Shown: one piece after another, positions 1-64,000 of the stretch
Position numbering within the stretch: position 1 is the first letter of the stretch
Layout of the letters: each line of letters begins with the position of its first letter
Position numbers and translations under genes: made by a program
Assembly: GCF_001485475.2 (NCBI RefSeq)
Contig: NZ_DF977002.1
Location: forward strand, 1 to 64,000
Direction of reading: 5' to 3'
Length of the DNA: 64,000 nucleotides
Source: Tepidanaerobacter syntrophicus
GTDB lineage: Bacteria; Bacillota; Thermosediminibacteria; Thermosediminibacterales; Tepidanaerobacteraceae
Notes under the pieces: model-generated
Databases searched by the model: none
What the model was told of the DNA's origin: nothing
What the model saw: only the letters and a program-made list of their open reading frames with translations

Positions 1-28
1 TATATATTAAAACTTTTGTACATAAAAA

Positions 29-103
29 TGGCTCCTCGAGCAGGATTCGAACCTGCGGCCCTTCGGTTAACAGCCGAATGCTCTACCGCTGAGCTATCGA
101 GGA
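29..103 (-). tRNA. tRNA-Asn (GTT)
   Basis: Read on the minus strand this folds into a full cloverleaf of 75 nt including an encoded CCA. The 7-bp acceptor stem pairs TCCTCGA with TCGAGGA, the T-loop is GTTCGAATC, and the anticodon loop sits in CGGCTGTTAACCG, giving anticodon GTT. It lies about 20 nt downstream of 5S rRNA, so it is probably the last member of the rRNA transcript. Confidence 0.97.
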
Positions 104-123
104 ACGGTTTAGATATGAATAAA

Positions 124-240
124 TTCTCGGCAGCGACCTACTCTCCCGGGCAATGCCCAGTACCATCGGCGCTGGAGGGCTTAACCTGTGTGTTCGGGAT
201 GGAAACCGGTGTTTCCCCTCCGCTATGGCCACCGAGAATG
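124..240 (-). rRNA. rrf: 5S ribosomal RNA
   Basis: On the minus strand the segment has the typical 5S features: the GGTGGCCATAGCGG opening, the CCGAACACACAGGTTAAG central loop region, and a 3' half ending GGGAGAGTAGGTCGCTGCC. The length of about 117 nt is normal. The ends are estimated from the terminal helix to within a few bases. It follows 23S by about 45 nt in a standard 16S-23S-5S order. Confidence 0.95.
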
Positions 241-248
241 TATTTTGC

Positions 249-280
249 TGTACCTTCAAAATTACACAGTGAGGAAAATT
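249..280 (-). other. 3' arm of pre-23S processing stem
   Basis: This arm is complementary, with few mismatches, to 3299-3330 on the other side of 23S. Both copies contain CTCACTGTGTA and AAGGTACAG elements in opposite orientation. In the transcript the arms would pair into a long helix bracketing 23S, the usual RNase III (or Mini-III) processing substrate. The pairing is seen in the sequence; the enzyme is inferred from known rRNA maturation. Confidence 0.8.
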
Positions 281-282
281 TT

Positions 283-3242
<2,960 letters not shown>

Positions 3243-3298
3243 TATGCGAAATTGTTAAAAATTGATATTTGGAACTTGATATTTGGATTTGATGCTTT

Positions 3299-3330
3299 GT
3301 TTTCCTCACTGTGTAGTTTTCAAGGTACAG
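3299..3330 (-). other. 5' arm of pre-23S processing stem
   Basis: Complementary partner of 249-280, lying between tRNA-Ile and the 23S 5' end. See the 3' arm for the pairing. Its position between tRNA and 23S is the expected one for the leader half of the 23S processing helix. Confidence 0.8.
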
Positions 3331-3350
3331 AAATGAAAAAATCTGCTAAT

Positions 3351-3427
3351 TGGTGGGCTTGGATGGACTCGAACCATCGACCTCACGCTTATCAGGCGTG
3401 CGCTCTCACCGCCTGAGCTACAAGCCC
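3351..3427 (-). tRNA. tRNA-Ile (GAT)
   Basis: A 77-nt cloverleaf with encoded CCA on the minus strand. The acceptor stem starts GGGCTTG, the anticodon loop is CCTGATAAG with anticodon GAT, and the T-loop is GTTCGAGTC. It is one of the two spacer tRNAs between 16S and 23S, the common Ile-Ala arrangement. Confidence 0.97.
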
Positions 3428-3446
3428 AAGAATTTTTCTTACTGTA

Positions 3447-3522
3447 TGGTGGAGATGAGGAGACTCGAACTCCTGACCCCCTGCGTGCAAAGCAGGTGCT
3501 CTCCCAACTGAGCTACACCCCC
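3447..3522 (-). tRNA. tRNA-Ala (TGC)
   Basis: A 76-nt cloverleaf with encoded CCA on the minus strand, anticodon TGC in the loop CTTTGCAAG. The acceptor stem GGGGGTG/CATCTCC uses two G-U pairs. It lies directly after 16S and before tRNA-Ile in transcription order, within the 16S-23S spacer. Confidence 0.97.
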
Positions 3523-3584
3523 ATAAAATAAATATGAGAGAGGATGGTCTCTCAAAACTAAACAGTGTTATGCCCGGTCATACT

Positions 3585-5115
<1,531 letters not shown>

Positions 5116-5179
5116 ATGTTTTATATCGTTGCTTTAAAAGCTTGGATACAAAAGAATTGAATTATGGTTTATCGTTTCA

Positions 5180-5211
5180 GGCATAACACTGTTCAGTTTT
5201 CAAAGACCATC
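5180..5211 (-). other. 5' arm of pre-16S processing stem
   Basis: Positions 5180-5211 and 3542-3574 are near-perfect inverted copies of each other, sharing GCATAACACTGTT and AGACCATC. In the precursor RNA they would form a helix of about 30 bp that encloses 16S, the RNase III processing stalk. The tract 5117-5448 holds this arm and the promoter at 5240-5268; I see no gene in it. Confidence 0.8.
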
Positions 5212-5239
5212 AAAACTATTTATTACTGACTGGATTTTT

Positions 5240-5268
5240 ATTTTACTACATTTTGCCGAACTTGTCAA
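5240..5268 (-). promoter_or_regulatory. rRNA operon promoter
   Basis: On the minus strand a perfect -35 TTGACA (5263-5268) is followed by a 17-bp spacer and TAAAAT as -10 (5240-5245). Transcription would start near 5233, about 115 nt before mature 16S, leaving room for the leader half of the 16S processing stem. Confidence 0.85.
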
Positions 5269-5448
5269 GTTGTCTCTTTTGTAATCTTTTCGGCTTTATT
5301 CTGCCGGCGTCATCTTTTTTGGCGCCAACGTTTTTTAATATACCATAAGGCGATTCTAACTTCAATTATGATTAATAATCACAAATGAATTTCTCGTTTA
5401 AAATCCTCTTATATTCTTCGTATATCACACTTTTTCAGCGCCGCAAGC

Positions 5449-6408
5449 TTATTTGAAAGATTTAAAGGAAATTCTGCCGTACATGGGCTCTGCATTTTTA
5501 ATCCCAGAGATTATAGCTTCTGCCATCGCTTCTGCTGCAAGAATTCCTACAATTGAAGGTTCTGCTTTGATATCGCCTATTGAAAGACAGAAAACTGTAT
5601 CTCCATCAAACATAGTATGAACCGGCCTTATAGCTCTTGCCAAACCGTCATGCGCCATAGAGGCTACTTTATGTGCTGCAGCTTTTGAAAGTCGTGCATT
5701 AGTTGCAACAGCACCAATTGTAGTATTAGCTATAGAAGGATTATTACCCAAAATCAAACCGCTCCTTATGGCATTAACTGTGTTTATAAAATCTGTTTTT
5801 GTTTTATTTAAGGCTCCAGCCAAGATATTTCCGGTTTCAGGATCTATAACATCACCTAGAGCATTAACTACTGCTAAAGCCCCGACCTTCAGTTCTCCTA
5901 TTTGTATAAGGGAAGTGCCTAGACCGCCCTTCATAGAAAATTCATTGCCAAAGTATTTGCCGACAGTAGCACCGGTTCCGGCTCCAACATTTCCCAAATC
6001 AAAATCTTTCTCTGTTGCATTTATGCATGCCTCATAGCCCATATTAAAGTCTGGTCTTTTTATCGGATTTCCCACATCTAAATCAAAAATCACCGCTGCC
6101 GGAACAATTGGAACTTTTACTGCTCCTGTATCAAAGCCTATGCCGTTTTCAGACAGATACTGCATTACGCCGGATGCGCCATCAAGTCCAAAAGCGCTTC
6201 CTCCGCTAAGATAAATTGCATTTACTTTTTCCACAAGATTCTCCGGAGCCATCAAGTCAGTTTCCCGGGTTCCGGGAGCGCCGCCTCTTACATCTACTCC
6301 TCCTATTGCGCCTTTTGGACATAAAATCACCGTGCAACCGGTACCTGCTTCATAATCCTGTGCATGCCCAATCTTTATTCCTTCTATGTCTGTTAAATAG
6401 CCGGACAT
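5449..6408 (-). CDS. P1 (S58/DmpA) family peptidase
   Basis: A 319-residue Ntn-hydrolase of the DmpA/BapA family, which are aminopeptidases or esterases that cleave themselves into two chains. Visible signatures are the N-terminal GYLTDIEGIKIGHAQD start, the VDVRGGAPGTRET block at about 39-51, the LSGGSAFGLDGASG block at 68-80, and the self-cleavage region NTTIGAVATNA with the candidate nucleophile Thr at 229 or 230. No signal peptide, so cytoplasmic. The ATG has a GGGGGG ribosome binding site. It follows cheB by 21 nt and may share its transcript. The substrate cannot be told from sequence. Confidence 0.9.
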   Translation of the reverse strand: MSGYLTDIEGIKIGHAQDYEAGTGCTVILCPKGAIGGVDVRGGAPGTRETDLMAPENLVEKVNAIYLSGGSAFGLDGASGVMQYLSENGIGFDTGAVKVPIVPAAVIFDLDVGNPIKRPDFNMGYEACINATEKDFDLGNVGAGTGATVGKYFGNEFSMKGGLGTSLIQIGELKVGALAVVNALGDVIDPETGNILAGALNKTKTDFINTVNAIRSGLILGNNPSIANTTIGAVATNARLSKAAAHKVASMAHDGLARAIRPVHTMFDGDTVFCLSIGDIKAEPSIVGILAAEAMAEAIISGIKNAEPMYGRISFKSFK

Positions 6409-6429
6409 AGTTATCCCCCCTCTTTATAT

Positions 6430-7485
6430 TTAGGAGTTGCGACTTTCTTTTACCAGTTTGACAATTGTCTCTGCTATTTCATAGTCAGGCAGCACAAAAT
6501 CAACACAGCCTGTTTCATAAGCTGCTTTTGGCATTCCATAAATAACTGAAGTCGATTCATCTTGTGCGATCGTTATGCCACCATTAGATTTAATTATTCG
6601 CAAACCTTCTGCACCATCTCTTCCCATTCCCGTAAAAACGCAACAAATAAGCCTGTTCTTATAAACTTCTGCAGCAGAAATAAAAAGTTTATCGGCAGCA
6701 GGTCTTACACCGTGAATAGGGGGAGATGTATCAAGAATGATTTTCCCGGAAACTACAGTCATATGATATCCTCCAGGTGCTATATATACAACTCCGGGTT
6801 TAATTATATCTTCATTTTGAGCCTCTACAACTCTTAGAGAGCTATTTTTATCCAGTCTATCGGCAAAAGCTTTTGTAAATCCGGCTGGCATATGCTGGAC
6901 AACAAATACCGGTATATCTAGATCTTTTGGAAATGCGGTAATAACATCGTACAAAACTTTTGGTCCCCCGGTAGACGCTCCTAAAACTATGGCTTCTATC
7001 CTACCTGCCAAAGTTATATGAGGCAGGCTTTTTTTAGGAGGAGCTTTTTCTGTTACGCCTACACTAATCCTTGATTTTTTGCCTTTAGCTCGCCATGCAT
7101 ATCGAATTTTGTCCACAAGATTTCGCTTCATATCTTGCATCTCGGAGAGTGTGGCTCTTCCGGGCTTTTCTACAAAATCAAATGCGCCAATACCAAGCGC
7201 TTCAACTGTAACAGCAGAGCCCTCTTTGGTAAGGCCGCTTAGCATTATTACCTCAGTTTGACTTATCTTTTTTATTTCTCTTAGGACTTCTAGCCCATTT
7301 TTACCCGGCATTTCCACATCTAGTGTTACGACATCCGGATTTAATAACTTTACTTTTTCAATTGCGCTGTCCCCTTCTGCGGCTGTATCAATCACTTCCA
7401 TATCCGGTTCTTGATTAATTATATCTGATATATATCTTCTCATAAATGCAGAATCATCTACAACTAATACTCTTATTTTATCCAT
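6430..7485 (-). CDS. cheB: Chemotaxis protein-glutamate methylesterase CheB
   Basis: A 351-residue two-domain response regulator that removes methyl groups (and deamidates glutamines) on chemoreceptors. Residues 1-125 form a receiver domain with D10/D11, phospho-acceptor D56 and K107. Residues 160-350 form the methylesterase domain with catalytic triad S171 (ASTGGP), H198 (QHMPAGF) and D290 (GMGRDGAEG). The ATG has a GGGAGG site 9 nt upstream. No other chemotaxis or flagellar gene is in the window, so it is an orphan here; its kinase and receptors must be elsewhere. Confidence 0.95.
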   Translation of the reverse strand: MDKIRVLVVDDSAFMRRYISDIINQEPDMEVIDTAAEGDSAIEKVKLLNPDVVTLDVEMPGKNGLEVLREIKKISQTEVIMLSGLTKEGSAVTVEALGIGAFDFVEKPGRATLSEMQDMKRNLVDKIRYAWRAKGKKSRISVGVTEKAPPKKSLPHITLAGRIEAIVLGASTGGPKVLYDVITAFPKDLDIPVFVVQHMPAGFTKAFADRLDKNSSLRVVEAQNEDIIKPGVVYIAPGGYHMTVVSGKIILDTSPPIHGVRPAADKLFISAAEVYKNRLICCVFTGMGRDGAEGLRIIKSNGGITIAQDESTSVIYGMPKAAYETGCVDFVLPDYEIAETIVKLVKESRNS

Positions 7486-7525
7486 ATGCTTATCCTCCCA
7501 ATGCTGTCAATAGTGGATGATTATT

Positions 7526-8860
7526 TTATTCCTTTCCTTGCAGTGATTTAAGTTTTCCCTTTAATTCCTTAAATCTTTTTTCTTCTCCCGCATCTGAAGG
7601 GTGATAATACTCTTTGCCCCTTAAGTTTTCAGGCAAGCATTCCATAAAAGCCACTTTATCTTCAAAATCATGGGCATACTTATATCCTTTTCCATAACCG
7701 GCTTCCTTCATTAAATTTGTCGGAGCATTTCGAATGTGTAAAGGAACAGGTTCTGCAAGAGTTTTTTCAGCATCTTCTTTTGCTTTTAGATATGCCACAT
7801 AAATAGCATTTGACTTGGGTGCAAGAGCAAGATATACAGCCGCTTGTGCAAGGCTGGTGTTGCACTCGGGCATTCCAAGAAAGTGTGCTGCAGAAAATGC
7901 GGCAACAGCCTGCTGAATTGCTGCGGGATCGGCAAGACCTATATCTTCGGATGCAATACGAATCATGCGTCTTGCAATATATAGTGGATCTTCCCCGGCT
8001 TCCAGCATTCTGGCAAGCCAATAAACCGCCGCATCGCTGTCGCTGTTTCTGACAGATTTATGAAATGCAGAAATAAGGTTGTAGTGTTCCTCACCTTTTT
8101 TGTCATACAGAAGTGTTTTCTTTTGAAATGCTTCCTCTAGAATATCTTCAGTAATAACTATTTTACCTTCTTTATCAGGCAATGCAATTAGAGAAGCCAG
8201 CTCTAAGGTATTTAGCGCTATACGTGCATCGCCGTTTGAGTAAATTGCCAATTTTTCAAGAATTTCATCACTGATTTCGATATTCATACGGCCAAGGCCA
8301 CGTTTTTCGTCTTGAAGTGCGCGCTTCAGTATAGCAATTATATTTTCAACAGTTAGAGGTTTTAAGATAAAGACTTTTGACCTGGAAAGTAATGCTGAAT
8401 TAAGTTCAAAAGAAGGATTTTCAGTTGTTGCTCCAATCAAAATAATGTCTCCCTTTTCAACAAAAGGCAAAAAAGCGTCCTGCTGGGATTTGTTAAACCG
8501 ATGGATTTCATCAATAAAAACCAAGGTCCTTTGTCCGTAATGCTTACGTTCTTCGGCTTCTTTCATTACTTCTCTGATTTCCTTTATGCCAGAAAGCACA
8601 GCGCTGAAATTTTCAAATTTAGCATTAGTCTTTTCTGCGATAATTCTGGCTATTGTAGTTTTTCCAGTGCCCGGAGGACCCCATAGTATCATAGAAGTTA
8701 TGCTATCATTTTCAATTAATTTTCTTAATATTTTATCTTTCCCTAGAATATGTTCCTGGCCTTCAAATTCGTCAAGAGTTCTTGGCCTCATTCTATCCGC
8801 TAAAGGAGCCGAGCTCGAATTCGCTTTGTTCGTATCGAATATTGAAGCTTGATCATTCAT
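7526..8860 (-). CDS. rarA: Replication-associated recombination protein RarA/MgsA
   Basis: A 444-residue AAA+ ATPase of the RarA/MgsA/WRNIP1 family, which acts at stalled replication forks. Walker A GPPGTGKT is at 61-68, Walker [11 protein letters not shown] has D117/E118, and sensor 1 is in [13 protein letters not shown]. The C-terminal half carries the family tetramerisation region ending in the [15 protein letters not shown] signature. Length is typical. It lies 5 nt after acyP and 40 nt before cheB. A strong ATG start with a GGTGG site. Confidence 0.96.
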
Positions 8861-8865
8861 TTATA

Positions 8866-9144
8866 TTACCACCCGCGAATTTCAAATTCCCTATATTTCC
8901 CCTCATAATTTCTCCACTCTATTTCTATTTTATCAACTTGTGCCCATCGAACACCGTTTTTAACATAGTCAATAAGCGATAAAATAGACTTTTCTTCACC
9001 TTCTGCCTCTATTTCCACACTTCCATCAGGCATATTCATTACATAGCCGGTAAGATCGAGGCTTAAAGCTTTTCTATAAACCGAATAGCGCATGCCCACT
9101 CCCTGGACAATGCCATAGACGCGAATATGTGCAGTTTTTTTCAT
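8866..9144 (-). CDS. acyP: Acylphosphatase
   Basis: A 92-residue acylphosphatase that hydrolyses carboxyl-phosphate bonds such as acetyl phosphate or 1,3-bisphosphoglycerate. The catalytic Arg is in GIVQGVGMRYSVYR and the catalytic Asn in GYVMNMPDGSVEIEAEG, both in their usual places. The ATG follows AAGGGATCC. It is separated from rarA by 5 nt, so the two are probably cotranscribed. Small cytosolic enzyme; physiological role in bacteria is uncertain. Confidence 0.95.
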   Translation of the reverse strand: MKKTAHIRVYGIVQGVGMRYSVYRKALSLDLTGYVMNMPDGSVEIEAEGEEKSILSLIDYVKNGVRWAQVDKIEIEWRNYEGKYREFEIRGW

Positions 9145-9191
9145 AAGGATCCCTTCTTATTTTAAAATAAGTGCAAAATGCAAGTTGGAAT

Positions 9192-10247
9192 CTAATTTTC
9201 CGCGTTTTTTTTGGGACACAAAAAATTCTGCAGAATTACATCCTCGTGTTCATATTTTCCACTTCTGTTCATTAAACTGCTGACAGCAGTAAGTGGATCT
9301 TTTCCTTCGAATAAAACAAGATAAGCCTGTTCAGTAATCGGCATCTCTACTCCAAGTTTTTTTGCTAGGAAAAAGGCGGCTTTGGTTGTGTTAAATCCTT
9401 CTATGACCATACGAGTTGATTCTGTAACTTCTTTTACAGTTTGTCCTTCACCTATTTTTATACCTGCACGTCTGTTGCGGCTAAGGGAGCTAGTACAGGT
9501 TACAATAAGATCTCCTATTCCGGAAAGACCTGCAAAAGTTGCAGGGTGAGCCCCTAGGACTACTCCCATTCGAGCCATTTCTGCTATACCACGAGTCATT
9601 AAAGCTGCCTTACTATTGTCGCCAAATTCTAGTCCATCTGAAATTCCGGAACAGATCGCTATAATATTTTTTAAAGCTCCCCCAAGTTCTACTCCAATTA
9701 TATCGGTGTTGGTATATACCCTAAAGTTGCTGCACATTAATGTGTCTTGAACTATTTCTGCCGCCTTTTGGTTCGGCGATGCAGATACAATGGCGGTTGG
9801 CAAATTTCTTATAACTTCTTCAGCATGACTCGGGCCGGAAAGTGTAGTTATGTTATCTTTGCACTCAAGTTCTTGCAGTTCTTCAAATAAAACTTCTGAC
9901 ATTCTTTTAAAACTGTCGATCTCTATTCCTTTAGCCGCGCTCACCACGATCGCATCATTTTTTAAATAGTTGCGAATTTGCTTGGCCATGCTTCTTACGG
10001 CATGAGAAGGAACTGCTAAAATAACAATATCACTGTTTGTTGTTACTTCTTCCAAATCTATGGATATATTGATTCGCGAAGAAAACTTTACTCCCGGCAG
10101 ATACACTTGATTCTCGCAAGTTTTTTTCATTTCTTCTGCTAACTCTTTGCGTCGGACCCACAAATAGGTATCATTTAAATTTTGCGCCGATATATTTGCA
10201 AGGGCAGTCCCCCAACTTCCTGCACCAACTACTGCTACTTTTGGCAC
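9192..10247 (-). CDS. gpsA: Glycerol-3-phosphate dehydrogenase [NAD(P)+]
   Basis: A 351-residue enzyme that reduces dihydroxyacetone phosphate to sn-glycerol-3-phosphate for phospholipid synthesis. The Rossmann motif GAGSWGTALA is at 8-17, the SAAKGIE and LSGPSHAEEV blocks follow, and the catalytic Lys lies in GVELGGALKNIIAI. Start is GTG, chosen because GGAGAA lies 8 nt upstream inside the end of der, 2 nt away. The der-gpsA pair is a common Firmicutes block but plsY, often between them, is absent here. Confidence 0.97.
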   Translation of the reverse strand: MPKVAVVGAGSWGTALANISAQNLNDTYLWVRRKELAEEMKKTCENQVYLPGVKFSSRINISIDLEEVTTNSDIVILAVPSHAVRSMAKQIRNYLKNDAIVVSAAKGIEIDSFKRMSEVLFEELQELECKDNITTLSGPSHAEEVIRNLPTAIVSASPNQKAAEIVQDTLMCSNFRVYTNTDIIGVELGGALKNIIAICSGISDGLEFGDNSKAALMTRGIAEMARMGVVLGAHPATFAGLSGIGDLIVTCTSSLSRNRRAGIKIGEGQTVKEVTESTRMVIEGFNTTKAAFFLAKKLGVEMPITEQAYLVLFEGKDPLTAVSSLMNRSGKYEHEDVILQNFLCPKKNAEN

Positions 10248-10249
10248 CG

Positions 10250-11575
10250 CTAAGATTCTCCCTTCCGTTGTTTTGGCTTTATAACTATAGGAGTTCCCTC
10301 AAAGCCAAAGGCCTTACGCAAAACATTTTCCAAATATCGTTCATAAGAAAAGTGAAAGAGGTTTATATCATTTACGAAAAAGCAAAATGTAGGAGGTTTT
10401 ACAGCTACTTGAGATGCATAATACAATTTCAATTTCTTACCTTTTATTGACGGCGGTTCTGTCACTGCGGTAGCTTCTCTTATAACTTCATTTAGCACGC
10501 TTGTTTTTATTCTGAGAGTATAATTTTCCATAACGCGATTTATGAGCTCTAGGATTTGTCCCACTCGCTGGCCGGTTTTTGCCGAAATATAAACTATCGG
10601 AGCATATTTTATAAAATTCAATTCATCTCTGATTTTTTTACTAAATTCGTCTGCTGTATAAGAATCTTTTTCTACTAAATCCCATTTATTTACAACTATT
10701 ATTATTGCCTTTCCTGCTTCATGGGCAATTCCCGCTATTCTCTTGTCTTGTTCTGAAATATCTTCTGTGGCATCCAAAACAAGTAGTGCTACATCCGCTC
10801 GCTCTACTGCAGAAAGAGCACGAAGCATGCTGTAATATTCCACATCTTCGCTCATTTTACTTTTTCTTTTTAACCCGGCAGTATCGATAAGCAGCATTTT
10901 TTTACCATCGACTTCCAAGTATGAATCAATAGCATCTCGTGTTGTTCCCGGAACATCACTTACTATCACTCGTTCTTCTCCGAGTATAGCATTTACAAGA
11001 GATGATTTTCCTATATTAGGTCTGCCTATAACAGCCACTTTAACTATTTCTTCTTCTCCGTTGTCCAGACCACTATCGATTATATAGCTTGTAATCTTAT
11101 CTAACAAGTCTCCTGTTGCAAGGCCGTGAATTGCAGAAACAAAAATTACATCATCAAAGCCAAGCTTATAAAATTCGTTGTCTATTTTTGTGCTGTCGAA
11201 ATTGTCCACTTTATTAACCACAAGTATAACGGTTTTGCCGCTTTTTCTTAAAATGTCGGCAATATCTAAATCTGTAGAAGTTAAACCGTCTTTTCCATCA
11301 GTTACAAACAATATTAAATCTGAATTGTCAATTGCAAAATCAACTTGTTGCTTAATTTTGTTTAAAATAATGTCCTTTTCTTTAACCGTCGGCTCAATTC
11401 CGCCTGTATCAATTAAAGTAAATCTTTTTCCGTTCCATTCAGCTTCTCCATATATTCTATCCCGAGTAACACCAGGTTTATCATCGACAATTGAAATTCT
11501 TTTGCCTATAATTCTATTAAATAGCGTGGATTTGCCTACATTAGGCCTGCCTACAATCGCAACAGTAAAGCTCAT
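10250..11575 (-). CDS. der: Ribosome biogenesis GTPase Der (EngA)
   Basis: A 441-residue protein with two tandem GTPase domains and a C-terminal KH-like domain, required for 50S assembly. G1 motifs are GRPNVGKST (9-17) and GRPNIGKSS (about 180), G3 DTGG and DTAG, and G4 NKVD and NKWD. The KH domain spans about 355-440. ATG start with a GGAG site. The stop codon is 2 nt before the gpsA start, so translation is probably coupled. Confidence 0.97.
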   Translation of the reverse strand: MSFTVAIVGRPNVGKSTLFNRIIGKRISIVDDKPGVTRDRIYGEAEWNGKRFTLIDTGGIEPTVKEKDIILNKIKQQVDFAIDNSDLILFVTDGKDGLTSTDLDIADILRKSGKTVILVVNKVDNFDSTKIDNEFYKLGFDDVIFVSAIHGLATGDLLDKITSYIIDSGLDNGEEEIVKVAVIGRPNIGKSSLVNAILGEERVIVSDVPGTTRDAIDSYLEVDGKKMLLIDTAGLKRKSKMSEDVEYYSMLRALSAVERADVALLVLDATEDISEQDKRIAGIAHEAGKAIIIVVNKWDLVEKDSYTADEFSKKIRDELNFIKYAPIVYISAKTGQRVGQILELINRVMENYTLRIKTSVLNEVIREATAVTEPPSIKGKKLKLYYASQVAVKPPTFCFFVNDINLFHFSYERYLENVLRKAFGFEGTPIVIKPKQRKGES

Positions 11576-11704
11576 TTTATTTTCTCCATTTCATCGTATA
11601 TTATATGTTTTAAAAATTTATATCAGCTTATATTACCTGCTAACATTATTTCTGAAAAAAGCAGCAAAGTCAAGTTAAATTTTGATTTTTGGATAAGTAA
11701 GCAG

Positions 11705-13417
11705 CTATTTAATTTGACAAATTCGGCATTTTTGGCATTTTTCTTCAGTGCACTTTTCGGTTGGTTGTCCATTTGTTGCCCGATTGTATTCACCAAGGAA
11801 ATAAGCCTTAGATAACCCTATATTGATGTGCTCCCAAGGCAATACAGCTTTTTTGTCGATTTCTCTATGTGCATAAAATTCTAAGCCCTTGCCGTCTATT
11901 TTTGTTTTTGAAAAAGCCGAATTAGTCGCTCCATTTTTATATATTTCATAAAGTAACTTAGCTGTATGCCTGTTTCCCCTAGCAAGCCCAGCTTGAATTT
12001 CCGACATGCGAGGACTTTCGAAAATTACTTTTATGCCGTGAGGCTTCAGTTTATTTTGAATCAATTTAATTTTTTCGTTCAGTGATTTTATATCTTCCAT
12101 ACCAATCCACTGAAAAGGTGTAAATGGTTTTGGAATAAACGGATTTATGCTTACTGTTAAATTGCTATAGGAATTTTTAAAAGTATTTTTCAAAGCCACT
12201 AAAAACTCTATCATTTCGTCTATATCTTCGTTTTTTTCATAAGGCAAGCCGATAATATAATATAGCTTTAAATTTTTAATGCCAAACTTTCGTGCTAATT
12301 TTGCTGCATTTACAACATGTTCTTCTGAAATACCCTTATTAATCACTTTGCGCAACCTTTCAGAGCCCGCCTCCGGAGCAACTGTCAGCGTTTTATGGCC
12401 GCTATATGCAAGAGCTGCCATAAGAGGCTCCCGAAGGCTATCTGCTCTCAGTGAGGATACGGAAAATTTTATTCGACTTTTTATAAGTTCTTCAGCAAGC
12501 TTATCAATAAAAGGATAGTCTGAAACAGCTGCTCCTACAAGGCCAATCTTCTGCATAAATCTTGCCCCGTACTCAGCTCTTTCCAGGACTTTATCCAGTG
12601 AACGTTGGCGCGGAACTCGGTAGCAATAGCCTGCCATACAAAATCTGCAATTCCTGCCACATCCTCTAGACACTTCAAGTAAGAACATGTTTTTAAATTC
12701 GGTGTATGGAGTTAGGATTACTGATTCAGTGTTATAATCATCTAGATTTTTTATCCAACGTCTTTTAACCGGCATTTGCGCTTTCGGATGTGTTTTTATA
12801 TCTGCAACATTTTCCGTTTCATCATAGTCAACATTACAAAATTGTGGTACATAAACTCCTTCAATTTGAGCTAAAGCTTCAAGGATTTCATCTTTGCTGC
12901 TGCTTTTATGTTCTCTGTATGTTTTGATTATTTCATGGATAATCTCTTCTCCTTCACCTATTACAAAAAAATCTATAAAATCTGCAAGAGGTTCTGGATT
13001 GCAAGTAAGGGCAGGTCCGCCAGCCATTATCAGCGGCCCTTGCCTCTCTTTTGAAGACAAAGGAATACCCATGGTATCAAGGATTTTTAGAATATTTATA
13101 TAATCTAACTCAAAGGATATAGAAAAACCGATTATGTCATATTCATTTATCGGCTTGTCAGCTTCAAGTGTATTTATATAATCATCTATACTGTTTTTAA
13201 GAGAAAAAAATGCTCGATGGCAAAGGGCATCATCACGAGAATTTACTTGATAAAAAATAGAATGAAATCCCAAATTTGACATGCCAATAGTGTAAGTATT
13301 AGGATATACTAAAGCAACATTTATCGGAACAGAGCCAAAAGTCTTTTTCGGCACAAGAACAGTTTCTTTTGAAATGAGATTTTTTCTTATAGCTATATTT
13401 TGATAACTTTCTGCCAT
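11705..13417 (-). CDS. Radical SAM protein, TIGR03960-like, with B12-binding-like N-terminus
   Basis: A 570-residue radical SAM enzyme. Residues 30-190 look like the cobalamin-binding fold found ahead of many radical SAM domains (GFSISFELDYINILKIL, MAGGPALTCNPEPL, VIGEGEEI). The 4Fe-4S cluster motif CGRNCRFC is in VSRGCGRNCRFCMAGY. The rest of the barrel continues to about 500, and the C-terminus ends in a Cys-rich tail (CTEEKCQKCRICQIK). In many Clostridia such a gene is followed by a DUF2344 partner, which is not adjacent here. ATG with a GGAGG site. Substrate unknown; tRNA or rRNA modification is possible. Confidence 0.85.
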   Translation of the reverse strand: MAESYQNIAIRKNLISKETVLVPKKTFGSVPINVALVYPNTYTIGMSNLGFHSIFYQVNSRDDALCHRAFFSLKNSIDDYINTLEADKPINEYDIIGFSISFELDYINILKILDTMGIPLSSKERQGPLIMAGGPALTCNPEPLADFIDFFVIGEGEEIIHEIIKTYREHKSSSKDEILEALAQIEGVYVPQFCNVDYDETENVADIKTHPKAQMPVKRRWIKNLDDYNTESVILTPYTEFKNMFLLEVSRGCGRNCRFCMAGYCYRVPRQRSLDKVLERAEYGARFMQKIGLVGAAVSDYPFIDKLAEELIKSRIKFSVSSLRADSLREPLMAALAYSGHKTLTVAPEAGSERLRKVINKGISEEHVVNAAKLARKFGIKNLKLYYIIGLPYEKNEDIDEMIEFLVALKNTFKNSYSNLTVSINPFIPKPFTPFQWIGMEDIKSLNEKIKLIQNKLKPHGIKVIFESPRMSEIQAGLARGNRHTAKLLYEIYKNGATNSAFSKTKIDGKGLEFYAHREIDKKAVLPWEHINIGLSKAYFLGEYNRATNGQPTEKCTEEKCQKCRICQIK

Positions 13418-13441
13418 CTAAACGCCTCCGGTAAATAGAAA

Positions 13442-13897
13442 TTATTTTTTGTTTTTTAGTTTCTCAATCTCGTCAATATAAGAATCTATATCTTTAAATT
13501 GTCTGTAAACTGAAGCAAACCTTACATACGCCACAGCATCAAGCTCTTTGAGCCTTTCCATCACCATTTCGCCAATTTCTCTACTCTCAATTTCTTGAAT
13601 CATGGCATTGTTTAGCTCTTTTTCGATATCGCTTGCTATATTTTGAATAGTATCTATTGAAATAGGTCTTTTTTCACAGGCTTTAAGCAGACCATTTATT
13701 ATCTTGTGTGGATCGAATACCTCTCGAGTGCCGTTTCTTTTAATTACGGTAAGGGGCATTTCATCTACTCTTTCATAAGTTGTAAACCTTTTCTTGCAGG
13801 ACGGACATTCACGGCGTCGCCGTATTATTGTGCCGTCTTCTATAGGTCTGGAATCCATCACTTTACTGTCGGCATTACCGCAAAATGGGCATTTCAT
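13442..13897 (-). CDS. nrdR: Transcriptional repressor NrdR
   Basis: A 151-residue repressor of ribonucleotide reductase genes. The zinc ribbon uses C3, C6, C31 and C34, and an ATP-cone covers about 49-139 ([19 protein letters not shown]). The length is exact for the family. The ribosome binding site is poor, and the end of the IS607-type element at about 13.9 kb lies close to the start codon, so the promoter and leader may have been altered by the insertion. It sits 24 nt before the radical SAM gene and may be cotranscribed with it. Confidence 0.96.
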
Positions 13898-13924
13898 TTT
13901 GCAACCGTTACAGAAAACTTATAA

Positions 13925-14115
13925 AACTTTATAAGGTATTTTCAAAGCTCTATAAAGTTTATGTTTCCTTCCTTGTTCATCGTACCCACTTTCGATTAAC
14001 TCTACTGGTGTTTGTTTGGCGCTCCAAAGGCTTAAATTCCCCAGTAACGTCTGGGTACACATCAATAGTTGCGTTTAATGCTGTACTATTGATTTACCGT
14101 AACGTTGCAGATTTA
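13925..14115 (-). ncRNA. Possible TnpB guide RNA (omega RNA) region at the element's right end
   Basis: In active IS200/IS605 and IS607 elements the 3' end of tnpB and the following right end encode the guide RNA. This segment keeps the usual layout: a hairpin pairing CAATAGT (tnpB end) with ACTATTG, followed by a GAATTTAAGCC block and an A/T-rich end. With TnpB lacking its RuvC-I part, any RNA would have no nuclease to guide. Existence of the RNA is inferred from family knowledge only. Confidence 0.35.
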
Positions 14116-14731
14116 TACTTGCATTTAAATCCCTATCTATTTCATACCCGCAATCATCGCATATAAATGTTCGCTCAGCTAAGGATAATTTATCTTTTAT
14201 GCTGTAACATCTACTGCAAGTTTTGCTTGAAGGATAATATCTATCCGCAAGTATAAACTGAATTTTATTCCATGCACACTTATATTCCATTTGCCTTTTA
14301 AATTCATGGAAAACCTGTTCTTGTATAGCTTTTGACAGTTTTCTATTTTTTAACATTCCGCAAGTATTTAAGTCTTCCATTACCACATACTCCGGCTTGG
14401 TTCTCGCTAGAGATGTAGTTATCTGATGAATATAATTGCGCCTAATGTTTTTAAGCCTTCTATATGTTTTTAGAACAAGGAGTTCTAACTTTTTAATGTT
14501 TTTAGTTTTTCTGTAACGGTATTCACCTCCCTGTGTGTGAGTTTTATTTAGTTCGTATTTTTTAGATAGCTTTCTTTGAAGCCTTTTGAGTTTCTTTTCG
14601 ACTTTCTTCACTTTCGTTTGTTGTTGTTCTAACGCCCAATTGTACGCCCACCTTGCAACACCTGCGCATTCAAATAATTTTGTTGTTTGTTTGTTATTTG
14701 GTAAAAGCATTACTTTGTAGGTTTTAATCAT
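14075..14731 (-). pseudogene. tnpB: Internally deleted TnpB (RuvC-I missing)
   Basis: 218 residues against about 370-420 in intact TnpB. Residues 1-38 are the normal TnpB N-terminus (MIKTYKVMLLPN, ARWAYNWALEQQQ), then the frame jumps straight to the helical part normally found after RuvC-I (KKVEKKLKRLQRKLSKKYE). The lost part holds the REC-like region and the first catalytic Asp (family motif GIDLG). RuvC-II E119 (VMEDLN), the zinc ribbon C172/C175/C191/C194 and the RuvC-III DRD at 199-201 remain. The frame is open, so the deletion is in frame, but nuclease activity is not expected. The ATG abuts the stop codon of the tnpA remnant. Confidence 0.85.
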
Positions 14732-14860
14732 CTAAATAGTATCTAAATCAGATGGTGCTATATAGGCAGGTTTTAAGATATTCTTTTTATCCCGATTTCT
14801 TAAAGTTTGTGTAGTTTTATCTATTAATTGAGCGAATTTCCCAATACTATAATATGCCAT
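14732..14860 (-). pseudogene. tnpA: IS607 TnpA remnant (MerR-like HTH only)
   Basis: A 42-codon frame beginning MAYYSIGKFAQLIDKTTQTL and continuing with an RNRDKKNILKPAY segment. This is the MerR-type helix-turn-helix start of IS607 serine recombinases (family pattern S-I-x-E-F-A, Q-T-L-R-x-W-x-K-x-G-x-L-x-P). It stops at TAG immediately before the tnpB ATG, so the whole serine recombinase catalytic domain is gone. AGAGGTG lies upstream of the ATG. It might still bind DNA at the element ends but cannot catalyse transposition. Confidence 0.75.
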
Positions 14861-14988
14861 TTAAAATCACCTCTATATGCGATAAGAGTATAAAGTTTAT
14901 GAAATATTTTAGCTGTGTTTTCGCCCTCTACATTCTTTATACCTATAATACCATATTAAATACCTTCTAGGAATATTAAACTTTCCTC

Positions 14989-15014
14989 ATAAAAAAAGAG
15001 CGCTCAAGCGCTCT
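14989..15014 (-). terminator. ftsZ terminator
   Basis: On the minus strand AGAGCGC-TTGA-GCGCTCT followed by seven T. The stem overlaps the TAG stop codon of ftsZ. It closes the long dcw transcript. Confidence 0.9.
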
Positions 15015-16065
15015 ATCTTTTCCTATTTTTTCTCAAAAACGCGGGAATTTCCAAGTCTTCATCTACAAAATGTCCTACTTCGAATTCTTCAATTTCAGGC
15101 TGCCTTTCTTTAACATTGTCAAAGCCTGTTGCGATAACAGTAATCCTAACTTCGTCCTGCAGCTTCTCGTCAATCACCGCACCGAATATGATATTAGCTT
15201 CTTTGTCTGCAACTGATGCAATTAACTCAGCCGCTTCATTAACTTCCAGCAATCCCAAATTAGCTCCGCCGGTAATATTTAGCAGAACGCCTTTTGCACC
15301 GTCAATTGATGTCTCAAGAAGCGGGCTTGATATAGCTTGCTTTGCTGCATCTGTTGCTCTTGTTTCGCCGGAACCTTTGCCTATTCCCATATGAGCAAGG
15401 CCTGTATCTTGCATTACTGTTTTTACATCGGCAAAATCTAAGTTTATAAGGCCCGGTACGGCAATTAAATCGGATATGCCTTGGACGCCTTGTCTTAGAA
15501 CATCATCTGCCAGCTTAAAAGCTTCTATAATCGAGGTTTTCTTCTCTGCAATAGTCAAAAGCCTGTCATTTGGAATTGTAATTAAGGTGTCAACATTGCT
15601 TTTTATATCTGTTATTCCCATCTCAGCGTTTGCCATACGCTTCTTGCCTTCAAACGAAAACGGTTTTGTGACAACGCCTACTGTCAATATTCCTAAGTTT
15701 TTTGAAACCTCGGCAATTATAGGAGCGGCGCCGGTACCTGTTCCGCCTCCCATTCCAGCGGTTATAAAGATCATGTCAGCGCCTTTTAGCGCTTCTTCGA
15801 CTACATCTTTGCTCTCCTCTGCAGCTTTTCTTCCAATTTCCGGATTCGCTCCTGCCCCAAGGCCTTTTGTCAGTTTTTCTCCAATTTGAATCTTTTTATC
15901 TGCTTTTGATAAATATAGAGCCTGTGCATCGGTGTTTACCGCGATAAACTCTACACCCTTGAGGCCGGCCTCCACCATACGATTTATTGCATTATTGCCG
16001 GCTCCGCCAATTCCTATAACTTTGATATTTGCATATTGTTCCATTTCTACTTCGAAATCCAGCAC
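15013..16065 (-). CDS. ftsZ: Cell division protein FtsZ
   Basis: The tubulin-like GTPase that forms the Z-ring. The G-box [11 protein letters not shown] is near the N-terminus, the tubulin signature [10 protein letters not shown] near 105, and the conserved C-terminal peptide ([14 protein letters not shown]), which binds FtsA, closes the protein. I start it at GTG 16065 (350 residues): the in-frame ATG 12 nt upstream is itself part of the GGAGG ribosome binding site. It lies 103 nt after ftsA with a hairpin in the gap. Confidence 0.98.
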
Positions 16066-16113
16066 GGTAACCTCCATTCCGCCGCTACCGCCAGTGGCAT
16101 AGTTAATAGTGGG

Positions 16114-16139
16114 AAAATGGTGTGCGGTTTCACCATTTT
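16114..16139 (-). other. Hairpin in the ftsA-ftsZ spacer
   Basis: A perfect 9-bp stem, AAAATGGTG with CACCATTTT, and an 8-nt loop. On the minus strand it is followed by CCCAC, not a T-run, so it is not a standard terminator. It may be an mRNA processing or stability element that sets ftsZ levels apart from ftsA. Confidence 0.5.
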
Positions 16140-16168
16140 AACTTTTTTATAGAAATAAAATTTGTAGG

Positions 16169-17389
16169 CTAAAAATATTCTCTGAAAAACTTTCTAATTC
16201 TTTCTAGGATGCTATAGCCCGGTTGTTTTTCTTTTGCAAAGGTGTTTGCATCGAAGATTCTATGTTTTATCAAATAATTTAATAACCCTAACGCTATTGT
16301 AAAGGTCTGATCTTTGCCATAAGAACTTGTAACTCCAGCTCTTACAGGAATGCCAAGCAATTGCTTTGCCATTTCAAGAGCACCGTCTATATGTATTAAA
16401 CCTCCCCCTGTAAATACAATACCCGCAGGAGGAATAGACTTAAGGCCAAATTCTTTTATGCTTTTTGCAATATAAGAAATTATCTCTTGTACCCGCGGCT
16501 CGATAATTGCAGTTAACTCTTTCTGAGAAATTTTCTTCGAGGAGGATTCTCCTAAGCTGTAGACTTCAATATCCTTGTTCTCTGATGCCATAGACATTAA
16601 GGCGCATCCATATTTACATTTAATCTCCTCAGCGTAAGAATACGGTAGTCTAAGGCCAATGGCTATATCGTTAGTTATAAGGTCCCCGCCTATAGGAATC
16701 ATGTCATATGCAGCTATACAGCCATCCTGGAAAACCGAAATTTCAGTAGTACCAGCTCCAACATCTATTAAAACAACTCCCATATCCATTTCATCTTCAG
16801 AAACCAACATTTCAGCAGCGGCCAGGGGTCTTAGTATCATAGATTCTACCGATAATCCGGCTCTTTGAACACACTTAACTATATTTTGTATAGAAGTTAA
16901 AAGCCCTAAAACAATACAGGCTGAAACCTCAAGTCTCGAGCCTGCCATCCCCACAGGATCTTTTATGCCATCATAACCATCTACAATAAATTCTCTTGGT
17001 ATTATATCTATAATTTCTCTTTCAAGAGGTATAGCCATAATCTTTGCGGCTTGCAAAACCCTTTCTACGTCTTGAGGGGTAATTTCGCTTTCATTTTTGG
17101 GAATTGCAACAACGCCTCGGTTGTTTACTAGGGAAATATTGTCTCCTGATATTCCTACTGCTACATGACTCAGGTTTGTATTAGACATCTGTTCTGCAAT
17201 TTCTACAGCTTTTGCTATACTCTGAGCTGCAAGGTCGATATTGACTACTACACCTTTTTTTATACCTGAAGATTCGCAAATTCCATAGCCCAGGATGTCA
17301 ATATCACCTGAGCGTGTTATTTCTCCAACCATGCAGCAGGTTTTAGATGTACCCAAATCTAAGCTTGCTATTATGTTGCCCTTTCCCAA
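16169..17389 (-). CDS. ftsA: Cell division protein FtsA
   Basis: A 406-residue actin-like ATPase that tethers FtsZ to the membrane. The ATPase phosphate loops are SLDLGTSKTCCMVG (about 9-22) and LIDVGAGTTEISVF (about 208), and the adenosine motif is FTGGGL (about 328). The C-terminal helix (SILERIRKFFREYF) is the amphipathic membrane-targeting sequence. Start is TTG with GGGAGG upstream. Located between the sbp gene and ftsZ in the usual order. Confidence 0.97.
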   Translation of the reverse strand: MGKGNIIASLDLGTSKTCCMVGEITRSGDIDILGYGICESSGIKKGVVVNIDLAAQSIAKAVEIAEQMSNTNLSHVAVGISGDNISLVNNRGVVAIPKNESEITPQDVERVLQAAKIMAIPLEREIIDIIPREFIVDGYDGIKDPVGMAGSRLEVSACIVLGLLTSIQNIVKCVQRAGLSVESMILRPLAAAEMLVSEDEMDMGVVLIDVGAGTTEISVFQDGCIAAYDMIPIGGDLITNDIAIGLRLPYSYAEEIKCKYGCALMSMASENKDIEVYSLGESSSKKISQKELTAIIEPRVQEIISYIAKSIKEFGLKSIPPAGIVFTGGGLIHIDGALEMAKQLLGIPVRAGVTSSYGKDQTFTIALGLLNYLIKHRIFDANTFAKEKQPGYSILERIRKFFREYF

Positions 17390-17424
17390 GTTAGCACCTC
17401 CCCCTCCATTACAGGCGGGCCTTC

Positions 17425-17799
17425 TTAGCTAGCGGAATTTTCTTCCTCTTTTTCGCTTCTTTTTGAAACAAGTTTTTGAATCATGTTTCGGCGTATAATT
17501 GCAAGGTTTTGAAATATCCTAACGCCAAAAGCAAATATAGCTGCAAGATATAACTGAATGCCGAGCCTATCGCCAAAATACGCTAAAAAGCCGGCCATTA
17601 AAGTGTTAATAAAAAAACCTGAAACAAAAATAAGAGTATCAAAATTGCCTTCTTCCATAGCTCGTATACCGCCAAGTACAGAGTCCAATGCAGCAAGTAT
17701 TGAAATTGAAACATATGGCGCATATACAACAGGCACGCTTATAGGCAAATAAAACCCTACTACAAGACCTAAAATAAGACCTGCGATAGGATATATCAT
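17425..17799 (-). CDS. sbp: Small basic protein (DUF1290)
   Basis: A 124-residue membrane protein with about three to four hydrophobic helices (IAGLILGLVVGFYLP at the N-terminus, FVSGFFINTLMAGFLAYFG in the middle, YLAAIFAFGVRIFQNLAIIR near the end) and a basic cytosolic tail. It matches the Sbp/DUF1290 family found before ftsA in many Firmicutes. Function is not well defined. Its ATG overlaps the TGA of the DUF881 gene (ATGA), so translation is coupled. Confidence 0.9.
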   Translation of the reverse strand: MIYPIAGLILGLVVGFYLPISVPVVYAPYVSISILAALDSVLGGIRAMEEGNFDTLIFVSGFFINTLMAGFLAYFGDRLGIQLYLAAIFAFGVRIFQNLAIIRRNMIQKLVSKRSEKEEENSAS

Positions 17800-18536
17800 T
17801 GTTGTACTTCACCTGCCTTAGCAGGTTTAAAATACTTAAATTGAATAGCTCCTGCATAAGCGGGCATATCAATTTTTTCCTGCTTCTTTATATTGACCTG
17901 TATGCCAAAAACTTGCAATGATTCTATCACTCCGCCGCGCATTTTCAAAGCGCTTTCCAGTGTATCAGGATCGCCGATAGCTTGGATGATAAACGGCGGA
18001 GCAAGCTTTACGGAATTTATGATAATTGTAGGTCCTACACATCTTACTTCGCTATTTGCTATTATGCGTTGTCCGTTTACGGAAATCGCCTCTGCTCCTG
18101 CGGCAAAAAGTTCATTTATTACCTTCAAAAGATCCTCATCGTGAATCAAAAACAAGTTTGCATCTTCTCCGGGCTGTCGCGGCAAGTTACTGTCGTCAAG
18201 AGTTACAACTATACCGGGACCTGTTCCTGGAGTAAGTCCGGCTAACATTCGCACTTTTTCCAATTCCTTTTTCATTGCTTCTGTCAAACTGCTGGTTTTA
18301 GATGCGGCATCTTCGTATTCTGCAAGTCTTGTCCTGAGTTCTAACAGTTCTTTTTTATACATATCGCGTTCTTCGGTGACCGTTTTTAATTGAGTAGATA
18401 ACTCTTGAGCTCTTTGAATAGAAATAGCAGCACCGCTTACTTGAACGCTGCGAAATTGTGCCACGAGCAGCATGCCAAGTATAAAGCATATCACTGATAT
18501 GGCAATATGTGCCTGGGTTTTAGAAGCATCTTTCAT
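17796..18536 (-). CDS. DUF881 family protein
   Basis: About 246 residues: one N-terminal membrane helix (AHIAISVICFILGMLLVAQF), a coiled coil (about 35-85) and an extracellular DUF881 domain (GIVVTLDDSN, AEAISVNGQRI, GPTIIINSVKLAPPFIIQAIGD). The B. subtilis relatives are YlxW/YlxX, next to ftsQ/divIB. I prefer the ATG at 18536, which has AGGGAAG upstream, over 18590, which overlaps ftsQ and has no site. Role in division or sporulation is unproved. Confidence 0.88.
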   Translation of the reverse strand: MKDASKTQAHIAISVICFILGMLLVAQFRSVQVSGAAISIQRAQELSTQLKTVTEERDMYKKELLELRTRLAEYEDAASKTSSLTEAMKKELEKVRMLAGLTPGTGPGIVVTLDDSNLPRQPGEDANLFLIHDEDLLKVINELFAAGAEAISVNGQRIIANSEVRCVGPTIIINSVKLAPPFIIQAIGDPDTLESALKMRGGVIESLQVFGIQVNIKKQEKIDMPAYAGAIQFKYFKPAKAGEVQQ

Positions 18537-18558
18537 ATTTGGTTTTTCTTCCCTAAAC

Positions 18559-19344
18559 TTAATTAAAAGGTTTAAAAACGGGTGTATCATGGCTTATATC
18601 CAATAGGCCCCTTCCTATGCCTTTTTCCCTTATATCTTCCAATAATGCGGGTAAAATAGCAATTTTTTTGCTGTCAAATTTCCCTAAGAAAACTTGATAT
18701 CCATCTAATGTATATAAATAAAAATTAGGCTCGTTATTTATATCAAGCGACAGATTAATCTCAGAAAGTTCCATATTTACAACTTCAATTGATTTTATCG
18801 TTTCAAGTAAGGTCTGAAAGCAATCTGAGTTTTTTTCAAATGTGGGTTTTTTTGCAATCTCTGCTTTTTTTATATCAAATCCTGTCACTATAGGAAGAGA
18901 ATAGCTCTCTAGCTTGGATATGATTTTTACCACATAACCCTCTGAATCTATAAGAACAAAACCCTTGGAGTAATTCAGAGCTGCCAGAGCCTCTCTTTCT
19001 TTTACACGGAGAATAAGAGTGTTCGGAAGTTTATAGCTTACTTCGACTTTTTTTATTGGAAAAGTATCTTTAACAGTCTTTTCGATGTTCGAAGGCTTGA
19101 TTTCTAATAAATTTAAACCTATGTAACCTTGGATCAAATTAGATATTTCTTCAGAAGATATGCTCTCGTTTCCTGTTATTTCAAAATTTTCAATGGCGAA
19201 AATATAATTTGAGATATTAAACATTGATATTATTATACATAAAAATCCGCCTAATAACAATAACTTTACAAGATAGGGCTTTTTCTCTTTATTATAGTTG
19301 TTGCGTCTTATATGCCTATTATTATTTTTTTTCCGCATTTGCAA
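18559..19344 (-). CDS. ftsQ: Cell division protein FtsQ/DivIB
   Basis: About 261 residues: a very basic cytosolic tail (to about 25), one membrane helix (LLLLGGFLCIIISMFNIS), a POTRA domain (FAIENFEITGNESISSEEISNLI, about 50-115) and the beta domain. It belongs to the divisome FtsQLB complex. The TTG start has AAAGGG 7 nt upstream; an ATG two codons later is possible. murB, often before this gene, is missing. The gap 19345-19489 shows no other gene. Confidence 0.93.
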   Translation of the reverse strand: MQMRKKNNNRHIRRNNYNKEKKPYLVKLLLLGGFLCIIISMFNISNYIFAIENFEITGNESISSEEISNLIQGYIGLNLLEIKPSNIEKTVKDTFPIKKVEVSYKLPNTLILRVKEREALAALNYSKGFVLIDSEGYVVKIISKLESYSLPIVTGFDIKKAEIAKKPTFEKNSDCFQTLLETIKSIEVVNMELSEINLSLDINNEPNFYLYTLDGYQVFLGKFDSKKIAILPALLEDIREKGIGRGLLDISHDTPVFKPFN

Positions 19345-19489
19345 CCACTTGCCCTTTAATATTTAACAATCTTACAGTAAATAAAAAATCAGTTTTATCA
19401 TAAATTATTATATATTACAAATATTTATCTTTAATCCCTGCTTTCTGCCGGTTTTTTGATGTTAAACCAGTGTATTTCAGTATTATATA

Positions 19490-20896
19490 TTAATTTACCC
19501 TGCGACATTCGCTAAAGATTTCACTGTGGTAAGATCTCATTTTCTCCGCCATTTCATATGCTACGTCGTTAATGTCTCCGGCTCCTATTGTCATTACATA
19601 ATCTCCCGGCATAGCCTGACTTAACACACAATCTGCAATATCGCTTTTATTAGGCAGAAAAATAGGTGTTTTGCCGTTTCTCTTCAACGCATCTACTATT
19701 AAATTTGAAGAAACGCCATCTATCGGATCTTCGCCTGCACTGTATATGTCAGTTATTATAACTTCATCAGCATCTTCAAATGCTGCGCCAAACTCTTCAA
19801 AAAGCAATTGAGTTCTTGTAAACCTGTGAGGCTGAAAAATTGCGTATATTTTTCTCGGATTGCAATTGCGTGCAGCCCTTAATGTTGCTTTTATTTCTGT
19901 GGGATGATGAGCATAATCATCTATAATTTTAATTCCATCAATTTCATCAATCAATTGAAATCTGCGCTGCACTCCCTTAAAAGTTTTTATGGCATCTGCC
20001 ATAACCCTTATATCTATCCCTAGTCCGATACCTAAAGCTATGGCACAGGTTGCATTAATTATGTTATGGATGCCAGGTACCTGTAGTTGAATTTGTCCTA
20101 ATGTTTTTTCTTTAAAACATATCTCGAAGTCACTTGTTAGGCCGTTCATCTTGATATTTTTCGGCATGAAATCAGCCGGTTGATTTAGACCTACGGTATA
20201 GTACTTTTTGTCAGTTTCTTGGGCAAGTTCCCTAACATATTCGTTATCATTGCAAAAAACAATGAAGCCTTCATTCTTTACATTACTGACAAATTTTTTG
20301 AAGGCATTTTTCATTGAAACCATATCTTTATAATAATCCATGTGATCATTTTCGATATTTGTTACAACCGCTGCATAAGGTGACAGTTTCATAAAGGAAC
20401 CATCACTTTCATCTGCTTCAGCTACAAGATATTCGCCGGTCCCCAGCGTTGCATTTCCTCCAATATCATTAAGTTCTCCACCTATAACGACAGTAGGATC
20501 AAGACCGCTTTTTTCCATTATTAAGGAAATCATTGAGGTAGTCGTAGTTTTTCCGTGAGCACCGGTTATTGCAATGCCTTTTTTTGAGAGCATAAGCAAG
20601 CTTAGCATATCGGCGCGATGCATTACCGGTATTCCTAATTCAATAGCCCTGACATACTCAGGATTAGTTTTTGGAATTGCAGATGAAATCACGACCATAT
20701 CAGCTCCCTCTACATTTGAAGCGTTATGGCCTACAAAAACTTGTGCCCCTGCATCTTTAAGTCGAAATAGCGCATCTGATGCTTTCAGATCAGATCCTGA
20801 TATTTTATATCCCATATTTATCAATATTTTTGCGATACCACTCATTCCGGTTCCGCCGATTCCTATGAAATGGATTCGAGTGTTCTTCCCTTTCAA
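19490..20896 (-). CDS. murC: UDP-N-acetylmuramate--L-alanine ligase
   Basis: A 468-residue ATP-dependent ligase that adds L-Ala to UDP-MurNAc. The N-terminal UDP-binding motif GIGGTGMSGIA is at 12-22, the ATP loop GAHGKTTT at about 113, and the AxDYAHHPTEI motif of the Mur family is present (DDYAHHPTEIKA). TTG start with GGAG 8 nt upstream. The gap to murG, 20897-21064, shows no gene; murB is not there. Confidence 0.97.
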   Translation of the reverse strand: MKGKNTRIHFIGIGGTGMSGIAKILINMGYKISGSDLKASDALFRLKDAGAQVFVGHNASNVEGADMVVISSAIPKTNPEYVRAIELGIPVMHRADMLSLLMLSKKGIAITGAHGKTTTTSMISLIMEKSGLDPTVVIGGELNDIGGNATLGTGEYLVAEADESDGSFMKLSPYAAVVTNIENDHMDYYKDMVSMKNAFKKFVSNVKNEGFIVFCNDNEYVRELAQETDKKYYTVGLNQPADFMPKNIKMNGLTSDFEICFKEKTLGQIQLQVPGIHNIINATCAIALGIGLGIDIRVMADAIKTFKGVQRRFQLIDEIDGIKIIDDYAHHPTEIKATLRAARNCNPRKIYAIFQPHRFTRTQLLFEEFGAAFEDADEVIITDIYSAGEDPIDGVSSNLIVDALKRNGKTPIFLPNKSDIADCVLSQAMPGDYVMTIGAGDINDVAYEMAEKMRSYHSEIFSECRRVN

Positions 20897-21064
20897 ATTA
20901 TTCGCTCCTCCTATAAAACTACACGATTATTTGTGCAGTAATTCATGCTGATTATATTTAATGCAAAAAAGGTTTGCGATGTGTCTTGTCCGGTGTCTAA
21001 TCGGCCTTGTAAAGATATGGCCTAATTAATATTAACATAATCTGTACTTTAAGTAAATCCTTCA

Positions 21065-22189
21065 CTATTTCAATAACTTTTCTATTTCTTGAAGTATTGT
21101 ATCAAGAGCATTGTTGCGTGCAAGTTTTTTACTTGAAGCAGACATTTTAAGCAAACACTCTTTATCAAAAATAATGTTGCAAATCGACTTATACAGTTTT
21201 TCCCCTGTGAGATCTTTTTCATAAATAACTATTGCTGCACCGTTTTTTTCCATTAAAGCAGCATTAAAGTCTTGATGTCTGTTCGCAGCTGAAGGAAGCG
21301 GAATTAGAATGGCCGGTTTGCCGCAAGCGCTAAGTTCCGCTATAGTCAAAGCTCCGGCTCTTGAAATAATTAAATCAGCTGCAGCGTAAGCATTTTCCAT
21401 ATCATTTATATATGGTTTTATGACAATATGACTTGCACTTCCCAGATCAATTTTGTCATCCATGAGAGATTGCATAATTTTACTATAGTTGTTTTTGCCG
21501 GTAACATGTATCAGTTGAAATTCTTTGCTCTTTATTAAAGTTTTAATTACATAGTAAATCGCATTATTTAAGCTCATAGCTCCCTGACTTCCGCCAAAGC
21601 TCAAAACTGTCGGCATATTGGGAGATAACCCAAATTTTTCTAAAGCCTCCCGCCGCGTGCCTTTTGTAATTTCAGGCCTTACGGGATTTCCGGCAAGGAT
21701 CACTTTGTTTTTTGGAAAATAATTTGCTGACTCCGGAAAGCTTATAAAAATTTTTTTTGCAAATTGTGACAGTATTTTGTTTGTAACACCTGGAATAACA
21801 TTTTGCTCATGTATTGCACAAGGAATTCCCATAAGTGATGCAAAAAATACAACCGGCCCTGCCGTATAACCTCCTGTACCGATTACCAAATCAGGTTTTT
21901 CTTCTTTTAAAATCTTAATCGAATCTGCTGCGCCAAGTATAAGTTGGTGCAGAGATCTTAACGTATCTATTGACAGCTTTCTTTCAAATCCTTTTGCGTG
22001 AATTATCTTTAAGGGAAATCCCGCTTCTTCTACAATATCTTTTTCAAGTTGCTTTCCTGTCCCTATAAAAAGTATATCTGAATCTGGATATTTTCGTTTT
22101 AATCCGCTGGCGATGGCTATTGCCGGGTATATATGCCCTCCTGTTCCGCCGCCTGCGAAGATAAATTTTTTGTTTTTTTCCGGTGGCAT
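21065..22189 (-). CDS. murG: Undecaprenyldiphospho-muramoylpentapeptide beta-N-acetylglucosaminyltransferase
   Basis: A 374-residue GT28 glycosyltransferase that converts lipid I to lipid II at the inner membrane face. The Gly-rich loop GGTGGHIYPA is at 13-22, the second GGSQGA loop is near 195, and the UDP-GlcNAc binding block (IISRAGALTIAEL) is near 274. The ATG directly follows the ftsW stop codon. Confidence 0.97.
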   Translation of the reverse strand: MPPEKNKKFIFAGGGTGGHIYPAIAIASGLKRKYPDSDILFIGTGKQLEKDIVEEAGFPLKIIHAKGFERKLSIDTLRSLHQLILGAADSIKILKEEKPDLVIGTGGYTAGPVVFFASLMGIPCAIHEQNVIPGVTNKILSQFAKKIFISFPESANYFPKNKVILAGNPVRPEITKGTRREALEKFGLSPNMPTVLSFGGSQGAMSLNNAIYYVIKTLIKSKEFQLIHVTGKNNYSKIMQSLMDDKIDLGSASHIVIKPYINDMENAYAAADLIISRAGALTIAELSACGKPAILIPLPSAANRHQDFNAALMEKNGAAIVIYEKDLTGEKLYKSICNIIFDKECLLKMSASSKKLARNNALDTILQEIEKLLK

Positions 22190-23287
22190 TTATTTGACCT
22201 CCGCAAATCTTGAAATATTTAATAAAATGCCTACTTCCACTAATGTAATAGTTAAGGACGAGCCACCATAGCTTATAAATGGAAGGGTCATGCCTGTAAC
22301 CGGCACTGATGCAGTCACAACCGCCACGTTTATTAAAAATTGAAGAGCAATAATAGTGGTAATACCTGCGGCCGTTAACTTTCCAAATAAGTCAGGAGCA
22401 TTTGCAGCAATTATATATCCTCGCCAGATAAATACCATAAAAAGTATTATAATTATGCCTGCTCCCAAAAAGCCCAATTCTTCGCCTATTACCGAAAAGA
22501 TAAAATCTGTTTGCGGCTCAGGAAGATAAAAAAACTTCTGTCGGCTTTTTCCCAGCCCTAAACCCCAAAAGCCACCTGATCCTAGTGCATACAAAGACTG
22601 AATAATGTGGTATCCTCCCTCAGTGGAGTTTTTCCACGGATCAGAAAAAGAAGTGATTCTTTGAAGCCTATAGGGTTTGCTAATCATTAAAGCTAATGCA
22701 ACGGCTCCTCCTATTGCTCCAAGCCCAAGTATATGGGCCATACTGGCACCAGCAATAAATAGCATTATAAAAGTTGTGGCACCTATGATAACAGTCGCGC
22801 TCATATGGGGTTCCTTAAGTATCAAAGCGCATACAACTGCCAATACTATCAAAAACGGCAATACACCCATGGAAAAGGATTTGATTTTATCCCCTTTTCT
22901 TTCAAGCCCTGCAGCAAGGTAAATAATCATGCCTAGCTTTGCAAGCTCTGAGGGCTGAAACGTAAGAGAACCTACGCCTATCCATCTGCGGGCATCATTT
23001 ACTATTTTTCCGATACCTGGCACAAGGACTAAAATCAAAAGCAGTATCATGCCTATCACAATAATTTCTTCATATTGTTTTAAGCGATGATAATCATAAT
23101 TCATAAAAAATATCATCGCGATAATGCCTATAAAGCACCACAGCAACTGGCGCTTTAAAAAATAGAAGCTGTCGCCGTAGTCATAATATGCTCTTACATT
23201 GCTGGAACTAAACACCATTATAATTCCAATACTTAAAAGAAGTAAAACTATAAATAATATGTAAAAGTCCGGCGGTTTTAGGCGCAT
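22190..23287 (-). CDS. ftsW: SEDS peptidoglycan polymerase FtsW (SpoVE-like)
   Basis: A 365-residue protein with about ten membrane helices of the SEDS family, the lipid II polymerase partner of the class B PBP. Conserved elements are FQPSELAKLG, the catalytic-loop Asp region (GLGLGKSRQKFFYLPEPQTDFIFSVIGEELGF) and the FISYGGSS motif. Its place between murD and murG is that of ftsW/spoVE in Firmicutes; the two names cannot be told apart by sequence here. ATG with GGAG. Confidence 0.95.
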   Translation of the reverse strand: MRLKPPDFYILFIVLLLLSIGIIMVFSSSNVRAYYDYGDSFYFLKRQLLWCFIGIIAMIFFMNYDYHRLKQYEEIIVIGMILLLILVLVPGIGKIVNDARRWIGVGSLTFQPSELAKLGMIIYLAAGLERKGDKIKSFSMGVLPFLIVLAVVCALILKEPHMSATVIIGATTFIMLFIAGASMAHILGLGAIGGAVALALMISKPYRLQRITSFSDPWKNSTEGGYHIIQSLYALGSGGFWGLGLGKSRQKFFYLPEPQTDFIFSVIGEELGFLGAGIIIILFMVFIWRGYIIAANAPDLFGKLTAAGITTIIALQFLINVAVVTASVPVTGMTLPFISYGGSSLTITLVEVGILLNISRFAEVK

Positions 23288-23300
23288 AATAATCGCTCCT

Positions 23301-24671
23301 TTATTTCTTTAAAGAGTTTACCGCTTCTTTAAACAGCCGGCCTCTTTCTTCAAAATTTGCAAACATATCCCAACTGGCACAAGCCGGCGATAAAAGAACT
23401 GTATCTTCACAAGATGCCGCTCTGTACCCACACATAACAGCTTCTTTAAGGGAATTTACCTTTTCAACGTTTAAAAAACCTTGCTTTATCGCGGCGTTCT
23501 CTATGGCATCGGCAGTCTCACCTATCAATATAAGTTTTTTCACTTTACCATCAAATGATTTTACAAAATCTGTATAATCACTTTTTTTATCATATCCGCC
23601 TGCAATAAGGATGATAGGTCCATCTACCGCTTCAATTGCCTTCTGAGCAGCATCTGGATTTGTGGCCTTTGAATCGTTTATAAACTTTATACCATTGATT
23701 TCTGCAACAAATTCCAGGCGATGCTCAATCCCGCGAAAACTTTTCAGAGTTTTAGCAATACTAGAAACCTTACTATTTGCCAAATATGTTGAACAAGCAG
23801 CTGCCAGCGCATTTTCTAAGTTGTGGCTGCCTTTTATTCCTATTTCGTCTACTTTAGCTATAGGATAGGTTTTTCCCTTGTTTTTTATAACAATCATGTC
23901 GTTTTCTATGCAGGCACCATGACGAACTACGTCTTTCCGGCTAAAAAACCAAACATCGGATTTTGCGTATCTTGCCAGTTCCCTTACTACTGCATCATCA
24001 TAGTTTAATATTGTATAATCTTCTTCTGTTTGATTTTCAAAAATCCTTGCCTTGATGTTAACATAGTTTTCGAAAGTTTTATGGCGATTTAAGTGATCTT
24101 CGGTAATATTTAATATAATACTAATTTTTGGCTTAAAATATAAAATATTTTCCAATTGAAAGCTGCTAACCTCAACTACAAGATAATCGTTCTCCAAAGT
24201 TTTCTCTACTTCGCTTACCAATGGTGTTCCTATGTTGCCTGCAACTGCGACCCTTTTCCCGTCATTTTTCAATATTTCGCCTATTAGTGTAGTTGTAGTT
24301 GTCTTTCCATTCGTGCCGGTAATAGCAATTATCGGTGATGCAGCAAATCTGTATCCAAGCTCCAGTTCGCTTATAACAGGTATATTGCGTTTTTTTGCCT
24401 CTGTCACGATTTCAATATCGCTTGGTATCCCTGGACTTAAAACAAGAAGATCGCAATTATCTAAAAGTGTCAAGGGATGGCCTTCAAATACCAGCTTTAT
24501 CCCCTTTGACTCTAGTACATCCGTATTTTCAAAAGTCTCTCTTGGCTTTATATCGCTTATCGTAACATGTGCTCCAAGATTTGATAATTTAATCGCTGCA
24601 GCACTTCCGCTGCGTGCCAGCCCCAATATCAGTACATACTTGTTTTTAAAATCCATATATATTTCTTTCAA
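23301..24671 (-). CDS. murD: UDP-N-acetylmuramoyl-L-alanine--D-glutamate ligase
   Basis: A 456-residue Mur ligase adding D-Glu. The UDP-binding LGLARSG is at about 17-23, the ATP loop GTNGKTTTT near 117, and the NDSKATNPDAAQKAI block is typical of MurD. The start is TTG with GAGGAG 8 nt upstream; the next ATG, five codons on, lacks a site. Gap to mraY is 40 nt. Confidence 0.97.
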   Translation of the reverse strand: MKEIYMDFKNKYVLILGLARSGSAAAIKLSNLGAHVTISDIKPRETFENTDVLESKGIKLVFEGHPLTLLDNCDLLVLSPGIPSDIEIVTEAKKRNIPVISELELGYRFAASPIIAITGTNGKTTTTTLIGEILKNDGKRVAVAGNIGTPLVSEVEKTLENDYLVVEVSSFQLENILYFKPKISIILNITEDHLNRHKTFENYVNIKARIFENQTEEDYTILNYDDAVVRELARYAKSDVWFFSRKDVVRHGACIENDMIVIKNKGKTYPIAKVDEIGIKGSHNLENALAAACSTYLANSKVSSIAKTLKSFRGIEHRLEFVAEINGIKFINDSKATNPDAAQKAIEAVDGPIILIAGGYDKKSDYTDFVKSFDGKVKKLILIGETADAIENAAIKQGFLNVEKVNSLKEAVMCGYRAASCEDTVLLSPACASWDMFANFEERGRLFKEAVNSLKK

Positions 24672-24711
24672 CAGTATTTCTCCTCTTGCAAAGTTTTATG
24701 TAGCAATCAAT

Positions 24712-25662
24712 CTATATTAGAAGCGCTATAATGCCCGCTATAAAAGTTGCAGCCCAAAATGTGCGAACTACTTTAACCTCGCTCCATCCGCATAGCTCAA
24801 AATGATGATGAATAGGACTCATCTTAAATATCCTTTTACCTGTAGTTTTAAAAGAAATAACTTGCAGTATAACCGATAAAGTTTCGACTACAAATATAAT
24901 GCCAAAAACCGCAAGATAAAAGTGGCTTCGCGAAAGCACCGCTATCGCGGCTATTGCACCACCTAAGCCTAGAGAGCCTGTGTCTCCCATAAATACTTTT
25001 GCAGGGTGTCGATTGAACACCAAGAACCCAAGGCAGGCACCGCATATCGCACAAGCAGGTACCGTTAAACTGTTATAACCGTTTTTAACTAAAAATATTG
25101 TATACATAAGGGTTAAAATAGCAGTTACACCGGCAACAAGGCCGTCCAAACCATCAGTTAAATTCACGCTGTTTACTGTTCCCATGATAACGATAATCAT
25201 TGTTATCGGAATGTACCAAAATCCTAAGTTTATCATCTCATGAGAAAAAGGCATTAAAATATTATATGGGTCTTTAAAGTTTGTAATCACATAACTTGTA
25301 AGACCTAGCGAAAATATTAATTGAAGTGCAAGTTTCTGTTTTGCTCCAAGGCCTAAAGATCTTCTTTTGGCAACTTTAATAAAATCATCAATAAAACCTA
25401 TTGCTCCAAAGCATATCATGGATGCTATAACTACTAAAACATCTTTAGAAAAACCTGAAAAAAGCAATGTGCAAAATGCTATTGGAAGAATAAAAATGAT
25501 GCCCCCCATTGTAGGGGTTCCGGTTTTTTCAAGGTGCCGTAGAGGTCCGTCAGTCCTAACTATTTGCCCAAATTTTAACCTGTGTAAAACAGGAATTAGC
25601 CATAAACCCAACAAGATAGTCATGCCGTATGAAGCAGCTGCTGCGTAAAAATTATTTTGCAT
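24712..25662 (-). CDS. mraY: Phospho-N-acetylmuramoyl-pentapeptide-transferase
   Basis: A 316-residue integral membrane enzyme that makes lipid I from UDP-MurNAc-pentapeptide and undecaprenyl phosphate. Signatures include GTPTMGGIIF, the catalytic Asp pair in GFIDDFIKV, the NLTDGLDGLVAG block and MSPIHHHFELCGWSE near the C-terminus. About ten membrane helices. ATG with GGGGG. It follows murF by 3 nt. Confidence 0.97.
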   Translation of the reverse strand: MQNNFYAAAASYGMTILLGLWLIPVLHRLKFGQIVRTDGPLRHLEKTGTPTMGGIIFILPIAFCTLLFSGFSKDVLVVIASMICFGAIGFIDDFIKVAKRRSLGLGAKQKLALQLIFSLGLTSYVITNFKDPYNILMPFSHEMINLGFWYIPITMIIVIMGTVNSVNLTDGLDGLVAGVTAILTLMYTIFLVKNGYNSLTVPACAICGACLGFLVFNRHPAKVFMGDTGSLGLGGAIAAIAVLSRSHFYLAVFGIIFVVETLSVILQVISFKTTGKRIFKMSPIHHHFELCGWSEVKVVRTFWAATFIAGIIALLI

Positions 25663-25665
25663 TTA

Positions 25666-27054
25666 TCACAATCCCCCGACTAGCTTCTGCGTAATTTGCT
25701 CGAATTTCATACCTCGCGATGCTTTTACTAAAATTATATCACAATCTTTTACAAGTTTCTCTATCTCTTGCACACTTTCTTGCACAGTAGGAAATGTATA
25801 AATCCGCGCCGGGTTGAATCCTGAAGCTATTGCCCCTTCCTTTAAAGCGTCAGCATAGCTGCCTATAAAAACACATATGTCAGAGCATAAGGCCGCATAT
25901 GTCCCAACTTCAAAATGAGCTTTTTTGGCAAGCGGTCCTAGCTCTAACATATCCCCAAGTATTACAGCCTTCATTTTATAAGGCGCAAGTTCTTTTATTA
26001 AATCAAGGGCGGCTTTCATTGAATCCGGATTGGCATTATAAGCATCGTCAATAATATCTGATCCAAATTTAGATTTTTTAAACTCCTGCCTCATACCCGG
26101 CAGTTTAAGATTTGATAACCCTTGCTGAATTTCTTCTTTTGTAAAGCCCATTTCAAAACCTACAGCTACAGCAGCAACTGCATTTATTGCATTATGTTTG
26201 CCGGAAAGAGGTAATTTGAATTTTGCCTCTCCGTACTTGCCGCTGATTGTAAACTCTAATTCATTCGGACCTAAATTTTTTATTTCGTCTATTAAAACAT
26301 CACCGCGTTTTTCGCCAAAAAACACGGTTTTCGGCACGATATTTTTTCGTGCATTCCAAAGTTCAGCACAGTCGCCATTTAGTATTGCTATATCATCTTT
26401 TTTTAGAGGCTCTAAAATTTCCAGCTTAGCACGAGCTATATTCTCCTTGCTTCCCAAATGCTCTATATGTGTAACTCCTATATTTGTAATTACAGCAATG
26501 TGAGGTTTTACTACATTTGCCATCCGGCTTATTTCGCCTAGGGCACTCATGCCAAGCTCAACTACCCCTGCCTCATGCTTTTGTTCAAGGCAAAAAATTG
26601 TAAGTGGTAGACCTATTTCATTGTTAAAATTTCCTCGGCTTTTTAAAACATCGTACCTTGTCATTAATATTTCTGCGATCATTTCCTTTGTAGTTGTCTT
26701 GCCTACACTGCCTGTTACCGCCACAAAAGGTATGCTAAAAAGGCTGCGGTAGTAGCTTGCAAGCTCGAGCAAAGCAGTGCTTGTGTTTTCAACAAATATA
26801 ATATCATCGAATAAAAGCCCTTCAAGTTTTTCCTTTTTAGATTTATTGCAAAGTGCTGCTGCAGCACCTTTTTTAATGGCATTACCTATAAAATCATGAC
26901 CATCAAAATTTGGTCCTATGATCGGAACAAATAGGCTTTCGGCAATAATCGTCCTGGAATCTGTAGAAACTCCCTTTATCTGTTTTTCATGATTTTTTCC
27001 TGTATATTCTCCACCGGTGGCATGAACAATTTCTTTTATAATAAGTGGTTTCAT
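25666..27054 (-). CDS. murF: UDP-N-acetylmuramoyl-tripeptide--D-alanyl-D-alanine ligase
   Basis: A 462-residue Mur ligase that adds D-Ala-D-Ala. The N-terminal STDSRT block, the ATP loop GSVGKTTTKE (near 117), the NNEIGLPLT motif and DDAYNANPDSMKAAL are characteristic. ATG with AGGAG. Sits between murE and mraY, 4 nt after murE. Confidence 0.97.
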   Translation of the reverse strand: MKPLIIKEIVHATGGEYTGKNHEKQIKGVSTDSRTIIAESLFVPIIGPNFDGHDFIGNAIKKGAAAALCNKSKKEKLEGLLFDDIIFVENTSTALLELASYYRSLFSIPFVAVTGSVGKTTTKEMIAEILMTRYDVLKSRGNFNNEIGLPLTIFCLEQKHEAGVVELGMSALGEISRMANVVKPHIAVITNIGVTHIEHLGSKENIARAKLEILEPLKKDDIAILNGDCAELWNARKNIVPKTVFFGEKRGDVLIDEIKNLGPNELEFTISGKYGEAKFKLPLSGKHNAINAVAAVAVGFEMGFTKEEIQQGLSNLKLPGMRQEFKKSKFGSDIIDDAYNANPDSMKAALDLIKELAPYKMKAVILGDMLELGPLAKKAHFEVGTYAALCSDICVFIGSYADALKEGAIASGFNPARIYTFPTVQESVQEIEKLVKDCDIILVKASRGMKFEQITQKLVGGL

Positions 27055-27058
27055 CGAC

Positions 27059-28498
27059 TTAGCTCCTTGTTAAAAACTCTTTAGCAACTTCTCTATCGTC
27101 AAAGTGAATTGTCTTATCTTTAAATATTTGGTAGGTTTCGTGACCTTTACCTGCGATAAGCACTATATCTCCCTTTTTTGCAAGAGATATGGCTCTTTGA
27201 ATAGCCTTTTTTCGGTCGGCAATTTTTTCATAATTGTTTTTATAAATCCCAGCTTCAATTTCCCTGATAATGCTTTCAGGATCCTCGCTTCTTGGATTGT
27301 CGGACGTGATTATAACATAGTCAGAAAGCTCAGAGGCAATTTTGCCCATTTGCGGTCTTTTACCCCTGTCTCTGTCTCCGCCGCAGCCAAAAACGGTAAT
27401 TATCCTCCTTGAGCAAAATCCTCTTATTGTTTCTAATACATTTTTCAGCCCATCAGGTTTGTGGGCATAATCCACTATTACATTTATGCCCAGCGGGTTT
27501 TCTACCAGCTCAAATCTGCCTCGAACGCCTCCGGCATCTTTAAGAACGCTTATTAGCTGTTCAACCGGAAATCCTAAGGCAAGGCACGCTCCTATAGCTG
27601 CCAGCGAATTATATACACTAAACATACCAGGTGTAGAATAAGACACAGGATAAATTTTACCTTTAAAAACTAAATCATACAAGACGCCTGTGGCAGATAT
27701 TTTAACATTTTCAGCCCTTAAATCGGCCGATTTATCTCTACCATAAGTAATAGGAGGCACAGCTAGCATATTTAGCAGTTTTCTTCCATTTTCATCATCT
27801 ATATTAATTACTGCTTGATTTACGCTATCAAAAAGCTTTTTCTTTGAACTAAAATAATCCTCAAAATTCTTATGAAAATCCAGATGATCGCGGCTAAGGT
27901 TGGTAAAAACCCCTACTTCAAACTTTAAGCCATATACCCGTTCAAGTTTTAGGGAATGTGAAGATACTTCCATCGCCACATATTCTACATTATCTTGCAC
28001 CATCTGTGAAAAGATTTTATTCAGTTCTAGAGACTCCGGGGTCGTATGAGTAGCAGCAATCTTCTTGTTATTTATAGTGTTTTCAATGGTGCCTATAATC
28101 CCTGCAGAGGCCCCTGAGCCCTTGAGCATTCTTCCAATTAAATGAGTTACTGTTGTTTTTCCGCTTGTGCCGGTAACCCCTGCTAGTTTCAATTTTTCTG
28201 CAGGATAGTTATAAAACTTTGCTGATATCGCAGCTAGCGCTCTCCGGCTGTTTTTTACTTGAATATACGGTACGCCCTCAAGTTTTATGGGTTTTTCTCC
28301 GACAACAGCACAAGCCCCACGCTCTAATGCATCGTCTATAAATTTATGACCGTCAAAATTGAATCCGGAGATCGCAATAAAAACTGCTCCTTTTTCTGTT
28401 TTTCTAGAATCATATGCTACAGATTTTATTTCTACATTTATATTTCCATTTACTGCTGAAACATCAGGAATTACTTCTATTATTTCTTTTAATTTCAC
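27059..28498 (-). CDS. murE: UDP-MurNAc-L-Ala-D-Glu--meso-diaminopimelate ligase
   Basis: A 479-residue Mur ligase adding the third residue of the stem peptide. The ATP loop is GTSGKTTVTH (about 112) and the HTTPES block follows. The amino-acid pocket motif is DNPR (SDNPRSEDP, near 405), which by established knowledge marks meso-diaminopimelate rather than lysine. That predicts a meso-DAP peptidoglycan. GTG start with GAGGGAT upstream. Confidence 0.97.
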   Translation of the reverse strand: MKLKEIIEVIPDVSAVNGNINVEIKSVAYDSRKTEKGAVFIAISGFNFDGHKFIDDALERGACAVVGEKPIKLEGVPYIQVKNSRRALAAISAKFYNYPAEKLKLAGVTGTSGKTTVTHLIGRMLKGSGASAGIIGTIENTINNKKIAATHTTPESLELNKIFSQMVQDNVEYVAMEVSSHSLKLERVYGLKFEVGVFTNLSRDHLDFHKNFEDYFSSKKKLFDSVNQAVINIDDENGRKLLNMLAVPPITYGRDKSADLRAENVKISATGVLYDLVFKGKIYPVSYSTPGMFSVYNSLAAIGACLALGFPVEQLISVLKDAGGVRGRFELVENPLGINVIVDYAHKPDGLKNVLETIRGFCSRRIITVFGCGGDRDRGKRPQMGKIASELSDYVIITSDNPRSEDPESIIREIEAGIYKNNYEKIADRKKAIQRAISLAKKGDIVLIAGKGHETYQIFKDKTIHFDDREVAKEFLTRS

Positions 28499-28512
28499 AA
28501 ATCATCCCTCTT

Positions 28513-30615
28513 TTAGTCCTCTATCGGCGTCTGTGAAAATTCAACTTTAACCGTAGTTCCGAGATTTACTTCGGAGTTTGGTGCAGGATTTTGTTTTATT
28601 GCATACCCGCTGCCGATAATTTCAATATTTAAGCCTATAGCATTTAAAATATCAGTCGCTTCTTTAACTGTTCGACCCTCTAAATCAGGTATTATCACAG
28701 GTTCGCGGTTTGTACTGGATGATGAAACTTTTAAAATAACTTTTGAGTCTCTCTGAACTTTGGCTCCCGGAGCCGGCGTCTGTTCTTCGACTACATAACC
28801 GCTGCCTTCAATCTGTGGAACCAGATCATTTTGAGTCAATATTTTTTTTGCATCTTCTATAAATAAATTCCTTAAATCTGGTAACTTGATAGTGCCAGAA
28901 TTTACAACTGCTGCAGTCTCCGGCTTTATACCAAGATAAGATAAAGAGTCAGCCATTACTTTTTGAAAAACCGGTCCGGCTATAGTTCCTCCATAGATAA
29001 GATCTTCCTTTGGCTCATCAATGATTACAAGTGCTGCAAGTTTTGGATCTTTGCAGGGTGCAAATCCCATATATGAAACAATATACTTACCGGGAGAATA
29101 TTTTTCCGCGGTACCTGTTTTACCTGCCACGCTGTATCCTTCTATTTTCCCTTTTCCGCCTGTTCCGTTGCTGACTACGCTTTCTAAAATCCCTTTCATC
29201 TCTTGGGCTGTTTTAGGTGAGACCAACTGGTCTGAAAATTCAGGTAAAACTTCCTTAACCACATTACCGTTTTTGTCGGTAAGAGCTTTTGCAATATGAG
29301 GTTTTACCATTTTCCCATCATTTGCCACGCATGTAAGCGCAGAAATCATTTGTATAGGCGTTACCGATATCCCTTGGCCAAAAGAGATAGTTGCCAGCTC
29401 TACCGGACCAATCTTAGAGGAATCCAGTAATAAACCCTTGGCCTCTCCCGGTAGGTCAATGCCTGTTGCTTTTCCGAAACCAAATTTATTTATATACTCC
29501 ATAAAGCGATCTTTACCGAGTTTTGTTGCAACCTCAACAAAAACCGGATTGCATGAATTTTCAACGGCCTGCACAAAGGTTTGGCTGCCGTGGCCACTGT
29601 GATACCAGCATTTTATCTTTACGCCAGACACCATAATATACCCTGGATCGAAGAATTTATCTTCAGGTCTTACTACACCTTCTTCCAAAGAAGCTAGTGC
29701 AGTCATAATTTTAAAAGTGGATCCGGGCTCATACGTATCAGATATAGCCGGGTTTTTCCACAGCTGTTCATCAAACTCGCTGTATGAATTAGGATCATAA
29801 TCAGGTTTGCTTGCCATAGCCAGTATTTCACCGGTTTTTGGGTCCATTACTATAATAGTGCCTCTTTTGGCATTATGTTCGACAAGAGCTTTTTCCAATT
29901 CGCTTTCCGCAGTATTTTGAATCACTTTGTCTATTGTAAGCACTAAATTCAGCCCGTCTTTTGGCGGAGTATATTGGTCTTGTCCGAATGGCAGTTTTCT
30001 GCTCCAAACGTCTTTCTCAAAGACCGTTCTGCCGGGAGTTCCTTTAAGGTAATTTTCATAACTTAATTCTACTCCATTAAGCCCCTCTCCGTCTATCCCC
30101 GTAAAACCTAAAACTTGAGAACATAGATTTTTCTCAGGATAAAAACGCTTGGTTTCTTTTATAAAATATATTCCTTTTAAATTTAGCTTTTTTAAAGCCT
30201 CTGATTCTTCGTCGCTTATCTTTCGTTTAATATAAATAGCGCCCTTCTTTGCTTTTTTAGCATCTCTTAAAGATTTTTCCAAATCTTCCTCTTTAATATG
30301 CAAAACGGCCGACAATGATGCAGCCGTTTTTTCTATATCCTCGTCTTTGATATCAGGAATACTGGCAACTACAGTATCAGACTTAGCGCTTATGGCGAGG
30401 GGGTTATTATTCCTGTCGTATATATTACCTCGGGCAGGTTCAATGAGCATATCATTTGTCCACTGATTTAGCGCCTGCTCTTTTAAGTCATCCCCTCGAA
30501 CAATCTGTATCCAAAAAACACGTCCTAAAATAGCAAAACCTAATACTGTCAAAATCAGGCGTACGATAAATAGCCTTGTTTTAACAACAGCTTGTAAACT
30601 GTCCACATTTTTCAC
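28513..30615 (-). CDS. spoVD: Class B penicillin-binding protein with two PASTA domains (SpoVD/FtsI)
   Basis: A 700-residue division transpeptidase. One N-terminal membrane helix (about 12-33), a pedestal domain (40-220), then the transpeptidase domain with SxxK in EPGSTFKIM, SxN in VENSCNPVF and KTGT in VAGKTGTAEKY. Two C-terminal PASTA repeats cover about 570-695. PASTA domains at this site match SpoVD or Pbp2B; here the gene is the only class B PBP of the cluster. The first GTG (30615) is taken, but a GTG three codons on (30606) has a better-placed AGGTG. Follows ftsL by 8 nt. Confidence 0.93.
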   Translation of the reverse strand: MKNVDSLQAVVKTRLFIVRLILTVLGFAILGRVFWIQIVRGDDLKEQALNQWTNDMLIEPARGNIYDRNNNPLAISAKSDTVVASIPDIKDEDIEKTAASLSAVLHIKEEDLEKSLRDAKKAKKGAIYIKRKISDEESEALKKLNLKGIYFIKETKRFYPEKNLCSQVLGFTGIDGEGLNGVELSYENYLKGTPGRTVFEKDVWSRKLPFGQDQYTPPKDGLNLVLTIDKVIQNTAESELEKALVEHNAKRGTIIVMDPKTGEILAMASKPDYDPNSYSEFDEQLWKNPAISDTYEPGSTFKIMTALASLEEGVVRPEDKFFDPGYIMVSGVKIKCWYHSGHGSQTFVQAVENSCNPVFVEVATKLGKDRFMEYINKFGFGKATGIDLPGEAKGLLLDSSKIGPVELATISFGQGISVTPIQMISALTCVANDGKMVKPHIAKALTDKNGNVVKEVLPEFSDQLVSPKTAQEMKGILESVVSNGTGGKGKIEGYSVAGKTGTAEKYSPGKYIVSYMGFAPCKDPKLAALVIIDEPKEDLIYGGTIAGPVFQKVMADSLSYLGIKPETAAVVNSGTIKLPDLRNLFIEDAKKILTQNDLVPQIEGSGYVVEEQTPAPGAKVQRDSKVILKVSSSSTNREPVIIPDLEGRTVKEATDILNAIGLNIEIIGSGYAIKQNPAPNSEVNLGTTVKVEFSQTPIED

Positions 30616-30623
30616 CTACACAG

Positions 30624-30992
30624 TTAATCGGTATTGAGATATAATATTTGGTCACTTTCGGGTTCTTTCATGCTCAGCTTACCCCTTGCTATCTCTTCTA
30701 TTCTCTTGATAGACTTTAAATTTGCCACTTCAACTTTTAGCTGCTCATTTTGCGCTTCTAATTTTTTTGCTTCAGTTTGCAGTTTGTTAATTCTATCTTG
30801 AGCCTCGGTAATTACAGCAAATCTATACAATGGCAAAAGCGCTAAAAGAACTATACAAAACAATTTCATTATGTATCTTAATTTGTAATTCGCCTTACTT
30901 TTCTTCTCTTGTTTTTCTATGCTTTTTTCAGGAATGTCGTATTGATTTTGTAAATAGTTTCTTCGCTGTAATTCCCTTTCAGCAACCCCCAT
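30624..30992 (-). CDS. ftsL: Cell division protein FtsL
   Basis: A short bitopic protein of about 122 residues: basic cytosolic part (to about 40), one membrane helix (IMKLFCIVLLALLPLYRFAVI), then an extracellular leucine-zipper-like coiled coil with heptads (RINKLQTEAKKLEAQNEQLKV). Position between rsmH and the PBP is diagnostic. I start at ATG 30992 because GAGG lies about 12 nt before it; the GTG four codons earlier overlaps that site. Confidence 0.88.
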   Translation of the reverse strand: MGVAERELQRRNYLQNQYDIPEKSIEKQEKKSKANYKLRYIMKLFCIVLLALLPLYRFAVITEAQDRINKLQTEAKKLEAQNEQLKVEVANLKSIKRIEEIARGKLSMKEPESDQILYLNTD

Positions 30993-31024
30993 TGATTTAA
31001 TCACCTCTTCGAGGATTTTTAAAC

Positions 31025-31960
31025 TTACAGTCTTTCGGCGGCTCTCAGCTTCGCACTTCGGGCCCTTGGGTTCGACTTTACTTCTTCTTCTGACGGATAT
31101 ATAGGTTTACGTGTAAGCACCTTAATCAGTTTTTTGTGATTGCAGACACATACGGGTAAATCTTTTGGACATATGCAGTCTGTTGAAAGCAGTTTAAAGG
31201 TGTCTTTGATAATTCTATCTTCTAAGGAATGAAATGTTATAACACAAATCCTTCCACCCGGCCTTAAAACTTCAACTGCATCTTTTATACTAGATTCCAA
31301 TATATCCAGCTCTTTATTTACATATATCCGCAGTGCCTGAAAGGTTTTTCGAGCCGGATGTCCGCCTTTTCTCCTTGCTCTTGCAGGAATAGCATTTTTA
31401 ATTATTTCAACCAGTTCACCCGTTGTTCTAATTCTTTCTCTCTGTCTCGCTTCACAAATAAAATCAGCTATCCGGCTTGCCCAAGGTTCTTCTCCATACT
31501 CTGCTATTATCCTCTTTAATTCTTCCTGAGGCAGGTTATTTACAACATCTTCTGCGCTTAATTCCTGTTCTTGGTTCATCCGCATATCCAATGGTGCATC
31601 TTTATTGTACGAAAAACCTCGCGCATCTTCATCTAATTGGTGAGAAGACACTCCTAAGTCAAATATTATACCATCAATTACATCTATTTTATTTTCCCGA
31701 AGAATCTTCTTCAGGTTACAAAAGTTATCATGTACTAAACGTATGTCGCAATCCAGTTTTGAAAAGTTTGTTTTTGCAGCAAGAATAGCATCTTCATCTT
31801 GGTCGATTCCGATAAATGTTCCTTTATACTCTGCATGCTTTAATATATTCTCAAAATGTCCTCCTCCGCCCAGGGTAGCATCTACATAAACTCCACCTGG
31901 CTTTGGATTCAAAATGTCAATACTTTCTTTAAGCAGTATTGGCACGTGATGATATTTCAC
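31025..31960 (-). CDS. rsmH: 16S rRNA (cytosine(1402)-N(4))-methyltransferase
   Basis: A 311-residue SAM-dependent methyltransferase acting on C1402 of 16S rRNA. The N-terminal YHHVPILLKESID, SAM motif VDATLGGGGH (about 27-36), DLGVSSHQLDE and the FQALRIYVN and ITFHSLEDR blocks are all typical. GTG start with AGGGGATG upstream. Second gene of the dcw operon, 13 nt after mraZ. Confidence 0.97.
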   Translation of the reverse strand: MKYHHVPILLKESIDILNPKPGGVYVDATLGGGGHFENILKHAEYKGTFIGIDQDEDAILAAKTNFSKLDCDIRLVHDNFCNLKKILRENKIDVIDGIIFDLGVSSHQLDEDARGFSYNKDAPLDMRMNQEQELSAEDVVNNLPQEELKRIIAEYGEEPWASRIADFICEARQRERIRTTGELVEIIKNAIPARARRKGGHPARKTFQALRIYVNKELDILESSIKDAVEVLRPGGRICVITFHSLEDRIIKDTFKLLSTDCICPKDLPVCVCNHKKLIKVLTRKPIYPSEEEVKSNPRARSAKLRAAERL

Positions 31961-31973
31961 AAATTTACATCCC

Positions 31974-32402
31974 CTAAATATCTAAGTCTAGTTTTTCCGC
32001 TATTTCTTCGTAAGATTGAGCAGCCTCTTTACTGTAAGACTCCCACTGCTCCAGGCTCCATATTTCCACTCGGTTCGACACTCCCAAAACCATTACATCT
32101 TTGTCGATGTGAGCATGTTCTCTAAGATGAGACGGAATTAATATTCTGCCCTGCTTGTCAAGTTCTGCTTCTACAGCTCCGGAAAAAAACAGGCGAATAA
32201 AGGCTCTGGAGTCTTTGTGGGTAAAAGGCAAAGATTTTAATTTTTGTTCCAGTAATGTCCATTCATCATTGGAGTAAGCAAACAGGCATGAGTCAAGGCC
32301 TTTTGTCAAAACAAAAACCGGCCCTAATATCTCACGAAACTTGGCAGGCATTATAAGTCTGCCCTTATGATCGAGAGAATGTTGAAACTGACCCATAAAC
32401 AT
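31974..32402 (-). CDS. mraZ: Transcriptional regulator MraZ
   Basis: A 142-residue ring-forming DNA-binding protein with two AbrB-like MraZ repeats ([11 protein letters not shown] in the first, [11 protein letters not shown] in the second). It controls the dcw operon it leads. I start at ATG 32402 ([16 protein letters not shown], the family's conserved start) with GGAG 8 nt upstream, not at the GTG three codons earlier. Its likely operator is described at 32430-32467. Confidence 0.95.
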
Positions 32403-32429
32403 AGCCTTCACTCCAACGTGTCACTTGTA

Positions 32430-32467
32430 ATTATAATAAATTCCCCACAATCACCCATAAAATACCA
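32430..32467 (-). promoter_or_regulatory. mraZ/dcw promoter with TGGG operator repeats
   Basis: On the minus strand a perfect -10 TATAAT lies at 32430-32435. Upstream are three TGG(G/T) repeats at an exact 10-bp period (CCCA at 32444-32447 and 32454-32457, ACCA at 32464-32467 on the plus strand). The -35 position is occupied by the middle repeat and is far from consensus. MraZ of E. coli is known to bind TGGG-type repeats with this spacing, so binding here would block or replace -35 recognition. Confidence 0.7.
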
Positions 32468-32531
32468 CTTACCATACCATATTCTACGTTTATTTGAGAA
32501 TTCCTGCTTTTGACAAAAAAATATCCCACTA

Positions 32532-32584
32532 AAATATTGGTGCTGCAGGGCAGTATTTTCTATTGCCCTGCAGCACCAATATTT
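32532..32584. terminator. Perfect 21-bp inverted repeat, probable terminator
   Basis: Arms 32532-32552 and 32564-32584 are exact inverted copies with an 11-nt loop. It lies just after yfmH on the minus strand and 65 nt before the mraZ promoter. T-runs are weak directly after the stem (a T7 run comes 13 nt later), so it may be an RNase-stable 3' end as much as an intrinsic terminator. Confidence 0.65.
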
Positions 32585-32613
32585 GTGAAAAGTTAAACTA
32601 ATTTCCTATTATA

Positions 32614-33897
32614 CTATTTCATAATTTCTTTTGGCATAACTACCGAGACAGCATGTCGTGAAAGATTGAAAAATGTGTTGAGTCTCTTTGTAACATCCTC
32701 AAAGCTAATTTCTTCTAAGATATTTAAGTAATCGAATATATTTACATTTTTGTGATGATATGCAACAAATGCGCTGCTTATAAACTCTAATGAATTAAAT
32801 CCTTGAATAAATTCACCGATGTGTTTTTTCTTTACTCTTTCAAAATCATCAGATGAAATTCCTTTGCTGAGACTATCTGAGATAATTTGTTCAAGTTCTT
32901 TATGAAGTCTTTCAGGGTCAGGGGTTTCGCCGCCTATTGTGCAAAAACCATAATCTTTTTGCCCTTCATAATTGAAGCTGAATCTATCATCTATGAGTCC
33001 CTCTTCATAAAGCTTTTCATAGGATTTTGAACTGCGTCCTAGTAAAATTTCAAGCAGTATATCAGTAGCTATTTCCTTTTTCAAAAGCGGTCTGCCGTCG
33101 TATCCCACGTCTATGTCTTTAAAGCCCATCAGAAAAAGCGGCTCTGCAGTGTCAAGGTATGTGGTATGAGAAGGTTTATATATTGTAGGAGGCTCATCGG
33201 GGTAAATTCTCTTTATCTCTGCTTTAAGAGGAGAAGCTTTTGCCTGTCTGCTTTTTTCCACTATCTCAAAAACCGTCTCAGGCTGTATGCAACCGCTTAC
33301 GAATAATACCATATTGCTTGGATGATAAAAGGTGTTATAACATTTATATAATGTATCTACATCAATTTTCTGTATAGACTCCAGTGTTCCCCCTATATCT
33401 ATCCTAACCGGATGTTTATGGTAAAGGCATTTTAAAAGGTTAAGTAAAAGCTGCCAATCAGGCTCGTCCTCATACATCTCAAGTTCTTGGGCTATAATGC
33501 CTCTTTCTTTCTCTACACTTTCCTTGGTAAAGTAAGGAGTTTCTACAAATTCCAGAAGCAATTTTAGATTTTCTTCGAATTTTGATGTAGAAGAAAACAG
33601 GTATGTGGTGTAATTATAGCTGGTAAAAGCATTTGTCGAGGCTCCCAGCTCTGAAAACTTATCAAAAACGTTGCCATATTCCATATCAAACATTTTATGT
33701 TCTAAAAAATGTGCTATGCCTTCAGGAACTTTTATCTGCTCACCTGTATCCGGCACAACAAATTCGTTGTCTACGGAACCATAGTGTGTAGAATACATTG
33801 CGAAAACTTTATTATAATCCATCTTTGGCACTACAAATACTTTAAGACCATCTTTTAAGTTTTTGGAAACTAGGCGTTCTCCTAAATATGCGTCCAT
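32614..33897 (-). CDS. M16 family zinc peptidase, YfmH-like
   Basis: A 427-residue insulinase-type peptidase. The inverted zinc motif HxxEH is in EGIAHFLEHKMF (about 63), with the downstream Glu region (ERGIIAQELEMYEDEP). It pairs with the preceding gene, whose product lacks this motif. B. subtilis homologues YmfH/YmfF are annotated as associated with EF-P 5-aminopentanol modification; this is family knowledge. No signal peptide. ATG with GGGTGG; 13 nt after its partner. Confidence 0.88.
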   Translation of the reverse strand: MDAYLGERLVSKNLKDGLKVFVVPKMDYNKVFAMYSTHYGSVDNEFVVPDTGEQIKVPEGIAHFLEHKMFDMEYGNVFDKFSELGASTNAFTSYNYTTYLFSSTSKFEENLKLLLEFVETPYFTKESVEKERGIIAQELEMYEDEPDWQLLLNLLKCLYHKHPVRIDIGGTLESIQKIDVDTLYKCYNTFYHPSNMVLFVSGCIQPETVFEIVEKSRQAKASPLKAEIKRIYPDEPPTIYKPSHTTYLDTAEPLFLMGFKDIDVGYDGRPLLKKEIATDILLEILLGRSSKSYEKLYEEGLIDDRFSFNYEGQKDYGFCTIGGETPDPERLHKELEQIISDSLSKGISSDDFERVKKKHIGEFIQGFNSLEFISSAFVAYHHKNVNIFDYLNILEEISFEDVTKRLNTFFNLSRHAVSVVMPKEIMK

Positions 33898-33910
33898 TAT
33901 TTTCCACCCT

Positions 33911-35182
33911 TCAGTCGATTTTATTTAAGAAGAAGATAGTATCTAACTTAATTTTTTGTGCAACATTTACGACATCATCTTTTGTCACCTTTTGCAGTTT
34001 ATCTACAATTTCATCTGTCGTTTCATCTACGCCGTTTATTATACCGTCAAGGCGAGACTGGATGATTGCAGAGGGGCTGTCTGCCGCTTCCTTAAAGGCA
34101 TTTACAAGGCTTTTTACCGCACTGTCAAACTCATAAGCCGAAATATTGCCTTTTTCCATATCTTCAACTTGCTTACCTATTATATCCAGCGCCTTGTCTT
34201 TTTTGCTAAACTCTATTCCGGAGCTTATAAGCATCAAGCCCTTATTTTTTTCAAGCTTGGAAAATGCATAATAAGCCAGGCTTTCCTTTTCCCTTACATT
34301 TTGGAAAAGCTTAGAATACGGGCCTCCGCCTAATATGCTATTATAGACCGCTAAAGCATAATAATCCGAATCGCCATACTTTGTATTTGTCCTAAATCCC
34401 AGAGCAAGTTTTCCTTGATTTACATCTTGCTTTTCTTCAACATATTTAGGTTTTTCCACAATTTTCTCAGAAAACTCGGTATTTATCTTCTTGATGTCTT
34501 TTCTCTGGATAAAAAACATTTCTTTTATCAGTTTTTCTATTTTATTTTCATCGATATCACCTAGTATAAAAAGATCCATGGGGCAGGTAGTAATGCATTC
34601 ATTATAATAGCTGTATAAATTATTACTGTCTATAGTCTGTAAATCCTCTACACTACCGTATTTGTAAATGCTGAATGGTTCGCCTTCGCACATTTCCTGA
34701 ATACATCTTTCGATTACATAATTAAACTTATCATTATAGAGAGATTCGATGTTTCTTTTTAGGATTTCTTTTTCTTGATCTACGTATTCTTTTTTAAAGC
34801 TGCCATTTTCTGTAAGAGGATTTTGCACCACGTCCTGAAAGACTTTTAATCCTTCTTCAATCAGGTTTTCTTCTCCTATAAATTTTGGATTAGGTATTTC
34901 CATGTAAAATTCCAAGACATGCACTTCGCCACGTTTTAATATATCGCTGTCGGTGCTTGTCCCATAAAGATTTTCAAGAAATAGATTCATACTCCTTTGA
35001 GTAGGGAAATTCTGACTGCCTCTTTTTAATACAAAGGGCAAAAGTGCGGTTTTTGTCGCAATTTCTTTCTTTAATTCCTGATGAACGAATAAATAAAAAT
35101 TAATGGTTTTAAATTTTGAAGTAGGGTAAATATGGATATTTATATTATTCTCTAAAGCTTTTTGTTTAAATAAGTTCCCCAA
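33911..35182 (-). CDS. M16 family partner protein without zinc motif, YfmF-like
   Basis: A 423-residue M16-fold protein. At the place where HxxEH should be, the sequence reads TALLPFVLKRGSQNFPTQ, so it cannot bind zinc. The C-terminal M16 domain with the R/Y substrate region is present (KLFQNVREKESLAYYAFS). Such inactive subunits form heterodimers with an active one, here the next gene. TTG start with AGGAGG upstream. Confidence 0.85.
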   Translation of the reverse strand: MGNLFKQKALENNINIHIYPTSKFKTINFYLFVHQELKKEIATKTALLPFVLKRGSQNFPTQRSMNLFLENLYGTSTDSDILKRGEVHVLEFYMEIPNPKFIGEENLIEEGLKVFQDVVQNPLTENGSFKKEYVDQEKEILKRNIESLYNDKFNYVIERCIQEMCEGEPFSIYKYGSVEDLQTIDSNNLYSYYNECITTCPMDLFILGDIDENKIEKLIKEMFFIQRKDIKKINTEFSEKIVEKPKYVEEKQDVNQGKLALGFRTNTKYGDSDYYALAVYNSILGGGPYSKLFQNVREKESLAYYAFSKLEKNKGLMLISSGIEFSKKDKALDIIGKQVEDMEKGNISAYEFDSAVKSLVNAFKEAADSPSAIIQSRLDGIINGVDETTDEIVDKLQKVTKDDVVNVAQKIKLDTIFFLNKID

Positions 35183-35307
35183 TTAATAAGCCTCCTTGTC
35201 TTGCTTGTCTTATCTTATAAGCATTAAGTAATCTTCGCCTTTAAAACGCAAAATTCCTGCTTTAATCTCGGTAAAAATAAGCGAGATTCATAAAAGTAAA
35301 AAAGGGT

Positions 35308-35336
35308 TTGAAATAAAATATAAATTATAGTATAAT
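35308..35336 (+). promoter_or_regulatory. tRNA-Pro promoter
   Basis: TTGAAA (35308-35313), 17-bp spacer, TATAAT (35331-35336). Transcription would start around 35343, at the tRNA 5' end. The tract 35183-35307 shows no gene. Confidence 0.85.
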
Positions 35337-35344
35337 AGGTGCGT

Positions 35345-35421
35345 CGGGGCGTAGCGCAGTTTGGTAGCGCGTTCGGTTCGGGTCCGAAAGGCCGTGGGTT
35401 CAAATCCCGCCGCCCCGACCA
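35345..35421 (+). tRNA. tRNA-Pro (CGG)
   Basis: A 77-nt cloverleaf with encoded CCA on the plus strand. The acceptor stem pairs CGGGGCG with CGCCCCG, the anticodon loop is TTCGGGT with anticodon CGG, and the T-loop is GTTCAAATC. It reads CCG codons. Single-gene unit with its own promoter and terminator, opposite to all neighbours. Confidence 0.97.
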
Positions 35422-35457
35422 TAAATAATATAAAGTAAAGAAGCCTTCATTGATTAT

Positions 35458-35484
35458 AAAACAGCCTACATGGCTGTTTTTATT
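35458..35484. terminator. Bidirectional terminator between tRNA-Pro and scfB
   Basis: AAAACAGCC-TACAT-GGCTGTTTT followed by TATT on the plus strand; the A-rich left side gives T-rich sequence on the minus strand. It lies between converging tRNA-Pro (+) and the SCIFF maturase gene (-). Confidence 0.85.
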
Positions 35485-35489
35485 CGTCT

Positions 35490-36860
35490 CTATTCAGATG
35501 AAAACAAATTTAAATAGATTGCGTATTCAATTCGCTTTTTCTGGAGTTCGCAAGTAATATGATAGGGTTTTTTCATATCGCCGCAAATTAGTAAATTGTT
35601 AGCATTGCATCCTCCGCTGCAAAAGTATCTGGCCCAGCACTTGGAACATTCTTCTTTTGCAAAGACATGTGTATCCTTCAGTATATCCACAATTTTTTGG
35701 TCAAGCTTTCCGTCAGCCACATTTCCCATTAAAAACTCATCTTGCCCTACAAACTGGTGGCATGGGTATATGTCTCCCGAAGGAGTTACCGCAAGGTAAT
35801 CTCTGCCTGCTCCACAGGCCCATACTCTTTTATATACACATGGCCCATTATATATATCTATGTTAAAATGATAGAATTTAAAGGGTAATTTACCGGTTTT
35901 TTTACGGTTCATGTATTCCTTGGCAATTTCATCGTACTGTTTCCATAAAGTATCTAAATCTTTATCTTCTAAAAGATAATCCCCTTCTTTTCCAACAACC
36001 GGTTCGAGAGATATTTCACGAATCCCAAGGTTTGCAATATGAAAAACATCTTTTGCAAAATCAAGATTGTGCTTTGTAAAAGTACCTCTTACATAATATT
36101 CTTTGTTATCCTTTTCTCTAAGTTCCACAACCCTTTTTATATTAGGCACTATTTTATCATAACTGCCACTGCCGTCTGCCCTCACTCGAATAAAATCGTT
36201 TACTTCTTTTCTGCCATCAAGGCTTAAAACTATGTTGTCCATATTCTCATGGAGATATTCAATGGTTTCATCGTCTAGCAGCACTGCATTTGTTGTTATT
36301 GTGAAATGAAATCTTTTACCCCATGTTTTTTTGAGTATACGCGCATAAGAAATAACTTCTCTTATAGTGTCCATAGCAAGCAATGGCTCACCGCCAAAAA
36401 AGTCAACTTCCACATCTTCCATGTCTCCCGAATTTTCTGCAAGAAATTCTAGGGCTTTTTTACCTACTTCGCTGCTCATTATTTCTCTTTTGCCGTGATA
36501 ATCTCCCTTTGACGCAAAGCAATATTTGCAGCGTAAATTGCAGTCATGGGCAACGTTAAAACAAAGAGCTTTTACGTACTGCCTTGTATCTAGTTTGTCT
36601 AGAATAGCATTTGTATCCAAGTTGCTAAAAAGATATCCTTCGGTTTCCATTGCCTTAATTTCTTTTAAGGCTTCCTCTATCTCAAGCTTTGAATACTTGG
36701 TTTTAAGCTTTGCGATTATATCATTATTACTCAAAGTGTTATAATAATCCAGTACATCATACGTTATATTATCTACCTCAAAAATCGAGCCGCTGTTTAC
36801 ATCCAAGACTAGATTTTTGTCAAATACTCTAAATTTATGAATCTGGCCTGCCAAATACAT
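35490..36860 (-). CDS. scfB: SCIFF peptide maturase (radical SAM/SPASM thioether synthase)
   Basis: A 456-residue radical SAM enzyme of the TIGR03974 type, which forms Cys-to-Thr thioether bonds in the SCIFF precursor. Residues 1-95 form the peptide-binding (RRE-like) N-terminus, C107/C111/C114 (CNLRCKYC) bind the SAM cluster, VDFFGGEPLL follows, and the SPASM auxiliary Cys residues are in the last third (GPCVYKRVWACGAGRDYLAV, YPCHQF, CSKCWARYFCSGGCNANNL). The 45-residue precursor gene scfA is normally just upstream but I find no such frame in 36861-37038. ATG with AGGAGAGG. Confidence 0.9.
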   Translation of the reverse strand: MYLAGQIHKFRVFDKNLVLDVNSGSIFEVDNITYDVLDYYNTLSNNDIIAKLKTKYSKLEIEEALKEIKAMETEGYLFSNLDTNAILDKLDTRQYVKALCFNVAHDCNLRCKYCFASKGDYHGKREIMSSEVGKKALEFLAENSGDMEDVEVDFFGGEPLLAMDTIREVISYARILKKTWGKRFHFTITTNAVLLDDETIEYLHENMDNIVLSLDGRKEVNDFIRVRADGSGSYDKIVPNIKRVVELREKDNKEYYVRGTFTKHNLDFAKDVFHIANLGIREISLEPVVGKEGDYLLEDKDLDTLWKQYDEIAKEYMNRKKTGKLPFKFYHFNIDIYNGPCVYKRVWACGAGRDYLAVTPSGDIYPCHQFVGQDEFLMGNVADGKLDQKIVDILKDTHVFAKEECSKCWARYFCSGGCNANNLLICGDMKKPYHITCELQKKRIEYAIYLNLFSSE

Positions 36861-36958
36861 CCTCTCCTACTGTTTTTTGCTTTTAACTGATTAAGTTTCT
36901 CCTAATTTTAACATAAAACCTTTTTGGTTTAAAGTTTGATTTTGATGTCGTATAAAAA

Positions 36959-36996
36959 ATAAGCACTTTGCGGTTTTTACACCACAAAGTGCTTAT
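36959..36996. terminator. Terminator after the transglutaminase gene
   Basis: A 12-bp stem, ATAAGCACTTTG with CAAAGTGCTTAT, followed on the minus strand by six T. It separates the riboswitch-controlled gene from scfB. Confidence 0.85.
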
Positions 36997-37038
36997 TGTT
37001 TTTCTATGTATATAATTACCCTTATTAAACCCCTCTAG

Positions 37039-37839
37039 CTAATATTCTTTCTCTTTTTTAAATTCATTTGCATTTTTCTTAAATGAAACTGCTTTACCGC
37101 TTTTTGACATTATGGAATCATAACATGCATCAACTGTAATCCAGCCTTGATTTTGAAGATATACTTCATTCCATGCATGATACTCGCTTACGTCATTTTT
37201 ATAGCCCTTGACAAGTTTTGCCGGTATGTTAATACTCCTAAGCATTGCAGCATAAAGTGCCGCATAGTCAAAACATATACCTTTTTTTGTGGAAAGCGTT
37301 TCTTCCACTGAGGGTATGTAATTACTGTTAAGGCTTTTGACCTTATCTTTGTCATACTCAAAGTTTTTTACTATGTAATCATATATGGCATATGCTTTTT
37401 GCTCATCGGTGCTTAAGTTTTCTGAAAGCTTTGCAGCCATCTTAGCCGCTTCCCCGTTTTTATCCCAGTAAATCGGAGATGCTGACTGTAAAAAAGGCAA
37501 TTTTTCGTCTGCTAATTTAACCTCTATATCTTTGCTGTCTTTAGGCATGTACTTGTTGCTGTCAATATACTCCAACAGCGTCAGTTTGTATGTGCCTGAA
37601 CCCATCTGAAGCGGAAGTGTTTGCCCAACATTATTTACATCGTAAAAATAACTTACATTGTTCTTTTGAATCATTACCTTTATTTTTTTATCTTTCAGCG
37701 CCTGATTTACCTTTACTATTCCAAGTTCTGCATCGCTTAAATCAAATACATCTGCCTGGCTTGCAAGAGGTTTGTTTAAAATTGGAAGCATAAACAAAAA
37801 ACACATCAAAAGGCAGAGTATCCTCTTTAGTTTAAGCAA
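37039..37839 (-). CDS. Secreted transglutaminase-fold protein
   Basis: About 266 residues. A signal peptide (basic start, hydrophobic LCLLMCFLFMLPIL, cleavage probably near ASQA) precedes a domain of unknown fold and a transglutaminase/protease-like core with triad C189 (KKGICFDYA), H221 (EYHAWNEVY) and D237 (ITVDACYDS). Such proteins can be cysteine peptidases or cross-linkers; the sequence does not decide. The start is TTG 37839, 9 nt after GGAG: an ATG 11 codons earlier lies inside the riboswitch. It has its own promoter and a c-di-GMP-I riboswitch, and stands at the end of a surface-protein locus, so it may process or cross-link those proteins. Confidence 0.88.
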   Translation of the reverse strand: MLKLKRILCLLMCFLFMLPILNKPLASQADVFDLSDAELGIVKVNQALKDKKIKVMIQKNNVSYFYDVNNVGQTLPLQMGSGTYKLTLLEYIDSNKYMPKDSKDIEVKLADEKLPFLQSASPIYWDKNGEAAKMAAKLSENLSTDEQKAYAIYDYIVKNFEYDKDKVKSLNSNYIPSVEETLSTKKGICFDYAALYAAMLRSINIPAKLVKGYKNDVSEYHAWNEVYLQNQGWITVDACYDSIMSKSGKAVSFKKNANEFKKEKEY

Positions 37840-37848
37840 AATAAAACT

Positions 37849-37936
37849 CTCCTTTCGGTAGCTGGCTGCCATCTTGCGAAGGCCCTCTAGCTTTGCGTCC
37901 CCGCGTTTCCACGAGTTTGCCTTTATCGTTTGAAAG
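37849..37936 (-). promoter_or_regulatory. c-di-GMP-I (GEMM-I) riboswitch
   Basis: On the minus strand the conserved GEMM-I blocks occur in order: AAAGGCAAAC, a helix capped by a GAAA tetraloop (CTCGTG-GAAA-CGCGGG), GGACGCAAAGC, GGGCCT, then ATGGCAGCC and CTACCG closing the aptamer. The outer strands CTTTC (37932-37936) and GAAAG (37852-37856) can pair, and GAAAG overlaps the AAAGGAG Shine-Dalgarno of the following TTG. Ligand binding that stabilises this P1 helix would hide the site, so an OFF switch acting on translation is likely. The aptamer call is strong; the direction of control is inference. Confidence 0.92.
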
Positions 37937-37982
37937 TTTAACTAAAAAAAATTCTCTCGAATCAAATATTCAATTTAGGCTA

Positions 37983-38011
37983 ATTTTACCATAATTTACA
38001 TAGATTTTCAA
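37983..38011 (-). promoter_or_regulatory. Promoter of the riboswitch leader
   Basis: TTGAAA (38006-38011 as TTTCAA on the plus strand), 17-bp spacer, TAAAAT (37983-37988). It starts just past the sortase terminator, so the transglutaminase has a separate transcript. Confidence 0.8.
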
Positions 38012-38012
38012 G

Positions 38013-38043
38013 CACAAAAAAAACCAGGCTATATATTCTCACC
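38013..38043 (-). terminator. Sortase gene terminator
   Basis: A 7-bp stem AATCAGG with CCTGGTT, followed by a run of T on the minus strand. It overlaps the stop codon of the sortase gene. Confidence 0.75.
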
Positions 38044-38673
38044 TGATTCCAAAAGGTTAGCTCTTACTATTAATCTTGGGTAAGGTTTCCTGCTGTAATC
38101 GCACGTAATAAGAGTTAAGAGTTTTTTGTCCTTTTGCGGCAGCATCACCCAGGTATCTTCTGCCTCAACAAGAAATGTCTCGGATACTACATAAGTACAT
38201 GTTTTATCCTTTACTATAATCTCGATTTTATCTCCTTTTTTAAGTTCATTTAATCTGTTAAACTGCCTGCCGTAACTCCGGCTCCGATGTGCCGAAATGC
38301 AGTAGTTGCCTATATCTCCAGGATTACCCGTGCCGGATACTGAAGCTGCCGAAATATCAAGATTGGTTTTTGTTGCGCCTTTTAATATGGGCAAGAAAAT
38401 ATTTATTTTATCAATTTTTAGCATGCCTTCCATATGAGAGTTTATATATTCTATAAGATAATCATTTTTTTTGCTTGCAAGCGGCGCAGAAGTATCTTCT
38501 TTCGGTGCTTCGTCTGGATAATCTCCCAGATCTTCCATTGTCTTGTTCCATGTTTCAATAAGCTTTTTCTGTTGATAATCGAAGTAGGCTTCTTTTAGTT
38601 TCGGATAAGATATTAAAAATATGCCGGACAAAATTAGTATTACAGCAATAAACCTTTTCATAATCCTCACCAT
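38029..38673 (-). CDS. Sortase, probably class D
   Basis: A 214-residue membrane-anchored transpeptidase: N-terminal helix (FIAVILILSGIFLIS), linker, then a sortase barrel with H129 (ISAHRSRSYGRQF), C191 (LTLITCDYS) and R200 (KPYPRLIVRAN). Size and the single N-terminal anchor fit class D, often linked to sporulating Firmicutes. The likely substrate is the MPKTG protein 83 nt upstream. Start uncertain: the first ATG lacks a site, while ATG 38661 has GGTGAGG only 3 nt away. A strong hairpin directly ahead may limit its expression. Confidence 0.9.
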   Translation of the reverse strand: MVRIMKRFIAVILILSGIFLISYPKLKEAYFDYQQKKLIETWNKTMEDLGDYPDEAPKEDTSAPLASKKNDYLIEYINSHMEGMLKIDKINIFLPILKGATKTNLDISAASVSGTGNPGDIGNYCISAHRSRSYGRQFNRLNELKKGDKIEIIVKDKTCTYVVSETFLVEAEDTWVMLPQKDKKLLTLITCDYSRKPYPRLIVRANLLESGENI

Positions 38674-38679
38674 CTTTAA

Positions 38680-38719
38680 AAATTTGCCTGGATTATATTG
38701 TAAAATATATTCCAGGCAA
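38680..38719 (-). terminator. Terminator or attenuator in front of the sortase gene
   Basis: On the minus strand TTGCCTGGA and TCCAGGCAA pair, with further A/T pairs inside the loop, followed by ATTTTT. The T-run ends only 7 nt before the sortase ATG. The sortase mRNA would come from readthrough or need antitermination; no separate promoter is visible between. Confidence 0.8.
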
Positions 38720-38755
38720 TATATAGGGGATGTTGGTTATAACAAGTTAAGCACT

Positions 38756-39580
38756 TCACTTTCTTCTTATGGTCAAGCTGGCTCCTGCAACAATCGCTAC
38801 AATGCCTGCTATATAATATATATATGGAAGTTCTTCGCCTGTTTTCGGCATTGCCGGTGCTCCCATAGGAACTTCTTCAATAGGTATTTCAATAGGGGCA
38901 GCTTCTTGAGGGGCCTCCTCAGGAATTTCTATTTCAGGAGGTATTGGCTCTCCTTCCGGAACGGGCTCCTCTTCCACTTCAACCGGAGGTTCTTCTATCG
39001 GTTCTTCTTTTTTACCGCCTCCGCCGCCTCCTCCTCCGCCGCTAGTTTCTGCGGTAAAAATCCATCTCACTTCTGCCGTAGCATTTTGAAACTCATTTCC
39101 TGTTTCAGGACCCGGAAGTTCAATAGTTGCAATTAGATTTCTACTTTCTGACGAGGCAAACCTTCCAAGGCTTATATTGCTGCTTATATCTCCAATACCA
39201 CCAGAACTTTCGCTGTTTGCTCCGGTAGCAGGACCCCGGTAAATAACTTCACCTTGATATGAAATAGTAAGTCTTAGTTGTTTTAACAAATCGGCGCCTG
39301 TAGGCTCATCTCCGATTCTTTCAGCGCGCATATAGAGAGTGAAGGGCCTGCTGTAATTATTTGTTATCTTCAGCGTTCGTGTTATTGCATCGCCCGGATT
39401 CATGCGCCCTAGGTCAAAAAGTTTTCCGCCTTCCGGCACTAAGACAAGTCCTGAAGAATCGCCTCTAAGTTCCACATCGTCGGCAGCAAAAACTCCTTCT
39501 GCACCATACATCGTAAAAACACTAGCTGCAAAAAACGAGACCAAAAGCACTATGAGATATTTTTTTATATTTTTATTCAC
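38756..39580 (-). CDS. MPKTG-type cell-wall anchored protein
   Basis: About 274 residues. Signal peptide (YLIVLLVSFFAASVFTMYGAEGVFA), a beta-rich TasA-neighbour-type domain (about 35-175, with the MNPGDAITRTLKITNNYSRPF pattern), a run of nine Gly, an acidic Pro/Glu stalk, and a C-terminal sorting signal MPKTG, hydrophobic helix and RRK tail. The first sorting residue is Met instead of Leu. Two GTG starts are possible; I choose 39580, with GGAGG 9 nt upstream. Likely a base or linker protein that the sortase attaches to peptidoglycan. Confidence 0.87.
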   Translation of the reverse strand: MNKNIKKYLIVLLVSFFAASVFTMYGAEGVFAADDVELRGDSSGLVLVPEGGKLFDLGRMNPGDAITRTLKITNNYSRPFTLYMRAERIGDEPTGADLLKQLRLTISYQGEVIYRGPATGANSESSGGIGDISSNISLGRFASSESRNLIATIELPGPETGNEFQNATAEVRWIFTAETSGGGGGGGGGKKEEPIEEPPVEVEEEPVPEGEPIPPEIEIPEEAPQEAAPIEIPIEEVPMGAPAMPKTGEELPYIYYIAGIVAIVAGASLTIRRK

Positions 39581-39634
39581 CTTCACTACCCTCCTTTGTC
39601 GGGGGGTGAATTTTATTCACCTCTAAGGTGGTGG

Positions 39635-39662
39635 CCAAGGCATGCAAGACTGCATGCCTTGG
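39635..39662. other. Perfect 12-bp hairpin between tasA-like gene 2 and the MPKTG gene
   Basis: CCAAGGCATGCA and TGCATGCCTTGG with a 4-nt loop. There is no T-run on either side, so it is not a standard terminator. It could stabilise the 3' end of the tasA-like mRNA and so set unequal levels within one operon. Confidence 0.55.
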
Positions 39663-39687
39663 AGGTTATGCTGCTTGATTTTAGGTC

Positions 39688-40278
39688 TTATTCAGGTGTG
39701 CTTTCGCTCCATGCTTCAACGCCGTCTGGCAAAGAGGTAATTCCGAACGCATCTTTATACGCCTCATGAGATGCTTGAACGGCTTCAGCTTCGACGTCAA
39801 CTTTAAGGGTTTTTCCTTGATATTCATTGCCTGTAGTTGGTCCTGCAATTGTCACACTGTCCAAAAGTAATTCTGTTTCAACGCCCTGATTCATTATCTT
39901 GTAGTAATAGTAGTACCCGCCAGAGGCGATCCATTTATCAGAATTGATTATATTTAGTGTAACATTTGTTGTTGAAAGTGTATTATCTGGTATAAACTCT
40001 TCTCCGTCAAGGGCGCCCCAAACCGGCGTTAATTTGACCCTGACATATGTTCCTTTTGAACCTGTGCTTTTAATACTTACATCCTTATTTGTTGTATCTC
40101 CGGGGTTCCAATTTGTTATGTCTTGAAAGTCATGCTCATTAATTTCAATTGCAACAGTTCCTGCTGTAAATTTATTATCGGCTGTCTGACTGTCCGTAAA
40201 CCAAGCCATAGTTCCGCCTACCACGAGAAGAGCAGCCAGTGAAAATACTAGTAAACCTATTAACAAATTCTTTCTCAT
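39688..40278 (-). CDS. TasA/camelysin-family secreted protein, copy 2
   Basis: A 196-residue protein of the TasA/CalY (M73) family, whose members form extracellular biofilm fibres. SipW-type signal peptide (LLIGLLVFSLAALLVVGGTMAWFTD) and the family core FTAGTVAIEI, NWNPGD, VSIKSTGSKGTYVRVKLTPVW. A tyrosine-rich GGYYYYYKIMN strand and a C-terminal AEAVQASHEAYKDAFG block follow. ATG with GGAGG. It is a close tandem copy of the gene 89 nt upstream, differing mainly in the middle. Confidence 0.92.
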   Translation of the reverse strand: MRKNLLIGLLVFSLAALLVVGGTMAWFTDSQTADNKFTAGTVAIEINEHDFQDITNWNPGDTTNKDVSIKSTGSKGTYVRVKLTPVWGALDGEEFIPDNTLSTTNVTLNIINSDKWIASGGYYYYYKIMNQGVETELLLDSVTIAGPTTGNEYQGKTLKVDVEAEAVQASHEAYKDAFGITSLPDGVEAWSESTPE

Positions 40279-40367
40279 CTTAAAATCCTCCTTAAAATTT
40301 TTATTTTCGTTTTAAACTAAACACGCTTTGTCTTTGATTGTTTAAATATTGCATAGAGGAATATTCT

Positions 40368-40937
40368 CTATTCTGTCCACGGCTCTATACCCGTCGGCAT
40401 ATTACTTAGCCCCCATGCATCTTTATATGCTTCATGAGATGCCTGAACAGCTTCAGCTTTGACATTTACGGTAAGTTTTTTGCCTTGATAATCATCTCCT
40501 GTCAAACTTCCTATAATCTCAACTTTTGAAAGAAGTGGTTCGGTAACAGCTCCTGCGGCTAATATATGTTTGTAATAGTACCATCCGTCTCCGCCGTCTA
40601 CCCAATGCGTTCCTAACTCTCCATCAGCAAAGATAAGATTTACATTGTTTATTGGAAGATTTCCCTCCCATACAGGATTTATACTTACTCTTACATATGT
40701 CCGTTTTGATCCTAGGCTCTCAACCTTCACTTCTTTGTCGTATATGTCGCCGGGATTTACATTTTCTTTTACCACAGGATTTGTTTGGCCATTTTCTAGT
40801 ATTTGAATTTTTACTGTTCCTGCAGTAAATTTATTACTAGCTTCTTTTGTATCCGTAAACCAAGCCATGGTTCCGCCTACCACTAGGAGGGCGACAAGTG
40901 AAAATACAAGCAGGCCTATGAGAAAACTTTTTTTCAT
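40368..40937 (-). CDS. TasA/camelysin-family secreted protein, copy 1
   Basis: A 189-residue paralogue of the next gene. Shared signal peptide (FLIGLLVFSLVALLVVGGTMAWFTD), FTAGTVKIQI, NVNPGDIYDKEVKVESLGSKRTYVRVSINPVW and the same AEAVQASHEAYKDAWG end. The middle segment has diverged (WVDGGDGWYYYKHILAAG). Processed presumably by the SipW-type peptidase encoded just upstream, 107 nt away. ATG with AGGAGG. Copy 1 and copy 2 could be major and minor fibre subunits. Confidence 0.92.
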   Translation of the reverse strand: MKKSFLIGLLVFSLVALLVVGGTMAWFTDTKEASNKFTAGTVKIQILENGQTNPVVKENVNPGDIYDKEVKVESLGSKRTYVRVSINPVWEGNLPINNVNLIFADGELGTHWVDGGDGWYYYKHILAAGAVTEPLLSKVEIIGSLTGDDYQGKKLTVNVKAEAVQASHEAYKDAWGLSNMPTGIEPWTE

Positions 40938-41044
40938 TCTAAACCCTCCTCAGGTTTTTAAGGTTTTATCTTTCTTCTCTAACTCTAATACTGCAGTTTT
41001 TAATAATTTTAACCCGCAATCCCTAATTCTTCCCGTTTACCCCT

Positions 41045-41641
41045 CTATGCTTCTTCTTTTGTAATCTCCCCCTCGTTTATTTTCCGTTCGCTCTTATTTT
41101 TGTCCCCTTTTCTTTCACTTACTATGATTTTCGCCAGTTCTACTGCGAGAAAGAGGGTCCATGTAGCAAGTAAAATCAGAATTCCGCCTCTTGATCTTGC
41201 AAAGTAAAATGCGTAACCGATGTAGGGTATTGTAAAAACAACTTTTCCTATTAAGTGATTGGCGCTTACCGGCATTGGGTCTTCGACTTCATTGGCATCG
41301 CCCTTTGTCTTGAAAAAGAGCCCGTCCTTTTCATATATATCGATTACCCGGTGTGTGGTAGTATTTTCACCGTCCTGCTTTCCTCTAAAAGTAATAACAT
41401 CTTGAGCCTTTATTTCTTTTGGACCTGCCGGTTTTACTATCACAAGGCTTCCTGTTTTGATAGTGGGATTCATGCTTCCGCTCATAACTATATACATTTG
41501 GTAGCCTCCTATCGACGGAGCCTTTCCTGTAATTTTGCTCTGCACTACAAAAATCAGGAGCACTATAACCGCGCAGGTAAGCAGAATCAATATTGTATTT
41601 GATAGAAAACCTTTTACTTTGCAAACCGTGTTCTTTTTCAT
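41045..41641 (-). CDS. sipW: Signal peptidase I, SipW (ER) type
   Basis: A 198-residue signal peptidase with two membrane helices (about 13-33 and 150-172). It is of the ER type: catalytic S56 in MSGSMNPT and H97 in TTTHRVI in place of the usual Lys. SipW of B. subtilis is required to process TasA, and the gene order here (sipW then two tasA-like genes) supports the same role. A long charged C-terminal tail follows the second helix. Starts 12 nt after the vWA gene. Confidence 0.93.
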   Translation of the reverse strand: MKKNTVCKVKGFLSNTILILLTCAVIVLLIFVVQSKITGKAPSIGGYQMYIVMSGSMNPTIKTGSLVIVKPAGPKEIKAQDVITFRGKQDGENTTTHRVIDIYEKDGLFFKTKGDANEVEDPMPVSANHLIGKVVFTIPYIGYAFYFARSRGGILILLATWTLFLAVELAKIIVSERKGDKNKSERKINEGEITKEEA

Positions 41642-41653
41642 GCTGCCATCTCT

Positions 41654-44600
41654 TTACTCTTCAGATTCTTCTGTTGATGCTAAAAGTTTTTCTTTATCAG
41701 GTAAAACAGCTTTCAGATCCATCGAGCTCAGTAATACTTCTGCACTGCTCTTTTGTCCTGCAGTGCTTGAACCGCTGTAAGACACTGCAATTGTAAAGGA
41801 GTTGTTTTTTTCTGTCTCGTCTCTAAACCAGGAATCATTGACTTTTTTGTTGGTTGCTGTTACAGTTACTGCAACATTATTTAAAATCATATCTCTTGTA
41901 ATTGTAAAACTTTGGTTTGTTAAATTTGTTAAACTGTAATCCATAGGAACTGTTTCGCTTGCAGTATAGTTTCCCGGCCACAATCCGTCGATTATCTGTT
42001 GATCATTGTGTTTTACAAGTGTATTCCATTTTTTCCCTGAAGGGCCATTCACATGTATAGCGAACTCTTTTACAGTATCTATTCCATAATCACCGTTTTC
42101 AACAAACTTCTTTACAATTATCTTTCCCTTTTTTACTGTAACTGATATGCTATCAGTCGCTTTGCATCCATTAGCATCTGTTATTTGAATTGTATAGACA
42201 GCATCCTCTTCCGGCACAAGTGAAGGATTTGCACTCGTTGAAGTCCATGTAGAATCAGCGCTGCTTGTCCAAAGGTATGTGAATGGCGAATAACCATACA
42301 CCTGCAAGTTTTGGCCTATATTAATGGTATCTCCCACAACTATTATAGAGTCAGGCCCGGCTTCCACACCTATTACATTTACTGTTGGTATCGGGAAAAT
42401 TTTTTCTACATTGGGGGTACCGTTTATATCAGTATAGTGAAGCACAGCGCTTGTATTTGTCGGTAAATTATTGCCCATCACCCCGTCTTTTGCTTTAATC
42501 TTATAGCTTAACTCAGCTAATGTAGTTATTGTGCCGGGACTCCAGGTTATTGTCCGTGTTGACGGATTGTATGTTACTGTAGCATTTGGATTTGTCGTAA
42601 TGCTTCCGTCAACCAGCTCAAAGTTCTCATTAATTACATCGGTTACTACAGCATCGATTGCTGAATATCCGAGTAGTCCGGATATTGTATCGTAAATCCC
42701 TGATAAATCCGGTGCTCCGCTAGCTTCGTAATAACCGGAGTTCTGAGCCCATTGAAGAGTTTCCCTTGCAACAGTTCTGCTTTGGGTAGGCACTTGACTT
42801 ATAATCCCAACTGTAAAGACCATTGCCATGCTCCAACAACCCTGTCCTGCCGTATATGCCGCTATGGTATGCACATTGTGCCCTGTAGGTTCATTTGGTC
42901 CTGATGGATTTCCTATACTAGCTGTTGCCACACCATCCGTAAGCAAGACTATTACTTTATTAGCGTTTTGTCGGCCGTTGGTTTGTAAAATGCTTTTGGC
43001 TTTTAAAAATCCTGCTTCTATATTTGTTCCACCATTTGCAGTAATTCCGTCAATTGCATTTTTTACCGATGTAGCATTGCTTGAAAGCCCAATATTTTGT
43101 GTCGCATTAGAAGCCGAGCCTAGATCTCCAAGATACAAAGGACCTGCAAAAGAAACTACTGAAATGCGATTATTGCTGTCAGCTAAAATTGTGTCTGTAA
43201 ATTCTTTCGCGGCTTGTTTGGCATAGTAAAGTACAGTATGGCTGCCTGATACTCTATCATTCATACTGCCTGATCTATCTATTACTAAAACTACATCTAC
43301 AGGAGCCGGAGCAGGTGTGCCTGTTATCTGAAGTTTTACAGTGTAATTTCTGCACGGTGTAGCAGTAGTTGCTGTTTTGTTAACTTGTATCGTATCAGTG
43401 CCTGATGTGGCTGCTACAAGTTCCGGCATTATGACTGATTTAGGAGCCCCATAATCTAGAACGGTATCAGTTTGCAAACTCCTAAATGCTTTCAGCGAAG
43501 TTGCTGAATCCATGCCTGCGGGCCGTGGTAGTAACTCAAGAAACGGATCGTTTTCTATTGAGACTTCATAAGAAGTTGAAGCTTCTACAAGATTTGCTTC
43601 AAACTGGCATTGTGCTTTTGCCTGAATTACAAGTGACGACTCAACAAAGTATGGATCTATGGGAATTTCACCATCAATATGATATTCTCCGCCTGGTGTA
43701 AGTTCTGATATTGTCTCATTTGAGCTTTTAAGGCTGCTGTTTACATCCACTGATATATTTTGAAGTTGAACATCACCTGTATTTAAAACTACAACATGGT
43801 AATTAATGCTTTCGCCTACATTATAAAAATCATTGTCTGTAGAAATTGAGATACTTAAAGCGGGATTGTAAACTACTGGTGGAATAATTGGCAATTCTTC
43901 TACAGGCACTAAAGGATCTAATACTTCCTCAGGCAGCACAACTTCTGGTGGTATGACTTCTCCACCTTCTTCGGCAGGTATCTCTCCCTCGGGAGATTCC
44001 GGTTCTTGGGGCTGTCCGTCAGGATTTTCTGGAGTTGTCGGATCAGTAGGTACGGTTTCCTCGTTAGAACCTGTCTCTCCTGTGTCTTCAGAAGGTTCAC
44101 CATTTGTATCTTCTTCAGTGGTTGCCGGCTCTTCCGGCGCTGTTTCATCTTCAGGATTAGTAACCTGTCCCGGAAGTTCAGTATCTGGATCTGTAGGTTC
44201 TTCTGGTAGATCTTCATCAGGTGTTTGATCTGACGGACCTTCTATCTCGGGAGAACCACCTTCTTCTGAAGGATTTGCCTCTTGATCATCAGGTAGTATT
44301 TCATCTTCAGGATTAGTAACTTGTCCTGGGATTTCGGTATCCGGATTTGTAGGTTCTTCCGGTTGAGCCTCATCAGGTGTTTGATCTGACGGACCTTCCG
44401 GCTGCACTTCTTCATCACCTGCTACCGGGTCCTCTGTTTCGGGAGAACCGCCTTCTTCAGAATTACCCGTGCCCTGATCTTGAGTTATTTCACCGGGAAC
44501 TTCAGAACTTACAGAATCTATTGACTGCGTATCCGTATTTACCAATTCGTTAATTGAAGGTGTAGCATCTGTGCCAGATTCATCGGCAGAAACTACAGTA

Positions 44601-44668
44601 ATTGCCGGTGTGAAGATAAGCAATATCATAAGAATTGTGGCTAAAACTTTCTTTGAGGTACTTATCAT
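41654..44668 (-). CDS. Secreted von Willebrand factor A domain protein
   Basis: A 1004-residue exported protein. Signal peptide 1-28; acidic Pro/Glu/Thr-rich stalk 30-265 with two copies of a 33-residue unit (92-124, 144-176); CARDB-like domain 268-372; vWA domain about 456-665 with a complete MIDAS (D464-x-S466-x-S468, T548, D578); beta region with SEDS-unrelated repeats to 760; PKD/Ig-like domain 765-848; SpaA/DUF5979-like domain 849-940. No LPXTG or C-terminal membrane helix, so retention on the surface must be non-covalent or through partners. ATG with GGAGG. Likely an adhesin. Confidence 0.88.
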   Translation of the reverse strand: MISTSKKVLATILMILLIFTPAITVVSADESGTDATPSINELVNTDTQSIDSVSSEVPGEITQDQGTGNSEEGGSPETEDPVAGDEEVQPEGPSDQTPDEAQPEEPTNPDTEIPGQVTNPEDEILPDDQEANPSEEGGSPEIEGPSDQTPDEDLPEEPTDPDTELPGQVTNPEDETAPEEPATTEEDTNGEPSEDTGETGSNEETVPTDPTTPENPDGQPQEPESPEGEIPAEEGGEVIPPEVVLPEEVLDPLVPVEELPIIPPVVYNPALSISISTDNDFYNVGESINYHVVVLNTGDVQLQNISVDVNSSLKSSNETISELTPGGEYHIDGEIPIDPYFVESSLVIQAKAQCQFEANLVEASTSYEVSIENDPFLELLPRPAGMDSATSLKAFRSLQTDTVLDYGAPKSVIMPELVAATSGTDTIQVNKTATTATPCRNYTVKLQITGTPAPAPVDVVLVIDRSGSMNDRVSGSHTVLYYAKQAAKEFTDTILADSNNRISVVSFAGPLYLGDLGSASNATQNIGLSSNATSVKNAIDGITANGGTNIEAGFLKAKSILQTNGRQNANKVIVLLTDGVATASIGNPSGPNEPTGHNVHTIAAYTAGQGCWSMAMVFTVGIISQVPTQSRTVARETLQWAQNSGYYEASGAPDLSGIYDTISGLLGYSAIDAVVTDVINENFELVDGSITTNPNATVTYNPSTRTITWSPGTITTLAELSYKIKAKDGVMGNNLPTNTSAVLHYTDINGTPNVEKIFPIPTVNVIGVEAGPDSIIVVGDTINIGQNLQVYGYSPFTYLWTSSADSTWTSTSANPSLVPEEDAVYTIQITDANGCKATDSISVTVKKGKIIVKKFVENGDYGIDTVKEFAIHVNGPSGKKWNTLVKHNDQQIIDGLWPGNYTASETVPMDYSLTNLTNQSFTITRDMILNNVAVTVTATNKKVNDSWFRDETEKNNSFTIAVSYSGSSTAGQKSSAEVLLSSMDLKAVLPDKEKLLASTEESEE
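44141..44395 (-). repeat. Two 99-bp in-frame repeats in the vWA gene
   Basis: Positions 44141-44239 and 44297-44395 are about 85-90% identical and encode the repeated unit with EGPSDQTPDE, PDTE and PGQVTNPEDE. They form part of the stalk. Such repeats can change number by slippage or recombination. Confidence 0.8.
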
Positions 44669-44697
44669 ATTTAATTTTCACCTCCTTGTAACAAAAG

Positions 44698-44943
44698 TCA
44701 TGCTTCATCAGCTTCCCACGAACGAAATTTCACCAACCCCTTCCCTTCTTTTTCTAAAGCTTCTTCCATTAAATGAATAAGTTCCATTAAACTTCTGAAA
44801 GGGACTGTCTTTTCGTCTTCCAGCCACTGAGTATATCCCTGAACACTTGCGTTCTCACAATACAGCACTTTGATTACAAATGTCGTTGTGGAAGCAGTTT
44901 GTTTTATGCTTTTATCATCATTTGTAATCAGTTCCTTGTTCAT
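44698..44943 (-). CDS. Conserved small protein, first gene of the fibre operon
   Basis: An 81-residue cytosolic protein I cannot name. The core FVIKVLYCENASVQGYTQWL followed by EDEKTVPFRSLMELIHLM resembles, from memory, short Clostridia proteins with an F-x-V-K-V-x-x-x-x-N-x-x-x-Q-G pattern, but this is not verified. No signal peptide, no membrane helix. ATG with AGGGGG 8 nt upstream. It ends 30 nt before the vWA gene, so it is probably cotranscribed with it. Confidence 0.7.
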   Translation of the reverse strand: MNKELITNDDKSIKQTASTTTFVIKVLYCENASVQGYTQWLEDEKTVPFRSLMELIHLMEEALEKEGKGLVKFRSWEADEA

Positions 44944-45502
44944 TATGATGCCCCCTGCACTTCTAGTAGTTTTTCTATTTTTATTGTATCAGGGAGGTGT
45001 TTTATTAGACTTTCATTTGAATGTTATTACAATTTTTTCTTAATTTTATTTAAATTTCATTACAGGCACAATTGAATTACAGATAACAGGATTCTTTACT
45101 GCATTTAAAATGGCAGATAATATAAATATTTATAGATTTTTGCAGAAAAAATGATTTAGACATAAAAAAAGACCTCGTTATCCTTCAAAATAAGTATAGG
45201 CTCATAGAGGGCTAGATCTTTATGGAGCTAATTTGACTTGCAATAGATGGTTTCATGTTTGCACAATAACAGTAAGATACAATAGAAAGAAAAGGAGAAA
45301 ACATAGCGGGGTGAGACTAACATATCTTGCAATAAAAGAGAAAAATATGGGACGACGAGATTGGCCAGCAGGACACGAAGAGGGGTAGAATATGAAATGA
45401 TATTTGCTTGTTAGGATGGCAAGTTTATAGTAACAAAAAAATCCGGCTTAGAAAGCTTAGAAAGCCGGAAAAAATCAATTAATTATATTATTAATTTAAG
45501 AT
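44944..45502. other. Intergenic region upstream of the fibre operon
   Basis: About 560 bp with no convincing gene. It should hold the fibre operon promoter: a TACAAT -10 candidate lies at 44983-44988 on the minus strand with no good -35, which would suit an activator-dependent promoter. On the plus strand AAAGGAG precedes a GTG-started frame of about 25 codons (45310-45388, ending GRRDWPAGHEEG), perhaps a gene remnant. A terminator lies at 45434-45475. Confidence 0.5.
45434..45475. terminator. Terminator after the BTAD regulator gene
   Basis: CCGGCTT with AAGCCGG, 12-nt loop, and a T-run on both strands after the stem. It ends the regulator transcript before the fibre promoter region. Confidence 0.85.
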
Positions 45503-46723
45503 TTATTGGATAAAAGATTCTTTGGCACCTACGGGCTGAAATGAAATTTCCAGAGAAATTTGCGGCGTAAGGAGCCTTTTTTTAAATTCTTCATTAATCC
45601 TATTTCCTATATTTTGGAGATTTTCTTCCGCTATATCAGTAAGCAAAACAACTACTCGAGATTTGTTCCACCAGCTAAATACATCTCCTTTGCGTAGAAA
45701 CCGGGCCAAGATTTCGTGTAAGATATTTTTTGCTACATCTATATCTTTGTCAGAACAATTACTGCCAGTTTCAATAATTGAAATCAAGCCTAAAAATTCT
45801 TTATCCCCGGATCTAAGTATCTTGCGGCGCTCAAAGTTATATATGGCTTTGAAATAATCCGGCTCGCAAAATAGCGCTCCGTTAATAACATCTTCATTTA
45901 TTATGGTATAGCTTATCTGTGTAAGATTCTTTTCAGGGTCATCTTCGCTGCCGGCAGTAATTTTGCGGTATATGGCTTTAAGCTCAGGCGTTGGTCTTAC
46001 AGACATTTCTTTATACAGTCTTGCAGTTATATAATTATAATGATTCAAGGCATTTTTATACTCATGTAATTCGATTAGTGCATCGAGAAAGTATACATGG
46101 AATGATTCTTCGAAAGGTTCATAATTGACTACTCTCTCATATATGTCTATTATATCCAGATATTCATTATTTTCCTTTAACAACTCAAAAAGTCTTAACA
46201 CGGACTGGACGAAAATACGATGATAGCGGCTCCGAAAAAGAAACGCCCATTCGCTATAGGGATTTTCTGCAAGAAACTCTCCCTTATATATATCTATTGC
46301 TTCTAAGTAAGCCTTTTTCGCCTTTTCAGGATTATCCACTCTTAAACTATCAGCTTCTTTTACCTTTTCCTCGAACTGAACAAAATCAATTGTGCAAGAA
46401 TCGCCGGGATCGAATATATAAAATCCGTTTTCGAAAATTATATCAAAGTAGTGCTTCGTCTCCTCGCTATTTATAAGTCCGACAGACTCAAGGCCTTTTC
46501 TAAGACGAAATATTTGAGTTCTAAGGGCATTTTTCGGATCTATAAAATCTGAATCAGGCCATAAACTCTCTATTATATCTTCCGGAACTAATTTCTTATT
46601 GTAATAAGTAATAAAATACTTTAACAATTCCAGATTCTTATTGTTTCGTTTGCTTTTTTTTAAAATTGACTCATCGTCAAGTTTTATGTCGAAATTACCA
46701 AATGTATTAATCTTTATAGTCAA
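45503..46723 (-). CDS. BTAD transcriptional regulator with degenerate GGDEF-like domain
   Basis: A 406-residue protein. Residues 1-105 are an OmpR/SARP-type winged helix (LRTQIFRLRKGLE), 110-255 a BTAD tetratricopeptide-like domain (DIYKGEFLAENPYSEWA, YEPFEESFHVYFLDAL). Residues 290-397 align by eye with a GGDEF domain: helix KAIYNFERRK, RFLRKGDVFSWW, then NKSRV where GGDEF should be, then VVLL. The catalytic motif is lost but R344-x-x-D347 lies exactly 5 residues before it, as in a c-di-GMP inhibitory site. TTG start with GGGGGGTG. It follows the GGDEF-HD-GYP gene by 73 nt. The GGDEF-like call is my inference. Confidence 0.8.
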   Translation of the reverse strand: MTIKINTFGNFDIKLDDESILKKSKRNNKNLELLKYFITYYNKKLVPEDIIESLWPDSDFIDPKNALRTQIFRLRKGLESVGLINSEETKHYFDIIFENGFYIFDPGDSCTIDFVQFEEKVKEADSLRVDNPEKAKKAYLEAIDIYKGEFLAENPYSEWAFLFRSRYHRIFVQSVLRLFELLKENNEYLDIIDIYERVVNYEPFEESFHVYFLDALIELHEYKNALNHYNYITARLYKEMSVRPTPELKAIYRKITAGSEDDPEKNLTQISYTIINEDVINGALFCEPDYFKAIYNFERRKILRSGDKEFLGLISIIETGSNCSDKDIDVAKNILHEILARFLRKGDVFSWWNKSRVVVLLTDIAEENLQNIGNRINEEFKKRLLTPQISLEISFQPVGAKESFIQ

Positions 46724-46796
46724 ACCGACACCCCCCTTTAAAACCCATTTTCTTCTTAGTCTGATTGTCTTTTTATCTCTATTTTAATTATAACAT

Positions 46797-48929
46797 TTAA
46801 AAGTGATACTTTATAAGAACTTTTTCTATAAAAACAGCTACAAGATCAGGATCATATTCCTTTCCCGCACCCTTCTTAAGTTCTTCCACTGCTTCATTTT
46901 GCGACAATGTTCTTGGGTAAGGTTTATAATTGGTCATAAAATCGTATGCATCAGCAATTGCTGCAATTCTTGCTTTCAGTGGTATTTCTTCGCCCTTTAA
47001 ACCCTTTGGGTATCCGGAACCATCCCAGTTTTCGTGATGCGCAAGTACGTATTGTGCAATTTCTGAAAAATCACCTACGCAGCTCAATATTCGATAGCCT
47101 ATTTCTGGGTGCCGTCTCATTTCTGCTATTTCTTCCTCTGTCAATGGACCGGTTTTATTTATAATTGATTTGTCTATTGCAACTTTGCCAATATCGTGAA
47201 GGAGGCCTATTGTTTTAAGCTCACTTAACTCTCTTGAGCTTAAAAGTATCTCCTTTCCTATGGCTACGCATAGATCGCTTACTCGTTTCGAATGTTTTTC
47301 TTCTAAAGGATGAGCTTCATATAAAGTTTTAACAATTGTTGAAATAGTCATATTTCGCATGCTAGAACTTTCGAACAACTTATTTTTATACATAAGATTT
47401 TCCGCTCTTTTTATGATTTCATTTATGTCTTCTTCTGCGGATTTCTTAACTTCCCACCCGCAAGAAATAGATAAATTTATTGAGCCTACCTTGGTATTGG
47501 CAGCTGCAATTACTATTCGGTCGATGACTTGCTTTACACCTTCTTCTGAAGTTTTTGGAAGCAAGACCGCAAATTCGTCACCGCCAATTCTAGCAATTAT
47601 ATCATCTCTTCTACAGGAAAGTCTTAAAGCATCTGCCGCTTTTTTTAGTATTTCATCTCCAAATTCATGTCCAAAGGCATCATTTGCCAGCTTTAGACCG
47701 TTTATATCTGCCATAATTACAGCAATAGGCAAATTTCTATCAGTATCAAGCCTGCGCAACTCCTCTTCAAAAAATCTGCGGTTATAAAGGCCGGTTAATT
47801 GATCATGGTAGCTTAAATACTCTATTGATTTTAATGTAGCTTCGAGAAGCTCTTTTTCATTTATCAGCATTTCTTCATTTCTCTTGCGAATAATTCGAAT
47901 CCATGCATTACTAAACAAGATAGTAAGACTTGACTCATCATATTTGGTATAATCTGAGTCTTTGTTTGCAACGGCTGTCACCATAACAATTTTACCTTTG
48001 TCAAATATCGGCACCGATAAGTATCTGGATAGATTGACATAATTGTTTTGAAAATCAAGATTGTCGAAACAATTTATAACTATCGATTGTTTTTCCTTTA
48101 TAACATTTGCCCAGAAGCCTGCCTTTTCAAAATCTACTTTAATATTATTTTTTTCTAATTTGCACTCGTTCAATATGTTGTCAGAAATACAAGCAAGTTC
48201 AATTTCATTACTGTCCTCATTATAAATGAAAGCATATGCCAATTTGCTTTCTGTTATCTTTAGCGCCTCATTTAATGTGAAATAAATTAATTCCTCTATG
48301 CTATTAAAATCTTGCTGGAGTATTTTTATTAAGCTTTCGCTCAGCTCAATGTTCTGTCTTGCAAGTTGTTCAGCTTTTTTTCGTATTATGGATAAACCCA
48401 AATGTTTAAGGTAAAATCTAATCCTATTATGTTTGCTGAAATTTTTGCCTTTTGGCATCAGAAAAATTACATTTCCCAAAAGAATGCCATCTTTTGTGAT
48501 ATTTGCAACAGCTATCTGGCCTATGTCAAGTCCGTTCATCATTTTTGAAATCTCAGACTGTATAAATTCTTCGCCAAGCAGTTCGTCAAGTGAAGAGAAA
48601 ATAATTATATCATCCGAAATTTGTTCGCTTTTGCATTTTGTGTAGTCAGTAAGCCTTCTGCAAAACAGTGTACAGTACTCCGAAAGCGATCTAGCCTCAC
48701 TTATGTTAAAGTTCGGGCCGCATGCAACTTTAATCACGAATTTTTCGCCGGAAACATCAAGCAAATTAACAAATACGCAGTTAGCTTTTGATACTAATAA
48801 AAGGGCATTTGCGACACTTTGATAGTCCATATTTTCTAACATTTGTAAGAACTCAAGGTCCAATTCGAAAAAATCTTTTGGTACTTTTTTAGGCGGGCCA
48901 TTAACCCTCTCTGCGAAATTATCTATCAT
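46797..48929 (-). CDS. GAF-GAF-GGDEF-HD-GYP c-di-GMP turnover protein
   Basis: A 710-residue soluble protein with both synthetic and hydrolytic c-di-GMP domains. Two GAF-like sensor regions (about 35-185 and 205-345), a GGDEF domain (375-490) with intact GGDEF at 449-453 and RxxD at 440-443, and an HD-GYP domain (530-705) with H578/D579 and the GYP motif at 639-641. So it can in principle make and degrade c-di-GMP depending on a GAF ligand. ATG with AGGAGG. Probably cotranscribed with the BTAD regulator. Confidence 0.93.
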   Translation of the reverse strand: MIDNFAERVNGPPKKVPKDFFELDLEFLQMLENMDYQSVANALLLVSKANCVFVNLLDVSGEKFVIKVACGPNFNISEARSLSEYCTLFCRRLTDYTKCKSEQISDDIIIFSSLDELLGEEFIQSEISKMMNGLDIGQIAVANITKDGILLGNVIFLMPKGKNFSKHNRIRFYLKHLGLSIIRKKAEQLARQNIELSESLIKILQQDFNSIEELIYFTLNEALKITESKLAYAFIYNEDSNEIELACISDNILNECKLEKNNIKVDFEKAGFWANVIKEKQSIVINCFDNLDFQNNYVNLSRYLSVPIFDKGKIVMVTAVANKDSDYTKYDESSLTILFSNAWIRIIRKRNEEMLINEKELLEATLKSIEYLSYHDQLTGLYNRRFFEEELRRLDTDRNLPIAVIMADINGLKLANDAFGHEFGDEILKKAADALRLSCRRDDIIARIGGDEFAVLLPKTSEEGVKQVIDRIVIAAANTKVGSINLSISCGWEVKKSAEEDINEIIKRAENLMYKNKLFESSSMRNMTISTIVKTLYEAHPLEEKHSKRVSDLCVAIGKEILLSSRELSELKTIGLLHDIGKVAIDKSIINKTGPLTEEEIAEMRRHPEIGYRILSCVGDFSEIAQYVLAHHENWDGSGYPKGLKGEEIPLKARIAAIADAYDFMTNYKPYPRTLSQNEAVEELKKGAGKEYDPDLVAVFIEKVLIKYHF

Positions 48930-49032
48930 GATTTACCCTCCTATATAAGTTTTAAGCAACCCCATCCCCATATTTTTATATCTATCTATTTTATATAATA
49001 TCTAAAAATTCCTTTATCTGCGCAATGCCAAA

Positions 49033-49572
49033 TTACATGTCTAAGATTTTGGCGAGAACACCGGTCTCGTACTTAAATTTTTGAACTATATTTTGAATCT
49101 GCTCATCGGCCAGTTTGTCGTGGAGAATAATAACCTTCTTGTTTGCACCTCCTATATTGTAGGTAAAAGAGATTTTGTGCTGAGTTATCTCTATGCTGTC
49201 TAAAAATATTTTATCTTTGTTAAATTTGACCATCTTCGAGTCTGAAAGTATGCCAAAGCATGATATTGTCACAAATTCAGGATTTAATTTTGTTACCTTC
49301 GGTACAACTTTTGCATCCCTTTCTTCGATTCCAACTATTTGAATATGCAATATTTCATTTTCCAAAATCAGTTTCGCATCACTGTATTCTTTGTATTCAG
49401 CTATGAGCAAGATAATAAGTATTAGTATAATGCCGGCTAAAGCAAGAAAAAGAAAACTGGCATAGGGCCAATCCTTCATGCTTATAGTCAGTAAAAGGGC
49501 TGCACCAGTAAATAAGCATATTGAGGCGAGGATAAATTTTAGCCGTAATTTTATAATATTCAAAATAGACAC
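49033..49572 (-). CDS. Membrane protein of unknown function
   Basis: A 179-residue protein with two membrane helices at the start (FILASICLFTGAALLLTIS and ASFLFLALAGIILILIILLI) and a cytosolic beta-rich domain (60-179) of PH-like appearance. I do not recognise the family. It lies 103 nt upstream of the GGDEF-HD-GYP gene on the same strand and may be cotranscribed with it. Confidence 0.7.
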   Translation of the reverse strand: MSILNIIKLRLKFILASICLFTGAALLLTISMKDWPYASFLFLALAGIILILIILLIAEYKEYSDAKLILENEILHIQIVGIEERDAKVVPKVTKLNPEFVTISCFGILSDSKMVKFNKDKIFLDSIEITQHKISFTYNIGGANKKVIILHDKLADEQIQNIVQKFKYETGVLAKILDM

Positions 49573-49653
49573 ACCCTTTTATATATGTTGTCCCGTTCTT
49601 TTATTTTATAGTAATATAATAATGTAAAAAAGTCGCCACCTAAAAAGGGTGAT

Positions 49654-49700
49654 TTGTAAAAATCCCTATCACATTAATAGGGTGATAGGGATTTTTACAA
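49654..49700. terminator. Perfect 19-bp inverted repeat, bidirectional terminator
   Basis: Arms 49654-49672 and 49682-49700 pair exactly (TTGTAAAAATCCCTATCAC). The outer part of the stem is A/T-rich, so the T-run of a terminator lies within the extended stem on both strands. It follows the LuxR-type gene. Confidence 0.75.
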
Positions 49701-49744
49701 GTAATTTAGCTATAGAGCTATATTTTTATACAATTTTCGTCTCT

Positions 49745-51187
49745 TCATGTTTTAGTATTTGTAGTACTGTCTTCATCAAAAAACTTAATAAGCTGGGACT
49801 TGTTCTGGACTTCGCATTTTGAATAAATATTTTTTATATGAGTTTTAACCGTATTTTCGCTAAGATGCAGCTCCTCTGCAATCATTTTGTATGTTAATCC
49901 TTTTAACAGTAACGCTGTAATCCCTTTCTCTCGCTCAGTAAGTCCTCGGCTAGTCATAAGATTATAAATTGCCTTATCTTGTTCCGGATGAGTCATGTTA
50001 AAAAAATTAGTAAGAAAAGCGTGTTCTTTCAGCAATCTTATAAGTTGGTTATTTAAGACAGGTAGCATCAACATTATCACAAATACAATAGCAAGGGCTA
50101 CTACTGTTGAGCTTGAGGTATTCGGATTTGCGGCGTAAATTCTGCTTGCTGTAATTTCTCCTATAAATACCCCTAATACATTTGCTGCAAGACCTGTGCC
50201 AAATATCTTTGCAGCATTTTGGCTGTAATCTACCATTTCGCCAAGGATACTCCACCAAAATAAATCAAAAATGCCACATGCCCCTAGCATCAACGAATCT
50301 ATTATTATATAGCTTCCTGCGGAACGATCTAAATAAGCAAAGAGCAGAAAGGAAAATCCTATCATGGCAATGCCGACAATCAACGCATAAGTTCTGTTGG
50401 TTTCTAATGGTATATTTCGCAAAACAAGTATTGTTGCAATATAAGGAACCGCCCAAAACCAGCTGACAAGAAACCGATGCTCGTAAAATGCAGGATTTAT
50501 GATGCGATACATAAGGCCAGAATTAATAGTTATAATAATTATGAAAATGCATAAAAACAATAATGGAACTTTTACCTCTTTTTCTAGCGCCGGATTTTGC
50601 TGGTTTATTTCCGGTGCTCCATCAACATCTAGTTTAATATTTAAAAAAAAGGAAAGGACAAGAGAAAAGATTGATATTGCAAGAGCTGTAAATGGAGAAA
50701 AGTTTACTGCAATTATATTAAAAATTATCATTAAAATATTAGAGAAAATAAGTGCATCTGCAACAGTTTTTATTCTTTTTTCGGGGGGTGTAAAATTCTT
50801 AAGATAAAAACCCCAAGATGCTATCGCAAAACCTGCCGAAAATGAAATAACTATTATTGAAACATGCCATGCTGCAGAATAAGGAGTGAAGAAAATGCTG
50901 CTGCCGGCTATACATACTAAGGCTGAAATTGAAAAAACCCGTTTTGCCTCATGAATATTTTTTATTAATAAGCCGCAGGAAATAAGTCCTGCGGAATGTG
51001 CTGCTATTCCAGAAAAAAGCATATTTTGTACAGAAATATTGTTGCTTTCCCCTAAAGCATAAAAAATTTGTCCTTCAAAGGGAAAAGCAAGCAACCAACC
51101 GGAATAAAGTGAAAAGAGAAGTATCGACAAGGTGCAGCTGTTAAAGGAAAACATAGATTTTCCGAATAAACTTTTTTTCCATTGCAC
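49745..51187 (-). CDS. Membrane-embedded LuxR-type transcriptional regulator
   Basis: A 480-residue protein with about twelve hydrophobic helices resembling an MFS transporter (1-400), joined to a C-terminal LuxR/GerE helix-turn-helix (about 411-470; LTEREKGITALLLKGLTYKMIAEELHLSENTVKTHIKNIYSKC). So a transporter-like sensor bound directly to a DNA-binding output. GTG start with AAGGCGGTG. Divergent from the MFS gene across a 249-bp spacer, the usual place for a local regulator; it probably controls that gene and the OYE/SDR genes beyond. Confidence 0.88.
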   Translation of the reverse strand: MQWKKSLFGKSMFSFNSCTLSILLFSLYSGWLLAFPFEGQIFYALGESNNISVQNMLFSGIAAHSAGLISCGLLIKNIHEAKRVFSISALVCIAGSSIFFTPYSAAWHVSIIVISFSAGFAIASWGFYLKNFTPPEKRIKTVADALIFSNILMIIFNIIAVNFSPFTALAISIFSLVLSFFLNIKLDVDGAPEINQQNPALEKEVKVPLLFLCIFIIIITINSGLMYRIINPAFYEHRFLVSWFWAVPYIATILVLRNIPLETNRTYALIVGIAMIGFSFLLFAYLDRSAGSYIIIDSLMLGACGIFDLFWWSILGEMVDYSQNAAKIFGTGLAANVLGVFIGEITASRIYAANPNTSSSTVVALAIVFVIMLMLPVLNNQLIRLLKEHAFLTNFFNMTHPEQDKAIYNLMTSRGLTEREKGITALLLKGLTYKMIAEELHLSENTVKTHIKNIYSKCEVQNKSQLIKFFDEDSTTNTKT

Positions 51188-51386
51188 TATTTTTCACCGC
51201 CTTAGTACGATAGTAACCACAGTAAAGCTCCTCTAGGTTTTACAATTATTACTACTATTCATACTAATCTACATTTTATACTATTATTTTACAATATTTT
51301 TCACAAAATTTCCAGTAAATTTCTTGATTTTTATAAAAGATCTTTGTTCTAACTAATTTTTGTTTTAACTATATATATGATATTTC

Positions 51387-51395
51387 TGTTATAAT
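51387..51395 (+). promoter_or_regulatory. Extended -10 promoter of the MFS gene
   Basis: TGTTATAAT, an extended -10 with perfect TATAAT at 51390-51395. The -35 is poor, suggesting activation by a regulator such as the divergent LuxR-type protein. GGAGGTG lies 7 nt before the TTG start at 51437. The rest of 51188-51386 is A/T-rich without a gene. Confidence 0.65.
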
Positions 51396-51436
51396 ATTAA
51401 AAAGGTATTAGAAAAATCTATTCCGGAGGTGTCAAA

Positions 51437-52636
51437 TTGTCAAAATCCAAAATAGACAGCAAGATATTATGGCCTTTAATCGCCTTATGTCTCGGATGGA
51501 CACTTATCTACGCAGATAGAACTGCAATGTATCCTCTTCTTTCGGTAATAGGAGATAATTTTCACTTAACAAACACTCAAATAGGGACAATTACCGGCAG
51601 TTATTTCCTCATCTATGTAGCAATGCAGATACCATCCGGAATATTTGCCGATAAAATCGGACAGAAAAGGCTTTTGATATCAACTTTTATAATTGTAGGA
51701 TTTGCTCTTATTGGATTTGCTTTATTTGCTAAAAGTTATTTATCTTTGCTTTTATTTACTGTATTTCACGGATTCGGCGCAGGATTTTTCTATCCTTGTG
51801 CATATGGAATAATGCTAAAAATAGTGGATTCTGACTCTTGGGGTAGGGGTGCTGCTATTGTAAATCTTGGAATGTCATTAGGGCTTATTATAGGTCTTGC
51901 TGCAAGCGGCCCTTTATACATACATTTTGGTAATTATTCTGCAATATTTCTTCTGCTTGCAATTCTTACTTTACTGTCCGCATTTATTTTAAATAAAGCA
52001 ATACCGAATATAGAAAAAAGCATAGCCGGCCAGCAGGAAAACTTTAAGGTTTTAGAGGTGCTTAAAAATAAAAATCTATTATTTATAAATCTTTCTCAAT
52101 TTTGTGCACTATATGGTTATTGGACTGCGGTTACATGGGGTGCCACTTTTTTCTATGAGGAAAGAGGTATAAGTATGGAGTTTGCAGGTCTTTTTGTTGC
52201 AATCGTAGGAATAAGCGCCATAATTCCGAGCCTGGTAATGGGTAGTATCTCAGATAAAATCGGAAGGAAGAAAATGGCTCTTGTTCTTTTTCCCCTCGGA
52301 AGCCTTACTATTTTTCTCATGGCCTATGCCCGCTCCAAAGCTGCCATAATTCTTTCGCTCATAGCTTATGGCGTAGTAGGCAAATCTTCCTGGGATCCGA
52401 TAGCAGTTGCTTGGACCGGGAGTCATGCCTTTGCAATGGACAAAAAAGCGCTCGGCACAGCTATGGGCATATTTAACTTTTCCGGTATGATGTCGGCAGT
52501 AGTTGCACCGATAATTACAGGATTTATTAAGGATGTTACAGGCTCACTGGTTGCTGCGTATTATGTGGCTGCAGCTATATCAGTATTAGGAGGATTTCTA
52601 GTTATGTTTGTCAGTGAAGAACCTGAAAGTAAATAG
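51437..52636 (+). CDS. MFS transporter
   Basis: A 399-residue major facilitator with twelve predicted helices. The loop 2-3 motif is GIFADKIGQKR and the loop 8-9 copy GSISDKIGRKK, as in standard MFS symporters. Start is TTG with a strong CCGGAGGTG site. It is the only protein gene on the plus strand in the window. Its place beside an OYE-type reductase and SDR suggests uptake of an organic acid or other unsaturated carbonyl compound; the substrate is unknown. Confidence 0.9.
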   Translation: MSKSKIDSKILWPLIALCLGWTLIYADRTAMYPLLSVIGDNFHLTNTQIGTITGSYFLIYVAMQIPSGIFADKIGQKRLLISTFIIVGFALIGFALFAKSYLSLLLFTVFHGFGAGFFYPCAYGIMLKIVDSDSWGRGAAIVNLGMSLGLIIGLAASGPLYIHFGNYSAIFLLLAILTLLSAFILNKAIPNIEKSIAGQQENFKVLEVLKNKNLLFINLSQFCALYGYWTAVTWGATFFYEERGISMEFAGLFVAIVGISAIIPSLVMGSISDKIGRKKMALVLFPLGSLTIFLMAYARSKAAIILSLIAYGVVGKSSWDPIAVAWTGSHAFAMDKKALGTAMGIFNFSGMMSAVVAPIITGFIKDVTGSLVAAYYVAAAISVLGGFLVMFVSEEPESK

Positions 52637-52687
52637 AAAGTACGGCAACAGCGATTTTAATTTTAAAAATCTGTTGCCGTACTTTCT
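52635..52687. terminator. Bidirectional terminator between convergent genes
   Basis: A perfect stem of about 17 bp (AGAAAGTACGGCAACAG with its complement) enclosing an A/T-rich loop. It starts inside the MFS stop codon and ends before the OYE-type gene stop. Confidence 0.8.
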
Positions 52688-52702
52688 GTAGGTTTAAATA
52701 AT

Positions 52703-54643
52703 TTATTCTACTGCCATTGCTGCATAAAAGCCTGTCCGTATAGCTTCTCCGACTTTTGCCACTTTTTCGGCATCACCGACTACAGTAGTCTTTATATTAT
52801 ATTTTGCTTTTATAGCATTAGAAAGAGTTGTATCTGCTTTTTGTCCAAATGCAGTAATTACAGTATCAGCTTCCACTGTCTCCCTGCTTCCGTCTTTCTT
52901 TTCTATAACAACGCCGTTGGGCTCAATAGCTACAACTTTGCTGTCTGTAAGTAATGTTACATCGTTTTCTGCCAGCATCCTCATTAAGCTTATCTTATTT
53001 ATCGGCATTGCATCTTGAGCGCATTCGCTCAACATTTCGATGACAGTTACCTTTTTGCCCTGCATGGCAAGTTCTAATGCAGTATCACATCCGCTAAGGC
53101 CGCCACCGCAAATCGCAATCCTTTCACCAAATACACCATTTTTATGAGCGTCAATAACACCTATTACATTTTTGCCAGTAATGCCAGGAATATTCGGAAC
53201 AAGTGGAACAGAGCCCGTAGCAACAAAAATTTTATCAGCATAGTCTAATATAGTATCATCTGCTTTTATTTCAGTATTGAATTTTATTTTAACACCAAGT
53301 TTTTTAAGCTGAACATCGTACCAATCTATTAATTCTCTTATACGTTTTTTAAAAGGTGCCGTTGCAATAATTTTCAAGATGCCACCTATATCATTAGTCT
53401 TTTCATAAATAGTTACATGATGCCCTTTTAGCGCCGCAACTCTCGCTGCTTCAAGACCGCTGGGACCTGCTCCGATTATTACAATATCTTTTGGGTTATC
53501 TGTTTTTGTAATTTGAAAATACTTTTCCATGCACACCTGGATATTTACTGAACAACTTAGTTGTGTAAGCCTGCCAAAAATCCGTCCAATACACTCTTCA
53601 TTGCAAACAAGACATGGTCTCATATCTTCTCTGCGGTTTTCCATTAGCTTTTTCGGGAATTCCGGATCTGCTATAGATTGGCGGCCGAACATTATAAAAT
53701 CGCAATCGCCGGAATTTACAAGCTCAAGTGCTGTTTCAGGTGTATGATTTCCAGCATTTATTAGCGGGACTTTTACATATTTTTTTGCCTCTTTGCACAC
53801 ATAAGCCATACATGCATCTCCGACATATGCTGTAGGGAATATATAGTCCATAGTTTCATATGCCCCAGCATCAACATCAAAAGCATCAACTCCTGCCCTC
53901 TCCAATATTTCAAGGATAGGCATACTATCCTCTAAAGTGCGTCCGCCAGGAAATCTATGGTCAAGAGCTATTCTAAAAATTATAGGCATATCTTGACCCA
54001 CTGCGTTTCTTACAGCTTGAACAATTTCAACTGCAAAGCGGGCGCGATTTTCAACGCTTCCCCCGTATTCATCGGTTCTCTTATTCCAAATAGGCGAGAA
54101 AAATTGATCAATAAGATAACCTGCATGGCCATGAATTTCGATTGCATCAAAACCGGCATTTTTAGCAAAAGTTGCGGCTTTAGAAAAATCTTTAATTATC
54201 TCTTTAATTTCTTCAACTGTCAAAGGACGGCAAATTACATTTGGATCATAAAAGGACGGGTTTTCAGAGGAGGAAACCGGAACTTCTTCTCCGATGTCAG
54301 GCATCCCATTACGGCCTGTGCCCGGGCTTAACTGAGCACAAATTTTTGCACCCCATCTGTGGACTCTTTCACATAAAACAGTAGTTTTAGGAATGGCACG
54401 ATTATTGTTAAATGCTATAGTGGGTCCTCCTTGTGCTAGTTTTTCATTTATAAACTGGGCACCGATGATAATTAGGCCAAATCCACCTCTTGCCCGCTCT
54501 TCGTAATACATCATGCCTTCTTCGCTTTCAGTTCCATCTTGCATAGGTGTAAATGTGCCCATAGGAGACATTACTAAGCGATTCCTTAAATTCATGTTAC
54601 CTATTTTCATAGGTTCAAACAACTTTGCATACTTATTTTCCAT
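52703..54643 (-). CDS. OYE-family FAD/FMN/4Fe-4S oxidoreductase (2,4-dienoyl-CoA reductase type)
   Basis: A 646-residue enzyme of the NADH-dependent flavin oxidoreductase family that includes FadH, BaiCD/BaiH and enoate reductase. An FMN-binding barrel covers 1-335 with the active-site block H171-x-H173-x-x-Y176 (HGHAGYLIDQFFSP). The 4Fe-4S cluster is held by C344, C347, C351 and C364. Next come an FAD motif (DIVIIGAGPSGLEAA, near 390) and a NAD(P)H motif (IAICGGGLSGCDTA, near 503). It probably reduces an activated C=C bond in an anaerobic pathway. ATG with AGGA; 36 nt after the SDR gene. Confidence 0.92.
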   Translation of the reverse strand: MENKYAKLFEPMKIGNMNLRNRLVMSPMGTFTPMQDGTESEEGMMYYEERARGGFGLIIIGAQFINEKLAQGGPTIAFNNNRAIPKTTVLCERVHRWGAKICAQLSPGTGRNGMPDIGEEVPVSSSENPSFYDPNVICRPLTVEEIKEIIKDFSKAATFAKNAGFDAIEIHGHAGYLIDQFFSPIWNKRTDEYGGSVENRARFAVEIVQAVRNAVGQDMPIIFRIALDHRFPGGRTLEDSMPILEILERAGVDAFDVDAGAYETMDYIFPTAYVGDACMAYVCKEAKKYVKVPLINAGNHTPETALELVNSGDCDFIMFGRQSIADPEFPKKLMENRREDMRPCLVCNEECIGRIFGRLTQLSCSVNIQVCMEKYFQITKTDNPKDIVIIGAGPSGLEAARVAALKGHHVTIYEKTNDIGGILKIIATAPFKKRIRELIDWYDVQLKKLGVKIKFNTEIKADDTILDYADKIFVATGSVPLVPNIPGITGKNVIGVIDAHKNGVFGERIAICGGGLSGCDTALELAMQGKKVTVIEMLSECAQDAMPINKISLMRMLAENDVTLLTDSKVVAIEPNGVVIEKKDGSRETVEADTVITAFGQKADTTLSNAIKAKYNIKTTVVGDAEKVAKVGEAIRTGFYAAMAVE

Positions 54644-54679
54644 ATTACCAGTCCTTTCCTTTTTTTAAAAGTTTAAGCC

Positions 54680-55441
54680 TTATATGCAAGTCCAACCGCC
54701 GTCGCATGTTACAACAGATCCCGTTACATATGTAGATTCGTCTGCTGCAAGGAAAATGATGGCTGAATCCAGCTCTCCTTCTTTGCCTGGACGTTTCATC
54801 GGTGTGCACCTTCTTATAAATGAATCCATTGCTGCCATGGCTTCAGGATTATTTGCTTCGGACGGGAAAAAGCCAGGGCAAAGCGCGTTTACTGTCACTC
54901 CTCTTGTTGCCCACTCAGCTGCTGCAGCCCTTGTAAAATTGACTACCCCTCCTTTCGAGGCATGATATCCTGCCACTGGAACATCTGCGTTACCTACAAG
55001 GCCAAAGATCGAAGCTATATTAATAATTCTACCATAACCTCTTTTTAGCATTTCTCTCCCGAATTCTCGAGTACATTGAAATGTTCCTGTAAGTTCTAGA
55101 TCTATATTGTGCTGCCAGATTTCATTGGTCATTTCCTCTAAAGGTGCAGACCCGCCGCCACCTGCATTATTAACTAAGATATCAACTTTACCAAATTTAT
55201 TTATGATTGTTGCTACAGAATCTTTTACTTGATCAAGTTTTGTGACATCGCAGGGAACAACAAGGCACTTTACTCCCGTTGTTCGTATCTCTTGTGCCAC
55301 TTCCTCAAGTTTATTCTTTCTTCTTGCCATAATAGCAATATCTGCCCCTTGTTTGGCCAGTGCTAAGGCAAATTGTCTCCCAAGGCCTGCTGAAGCCCCT
55401 GTTACGGCGGCTACTCTTCCAGTTAAATCAAACATATTCAT
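54680..55441 (-). CDS. SDR family NAD(P)-dependent oxidoreductase
   Basis: A 253-residue classical short-chain dehydrogenase. Cofactor motif TGASAGLGRQ (about 14-23), NNAG at about 91-94, catalytic Ser in INIASIFG, and YxxxK (GYHASKGG). It is FabG-like in overall form but the alcohol/ketone substrate is unknown. Upstream of, and probably cotranscribed with, the OYE-type reductase. The first ATG is listed; the ATG two codons later has better spacing from GGGAG. Confidence 0.9.
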   Translation of the reverse strand: MNMFDLTGRVAAVTGASAGLGRQFALALAKQGADIAIMARRKNKLEEVAQEIRTTGVKCLVVPCDVTKLDQVKDSVATIINKFGKVDILVNNAGGGGSAPLEEMTNEIWQHNIDLELTGTFQCTREFGREMLKRGYGRIINIASIFGLVGNADVPVAGYHASKGGVVNFTRAAAAEWATRGVTVNALCPGFFPSEANNPEAMAAMDSFIRRCTPMKRPGKEGELDSAIIFLAADESTYVTGSVVTCDGGWTCI

Positions 55442-55552
55442 CTCTCCCTTTAGTATAAAGTTTTAGTAAAGATCATTCACCATTGCTTTGTGCGACATTA
55501 ATAAACGCAAAAAGAAAAGCAGAAGCAATATAACAATGACATATTGATATGC

Positions 55553-55584
55553 AAAAAACTCGCATGTTTTTGCACGCGAGTTTA
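55553..55584 (-). terminator. rnpB terminator
   Basis: An 11-bp stem, AAACTCGCGTG with CATGCGAGTTT (one G-U pair), loop of five A, and a T6 run on the minus strand. Confidence 0.85.
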
Positions 55585-55591
55585 TTGGCAA

Positions 55592-55946
55592 AATGAGCAA
55601 GTCTATAAGCCGAGTTCTGTTTTAGATGGTCATCTATCTAGGATGTCAGTTGCCTGACACCTCAAGCGACCATACCCGGGAGCGCAGCGGGCCACTGCAT
55701 AAGCTCCTCTATTTGGTCTTGCTCCAGGTGGGGTTTACAGGGCCGGGAAGTCACCATCCCGCCGGTAAGCTCTTACCTTACCTTTCCACCCTTACCCGGT
55801 ATCATCCCACGGGAAATACCGGGCGGTATATTTCTGTTGCACTATCCTTGAGGTCGCCCTCACTGGGTATTACCCAGCACCTTGCCCTATGGAGCTCGGA
55901 CTTTCCTCGAACACAAAGTGTCCGCGACCATCTGACTTACTCATTT
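55592..55946 (-). ncRNA. rnpB: RNase P RNA
   Basis: About 355 nt on the minus strand. The 5' end pairs ATGAGTAAG with CTTGCTCAT at the 3' end (P1). The conserved P4 region appears as GAGGAAAGTCCGAGCTCC near the start, and the matching 3' strand ends in AGAACTCGGCTTATAGA. The ribozyme matures tRNA 5' ends together with RnpA. A plus-strand open frame across it is a shadow. Class A or B was not decided. Confidence 0.95.
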
Positions 55947-55990
55947 ATGTATGTGTTATTTTATGTAAAATCAGTTACATTTTATAGCTT

Positions 55991-56419
55991 TTAATCAAAT
56001 TCTATATCTTCTTCATCAATAGCTTCATCAATTCCTTGATTAGCCAGCTCATCTGCTCTCTTATTATATTCTCTTCTTATATGCCTTATAGTAAAATTTT
56101 TGAATTCATTTATCAAAGAACATACTTCTTCATACAACGGCTTGAGTCCGGCATTTTTTACCTGATATTCTTTATTTATCTGCTTTACCATAAGTTCGCT
56201 GTCTGAAAATACCTCAATTTCATCACACTGCATCTCAAGAGCTTCTCTCAAAGCGGTAACAAGTGCCGTATACTCTGCAATGTTATTTGTGGTCTCGCCT
56301 ATGTAATCATTGATTTCTTTTATGACATTATTATTTTCGTCTACGAAAACTATGCCTATACCCGCGCTTCCCGGATTGCCTCGAGAAGCCCCATCTGTAT
56401 AAACTGTAAGTTTACTCAT
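55991..56419 (-). CDS. RNase HI-like protein
   Basis: 142 residues with the RNase H fold and all four acidic residues: D in VYTDGASRGN, E in NNIAEYTAL, D in VFSDSELMV and D in NKRADELAN. It matches the short 'ribonuclease HI family' group without the basic handle loop. The start is the ATG at 56419 after GGGAGG; the ATG four codons earlier lies in that site. Cytosolic; hydrolysis of RNA in RNA/DNA hybrids is expected. Confidence 0.9.
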   Translation of the reverse strand: MSKLTVYTDGASRGNPGSAGIGIVFVDENNNVIKEINDYIGETTNNIAEYTALVTALREALEMQCDEIEVFSDSELMVKQINKEYQVKNAGLKPLYEEVCSLINEFKNFTIRHIRREYNKRADELANQGIDEAIDEEDIEFD

Positions 56420-56467
56420 AAATCCTCCCATTGCTTATATTTTTACGAATTTATTTAGTATTTTTCT

Positions 56468-57190
56468 TCACTGTTTAACCAATATACGACCACAGTGCTC
56501 GCAGTAAACTATTTTTTCTGAGCGCATTACCTCATCGGCTATCATAATAGATAATTCGGTCATACATCCTCCACACGTAGAGTTTTCTATCACCGGAGCA
56601 ACCGGATTGGGTTTATTTTTCTTTATTCTTTTGTATATATTAAGCAGCTCGGGAGAAATCGTATTTTCTAATTTAGTTTTTCGTACTTCAATTGATTCAA
56701 GCCCCTCTTTTATTTTACCAAGTTCTTGACAAGTTTTCAATCGTTTTTCGCTATATTCTTTCTTGATAGTATCAATAATTTCCTGAGACTTTTCGATTTC
56801 CTTGCTAAGTATTTCAATTTCTTCCATCATCTCAATGGCACTTTCTTCACTTTTTTTAGTCCTGTCTTGCAACAATTCCTGCTTGTCTTTTAAAGCGTTT
56901 AATTCCTTTATTGTAGTCACTTCTCCGCCATAAATCCTTTCTTCAAACTGTCCTATTTCATCGGTAAATTCATTTATCTTCTTTTCTACTTTTTTTAGCT
57001 CTTTGTCTAAAAATAAAAAGCGCTCTCTTTTACTATCGATAGAAGACTTTTCCTCGCTCATTTCCCTTTTTAGTTTTCCTAATTCTTTTAAGGCCATATG
57101 ATTATTCAATGATGCCTCAAGTATCTTAGATTGCTTTTCCAACGTTTGATATTCATACAGTAAAATTAGTTCTTCTTTTACACTAGCCAT
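56468..57190 (-). CDS. Coiled-coil zinc-ribbon protein (C4-type)
   Basis: 240 residues: a long antiparallel coiled coil (about 5-185) and a C-terminal zinc ribbon (STCGGCMTELSIM, YCEHCGRIL). This architecture is common next to nif3/yqfO in Firmicutes; the function is unknown, with nucleic-acid binding likely. I start it at ATG 57190 with AGAGGTG 7 nt upstream. Confidence 0.87.
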   Translation of the reverse strand: MASVKEELILLYEYQTLEKQSKILEASLNNHMALKELGKLKREMSEEKSSIDSKRERFLFLDKELKKVEKKINEFTDEIGQFEERIYGGEVTTIKELNALKDKQELLQDRTKKSEESAIEMMEEIEILSKEIEKSQEIIDTIKKEYSEKRLKTCQELGKIKEGLESIEVRKTKLENTISPELLNIYKRIKKNKPNPVAPVIENSTCGGCMTELSIMIADEVMRSEKIVYCEHCGRILVKQ

Positions 57191-57238
57191 TTTATGCACC
57201 TCTTTCAAAATAAAAAGAGAACGGGATAACTCCTGTTC

Positions 57239-58351
57239 TCATATAATAATAAAAGGATCCTTATTTTCAAATATATGAAAATCTATTTCTTTGTTTTGCT
57301 GTTTACTTTCATTGTCTAAATAGTTTTTAAGAGCCAAAAGTAGAATGTTCTCCGTTGGAAAATGTCCGGCGTCAATAACCGCTATGCCAATCTCACCTGC
57401 ATCAACAGCTTCATGATATTTCAAGTCGCCGGTAACCATAACGTCAGCACCGTTTAAGGCAGCGGTCTGCAATAAGTCTGCTCCTGCTCCGCCACATATG
57501 GCCACCTTTCTAATTTCTTTGTTTAAGTCGCCGACAGCTCTAACATAAGGGGTCTTAAGTTTTTGCTTTACAACTTCACAAAATTCTTTTAAGGGCATGG
57601 ATTCATTTATATAGCCCATTCTTCCTATTCCATAAATTTTGCCTTGATTTTCAACTGGATATATATCAAAAGCAACTTCTTCATACGGATGAACTTTTAG
57701 CATTGCATCTATAACTTTAGTTTGCAAACTTTCCGGAATAATAGTTTCTATACGCACTTCATCAACTTTTTCCAGCTTACCTTCTTCCCCGATAAATGGA
57801 TGGGTACCGCTTAATGGTTTAAAGGTGCCTGTGCCGTTTATATTAAAGGTGCAGTGACTGTAATTTCCAATATGGCCTGCCCCTGCATCACACATCGCAT
57901 CTCTTACCGTATCTTCATATCCCTTGGGCACAAAAACAACTATTTTCTTTAATTTTTCTTCATAGGTTTGTTTCAAAATTTCAACTTGTTCAAGCCCGAG
58001 GGTATTGGCTAAAATATCGTTGATGCCTCCATAAGCTATATCCATATTGGTATGAGCCGAATAAATAATTATATCATTTTTAACTGCAGTAGAAACTAGC
58101 CTTCCAATGGGGGTATCTGTTCTTAATGATTTGAAAGGTTTAAAAAAAAGCGGATGATGCGAAATTATCATATCAAAATCATTTTTTGAGGCAAAATCAA
58201 CTGTCTCCTGGGTTACCGTGAGAGTCAGCAAGACTTTTGATATATCTTTGGACGGATCGCCTACTGCTAAACCGGGATTGTCCCAGTCTAATGCAAGGTT
58301 CGTCATTGCCCATTTTTCTAATATTTGAATTAACATTTTGCAAGAAATCAT
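57239..58351 (-). CDS. Nif3-like dinuclear metal protein (YqfO type)
   Basis: A 370-residue NIF3 family protein with the inserted PII-like domain (about 125-230) seen in B. subtilis YqfO. Metal ligands are in SHHPLFFKP, HTNMDIA and the C-terminal DAGHFPTENILL. Sometimes called GTP cyclohydrolase I type 2, but that activity is not established for most members. The ATG overlaps the TGA of trmK (ATGA) and is preceded by AAGGAGG. Confidence 0.92.
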   Translation of the reverse strand: MISCKMLIQILEKWAMTNLALDWDNPGLAVGDPSKDISKVLLTLTVTQETVDFASKNDFDMIISHHPLFFKPFKSLRTDTPIGRLVSTAVKNDIIIYSAHTNMDIAYGGINDILANTLGLEQVEILKQTYEEKLKKIVVFVPKGYEDTVRDAMCDAGAGHIGNYSHCTFNINGTGTFKPLSGTHPFIGEEGKLEKVDEVRIETIIPESLQTKVIDAMLKVHPYEEVAFDIYPVENQGKIYGIGRMGYINESMPLKEFCEVVKQKLKTPYVRAVGDLNKEIRKVAICGGAGADLLQTAALNGADVMVTGDLKYHEAVDAGEIGIAVIDAGHFPTENILLLALKNYLDNESKQQNKEIDFHIFENKDPFIII

Positions 58352-59031
58352 TTTATGGCCTCCTTTAACACATCAAGCCTTTTTTTATATTCAAAAATCA
58401 TCTGTTTGCTGTCTGTCCTTCGAGAGTCTTTTAGGCTTTCAATAATCATCTTAAGATGTTTTTCTTGATATTTCATGTATGATACAGTAATTGGATCCTT
58501 TTTGTGCCGCAGTATAGGACCAAACAGCACATCTGCCTCAACAAAAGCTAGAGTTCCTACGCTTTTTATCGTTAACACCTCATAAAATTTTCCGTCTTCC
58601 TTGCAAACATCCTCATCTATTATTTTGTAGCAATGAGTCAGAAGATATTTTCGAAGTTCGGCAACATTTTTCATTGGCTGCAATATAATAGTTTGAAATG
58701 AAGATGCAATTTGTTTTGATTCTTCGAAAATGTCGATAATTGTCATGGCTCCCATTCCGGAAATCACAGCTACATCGCTTTCTTTTGATGTTAAAGGTTT
58801 AAATCCAGAACCATATCGCAGTTCAATGCGATCCATAAATCCGAATCTTTCAATGTTTTCCTTTGCTTTTAGATATGGTCCGGGCAGCACTTCAGTTGCT
58901 ATAACTTTAGGACAGATGCCTTCAGTCACAAGATATATGGGTAAATAAGCATGATCTGTTCCTATATCGGCTACTTTTGAACCTTTAGGGATTTTTGACG
59001 CTATAAGTTGTAATCTCTTTTTGATTCTCAT
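58348..59031 (-). CDS. trmK: tRNA (adenine(22)-N1)-methyltransferase
   Basis: 227 residues. The SAM-binding motif VADIGTDHAYLPIYLV is near the N-terminus, followed by ATEVLPGPY and the VISGMGAMTI block of the TrmK/YqfN family; a C-terminal coiled coil ends the protein. It methylates A22 of tRNAs. I prefer ATG 59031 with AGAGGT upstream over a TTG eight codons earlier. It follows rpoD by about 55 nt. Confidence 0.94.
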   Translation of the reverse strand: MRIKKRLQLIASKIPKGSKVADIGTDHAYLPIYLVTEGICPKVIATEVLPGPYLKAKENIERFGFMDRIELRYGSGFKPLTSKESDVAVISGMGAMTIIDIFEESKQIASSFQTIILQPMKNVAELRKYLLTHCYKIIDEDVCKEDGKFYEVLTIKSVGTLAFVEADVLFGPILRHKKDPITVSYMKYQEKHLKMIIESLKDSRRTDSKQMIFEYKKRLDVLKEAIK

Positions 59032-59087
59032 TTCTACCTCTGCCAAAGTAAGCAAAACAGCGGAGAAAATTCCCCACTGTTTTCGCC

Positions 59088-60230
59088 TTATTCCAAGAAA
59101 TCTTTAAGCCTTTTGCTCCTGCTGGGATGACGCAGTTTTCTCAAGGCCTTAGCTTCAATTTGTCTAATTCTTTCCCGGGTTACTCCAAATTCCTGTCCGA
59201 CTTCTTCTAATGTTCTAGGGCGCCCGTCATCAAGACCAAATCTCAAGCGCAGCACCTTTTCTTCTCTAGGTGTCAAGGTTTCCAATACATCTTCCAGCTG
59301 TTCTTTTAGTAAAAGATAAGCTGCTGCATCTGCAGGGGCTAATGCTTCGTCATCAGGGATAAAATCTCCTAAAAAGCTATCCTCTTCTTCACCTATGGGA
59401 GTTGCAAGGGAAACAGGTTCTTGTGCTATTTTCATTATTTCTCTTACTTTTTCAACAGGTAGTTCCATTTCCTCCGCAATCTCTTCCGGGGTAGGGTCCC
59501 TGCCAAGTTCTTGCAGTAGCTGCCGCTGAACCCGAATGAGCTTATTTATTGTTTCGACCATATGCACAGGTATTCTTATGGTCCTTGCTTGATCGGCTAT
59601 GGCCCTGGTAATTGCCTGTCTTATCCACCATGTAGCATAAGTGCTGAACTTATATCCCTTTTTATAATCGAATTTTTCTACTGCTTTCATCAAACCCAGG
59701 TTGCCTTCTTGAATCAGGTCAAGAAAGAGCATACCTCTGCCTACATATTTTTTTGCAATGCTGACCACTAATCTCAGGTTTGCTTCTGCTAATCGGCGTT
59801 TTGCCTCTTTATCTCCTGCTTCAATGCGCTTTGCAAGCATTATTTCTTCTTCAGCCGAAAGAAGTGGAACTTTTCCTATTTCTTTTAAATACATCCTTAC
59901 CGGGTCATCGATGGCCACTCCCTCTGGAGCGGAAAGATCTATTTCTTCCGGAGGAACCTCTTCAAGTTCAAGATCTTCTTCTGTAGAAGCTTCTTCGCTA
60001 TCGTCTATAATTTCAATCCCCATTTCTTCCAGGGATTCATATATTTTATCAATTTGATCAGCATCAAGATCCTCCAAATCTTCTAAGGCATTCATAATTT
60101 CTCCGTAAGAAAGTGACCCATTTTTCTTGCCCTTTTCTATTAGGTCCTTTACAATTTTCATTTTATCCTGCATTTTGTCCTGCGTTGCTTTTTTGCTGTT
60201 TTTCTTTTCCATCTGTTCTTTTTCTGCCAT
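59088..60230 (-). CDS. rpoD: Primary RNA polymerase sigma factor (SigA/RpoD)
   Basis: A 380-residue group 1 sigma factor. Region 1.1 is followed by region 1.2 ([17 protein letters not shown]), 2.4 ([21 protein letters not shown]), 3.0 and 4.2 ([29 protein letters not shown]). The acidic insertion at about 70-100 lies before region 1.2. ATG overlaps the stop codon of dnaG (TAATG), with GGAGGGGG upstream, so translation is coupled. Confidence 0.97.
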
Positions 60231-62077
60231 TATGCCCCCTCCTTCCCCGGATTAGTGTAAGTCTTTAATCCATTCATTTCAGTCTTAAGTTGTTGATAGG
60301 TATTCAAAAGACTGTTGATCTCCTCTCTTTGACCTAGCATTTCAGCTTCCTTTATCTCTCGTCTCACTTGAGATATGGCTTTCTTAAGATATCCTTGTTT
60401 TATCTTGACAACAAGAGAATTTATAATTTCTTTGTCGTCTGAAATTAGATTTTCAAGAAGTATCGCTGAAAGTTCTGCGCCTTCTTCTTCATCTAAATAA
60501 TTAAAAATGTCAGAGGCATTTACCTCTTGATTTTTATTGACCATTTCAAATATAATTTCAGCAATTTTTTTTGTGTTTTTATTTGTAAAAAATCGAGGTT
60601 CAATTTTTTCTCCCAAGTTTTTCCACATACGGTTATCACTTTCAAGCATAAATTTTAGCAGCTTACGCTCAGCCTTATGAACTCCGCTGATTGCGGGCGC
60701 TTTAGATAAGACAAAATTATTCGAACCGGTTAAACTTTCTCTAGAACCGGCTCGCGGCATTGCTTGAGCTGATTTTTTTCTTTTTTCCTTTGCTTCCTTT
60801 ATTATAGAACCGGCAGAAATGCCAATTTCTGAAGCTAGTTTCTTAGCATATATCTCTAGTTCCGGTTCGCTGTCCACAGCACTGAGGATCTCTATAGCTT
60901 GCTCAATAAATTTTAATTTCTCCTCCGAATTATTTATATTAATACCTTTTTTTGCTAAAGTCAATTTATAATTTATTAGATCTTCTGCATTATTTAGAAG
61001 ACCTCGGAAATAATCCGGACCGTATATGCTTACTATTTCGTCAGGGTCTTTGCCTTCAGGCAAAGCTAGAACCTTTACGTAAAGTCCTTCTTGAGCCAAT
61101 ACTTCCATTCCTCTTACAGTAGCAGCTTCTCCGGCTGCATCTCCATCATATGAGAGAATAACACTATTTGTATATTTTTTAAGCAGCTTTGCCTGGTTTT
61201 TTGTAAGGGCAGTGCCCAAAGAAGCTACGGTATTTTCAAAGCCGTGTTGGTGCAGCATTATGCAGTCCATATAACCTTCGACTATAATAACGTCTAAAGA
61301 CGGATCTTTTTTTATTTTTGAAAGAGCGTACAAATTATCGCCTTTTGAAAACAGCGGCGTTTCAGGAGAATTTAAATATTTCGGAAGGGATTCATCAAGG
61401 GCGCGCCCTCCAAACCCTATTATGTTTCTTGTAATATCCTCTATAGGAAAAATTATCCTGTTCCTAAACCTGTCATAAAAACCTTTTTTATCCTTTCGCG
61501 GTATGGCAAGACCTATTTTCTCCAAGGCTTCAGCGCTTATACCTTTACTTTTGTAAAATTTGATAAGCGAATCCCAGGATTTTGGAGCATAACCAATGCA
61601 AAACTTTTCTATTGTCTCGTCTCTTATACCGCGTTTTTTCAAATAATTTATCGCGTTTTTACCTTCGCTTGTATGAAGTAAGCAGTAGTTATAGTATTTT
61701 GCCGCTAACCTATTTATTGAAAAATATTCACGTTTTGTTCGAAATTCCTCGGAAAACTCCTGATTCATATCATGCGGAAGTCTTACATTAAATTTATCTG
61801 CAAGATACCTGACGGCCTCAGGAAAGCTAAGATTTTCTTTTTTCATTACAAAGTTAAAAACATTTCCACCTGCGCCGCACCCAAAGCAATAAAACAGCTG
61901 CTTCTCTCCATTTACACTAAATGAAGGAGTTTTTTCATCGTGAAAAGGGCATAGACCCTTGTAATTCTCACCCTGCTTTTTGAGAGAAACATATTCTGAA
62001 ACAACAACCACTATATCAGCTGCGTTTTGCACTTCTTTGATAATATCTTCAGGATAAAACCCCATTTTCTTCACCAA
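60230..62077 (-). CDS. dnaG: DNA primase
   Basis: A 615-residue primase. The zinc-binding domain has C-x-x-H ([14 protein letters not shown]) and CFGCGAGG (about 43-67), the Toprim core includes the [12 protein letters not shown] and [10 protein letters not shown] motifs, and the C-terminal helical helicase-binding domain covers about 440-600. Start is GTG (GAGG 4 nt away) or the ATG three codons later. First of the macromolecular synthesis block dnaG-rpoD. The gap 62078-62226 shows no gene. Confidence 0.97.
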
Positions 62078-62226
62078 ACCTCAAAAACTTCCTCAATCAT
62101 TAATAAAGTAGTTCTTTTTTGGTTTATTGATTTATCTCTCCTCTTTTCAAATTTACATAAAACATTATTCTACGTTAATACCCATTATTCCTTCTTTTAT
62201 TTTTACAAATCTACGAGCAAAATTTT

Positions 62227-63231
62227 TTATATTTCCAAGGGCCATGATGATGGAACAAAAAACTCTTTGAACTTGCTTATTGCAAAAATATCCGTCATTC
62301 CTGCTATATAATCAGCCACCGCTCTTTGAATTCCTGACTCCTGGGATATTTTTACAAATTCTAAAGGCATAAGATCCGGGTTATTAATATAATGTTCGAA
62401 TAAGAGTTTGATCATTTCTCTGACTTTGTTTTCCTGGGTCTTTGCAGATGAACCTATATAAACCTTTTCAAAGAGGAATGTTCTCAGTTCCCAAGTTGCA
62501 TTAAAAACATTATCACTCATTTTTACTTCGGCTTTTTCATAGCTTGTCTCGATAACATCCTTAATCATTGTATCAATACGCTCTCCGTGCTTTTTGCCTA
62601 AAATGGCAACTGATTTTCGCGGCAGGTCCTCTTCTTTAAGTATTCCTGCTCTTTCAGCATCATCAATATCATGATTTATATATGCAATCCAATCAGATAG
62701 CCTTACCACATATCCTTCTAATGTTGCAGGTTTTCCCCTTGTGGTATGGTTTCTAATCCCATCTCGCACTTCCCATGTAAGATTAAGCCCTGTGCCTTTT
62801 TCCAAAAAATCTACGACTCTAAGGCTTTGCTCTTCATGTCTGAAGCCCTCGTCTAAAAGCTCATTTAGCACTTGTTCGCCCGTATGCCCAAAAGGTGTGT
62901 GTCCTAGATCGTGCCCTAATGCAATAGCTTCTGTTAGGTCTTCGTTTAATCTTAAACTTCGAGATATCGTCCGTGCTATCTGAGATACTTCTAGTGTATG
63001 AGTGATACGAGTTCTGTAATGGTCGCCTTCAGGCGAAATAAATACCTGGGTTTTGTGTTTTAATCGTCGGAAAGCTTTTGAGTGAATTATTCTGTCTCGG
63101 TCTCTTTGAAAATCTGTTCTTATACTACATTTTTCCTCCTCTCTGCATCTACCTTTCGTATTACAGCTCAGAGAGGCATAAGGGGAAAGATAATTTCTTT
63201 CAAAGTCCTCCTGTCTTTCGCGAAAATTCAC
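62227..63231 (-). CDS. dGTPase-like HD phosphohydrolase
   Basis: A 334-residue deoxyguanosinetriphosphate triphosphohydrolase-like protein. HD-domain metal ligands are H-R-x-T (TRITHTLEVSQIARTI) and HDLGHTPFGHTGEQVL, with the second D in DDAERAG/INHDIDD. It should hydrolyse dNTPs to nucleoside and triphosphate; the exact substrate is not known for Firmicutes members. GTG start with GGAG upstream. It precedes dnaG, as in B. subtilis. Confidence 0.93.
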   Translation of the reverse strand: MNFRERQEDFERNYLSPYASLSCNTKGRCREEEKCSIRTDFQRDRDRIIHSKAFRRLKHKTQVFISPEGDHYRTRITHTLEVSQIARTISRSLRLNEDLTEAIALGHDLGHTPFGHTGEQVLNELLDEGFRHEEQSLRVVDFLEKGTGLNLTWEVRDGIRNHTTRGKPATLEGYVVRLSDWIAYINHDIDDAERAGILKEEDLPRKSVAILGKKHGERIDTMIKDVIETSYEKAEVKMSDNVFNATWELRTFLFEKVYIGSSAKTQENKVREMIKLLFEHYINNPDLMPLEFVKISQESGIQRAVADYIAGMTDIFAISKFKEFFVPSSWPLEI

Positions 63232-63339
63232 AGGACACCACTCCTTAAAGATTTCCGAATCAGCTTTTGGTCATTCTCGTATATATGATATTCGATATCA
63301 AGATCCCTTTTTCCTCTAATTTATTAAAAAATAGATAAA

Positions 63340-63380
63340 GCAAGAGTGCAACACAATGTAATTGGCACTCTTGCTTTTTT
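63340..63380. terminator. Terminator after ppdK
   Basis: A 10-bp stem GCAAGAGTGC with GCACTCTTGC and a 15-nt loop. A T6 run follows on the plus strand and a weaker T-run on the minus strand. It lies 37 nt after the ppdK stop. Confidence 0.8.
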
Positions 63381-63417
63381 GTTTTTATATTTACGAATAT
63401 AAGCTTTTTAACCTATC

Positions 63418-64000
63418 TTAATTATTATCCTCTCTGGGATTTGTAAGCTGAGCTTGAGCCGCAGCAAGTCGTGCTATAGGTACTCTAAAGGGCGAACAAC
63501 TTACAAAATCAAGCCCTATCATATGACAAAACTCTACCGAACTGGGTTCGCCGCCGTGCTCACCGCAAATACCTATCAGAAGATCAGGTTTTACACTGCG
63601 GCCTTTTTCTACTGCCATCTTCATTAATAAGCCGACTCCATCTCTATCTAAAACAATAAACGGTGAATCGCTTAGTATCTTGTTTTCAATATAATGTGGA
63701 AGTATTTTGCCCTCAGCATCATCTCGGCTAAAGCCGAATGTTGTCTGTGTCAAATCATTTGTTCCAAAAGAGAAGAAATCTGCATAATTTGCAATTTTAT
63801 CAGCAGTAAGGCAAGCTCTCGGCAGCTCAATCATTGTACCTATTAGGTAGTGTACTTTAATTCCTTCTTCTTCAAACACATCTTCTGCTGTTTTTTCTAC
63901 GGCTTCTCTTAGAATTCTAAGTTCGGCCTCATGTCCTACCAATGGTATTTCGATCTCAGGAAGAACTTTTACGCCTTTCTTTGCAAGATTGCATGCTGCT
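63418..64000 (-). CDS. ppdK: Pyruvate, phosphate dikinase, C-terminal part (cut by window edge)
   Basis: The reading frame stays open to the window end, so the 5' part lies outside. The visible 194 residues are the end of the PEP/pyruvate-binding barrel: [53 protein letters not shown] and the catalytic Cys region [42 protein letters not shown]. The enzyme interconverts pyruvate and PEP with ATP or PPi. Because the true start is outside, no start is called. Confidence 0.95.

Follow-up and report, generated by a model that had tools for sequence, protein, structure and literature searches.

A putative c-di-GMP-controlled TasA-type fibre locus with a BTAD-GGDEF-like regulator in Tepidanaerobacter syntrophicus

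A ten-gene locus of Tepidanaerobacter syntrophicus is likely to encode a c-di-GMP-controlled, cell-wall-anchored fibre system of the TasA type; there are no binding or expression data. Tepidanaerobacter is a genus of heat-loving anaerobic bacteria. The regulator of the locus, a BTAD protein with a degenerate GGDEF domain (BTAD-GGDEF-like), may represent a family of c-di-GMP-responsive SARP proteins that has not been described before and extends across the phylum in clostridia-like Bacillota, a proposal that we hold with slightly better than even confidence. Members would bind 11-bp-phased TGTAACT-like repeats with the dedicated small partner sp81 and work with oppositely wired riboswitches of the same locus, so that fibres are on and the releasing enzyme is off. 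New elements are regulators without the GGDEF motif yet with RxxD, an 11-bp array at the fibre promoter, and the wiring of the enzyme leader versus the TasA leader.

Layout and proteins of the locus

The ten genes lie at 37039-48929 of the window (the whole 64-kb stretch of DNA that was analysed), all on the minus strand:

46797..48929, minus strand: GAF-GGDEF-HD-GYP protein, 710 aa (Pfam GGDEF 3.6e-36, HD_5 2e-36)
45503..46723, minus strand: SARP-type regulator, 406 aa (BTAD 9e-21 plus wHTH)
44698..44943, minus strand: sp81, orphan cytosolic protein, 81 aa (three strands and one helix predicted)
41654..44668, minus strand: vWA adhesin, 1004 aa, MIDAS motif DRSGS (VWA_2 1e-15)
41045..41641, minus strand: SipW-type signal peptidase
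40368..40937, minus strand: TasA/BsaA-like fibre subunit 1, SipW-dependent type
39688..40278, minus strand: TasA/BsaA-like fibre subunit 2, SipW-dependent type
38756..39586, minus strand: MPKTG (LPXTG-type) anchor protein, profile-related to the TasA-like subunits
38029..38673, minus strand: sortase, TLITC ... R motif (2e-28)
37039..37839, minus strand: secreted transglutaminase-fold enzyme (Transglut_core 7e-29; TTG start)
36958..36997, minus strand: terminator at the end of the enzyme gene

An earlier note on this DNA had proposed this gene set; all of its families are borne out by open reading frames, Pfam and NCBIfam profiles and, for the GGDEF fold, structure. The note had also described the set as one co-oriented stretch. 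The shared strand holds, but terminator- and promoter-like sites divide the genes into three transcription units rather than one. The first unit comprises the GGDEF-HD-GYP (DGC) and BTAD genes and is ended by a terminator-like hairpin near 45470-45440. The second is the fibre operon; it starts at ~44980 and sp81 is its first gene, with 559 intergenic bp between the BTAD gene and sp81. The enzyme gene forms the third, with its own promoter-like site at 38011-37983. A SCIFF maturase gene adjoins the locus.

Lack of synteny between regulators and fibre genes in related genomes would have refuted the earlier reading; the gene order proved to be conserved. Four relatives (G001, G004, G006 and G009), members of distant families (L093, L108 and L113) and, furthest out, Tissierella sp. 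P1 (L145) all share the arrangement regulator-(sp81)-SipW-TasA-TasA-anchor-(sortase)-riboswitch-enzyme with Tepidanaerobacter. Two family members, G005 and G011, keep the riboswitches and SipW-TasA and have no close full-length regulator.

The vWA adhesin holds a GBS104-like tip-pilin Ig domain (2e-12). TasA/camelysin (Peptidase_M73) proteins are recognised by a SipW-dependent-type signal and an N-terminal domain; the fibre subunits meet this definition (TIGR04088, TIGR04090 and PF12389 above cut-off). The TasA equivalog model NF046066 gives only 36.5 and 30.4 bits against a cut-off of 450; the subunits are therefore family members, not TasA itself. The TasA-like and MPKTG proteins are only distant homologues of true TasA (E 0.018 against the solved TasA), and the MPKTG protein is the predicted wall anchor of the fibre. 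The sortase passes the general family cut-off (80.3 vs 39.35); class C (pilin) is its best model and is not reached (98.6 bits vs a cut-off of 160).

No family was matched by sp81 in profile searches, and its fold search gave no match at E <0.001. A marginal hit to AcrF2 was put down to chance (17.4 bits vs a cut-off of 27; 1 of 26 members). sp81 is almost confined to regulator-bearing genomes (12 of 13).

Bifunctional GGDEF/HD-GYP proteins have both motif sets intact. This is the case for the 46797-48929 protein, in which GGDEF, the RxxD I-site, HDIGK and GYPKGLKGEEIP are all preserved; on these motifs it is predicted to be a c-di-GMP synthase/phosphodiesterase that should both make and break c-di-GMP. 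Its gene adjoins the BTAD gene in G001 and lies a few genes off in G109/L113. Direct adjacency is confined to the genus, with a nearby copy in G109, and the arrangement is conserved only at close range; production of c-di-GMP beside the fibre genes is the weak part of the earlier reading.

The BTAD regulator and its predicted operator

SARP proteins (AfsR/DnrI) carry an N-terminal wHTH followed by BTAD. The regulator fits this description: its N-terminal part (residues about 1-260) is an AfsR/EmbR-like wHTH plus BTAD (Pfam PF00486, PF03704). In a VIA-align comparison of the AF2 model (pLDDT 90.5), this part resembles AfsR (Z about 20) and EmbR (Z about 19). The C-terminus (about 280-406) is only marginally matched by the Pfam GGDEF family (0.012); the fold is clear from structure and profile, and 122 residues of the modelled domain superpose on GGDEF domains at 2.5 A (Z about 14).

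Degenerate-GGDEF receptors retain the GGDEF fold and RxxD after loss of the active-site motif, and both properties are found here. The GGDEF motif is lost in all 58 regulators compared, and the I-site RxxD is kept in 56. The window regulator has RKGD (R344-D347) at this position; D347 is invariant across the 58 and R344 is present in 56. RxxD also occurs in seven of eight active cyclases compared, so its retention in the regulator is suggestive rather than proof. Sensing of c-di-GMP by the regulator is supported indirectly, by the retained I-site and the predicted SARP-type operator, without binding data.

Two elements lie between the regulator gene and sp81:

45000..45064, minus strand: six direct repeats, 11-bp period, predicted to be the operator at which the BTAD regulator binds
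44983..44988, minus strand: promoter -10-like element TACAAT, just 3' of the repeats

SARP operators consist of 11-bp-period heptamer repeats upstream of the target -10. The array shows this layout, on sequence only and with no binding data: it is 7+4, as in SARP operators, and stops shortly before a -10 element that has no good -35 partner. The TACAAT element is likewise read from the sequence; its spacing from the repeats is identical in G001. The consensus across species is A-T-G/A-T/A-A-A-C/T-T plus spacer, with information in 7-8 columns and none in the spacer. The array has z = 7.4 at period 11 and at most 0.9 at periods 9, 10, 12 and 13. It gives the top period-11 peak of the window (45000-45054, score 193; next 142), and at 15/53 loci the top peak is no more than 600 bp from the regulator on its 3' side, vs 2.6 expected (other periods, 1-2). 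Phased A-tract curvature was rejected as the main cause, as repeats at four loci (L088, L092, L102 and L123) are TGTAACT/TGTGACT-like.

c-di-GMP-I riboswitches are found at 21/56 BTAD-GGDEF-like loci vs 1.3 expected (16-fold excess, P = 4e-22) and at none of 20 BTAD-only control loci. The gene directly behind them encodes a TasA-like protein, the enzyme or another secreted protein. The remaining 35 of the 56 proteins have no riboswitch nearby, and many lie beside other secreted genes or none; the regulator family is therefore broader than fibres. A scan with the regulator found no relatives in viral contigs.

The riboswitch and the transglutaminase-fold enzyme

The leader of the enzyme gene contains the following elements:

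37983..38011, minus strand: promoter-like site, TTGAAA-17-TAAAAT, TG before -10
37932..37941, minus strand: 5' arm of helix P0 (anti-Shine-Dalgarno)
37853..37930, minus strand: c-di-GMP-I riboswitch aptamer, GGC subclass (RF03167 65.8 bits, RF01051 69.3 bits)
37842..37851, minus strand: 3' arm of helix P0, holding most of the Shine-Dalgarno GGAGAG (37852-37847)

Assignment to c-di-GMP-I calls for scores above gathering in the general and subclass models (RF01051, 35; RF03167, 59); both are exceeded. This is the only c-di-GMP-I aptamer found in the 2.43-Mb genome. A different ligand for the GGC subclass was considered and dropped, since the general model matches as well and the alignment retains the equivalents of G20 and C92, the bases that contact c-di-GMP. 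Sequence similar to the promoter-like site lies upstream of the aptamer in the same four relatives (G001, G004, G006 and G009), and an ATG at 37872 falls within the aptamer. RNA sensing of c-di-GMP, as the earlier note had inferred, is well supported by the aptamer match and by the enrichment at these loci.

When the leader is folded freely, with no model of the ligand, ON/OFF is left undecided, and covariation was therefore used. Across six leaders P0 is 96.7% paired although both of its strands vary, and the pairing collapses when slid; in Tissierella, 8/9 positions pair. The enzyme leader is accordingly a predicted OFF switch, in which the ribosome site would be hidden in the covarying helix; no ligand-free alternative fold has been demonstrated for it. 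Relatives have a c-di-GMP-I riboswitch at the TasA gene itself, and the 3' end of this riboswitch can pair with the ribosome site (P = 0.004 for the complementarity). By this complementarity the TasA leaders look like ON switches, opposite to the enzyme leader; the pattern is seen in about 4 of 10 TasA leaders and is absent in Tissierella. Neither TasA gene of the window has a riboswitch, which leaves the regulator as the sole basis of fibre control there.

The Cys-His-Asp residues of the enzyme are invariant (C189, H221, D237). Transglut_core and DUF553 are the only families above cut-off, and among the PDB profile matches are both transglutaminases (6g49, factor XIII) and 3isr, a putative cysteine protease. 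LapG belongs to DUF920 (BTLCP) and the enzyme does not; the comparison of how the two work is unaffected. A c-di-GMP-I riboswitch lies directly upstream of all seven detectable enzyme orthologues in the family, including two in genomes without a close regulator match.

Proposed mechanism and known systems

At high c-di-GMP, the ligand would bind the I-site of the regulator, which would then bind the 11-bp repeats and recruit RNA polymerase for transcription of sp81-vWA-SipW-TasA-TasA-MPKTG-sortase. SipW would trim the subunits, and the TasA-like subunits would polymerise, with strand exchange by analogy with TasA; the vWA protein would be the tip adhesin, and the sortase would fix the MPKTG subunit to the wall. 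High c-di-GMP would also bind the riboswitch, P1 and P0 would close over the ribosome site, and the Cys-His-Asp enzyme would not be made. When c-di-GMP drops, fibre transcription would stop and the enzyme would be made; it could then cleave the fibres and so release or remodel them, following the logic of LapG/PPEP-1, or cross-link them. Least certain are whether the regulator activates or represses, what sp81 does and which reaction the enzyme catalyses.

It is also conceivable, but rather unlikely, that the fibre locus and the riboswitch control of the enzyme are real but the BTAD protein is no c-di-GMP sensor. The dead GGDEF domain would then serve dimerisation or protein interaction, and another input (e.g. 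sp81 or the upstream DGC protein) would activate the fibre promoter. The distribution of sp81 would suit such a partner, a degenerate GGDEF domain need not bind a ligand to function, and RxxD is in any case widespread among GGDEF domains. However, both I-site residues are conserved although the active site is gone throughout, and this subfamily is linked to c-di-GMP riboswitches whereas other BTAD proteins are not. As sequence does not fix the sign, the regulator could instead repress the fibre promoter until relieved by c-di-GMP, or c-di-GMP could turn activation off. We consider this improbable: SARP proteins that use tandem 11-bp heptamers activate transcription (PMC5930380, PMC10936776), the position of the array relative to the -10 is the SARP layout, and an enzyme predicted to be switched OFF agrees with fibres that are on at high c-di-GMP.

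A more serious possibility, which we nonetheless do not favour, is that the enzyme matures or cross-links fibres rather than releasing them, and is made at low c-di-GMP for another purpose. The fold spans both chemistries, as the mixed PDB matches illustrate; a cross-linker is less sensible under OFF logic opposite to that of the fibre genes, and LapG and PPEP-1 are precedents for release enzymes at low c-di-GMP (PMC3032545, PMC11477304). Chance placement in riboswitch-rich clostridial genomes is scarcely credible. c-di-GMP-I is indeed common in the phylum (55/61 relatives) and usually controls surface proteins, but the single copy in this genome, the 16-fold excess, the empty controls and the seven of seven enzyme genes already contradict it.

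If c-di-GMP does act through both regulator and riboswitch, the locus places a single surface organelle under two receptors, one a protein and one an RNA, and supplies a ready-made operator and reporter for testing. It would also define a TasA fibre system with sortase anchoring in thermophilic syntrophs, bacteria whose attachment to partner cells is important in biogas communities. Known clostridial c-di-GMP control of surface proteins is mostly by riboswitches; no c-di-GMP-responsive SARP regulator was found in the literature searched.

In Clostridioides difficile, sortase-anchored surface proteins (CD2831/CD3246) and a secreted enzyme (PPEP-1, CD2830) are oppositely controlled by c-di-GMP riboswitches, with a class I OFF switch for the release enzyme (PMC11477304). 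PPEP-1 is, in contrast, a metalloprotease, the adhesins are under class II riboswitches, and there is no TasA/SipW fibre or BTAD-GGDEF-like protein. The LapG-LapA-LapD system of Pseudomonas shares a Cys-His-Asp transglutaminase-fold enzyme, surface adhesion and c-di-GMP control; unlike the riboswitch-controlled Tepidanaerobacter enzyme, whose locus lacks LapD, LapG is a periplasmic DUF920 protein held by LapD (PMC3032545). A statistical link between tandem c-di-GMP-I riboswitches and transglutaminase-like yebA/COG1305 genes in Bacillota is already recorded; SipW, TasA, sortase and regulator are unmentioned there, and there is no OFF/ON analysis (PMC12452182).

SipW and TasA-family subunits are shared with Bacillus tapA-sipW-tasA and B. 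cereus sipW-tasA-calY, but these operons lack the sortase, vWA tip, riboswitch and SARP-GGDEF regulator, and identity is remote (PMC4292775, PMC9674648). Clostridium perfringens sipW-bsaABCRSD combines SipW with BsaA-type fibre proteins, the NCBIfam family of the window subunits; it differs in its two-component and temperature control and dispensable sortase, and a c-di-GMP element is unreported (PMC7395162). The SARP activators AfsR, EmbR and PimR have the same wHTH-BTAD fold and 11-bp-phased direct-repeat operator (PMC5930380). Their C-termini are ATPase/TPR, FHA or cyclase-LAL; the window regulator, in contrast, has a degenerate GGDEF domain with an I-site and a fibre operon as its predicted target.

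Gene content, order and conservation

The earlier note described a fibre locus at 37039-48929, and all of its elements were found there on the minus strand by sequence and profile annotation:

46797-48929, minus strand: GGDEF-HD-GYP gene
45503-46723, minus strand: BTAD regulator, 406 aa, with degenerate C-terminal GGDEF domain
45000-45054: 11-bp direct-repeat array between regulator and sp81
44698-44943, minus strand: sp81, an 81-aa protein
38029-44668, minus strand: vWA adhesin, SipW, two TasA-like proteins, MPKTG protein and sortase
37853-37930, minus strand: c-di-GMP-I aptamer, the sole copy found in the 2.43-Mb genome
37039-37839, minus strand: secreted transglutaminase-fold enzyme; start codon taken as TTG (37839), since the ATG further 5' falls inside the aptamer

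The genes are co-oriented, as claimed, but the stretch divides into three units. The GGDEF-HD-GYP and BTAD genes end at a terminator-like hairpin; the second unit runs from sp81 through the sortase; riboswitch and enzyme form the third, served by a separate promoter-like site and closed by a strong terminator.

Directly 3' of the enzyme lies a SCIFF-peptide radical SAM maturase (35490-36860; TIGR03974, 600 bits), kept in relatives G004 and G009. At 49033-51187, upstream of the GGDEF-HD-GYP gene, are a familyless 179-aa membrane protein and an MFS-like protein ending in a LuxR HTH, both kept in Tepidanaerobacter sp. EBM-38. A 47-nt near-perfect palindrome 5' of the 179-aa gene (49654-49700, TTGTAAAAATCCCTATCAC...GTGATAGGGATTTTTACAA) is possibly a two-way terminator. 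The window also holds a RAGATH-18 RNA above gathering score (13969-14030, 53.4 bits).

Searches for the regulator covered 61 relatives and, with an HMM, 398 genomes from the phylum; the gene neighbourhoods retrieved were annotated using profiles built from the window's proteins. The closest named relative, EBM-38, has a regulator 68% identical to the window's.

Gene order at regulator loci (G, genome; L, fetched locus)
G004 and G009: BTAD-sp81-secreted protein-SipW-Tas-Tas-MPKTG-sortase-enzyme-radical SAM
G001 (EBM-38): same locus, divided between two contigs, single TasA-like gene
L093, L108, L113 (distant families): most of the locus kept
Tissierella sp. P1: BTAD-vWA-SipW-Tas-riboswitch-Tas-LPXTG-riboswitch-enzyme
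L095, L097, L103, L105, L109: second form, LPXTG proteins and sortase without SipW or TasA

Loss of synteny between regulator and fibre genes would have refuted the proposal; it is kept in G001, G004, G009, L093, L108, L113 and Tissierella sp. P1. The claim that c-di-GMP is produced beside the fibre genes has weaker backing: the GGDEF-HD-GYP gene adjoins the regulator only within the genus, and in G109 it is merely near. The vWA-SipW-Tas-LPXTG-sortase cluster at locus L150 is intact and has neither riboswitch nor enzyme; it is preceded by a 33-residue match to the regulator N-terminus (9080-9178), possibly a decayed regulator.

The regulator, its predicted operator and sp81

In an AF2 model of the regulator (58 sequences, pLDDT 90.5), residues 1-261 match AfsR and EmbR (Z 19-20) and residues 285-406 match GGDEF domains (Z about 14, 2.5 A); the sequence profile independently recovers GGDEF structures (4urg, E 6e-9). 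The GGDEF motif is lost in 58/58 relatives, usually replaced by N-x-x-Q-[FY], while RxxD, five residues ahead of it, is retained in 56. Receptors with a degenerate GGDEF domain show this sequence pattern. A receptor role is not thereby proven, since RxxD also occurs in 7/8 active cyclases here; c-di-GMP binding is inferred.

SARP regulators bind heptamers with 4-bp gaps, an 11-bp repeat (PMC5930380). The array at 45000-45054 has the top period-11 score across the 64-kb window (193; runner-up 142), with z = 7.4 against dinucleotide shuffles versus at most 0.9 at periods 9, 10, 12 and 13. In 15 of 53 loci (2.6 expected) the best period-11 site of the locus is no more than 600 bp 3' of the regulator; for other periods this holds in 1-2. 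Aligned in phase, the repeats have 7-8 informative columns (A-T-[GA]-[TA]-A-A-[CT]-T) and three nearly uninformative ones; this consensus is descriptive because phases were picked to maximise agreement.

Pfam has no entry for the sp81 family (F-[IV]-[IV]-[KR]-[IV] ... QG ... FRS-x-[LM]-E), and a fold search gave no match. It is confidently present in 13/199 genomes, 12 of them with the regulator, usually immediately 5' of surface-protein genes. The protein probably acts as a dedicated partner. In EBM-38, sp81 is truncated at both contig ends (L019, G001:C103, 75-251; L140, G001:C59, 1-234); the L140 fragment starts with IS110-transposase-like residues, which suggests an insertion element.

Riboswitches and the surface enzyme

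A covariance model made from 38 aptamers gave 37 c-di-GMP-I matches, several tandem, in 0.93 Mb of regulator neighbourhoods. Matches occur at 21/56 regulator loci versus 1.3 expected from the count per genome (P = 4e-22), and at 0/20 control loci with BTAD proteins lacking the GGDEF-like domain, where a single 16-bit match is noise. The observed count and the background were obtained with two different models of one RNA, and four riboswitch-free loci, partial or divergent, were not counted; at this margin neither point matters. The linkage of the locus to c-di-GMP is statistically strong. Aptamers lie immediately 5' of genes for TasA-like proteins, the enzyme or other secreted proteins, and directly upstream of 7/7 enzyme orthologues of the family. 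G005 and G011, without a close regulator match, have tandem aptamers heading an enzyme-SipW-Tas-Tas cluster; tandem c-di-GMP-I 5' of COG1305 enzymes in Bacillota is already tabulated (PMC12452182).

Other arrangements were seen. Locus L025 (G041), of BTAD-sp81 type, has one c-di-GMP-II and two tandem c-di-GMP-I elements (12761-12847, 15151-15235, 15348-15435) preceding small secreted proteins, not TasA-like ones. L103 (11670-12047) and L105 (7833-8220) have triple tandem c-di-GMP-I with terminator-like hairpins between, divergent from BTAD-sp81-LPXTG. The only c-di-GMP-I aptamer of G002, a genome without the locus (L173, G002:C1:940569-940669), and the second of G001 (L177, G001:C4:47610-47710) precede a 454-aa membrane protein, by its look a chemoreceptor; this element is absent from the window genome.

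Six enzyme leaders share a 10-bp helix, lying outside P1, that surrounds the aptamer and holds the Shine-Dalgarno sequence (window arms 37941-37932 with 37851-37842). Its cells are 96.7% paired, two pairs vary on both sides and three on one, and pairing collapses when the partner strand is slid; in Tissierella 8/9 positions pair. Ligand-stabilised P1 should therefore shut the ribosome site, a predicted OFF switch. In TasA leaders the aptamer 3' end shows complementarity to the Shine-Dalgarno region, which suggests ON switches. Own pairs exceed swapped ones (P = 0.004, n = 10, two with identical segments), and the fit is best in G004, G009, L093 and L113. The window's TasA genes lack such a riboswitch leader. 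The direction of control is inferred.

Cys189, His221 and Asp237 of the enzyme are invariant in 12 relatives, and transglutaminases and putative cysteine proteases are among its profile matches. Release or remodelling at low c-di-GMP is slightly favoured over cross-linking, by analogy with LapG (PMC3032545) and PPEP-1 (PMC11477304).

The view that no described system has this set held for the literature searched. The individual parts are of known kinds; what was not found described there is their combination: a BTAD regulator of SARP type with degenerate GGDEF domain and predicted operator, a TasA-type fibre anchored by sortase, and a predicted opposite-sign riboswitch on a surface enzyme.

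Follow-up and report, generated by a model that had tools for sequence, protein, structure and literature searches.

How a secreted enzyme encoded beside a set of surface-protein genes comes under the control of c-di-GMP, and in which direction, is the question raised by one locus of Tepidanaerobacter syntrophicus, contained in a stretch of 64,000 nucleotides that was analyzed as a whole (hereinafter, the window). The explanation that best covers the evidence taken together, and in which we have considerable confidence, is that a riboswitch, acting through a helix (P0) that would lock the Shine-Dalgarno sequence (SD), turns the gene of this transglutaminase-fold enzyme off when c-di-GMP is bound. 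Computation yields the elements of the argument, namely, the aptamer, its fusion to the SD, the conserved P0, opposite expression platforms, gene context and the fold of the enzyme. The leader and the gene comprise the following features:

38011-37983, minus strand: promoter of the transglutaminase gene, TTGAAA-17-TAAAAT (10/12 matches, TG before the -10 element)
37939-37932, minus strand: 5' strand of P0, AAACUUUC, extending aptamer helix P1 (MFE fold; own-versus-swapped test)
37853-37930, minus strand: c-di-GMP-I aptamer (Rfam RF03167, 65.8 bits; RF01051, 69.3 bits)
37855-37849, minus strand: Shine-Dalgarno sequence AAAGGAG, fused to the 3' end of the aptamer
37851-37844, minus strand: 3' strand of P0, GAGAGUUU, including GAG of the SD (MFE fold; own-versus-swapped test)
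37039-37839, minus strand: secreted transglutaminase-fold enzyme, 266 aa, TTG start (PF01841, 6.1e-29, obtained on the slightly longer frame 37039-37842; triad; structure model)

In the Rfam cmscan search of the whole window, the aptamer matches RF03167 (c-di-GMP-I-GGC) above the gathering threshold of 59 bits, with an E-value of 2.6e-13 (1.2e-15 on a 301-base stretch), and in a genome-wide search RF01051 aligns at 37854-37931, above its threshold of 35 bits, bearing out the GEMM-I aptamer that the original prediction had read from the letters. Searches with both models detected no second c-di-GMP-I site in the 2.43 Mb genome. The positions equivalent to G20, A47 and C92 in Vc2 numbering, which we take to be those that contact c-di-GMP, are occupied in the window aptamer by G, A and C; across 135 model-aligned aptamers, the G and the A are invariant and the C is present in 133. 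Because these presumed contact nucleotides are canonical, the RF03167 label is nominal and the idea of a variant ligand finds no support; in a comparison aimed at the subfamily-naming nucleotides, the RF03167 consensus reads GCGAAGC, compared to GCAAAGC in the window aptamer. At the sequence level, the riboswitch identity of the element is certain, and c-di-GMP is the ligand that we infer. The genome contains 7 GGDEF matches and thus c-di-GMP exists in the host. Elsewhere in the window, there is a RAGATH-18 RNA (13969-14030, minus strand, 53.4 bits).

The promoter that had been proposed upstream of the aptamer is recovered: 0.8 elements of this quality are expected in shuffles, but it is visible in 5/5 close orthologues. 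Translation of the enzyme starts at TTG 37839, and the ATG at 37872, which lies within the aptamer, is not the start. The proposed overlap with the SD is seen as well, the SD being continuous with the 3' end of the aptamer.

The enzyme gene is located downstream of a sortase/LPXTG/TasA-like operon. This surface-protein neighborhood had been noticed in the original prediction, and domain search resolves it as follows:

38016-38048, minus strand: candidate intrinsic terminator for the pilus operon, with arms AATCAGG...CCTGGTT and a U-run, overlapping the sortase stop codon (sequence inspection; unlisted by the terminator scan, whose loop limit it exceeds)
38029-38673, minus strand: sortase (PF04203; nearest to class C/D, under the cut-offs for those)
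38756-39586, minus strand: LPXTG-type (MPKTG) surface protein (TIGR01167; alignment)
39688-40278, minus strand: BsaA/TasA-type SipW-dependent matrix protein (TIGR04090, above cut-off)
40368-40937, minus strand: second BsaA/TasA-type protein (TIGR04090, above cut-off)
41045-41641, minus strand: SipW-type signal peptidase (TIGR02228, above cut-off; NF046067, 1.2e-40, below cut-off)
41654-44668, minus strand: vWA/GBS104-like tip pilin-type protein (domain search)
46797-48929, minus strand: GAF-GGDEF-HD protein, candidate c-di-GMP turnover enzyme beside the module (domain search)

The pilus operon of the window is preceded by a BTAD-type regulator (45503-46723) and the GAF-GGDEF-HD protein, and by eye a similar regulator is found ahead of the pilus operon in two family genomes (G004 and G005); the SCIFF peptide maturase encoded downstream of the enzyme gene (35490-36860, minus strand; TIGR03974, 2e-180) is also, by eye, a neighbor in these two genomes. 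No riboswitch was detected on the window pilus operon, even with filters off. Among 13 genomes of the family, five encode a close orthologue of the enzyme, and six, including all of these five, encode a sortase together with an LPXTG protein (Fisher p 0.005). The sixth of these genomes (G009, 68% complete) has the pilus operon, with no enzyme or aptamer found beside it. Four loci of family genomes (L013, L022, L028 and L029) contain a lower-scoring c-di-GMP-I-type aptamer (44-50 bits) that in the latter three precedes, by eye, a chemoreceptor-like gene.

The association of the aptamer with the enzyme extends far beyond this family. A profile of five orthologues retrieved 443 relatives, the best 80 of which, all from named genomes, served as the locus set; the covariance model used to survey these loci was derived from 29 family aptamers (a first model, R1, that contained P2-type pairs only, was set aside). 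Among these best 80 of 443, 67 loci, spanning Clostridia and Bacillaceae/Paenibacillaceae, have a c-di-GMP-I aptamer in the 700 nt that precede the enzyme gene, and 38 have at least two aptamers in tandem; the closest named relatives of the enzyme come from Tepidanaerobacter sp. EBM-38 and GT38. When 37 of these aptamer-bearing loci (14 + 11 + 12) were searched independently with Rfam, c-di-GMP-I was again detected ahead of the enzyme gene in every one. In three of the 67 loci (L048, L081 and L095), the aptamer had seemed distant only because the protein carries an extra N-terminal part; its distance from the true start is 13-15 nt. Of the 13 loci without an aptamer at the enzyme, L099 has tandem aptamers at a second enzyme copy just upstream, and in L084 and L112 aptamers precede other genes; no aptamer was found before any enzyme copy in 12 of the best 80 of 443.

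The start codon is located 7-15 nt past the aptamer in 64 of the 66 testable enzyme-proximal cases (the named loci, the window and two family loci; the exceptions are L069 and L088) and, consequently, the SD is fused to the aptamer 3' end. P0 forms between the 20 nt ahead of the aptamer and the segment behind it that contains the SD. For 60 non-redundant aptamers of the 65 enzyme-proximal ones, the mean pairing energy of P0 is -10.46 kcal/mol with their own flanks versus -7.84 kcal/mol with swapped flanks, and none of 5000 permutations reaches the own value. This signal is obtained in Clostridia (0/5000) and, weaker, in Bacillales (26/5000), with kinship handled by near-duplicate removal and the split in two groups, so that shared ancestry is removed only partly. 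Pairing of the leader farther upstream with the P0 5' strand gives 22/5000, compared to 4489/5000 for the control pairing of this leader with the SD; the upstream leader appears to behave as an antisequestor would. A distinct tetraloop receptor in the enzyme-type aptamers was also considered and, with mixed results, the idea was dropped. Where aptamers are stacked, the upstream members show the P0 signal as well (0/5000 overall; 1/5000 in Clostridia and 586/5000 in Bacillales, i.e. Clostridia carry the signal), and a U-run begins 7-11 nt after the upstream aptamer in 37 of 41 cases; this combination reads as a P1-extension terminator.

In the window, the favored register in folding pairs AAACUUUC (37939-37932) with GAGAGUUU (37851-37844), with 8 pairs, two of them G-C, the weakest P0 among five close orthologues; the pairing of CTTTC (37936-37932) with GAAAG that had been proposed earlier is possible but is not the register that folding prefers. 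The proposed OFF direction fares better among the relatives, where P1 extends onto the SD, than in the folding of the window itself. The unpaired state of the window SD is 0.53 in the free leader and 0.60 with the aptamer fold forced, that is, accessibility is not reduced, and in the other 65 leaders the direction of the change is mixed, the forced pairs often being energetically poor. This lack of SD closure in simple folding, along with the occurrence of ON-type c-di-GMP-I switches in the same loci, would fit an ON switch, in which the ligand rearranges the aptamer 3' end and frees the SD. We consider such a switch quite improbable at the enzyme gene, where the SD belongs to the P1 extension and where pairing of the aptamer end with downstream sequence is matched by 341 of 5000 permutations, whereas the P1 extension is matched by none. 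A different route to the OFF state, through transcription or mRNA stability, would have P0 and the following U-rich tract GAGAGUUUUAUUUU form a weak terminator rather than a lock on the SD, similar to the layout of P0 and U-run in the upstream tandem members and compatible with the six or more U residues at which some downstream members end. However, the U-tract of the window is interrupted, its P0 is poor in G-C pairs and the proximity of the start codon favors translation; we regard this route as unlikely. The OFF direction of the enzyme switch, with P0 closing over the SD, is the likely one.

Under the mechanism that we favor, translation of the secreted enzyme would be governed by one c-di-GMP-I riboswitch, transcribed from a promoter of its own. 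Binding of c-di-GMP would allow P1 to form, and P0 would extend P1 using the nucleotides ahead of the aptamer and those of the SD and spacer, such that the ribosome-binding site is taken up in a duplex and the gene is off. When no ligand is bound, the P0 5' strand could pair with the upstream leader, leaving the SD open and the enzyme on. In the relatives, an upstream aptamer often doubles the unit, and its P0 stem with the U-run would constitute a transcriptional OFF lock.

The remaining 22 aptamers in the surveyed loci (best 80 of 443) behave differently. They show no P0 signal (1036/5000); instead, each aptamer end goes with its own downstream sequence (0/5000), pairing with hairpins or terminators there; strong competing terminators are found in 12 of these 22 as against 5 of the 65 enzyme-proximal aptamers (Fisher p 1.2e-5). 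The strict pattern for competing SD hairpins caught 1 of the 22, missing TasA-type ones that folding shows. The genes that follow mostly encode surface proteins (LPXTG, SpaA, DUF11/DUF7507, vWA/MucBP and TasA/camelysin), and for a few of these aptamers (e.g. L054 and L084) the downstream gene is ambiguous or the sequence ends. For example, in G004 and G005, the operon has a second riboswitch that separates two TasA-like genes and whose end folds into a hairpin with the SD, so that the ligand should open the SD. Two aptamers (L049:954 and L076:308) have OFF-like ends despite their position upstream of surface-protein genes, and in both cases class II aptamers stand in between. Among 50 loci scanned with Rfam, c-di-GMP-II aptamers precede adhesin genes in three (L049, L076 and L086). 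The arrangement in the former two is a mixed-class stack, with a c-di-GMP-I aptamer and then two adjacent c-di-GMP-II aptamers ahead of an LPXTG gene:

L049, 954-1359, and L076, 308-789: mixed-class stack (Geosporobacter ferrireducens, Anaerovirgula multivorans)

Across the Rfam-scanned loci, the RF03167 label falls mainly on enzyme-type OFF aptamers and RF01051 mainly on adhesin-type ones, with exceptions both ways.

Since the P0 signal is at the enzyme and downstream pairing is elsewhere, the best reading is OFF for the enzyme and, at part of the loci, ON for the adhesins. Adhesin genes in the vicinity of the enzyme gene often have their own c-di-GMP riboswitches, many of them with a terminator or SD hairpin that competes with the aptamer and hence probably of the ON type. 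Taken together, the leaders suggest a widespread arrangement in which the enzyme is turned off by c-di-GMP, which at a minority of loci appears to turn adhesins on. The combined layout is limited to this minority of related loci and is absent from the window.

The Cys-His-Asp core attributed to the enzyme in the original prediction is firmly in place: C189, H221 and D237 are invariant in the alignment of 53 homologues, in addition to the PF01841 match. In a structure search with the AlphaFold model (pLDDT 94.1), the top neighbor is Streptococcus pyogenes TglA (9crn; Z 14.7, rmsd 2.6, 136 aligned, 15% identity), for which no literature mentioning the name was found, followed by a putative cysteine protease from Cytophaga (Z 14.5). 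LapG (4fgo) aligns with a VIA-align Z of 11.3 (rmsd 3.1, 127 aligned), comparable to animal transglutaminases, and many transglutaminases score alike; the fold is therefore compatible with cutting or cross-linking alike. PeiW, PeiP and PNGase are further transglutaminase-like folds in this search, and a common fold shows no function. LapG-type peptidases have a sequence profile of their own, which the enzyme does not match; Pfam gives PF01841 and PF04473 only (E up to 0.001). The reaction and the substrate of the enzyme are guesses at this point. It could be a true transglutaminase that cross-links and strengthens fibers, or an unrelated wall or peptide hydrolase, its regulation having nothing to do with release. 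The match of the fold to transglutaminases and TglA equals or exceeds that to LapG, and one diverged pilus locus lacks the enzyme. We take this to be a substantial possibility that falls somewhat short of even. c-di-GMP is generally linked to sessility, and production of a cross-linker at low c-di-GMP would contradict this usual logic; a further point against this possibility is that, of the best 80 of 443 loci, 43 have a sortase within about 6 kb and 29 an LPXTG protein, counts that come with no random-locus baseline. Release from the surface is a fair guess, and the intact fibers that the original prediction expected at high c-di-GMP are a hypothesis. With the gene off when the riboswitch is ligand-bound, the enzyme is expected at low c-di-GMP, and a cell leaving the surface would then remodel or release sortase-anchored or TasA-like surface proteins.

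A broader proposal, which we make tentatively and consider possible albeit doubtful, is a Bacillota-wide sortase/LPXTG or TasA-like adhesin module that includes a secreted LapG-fold enzyme, kept off by one c-di-GMP-I riboswitch or by a stack of two (the first locking through a terminator, the second through the SD). The adhesins of such a module would be turned on by c-di-GMP riboswitches laid out the opposite way, and the whole would parallel the LapD/LapG and PPEP-1 release systems while relying on RNA alone. Should this be correct, the inverse riboswitch control of adhesins and their remover in Clostridioides difficile would extend to much of Clostridia and Paenibacillaceae, through an enzyme of another fold, providing many harmless species in which to test c-di-GMP-controlled surface release. 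The distinction between P1 extension and competing terminator would serve as a sequence rule to read the direction of c-di-GMP-I switches.

The link between the aptamer and transglutaminase-like genes is already known because COG1305 genes with tandem c-di-GMP-I riboswitches in Bacillota occupy one row of an enrichment table (PMC12452182); this row was the only literature found on the pair. Aptamer class, broad gene class and phylum are shared with the present loci, and the tandem arrangement is enriched there. The accessible text covers tandem pairs only, whereas the window unit is single and SD-fused, and it does not treat the direction, the platform or the adjoining adhesins of the COG1305 pair. 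Within the literature searched, four points seem to be new, namely, the opposite switch layouts of enzyme and adhesins, the conservation of the SD-fused platform in different orders, the stacking of locks and the LapG-like fold.

The closest functional parallel is the C. difficile system, in which PPEP-1 is under a class I OFF switch and the adhesins CD2831 and CD3246 are under class II ON switches (PMC11477304, PMC6447587). The comparison made in the original prediction is apt: a secreted enzyme is under a class I switch, here probably OFF, sortase-anchored adhesins appear to be inversely regulated by ON-type riboswitches at a minority of related loci, and in three related loci (L049, L076 and L086) an LPXTG adhesin is also preceded by class II aptamers. 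However, PPEP-1 is a metalloprotease, whereas the window enzyme has a Cys-His-Asp transglutaminase fold, and the C. difficile class I switches are described as transcriptional, whereas the window platform looks translational.

The S. pyogenes protein TglA, the best structural neighbor, is likewise a Gram-positive transglutaminase-like protein, at the low identity given above. The LapG/LapD/LapA system of Pseudomonas and Legionella shares with the present one a transglutaminase-fold Cys-His-Asp enzyme that is expected to be active as c-di-GMP falls, but LapG belongs to a different sequence family and is controlled post-translationally by LapD, whereas the enzyme of the window would be controlled by RNA.

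Follow-up and report, generated by a model that had tools for sequence, protein, structure and literature searches.

A minus-strand gene of Tepidanaerobacter syntrophicus (contig NZ_DF977002.1) codes for a BTAD-type transcription factor whose C-terminal part looks like a GGDEF domain with a lost active site and a kept inhibitory site (I-site), and it stands next to a gene for a c-di-GMP enzyme. Does such a protein sense c-di-GMP, and if so, which genes would it control? The first-pass annotation, which gave no strand for the gene, had read the product as a c-di-GMP-responsive transcription factor. This reading is well supported by the analysis of the window, i.e., the whole stretch of 64,000 nucleotides that carries the gene, and of the homologues of its product; the binding of the ligand and its effect on the binding to DNA are what we infer. 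The features of the locus are collected in Table 1.

Table 1. Regulator gene, its domains and motifs, and the neighbouring features (window coordinates)
Feature	Position	Strand	Basis
Regulator gene (406 aa), coding for winged helix, BTAD and a degenerate GGDEF domain whose I-site is intact	45503..46723	-	
Winged-helix DNA-binding domain, residues 2-105 (Trans_reg_C, OmpR-PhoB class)	46409..46720	-	Pfam PF00486; AfsR fold
BTAD domain, residues 112-255	45959..46390	-	Pfam PF03704, E 9.2e-21; AfsR/EmbR fold
Degenerate GGDEF domain, residues 282-397	45533..45880	-	Pfam; family profile; predicted fold
R300 and R304, first helix, candidate secondary I-site (PleD R313-like)	45812..45826	-	51/62 and 56/62; proposed equivalence
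Primary I-site motif R344-K-G-D347	45683..45694	-	R 61/62, D 62/62
NKSRV replacing GGDEF, dead active site	45653..45667	-	GG[DE]EF in 0/62
R375, PleD R390 / DgcR R237 position, 31 residues past the RxxD arginine	45599..45601	-	58/62
GAF-GGDEF-HD-GYP c-di-GMP enzyme, upstream gene, 73 bp from the regulator	46797..48929	-	Pfam; spacing
Direct repeats phased at 11 bp (TGAAATT-TAAA-TAAAATT...), a candidate operator ahead of the surface operon	44999..45059	-	
Small conserved ORF, 81 aa, first gene past the candidate operator	44698..44943	-	cluster 6
VWA / GBS104-like tip-pilin-type surface protein	41654..44668	-	Pfam
SipW-type signal peptidase	41045..41641	-	weak S26 peptidase match; shared cluster 2; SipW name from TasA context
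Two TasA/camelysin-family fibre proteins (40368-40937 and 39688-40278)	39688..40937	-	Pfam PF12389
Surface protein, weak LPXTG-anchor match	38756..39586	-	Pfam E 0.012, below cut-off
Sortase	38029..38673	-	Pfam
Transglutaminase-like secreted protein under riboswitch	37039..37872	-	Pfam
c-di-GMP-I-GGC riboswitch	37853..37930	-	Rfam; only class-I one in genome

The TTG start of the regulator gene lies directly 3′ of a G-rich ribosome-binding site (GGGGGG-type). As in the SARP/BTAD proteins, an N-terminal OmpR-type winged helix is followed by a BTAD domain, both with Pfam matches above the cut-off (for PF00486, residues 28-81, E 3.5e-6), and all 20 family members scanned matched BTAD and Trans_reg_C. 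The AlphaFold2 model of the full-length protein had a pLDDT of 83.9, and that of the C-terminal domain alone 85.7. With Foldseek, the N-terminal half of the model matched AfsR and EmbR (E 1e-9 to 1e-8), and the C-terminal part matched GGDEF structures.

The C-terminal part is a genuine GGDEF domain with a dead active site. Residues 290-397 had been aligned in the first-pass annotation with the GGDEF domain of the neighbouring enzyme; a pairwise BLASTP of the two proteins was not significant (E 0.15) and was discarded as proof, so that the claim needed evidence from the family as a whole, and on family profiles and fold the homology stood. The Pfam GGDEF model hit residues 335-387 of the whole regulator with an E of 0.012, below the curated cut-off, and the C-terminal part scanned alone with an E of 0.0016; PF00990 (GGDEF) was matched by 20 of the 20 family members scanned, with a best E of 3.5e-7. 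Searched against the PDB, the family profile found diguanylate cyclases at 1.3e-5, and a domain-only profile aligned the LRKGDV segment with the I-site segment of SadC, of a Thermotoga maritima GGDEF protein and of DgcR. A phmmer search of the isolated domain against the PDB had given PadR proteins as top matches; these were chance hits (E > 0.1), and the profile search resolved the matter. The predicted fold agreed: VIA-align of an AlphaFold2 model against solved GGDEF structures reached a Z score of 14.1 (rmsd 2.7 Å over 122 residues), and the 50 matches listed were all entries that contain a GGDEF domain. GGDEF_2 (PF17853, CdaR/PucR-type) is a degenerate GGDEF-like domain within transcription regulators, and in that respect resembles the present one. 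The present family differs in matching PF00990: in the Pfam scan PF17853 was matched by a single member of the 20 (E 0.0016), and by the window regulator not even at an E of 10.

Conservation within the domain was analysed in an alignment of 62 sequences: besides the window protein there were 61 homologues, whose identity to it ranged from 19 to 68%. The motif spacing described in the first-pass annotation is as claimed: R344-K-G-D347 is followed by five residues (VFSWW) and then by NKSRV in place of GGDEF, and in the neighbouring enzyme R440-R-D-D443 is followed by IIARI and then by GGDEF. Likewise borne out was its suggestion of a dead catalytic domain with an intact I-site, and neither of the outcomes that it had named as contrary, another predicted fold or a lack of conservation of R344/D347 in orthologues, was observed. 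GG(D/E)EF is absent from all 62 sequences, the catalytic position 356 is acidic in only one of them and glutamine in 41, and the first metal acid is an aspartate in one; the residues for binding metal and GTP (the D327 and E370/E371 positions) are lost in almost all members. With the motif and the first metal acid lost, the family does not belong to the active diguanylate cyclases. The RxxD motif, five residues ahead of the GGDEF position, keeps its arginine in all sequences but one and its aspartate in every one, and among the 142 columns of the domain D347, R344 and R375 rank first, second and fifth in conservation, which is beyond what chance would give. In PleD, the I-site ligands are R359, D362 and R390, together with R313 from the other subunit (PMC7288161), and in DgcR they are R206xxD209, with R237 at the R390 position (PMC8041772). 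The distance from the RxxD arginine to the third ligand is 31 residues in the regulator, in PleD (R359-R390) and in DgcR (R206-R237). R300 and R304 would, from their location in the first helix, be the equivalent of PleD R313; one or the other is kept in 53 of the 57 sequences that have all three of R344, D347 and R375.

An RxxD motif is also common in active domains. By hand count, it was present in 14 of 17 distinct motifs of canonical active GGDEF domains from three of the family's genomes, repeated occurrences of one domain across loci being counted only once. Hence the informative point is the combination of lost catalysis with a kept I-site. The motif could in part be inherited from active GGDEF ancestors; passive retention is unlikely, because the rest of the catalytic site was lost.

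The family was then followed beyond the window. When 398 genomes, an even draw from the phylum, were searched with the family profile, 61 gave matches at E < 1e-45, some of them covering only part of the protein; full-length homologues are spread across the phylum. With six closer members as queries, 27 loci were collected from named genomes, and the genera with members include Tepidanaerobacter, Caproiciproducens, Lutispora, Tissierella, Alkaliphilus and Sedimentibacter.

The genomic context ties the family to c-di-GMP independently of the I-site. Of 58 loci scanned with Rfam, the window counted, 23 have a c-di-GMP riboswitch near the regulator gene, as have 4 of 8 additional loci of named genomes; many of the 35 loci without one are truncated by a contig end. 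Across 18 genomes there are 105 class-I riboswitches, of which 26 lay within 10 kb of a regulator gene where 1.06 were expected. This ratio is overestimated because these genomes were partly picked from loci known to carry riboswitches; the count over 58 loci suffers less from such bias. The genome of the window (2.43 Mb) has a single class-I riboswitch, and it lies 7.6 kb from the regulator. The riboswitches are mostly found directly 5′ of genes for TasA-family fibres, transglutaminases, CAP and other secreted proteins. As the family goes together with fibre loci that carry riboswitches, these may track the fibre genes rather than the regulator. The regulator gene itself is preceded by a c-di-GMP-II riboswitch (8717-8799) in Alkaliphilus peptidifermentans (L164), and in L100 another (10757-10839) lies 673 nt upstream of the regulator gene, which is probably behind it; this suggests c-di-GMP control of a c-di-GMP sensor.

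From the domain and its context we put at about 0.8 the probability that the family is a c-di-GMP receptor. Degenerate GGDEF domains are known to have other roles (PMC7288161), and the present one might be only a module for dimerisation or protein contacts, in which the R-D pair is structural and binds no ligand. This is unlikely: the I-site positions, with the ranks given above, outrank almost all hydrophobic-core columns, and the absence of R or D from 3 of the 17 canonical domains of the three genomes shows that the pair is not required by the structure; moreover, the linkage to c-di-GMP riboswitches would become a coincidence. Slightly less likely still is that the domain senses another nucleotide (GTP, ppGpp or another cyclic dinucleotide), either through the I-site or through a remodelled active-site pocket. 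The glutamine that prevails at position 356 gives the old active site a conserved variant of its own, and the degenerate domains of CC3396 and YybT have been described as sensing GTP and as having ATPase activity, respectively (PMC7288161). Against it, the residues that bind metal and GTP are gone almost everywhere, and the riboswitch class that recurs in the regulator loci is that for c-di-GMP.

If the family is a c-di-GMP receptor, the gene order points to what it would control. The enzyme gene upstream and the regulator gene are probably co-transcribed. On the other side lies a complete-looking surface-fibre locus, from the VWA protein to the riboswitch-controlled transglutaminase (36958-44943, minus strand). 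The 81-aa ORF that precedes the VWA gene, and for which no convincing Pfam match was found, belongs to a small conserved family that comes after the regulator in many loci and is present in 10 loci of the set, the window counted. In 14 of the 61 homologue loci, a TasA or SipW gene occurs no more than seven genes from the regulator; if sortase, transglutaminase and the LPXTG-like protein are added, the number of loci with at least one of the five near it is 25. Eleven more loci show a second context, consisting of uncharacterised secreted proteins with sub-threshold matches to FecR_C and WxLIP (among them L037:6087-14915, L097, L111, L131, L132, L136, L142-L144 and L146; clusters 4, 9, 10 and 14-17). 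Four of the 11 have c-di-GMP riboswitches, of classes I and II, ahead of small secreted proteins, and this is possibly another surface-structure system under c-di-GMP control.

Three other observations were made in these regions. A protein of 668 aa encoded in L105 (15376-17379) combines a response-regulator receiver domain at its N-terminus with, at its C-terminus, a signal-peptidase region that clusters with SipW. The window also has a gene (49745-51187, minus strand), two genes upstream of that for the c-di-GMP enzyme, whose 480-aa product joins a helix-turn-helix of the LuxR type to an MFS-like membrane protein; related genes are present in L031 and L107. At 13969-14030 (minus strand), a match to RAGATH-18 RNA exceeded Rfam's gathering score.

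Just downstream of the regulator gene, between it and the surface operon, we observed direct repeats with a period of 11 bp, TGAAATTTAAA TAAAATTAAGA... in the window, TGAAATCCAAA TGACATTCAAA TGAAATTCAAA in L032, and TGAAATTCAAA TGAAATTGGAA TGAAATTTAAA in L034; in each of the three regions the period-11 score was reached by none of 200 shuffles. A first operator pattern, TGAAANTNNAATAAAA, proved too narrow and was replaced by the phased-repeat test. On the sense strand downstream of the regulator, TGWAAYT-N4-TGWAAYT (period 11) gave 25 matches in 17 loci, compared with at most four matches at each of the other periods from 8 to 18, a single match on the other strand and no match in front of the regulator gene. 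A looser repeat unit gave 47 matches in 31 loci at period 11 vs 1 to 7 in the controls. The motif was found by inspection ahead of the counting of control periods, and since it was first spotted by eye these controls weigh more than the match count. In a blind period scan, period 12 scored in 9 regions vs 10 for period 11, and the period-12 signal was ascribed to coding regions. Genome-wide, the exact pattern is rare (0 to 5 times per genome), in some cases away from the regulator locus; matches in G000:C6 and G004:C24 sit at housekeeping or unrelated genes and were not taken as targets. Phased direct repeats suit a winged helix of the OmpR/SARP type, SARP proteins bind such repeats near promoters, and those seen here lie where an operator would be looked for; we take the 11-bp phased repeats as a candidate operator of the regulator.

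We propose that the regulator would be a SARP-type activator responsive to c-di-GMP. On homology and fold, its N-terminal winged helix would bind the 11-bp phased direct repeats and its BTAD domain would support activation. The C-terminal GGDEF domain cannot make c-di-GMP and has retained the product-inhibition site, where c-di-GMP, probably in the form of an intercalated dimer as in diguanylate cyclases, would bind to R344, D347 and R375 of one subunit and be bridged by R300 or R304 of the other. The subunits would thereby be cross-linked, and the bridged dimer fixed in a DNA-binding arrangement that sets the winged helices on the phased repeats and leads to activation. The presumed target is the adjacent surface-fibre operon (VWA adhesin, SipW, TasA-type fibres and sortase), and c-di-GMP would act again on the transcripts through the riboswitches inside the loci, which would make two layers of control. 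The effect could also be the reverse, with a c-di-GMP-bound regulator that represses, or that is switched off by its ligand. The I-site of diguanylate cyclases locks an inactive state (PMC7288161, PMC8041772), and the sign of regulation is not given by the sequence. Such a reversal would be a variant within the receptor reading, whose probability includes it, and not a competitor beside it; we consider it improbable, if a good deal less so than a contact module or another nucleotide, in view of the typical role of SARP proteins as activators (AfsR initiation complexes) and of the candidate operator upstream of a fibre operon that is likely c-di-GMP-induced. We favour, with clearly less confidence than the receptor function itself, the full proposal of an undescribed, Clostridia-wide family of SARP activators, gated directly by c-di-GMP via a fossil GGDEF I-site and acting at phased operators (11-bp period) in TasA/SipW/sortase fibre loci that have c-di-GMP riboswitch control of their transcripts as well.

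Because the pocket for c-di-GMP is kept and the family is spread beside riboswitch-bearing surface-fibre genes, it probably forms a class of transcription factor under c-di-GMP control that was not reported before. Little is known in Clostridia of protein receptors through which c-di-GMP acts on transcription; most of what has been described there are riboswitches. If the proposal is true, one second messenger controls initiation and transcript read-through at the same locus, a natural case of a single messenger using protein and RNA sensors. The system can be tested directly, since the family is widespread and its ligand site conserved, and since an operator is predicted and the target operon to try is obvious.

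The C-terminal modules of AfsR and EmbR are other than GGDEF. These SARP regulators (PDB 8hvr, 8k60 and 2ff4) share with the present family the fold and order of winged helix and BTAD domain, and in the literature searched no SARP of the AfsR/EmbR type was found with a GGDEF domain, nor was a BTAD/SARP protein joined to GGDEF as a c-di-GMP receptor (subscription papers and preprints lay outside that search). PelD acts in polysaccharide secretion, and to our knowledge the c-di-GMP sites of BldD, FleQ, VpsT and BrlR are not a GGDEF I-site and none of the four is a SARP. Neither degenerate GGDEF receptors nor transcription factors that bind c-di-GMP are new as a kind (PMC12564702). In C. difficile, c-di-GMP riboswitches stand over many genes of a clostridium, as they do here over fibre genes; the abstract on these genes describes control by riboswitches only and mentions no regulator of this type (PMC6200980). 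The four transcription factors resemble our regulator in having a DNA-binding output gated directly by c-di-GMP (PMC12564702, PMC4151990). The likeness to PopA is that of a dead active site with an intact RxxD I-site serving as receptor (PMC12564702), and to PelD that of a degenerate-GGDEF receptor for c-di-GMP (PMC7288161). PopA is a response regulator for protein localisation, and neither it nor PelD is known to have a fused DNA-binding output, whereas in the regulator described here the product-inhibition site would have been reused as the receptor for such an output.
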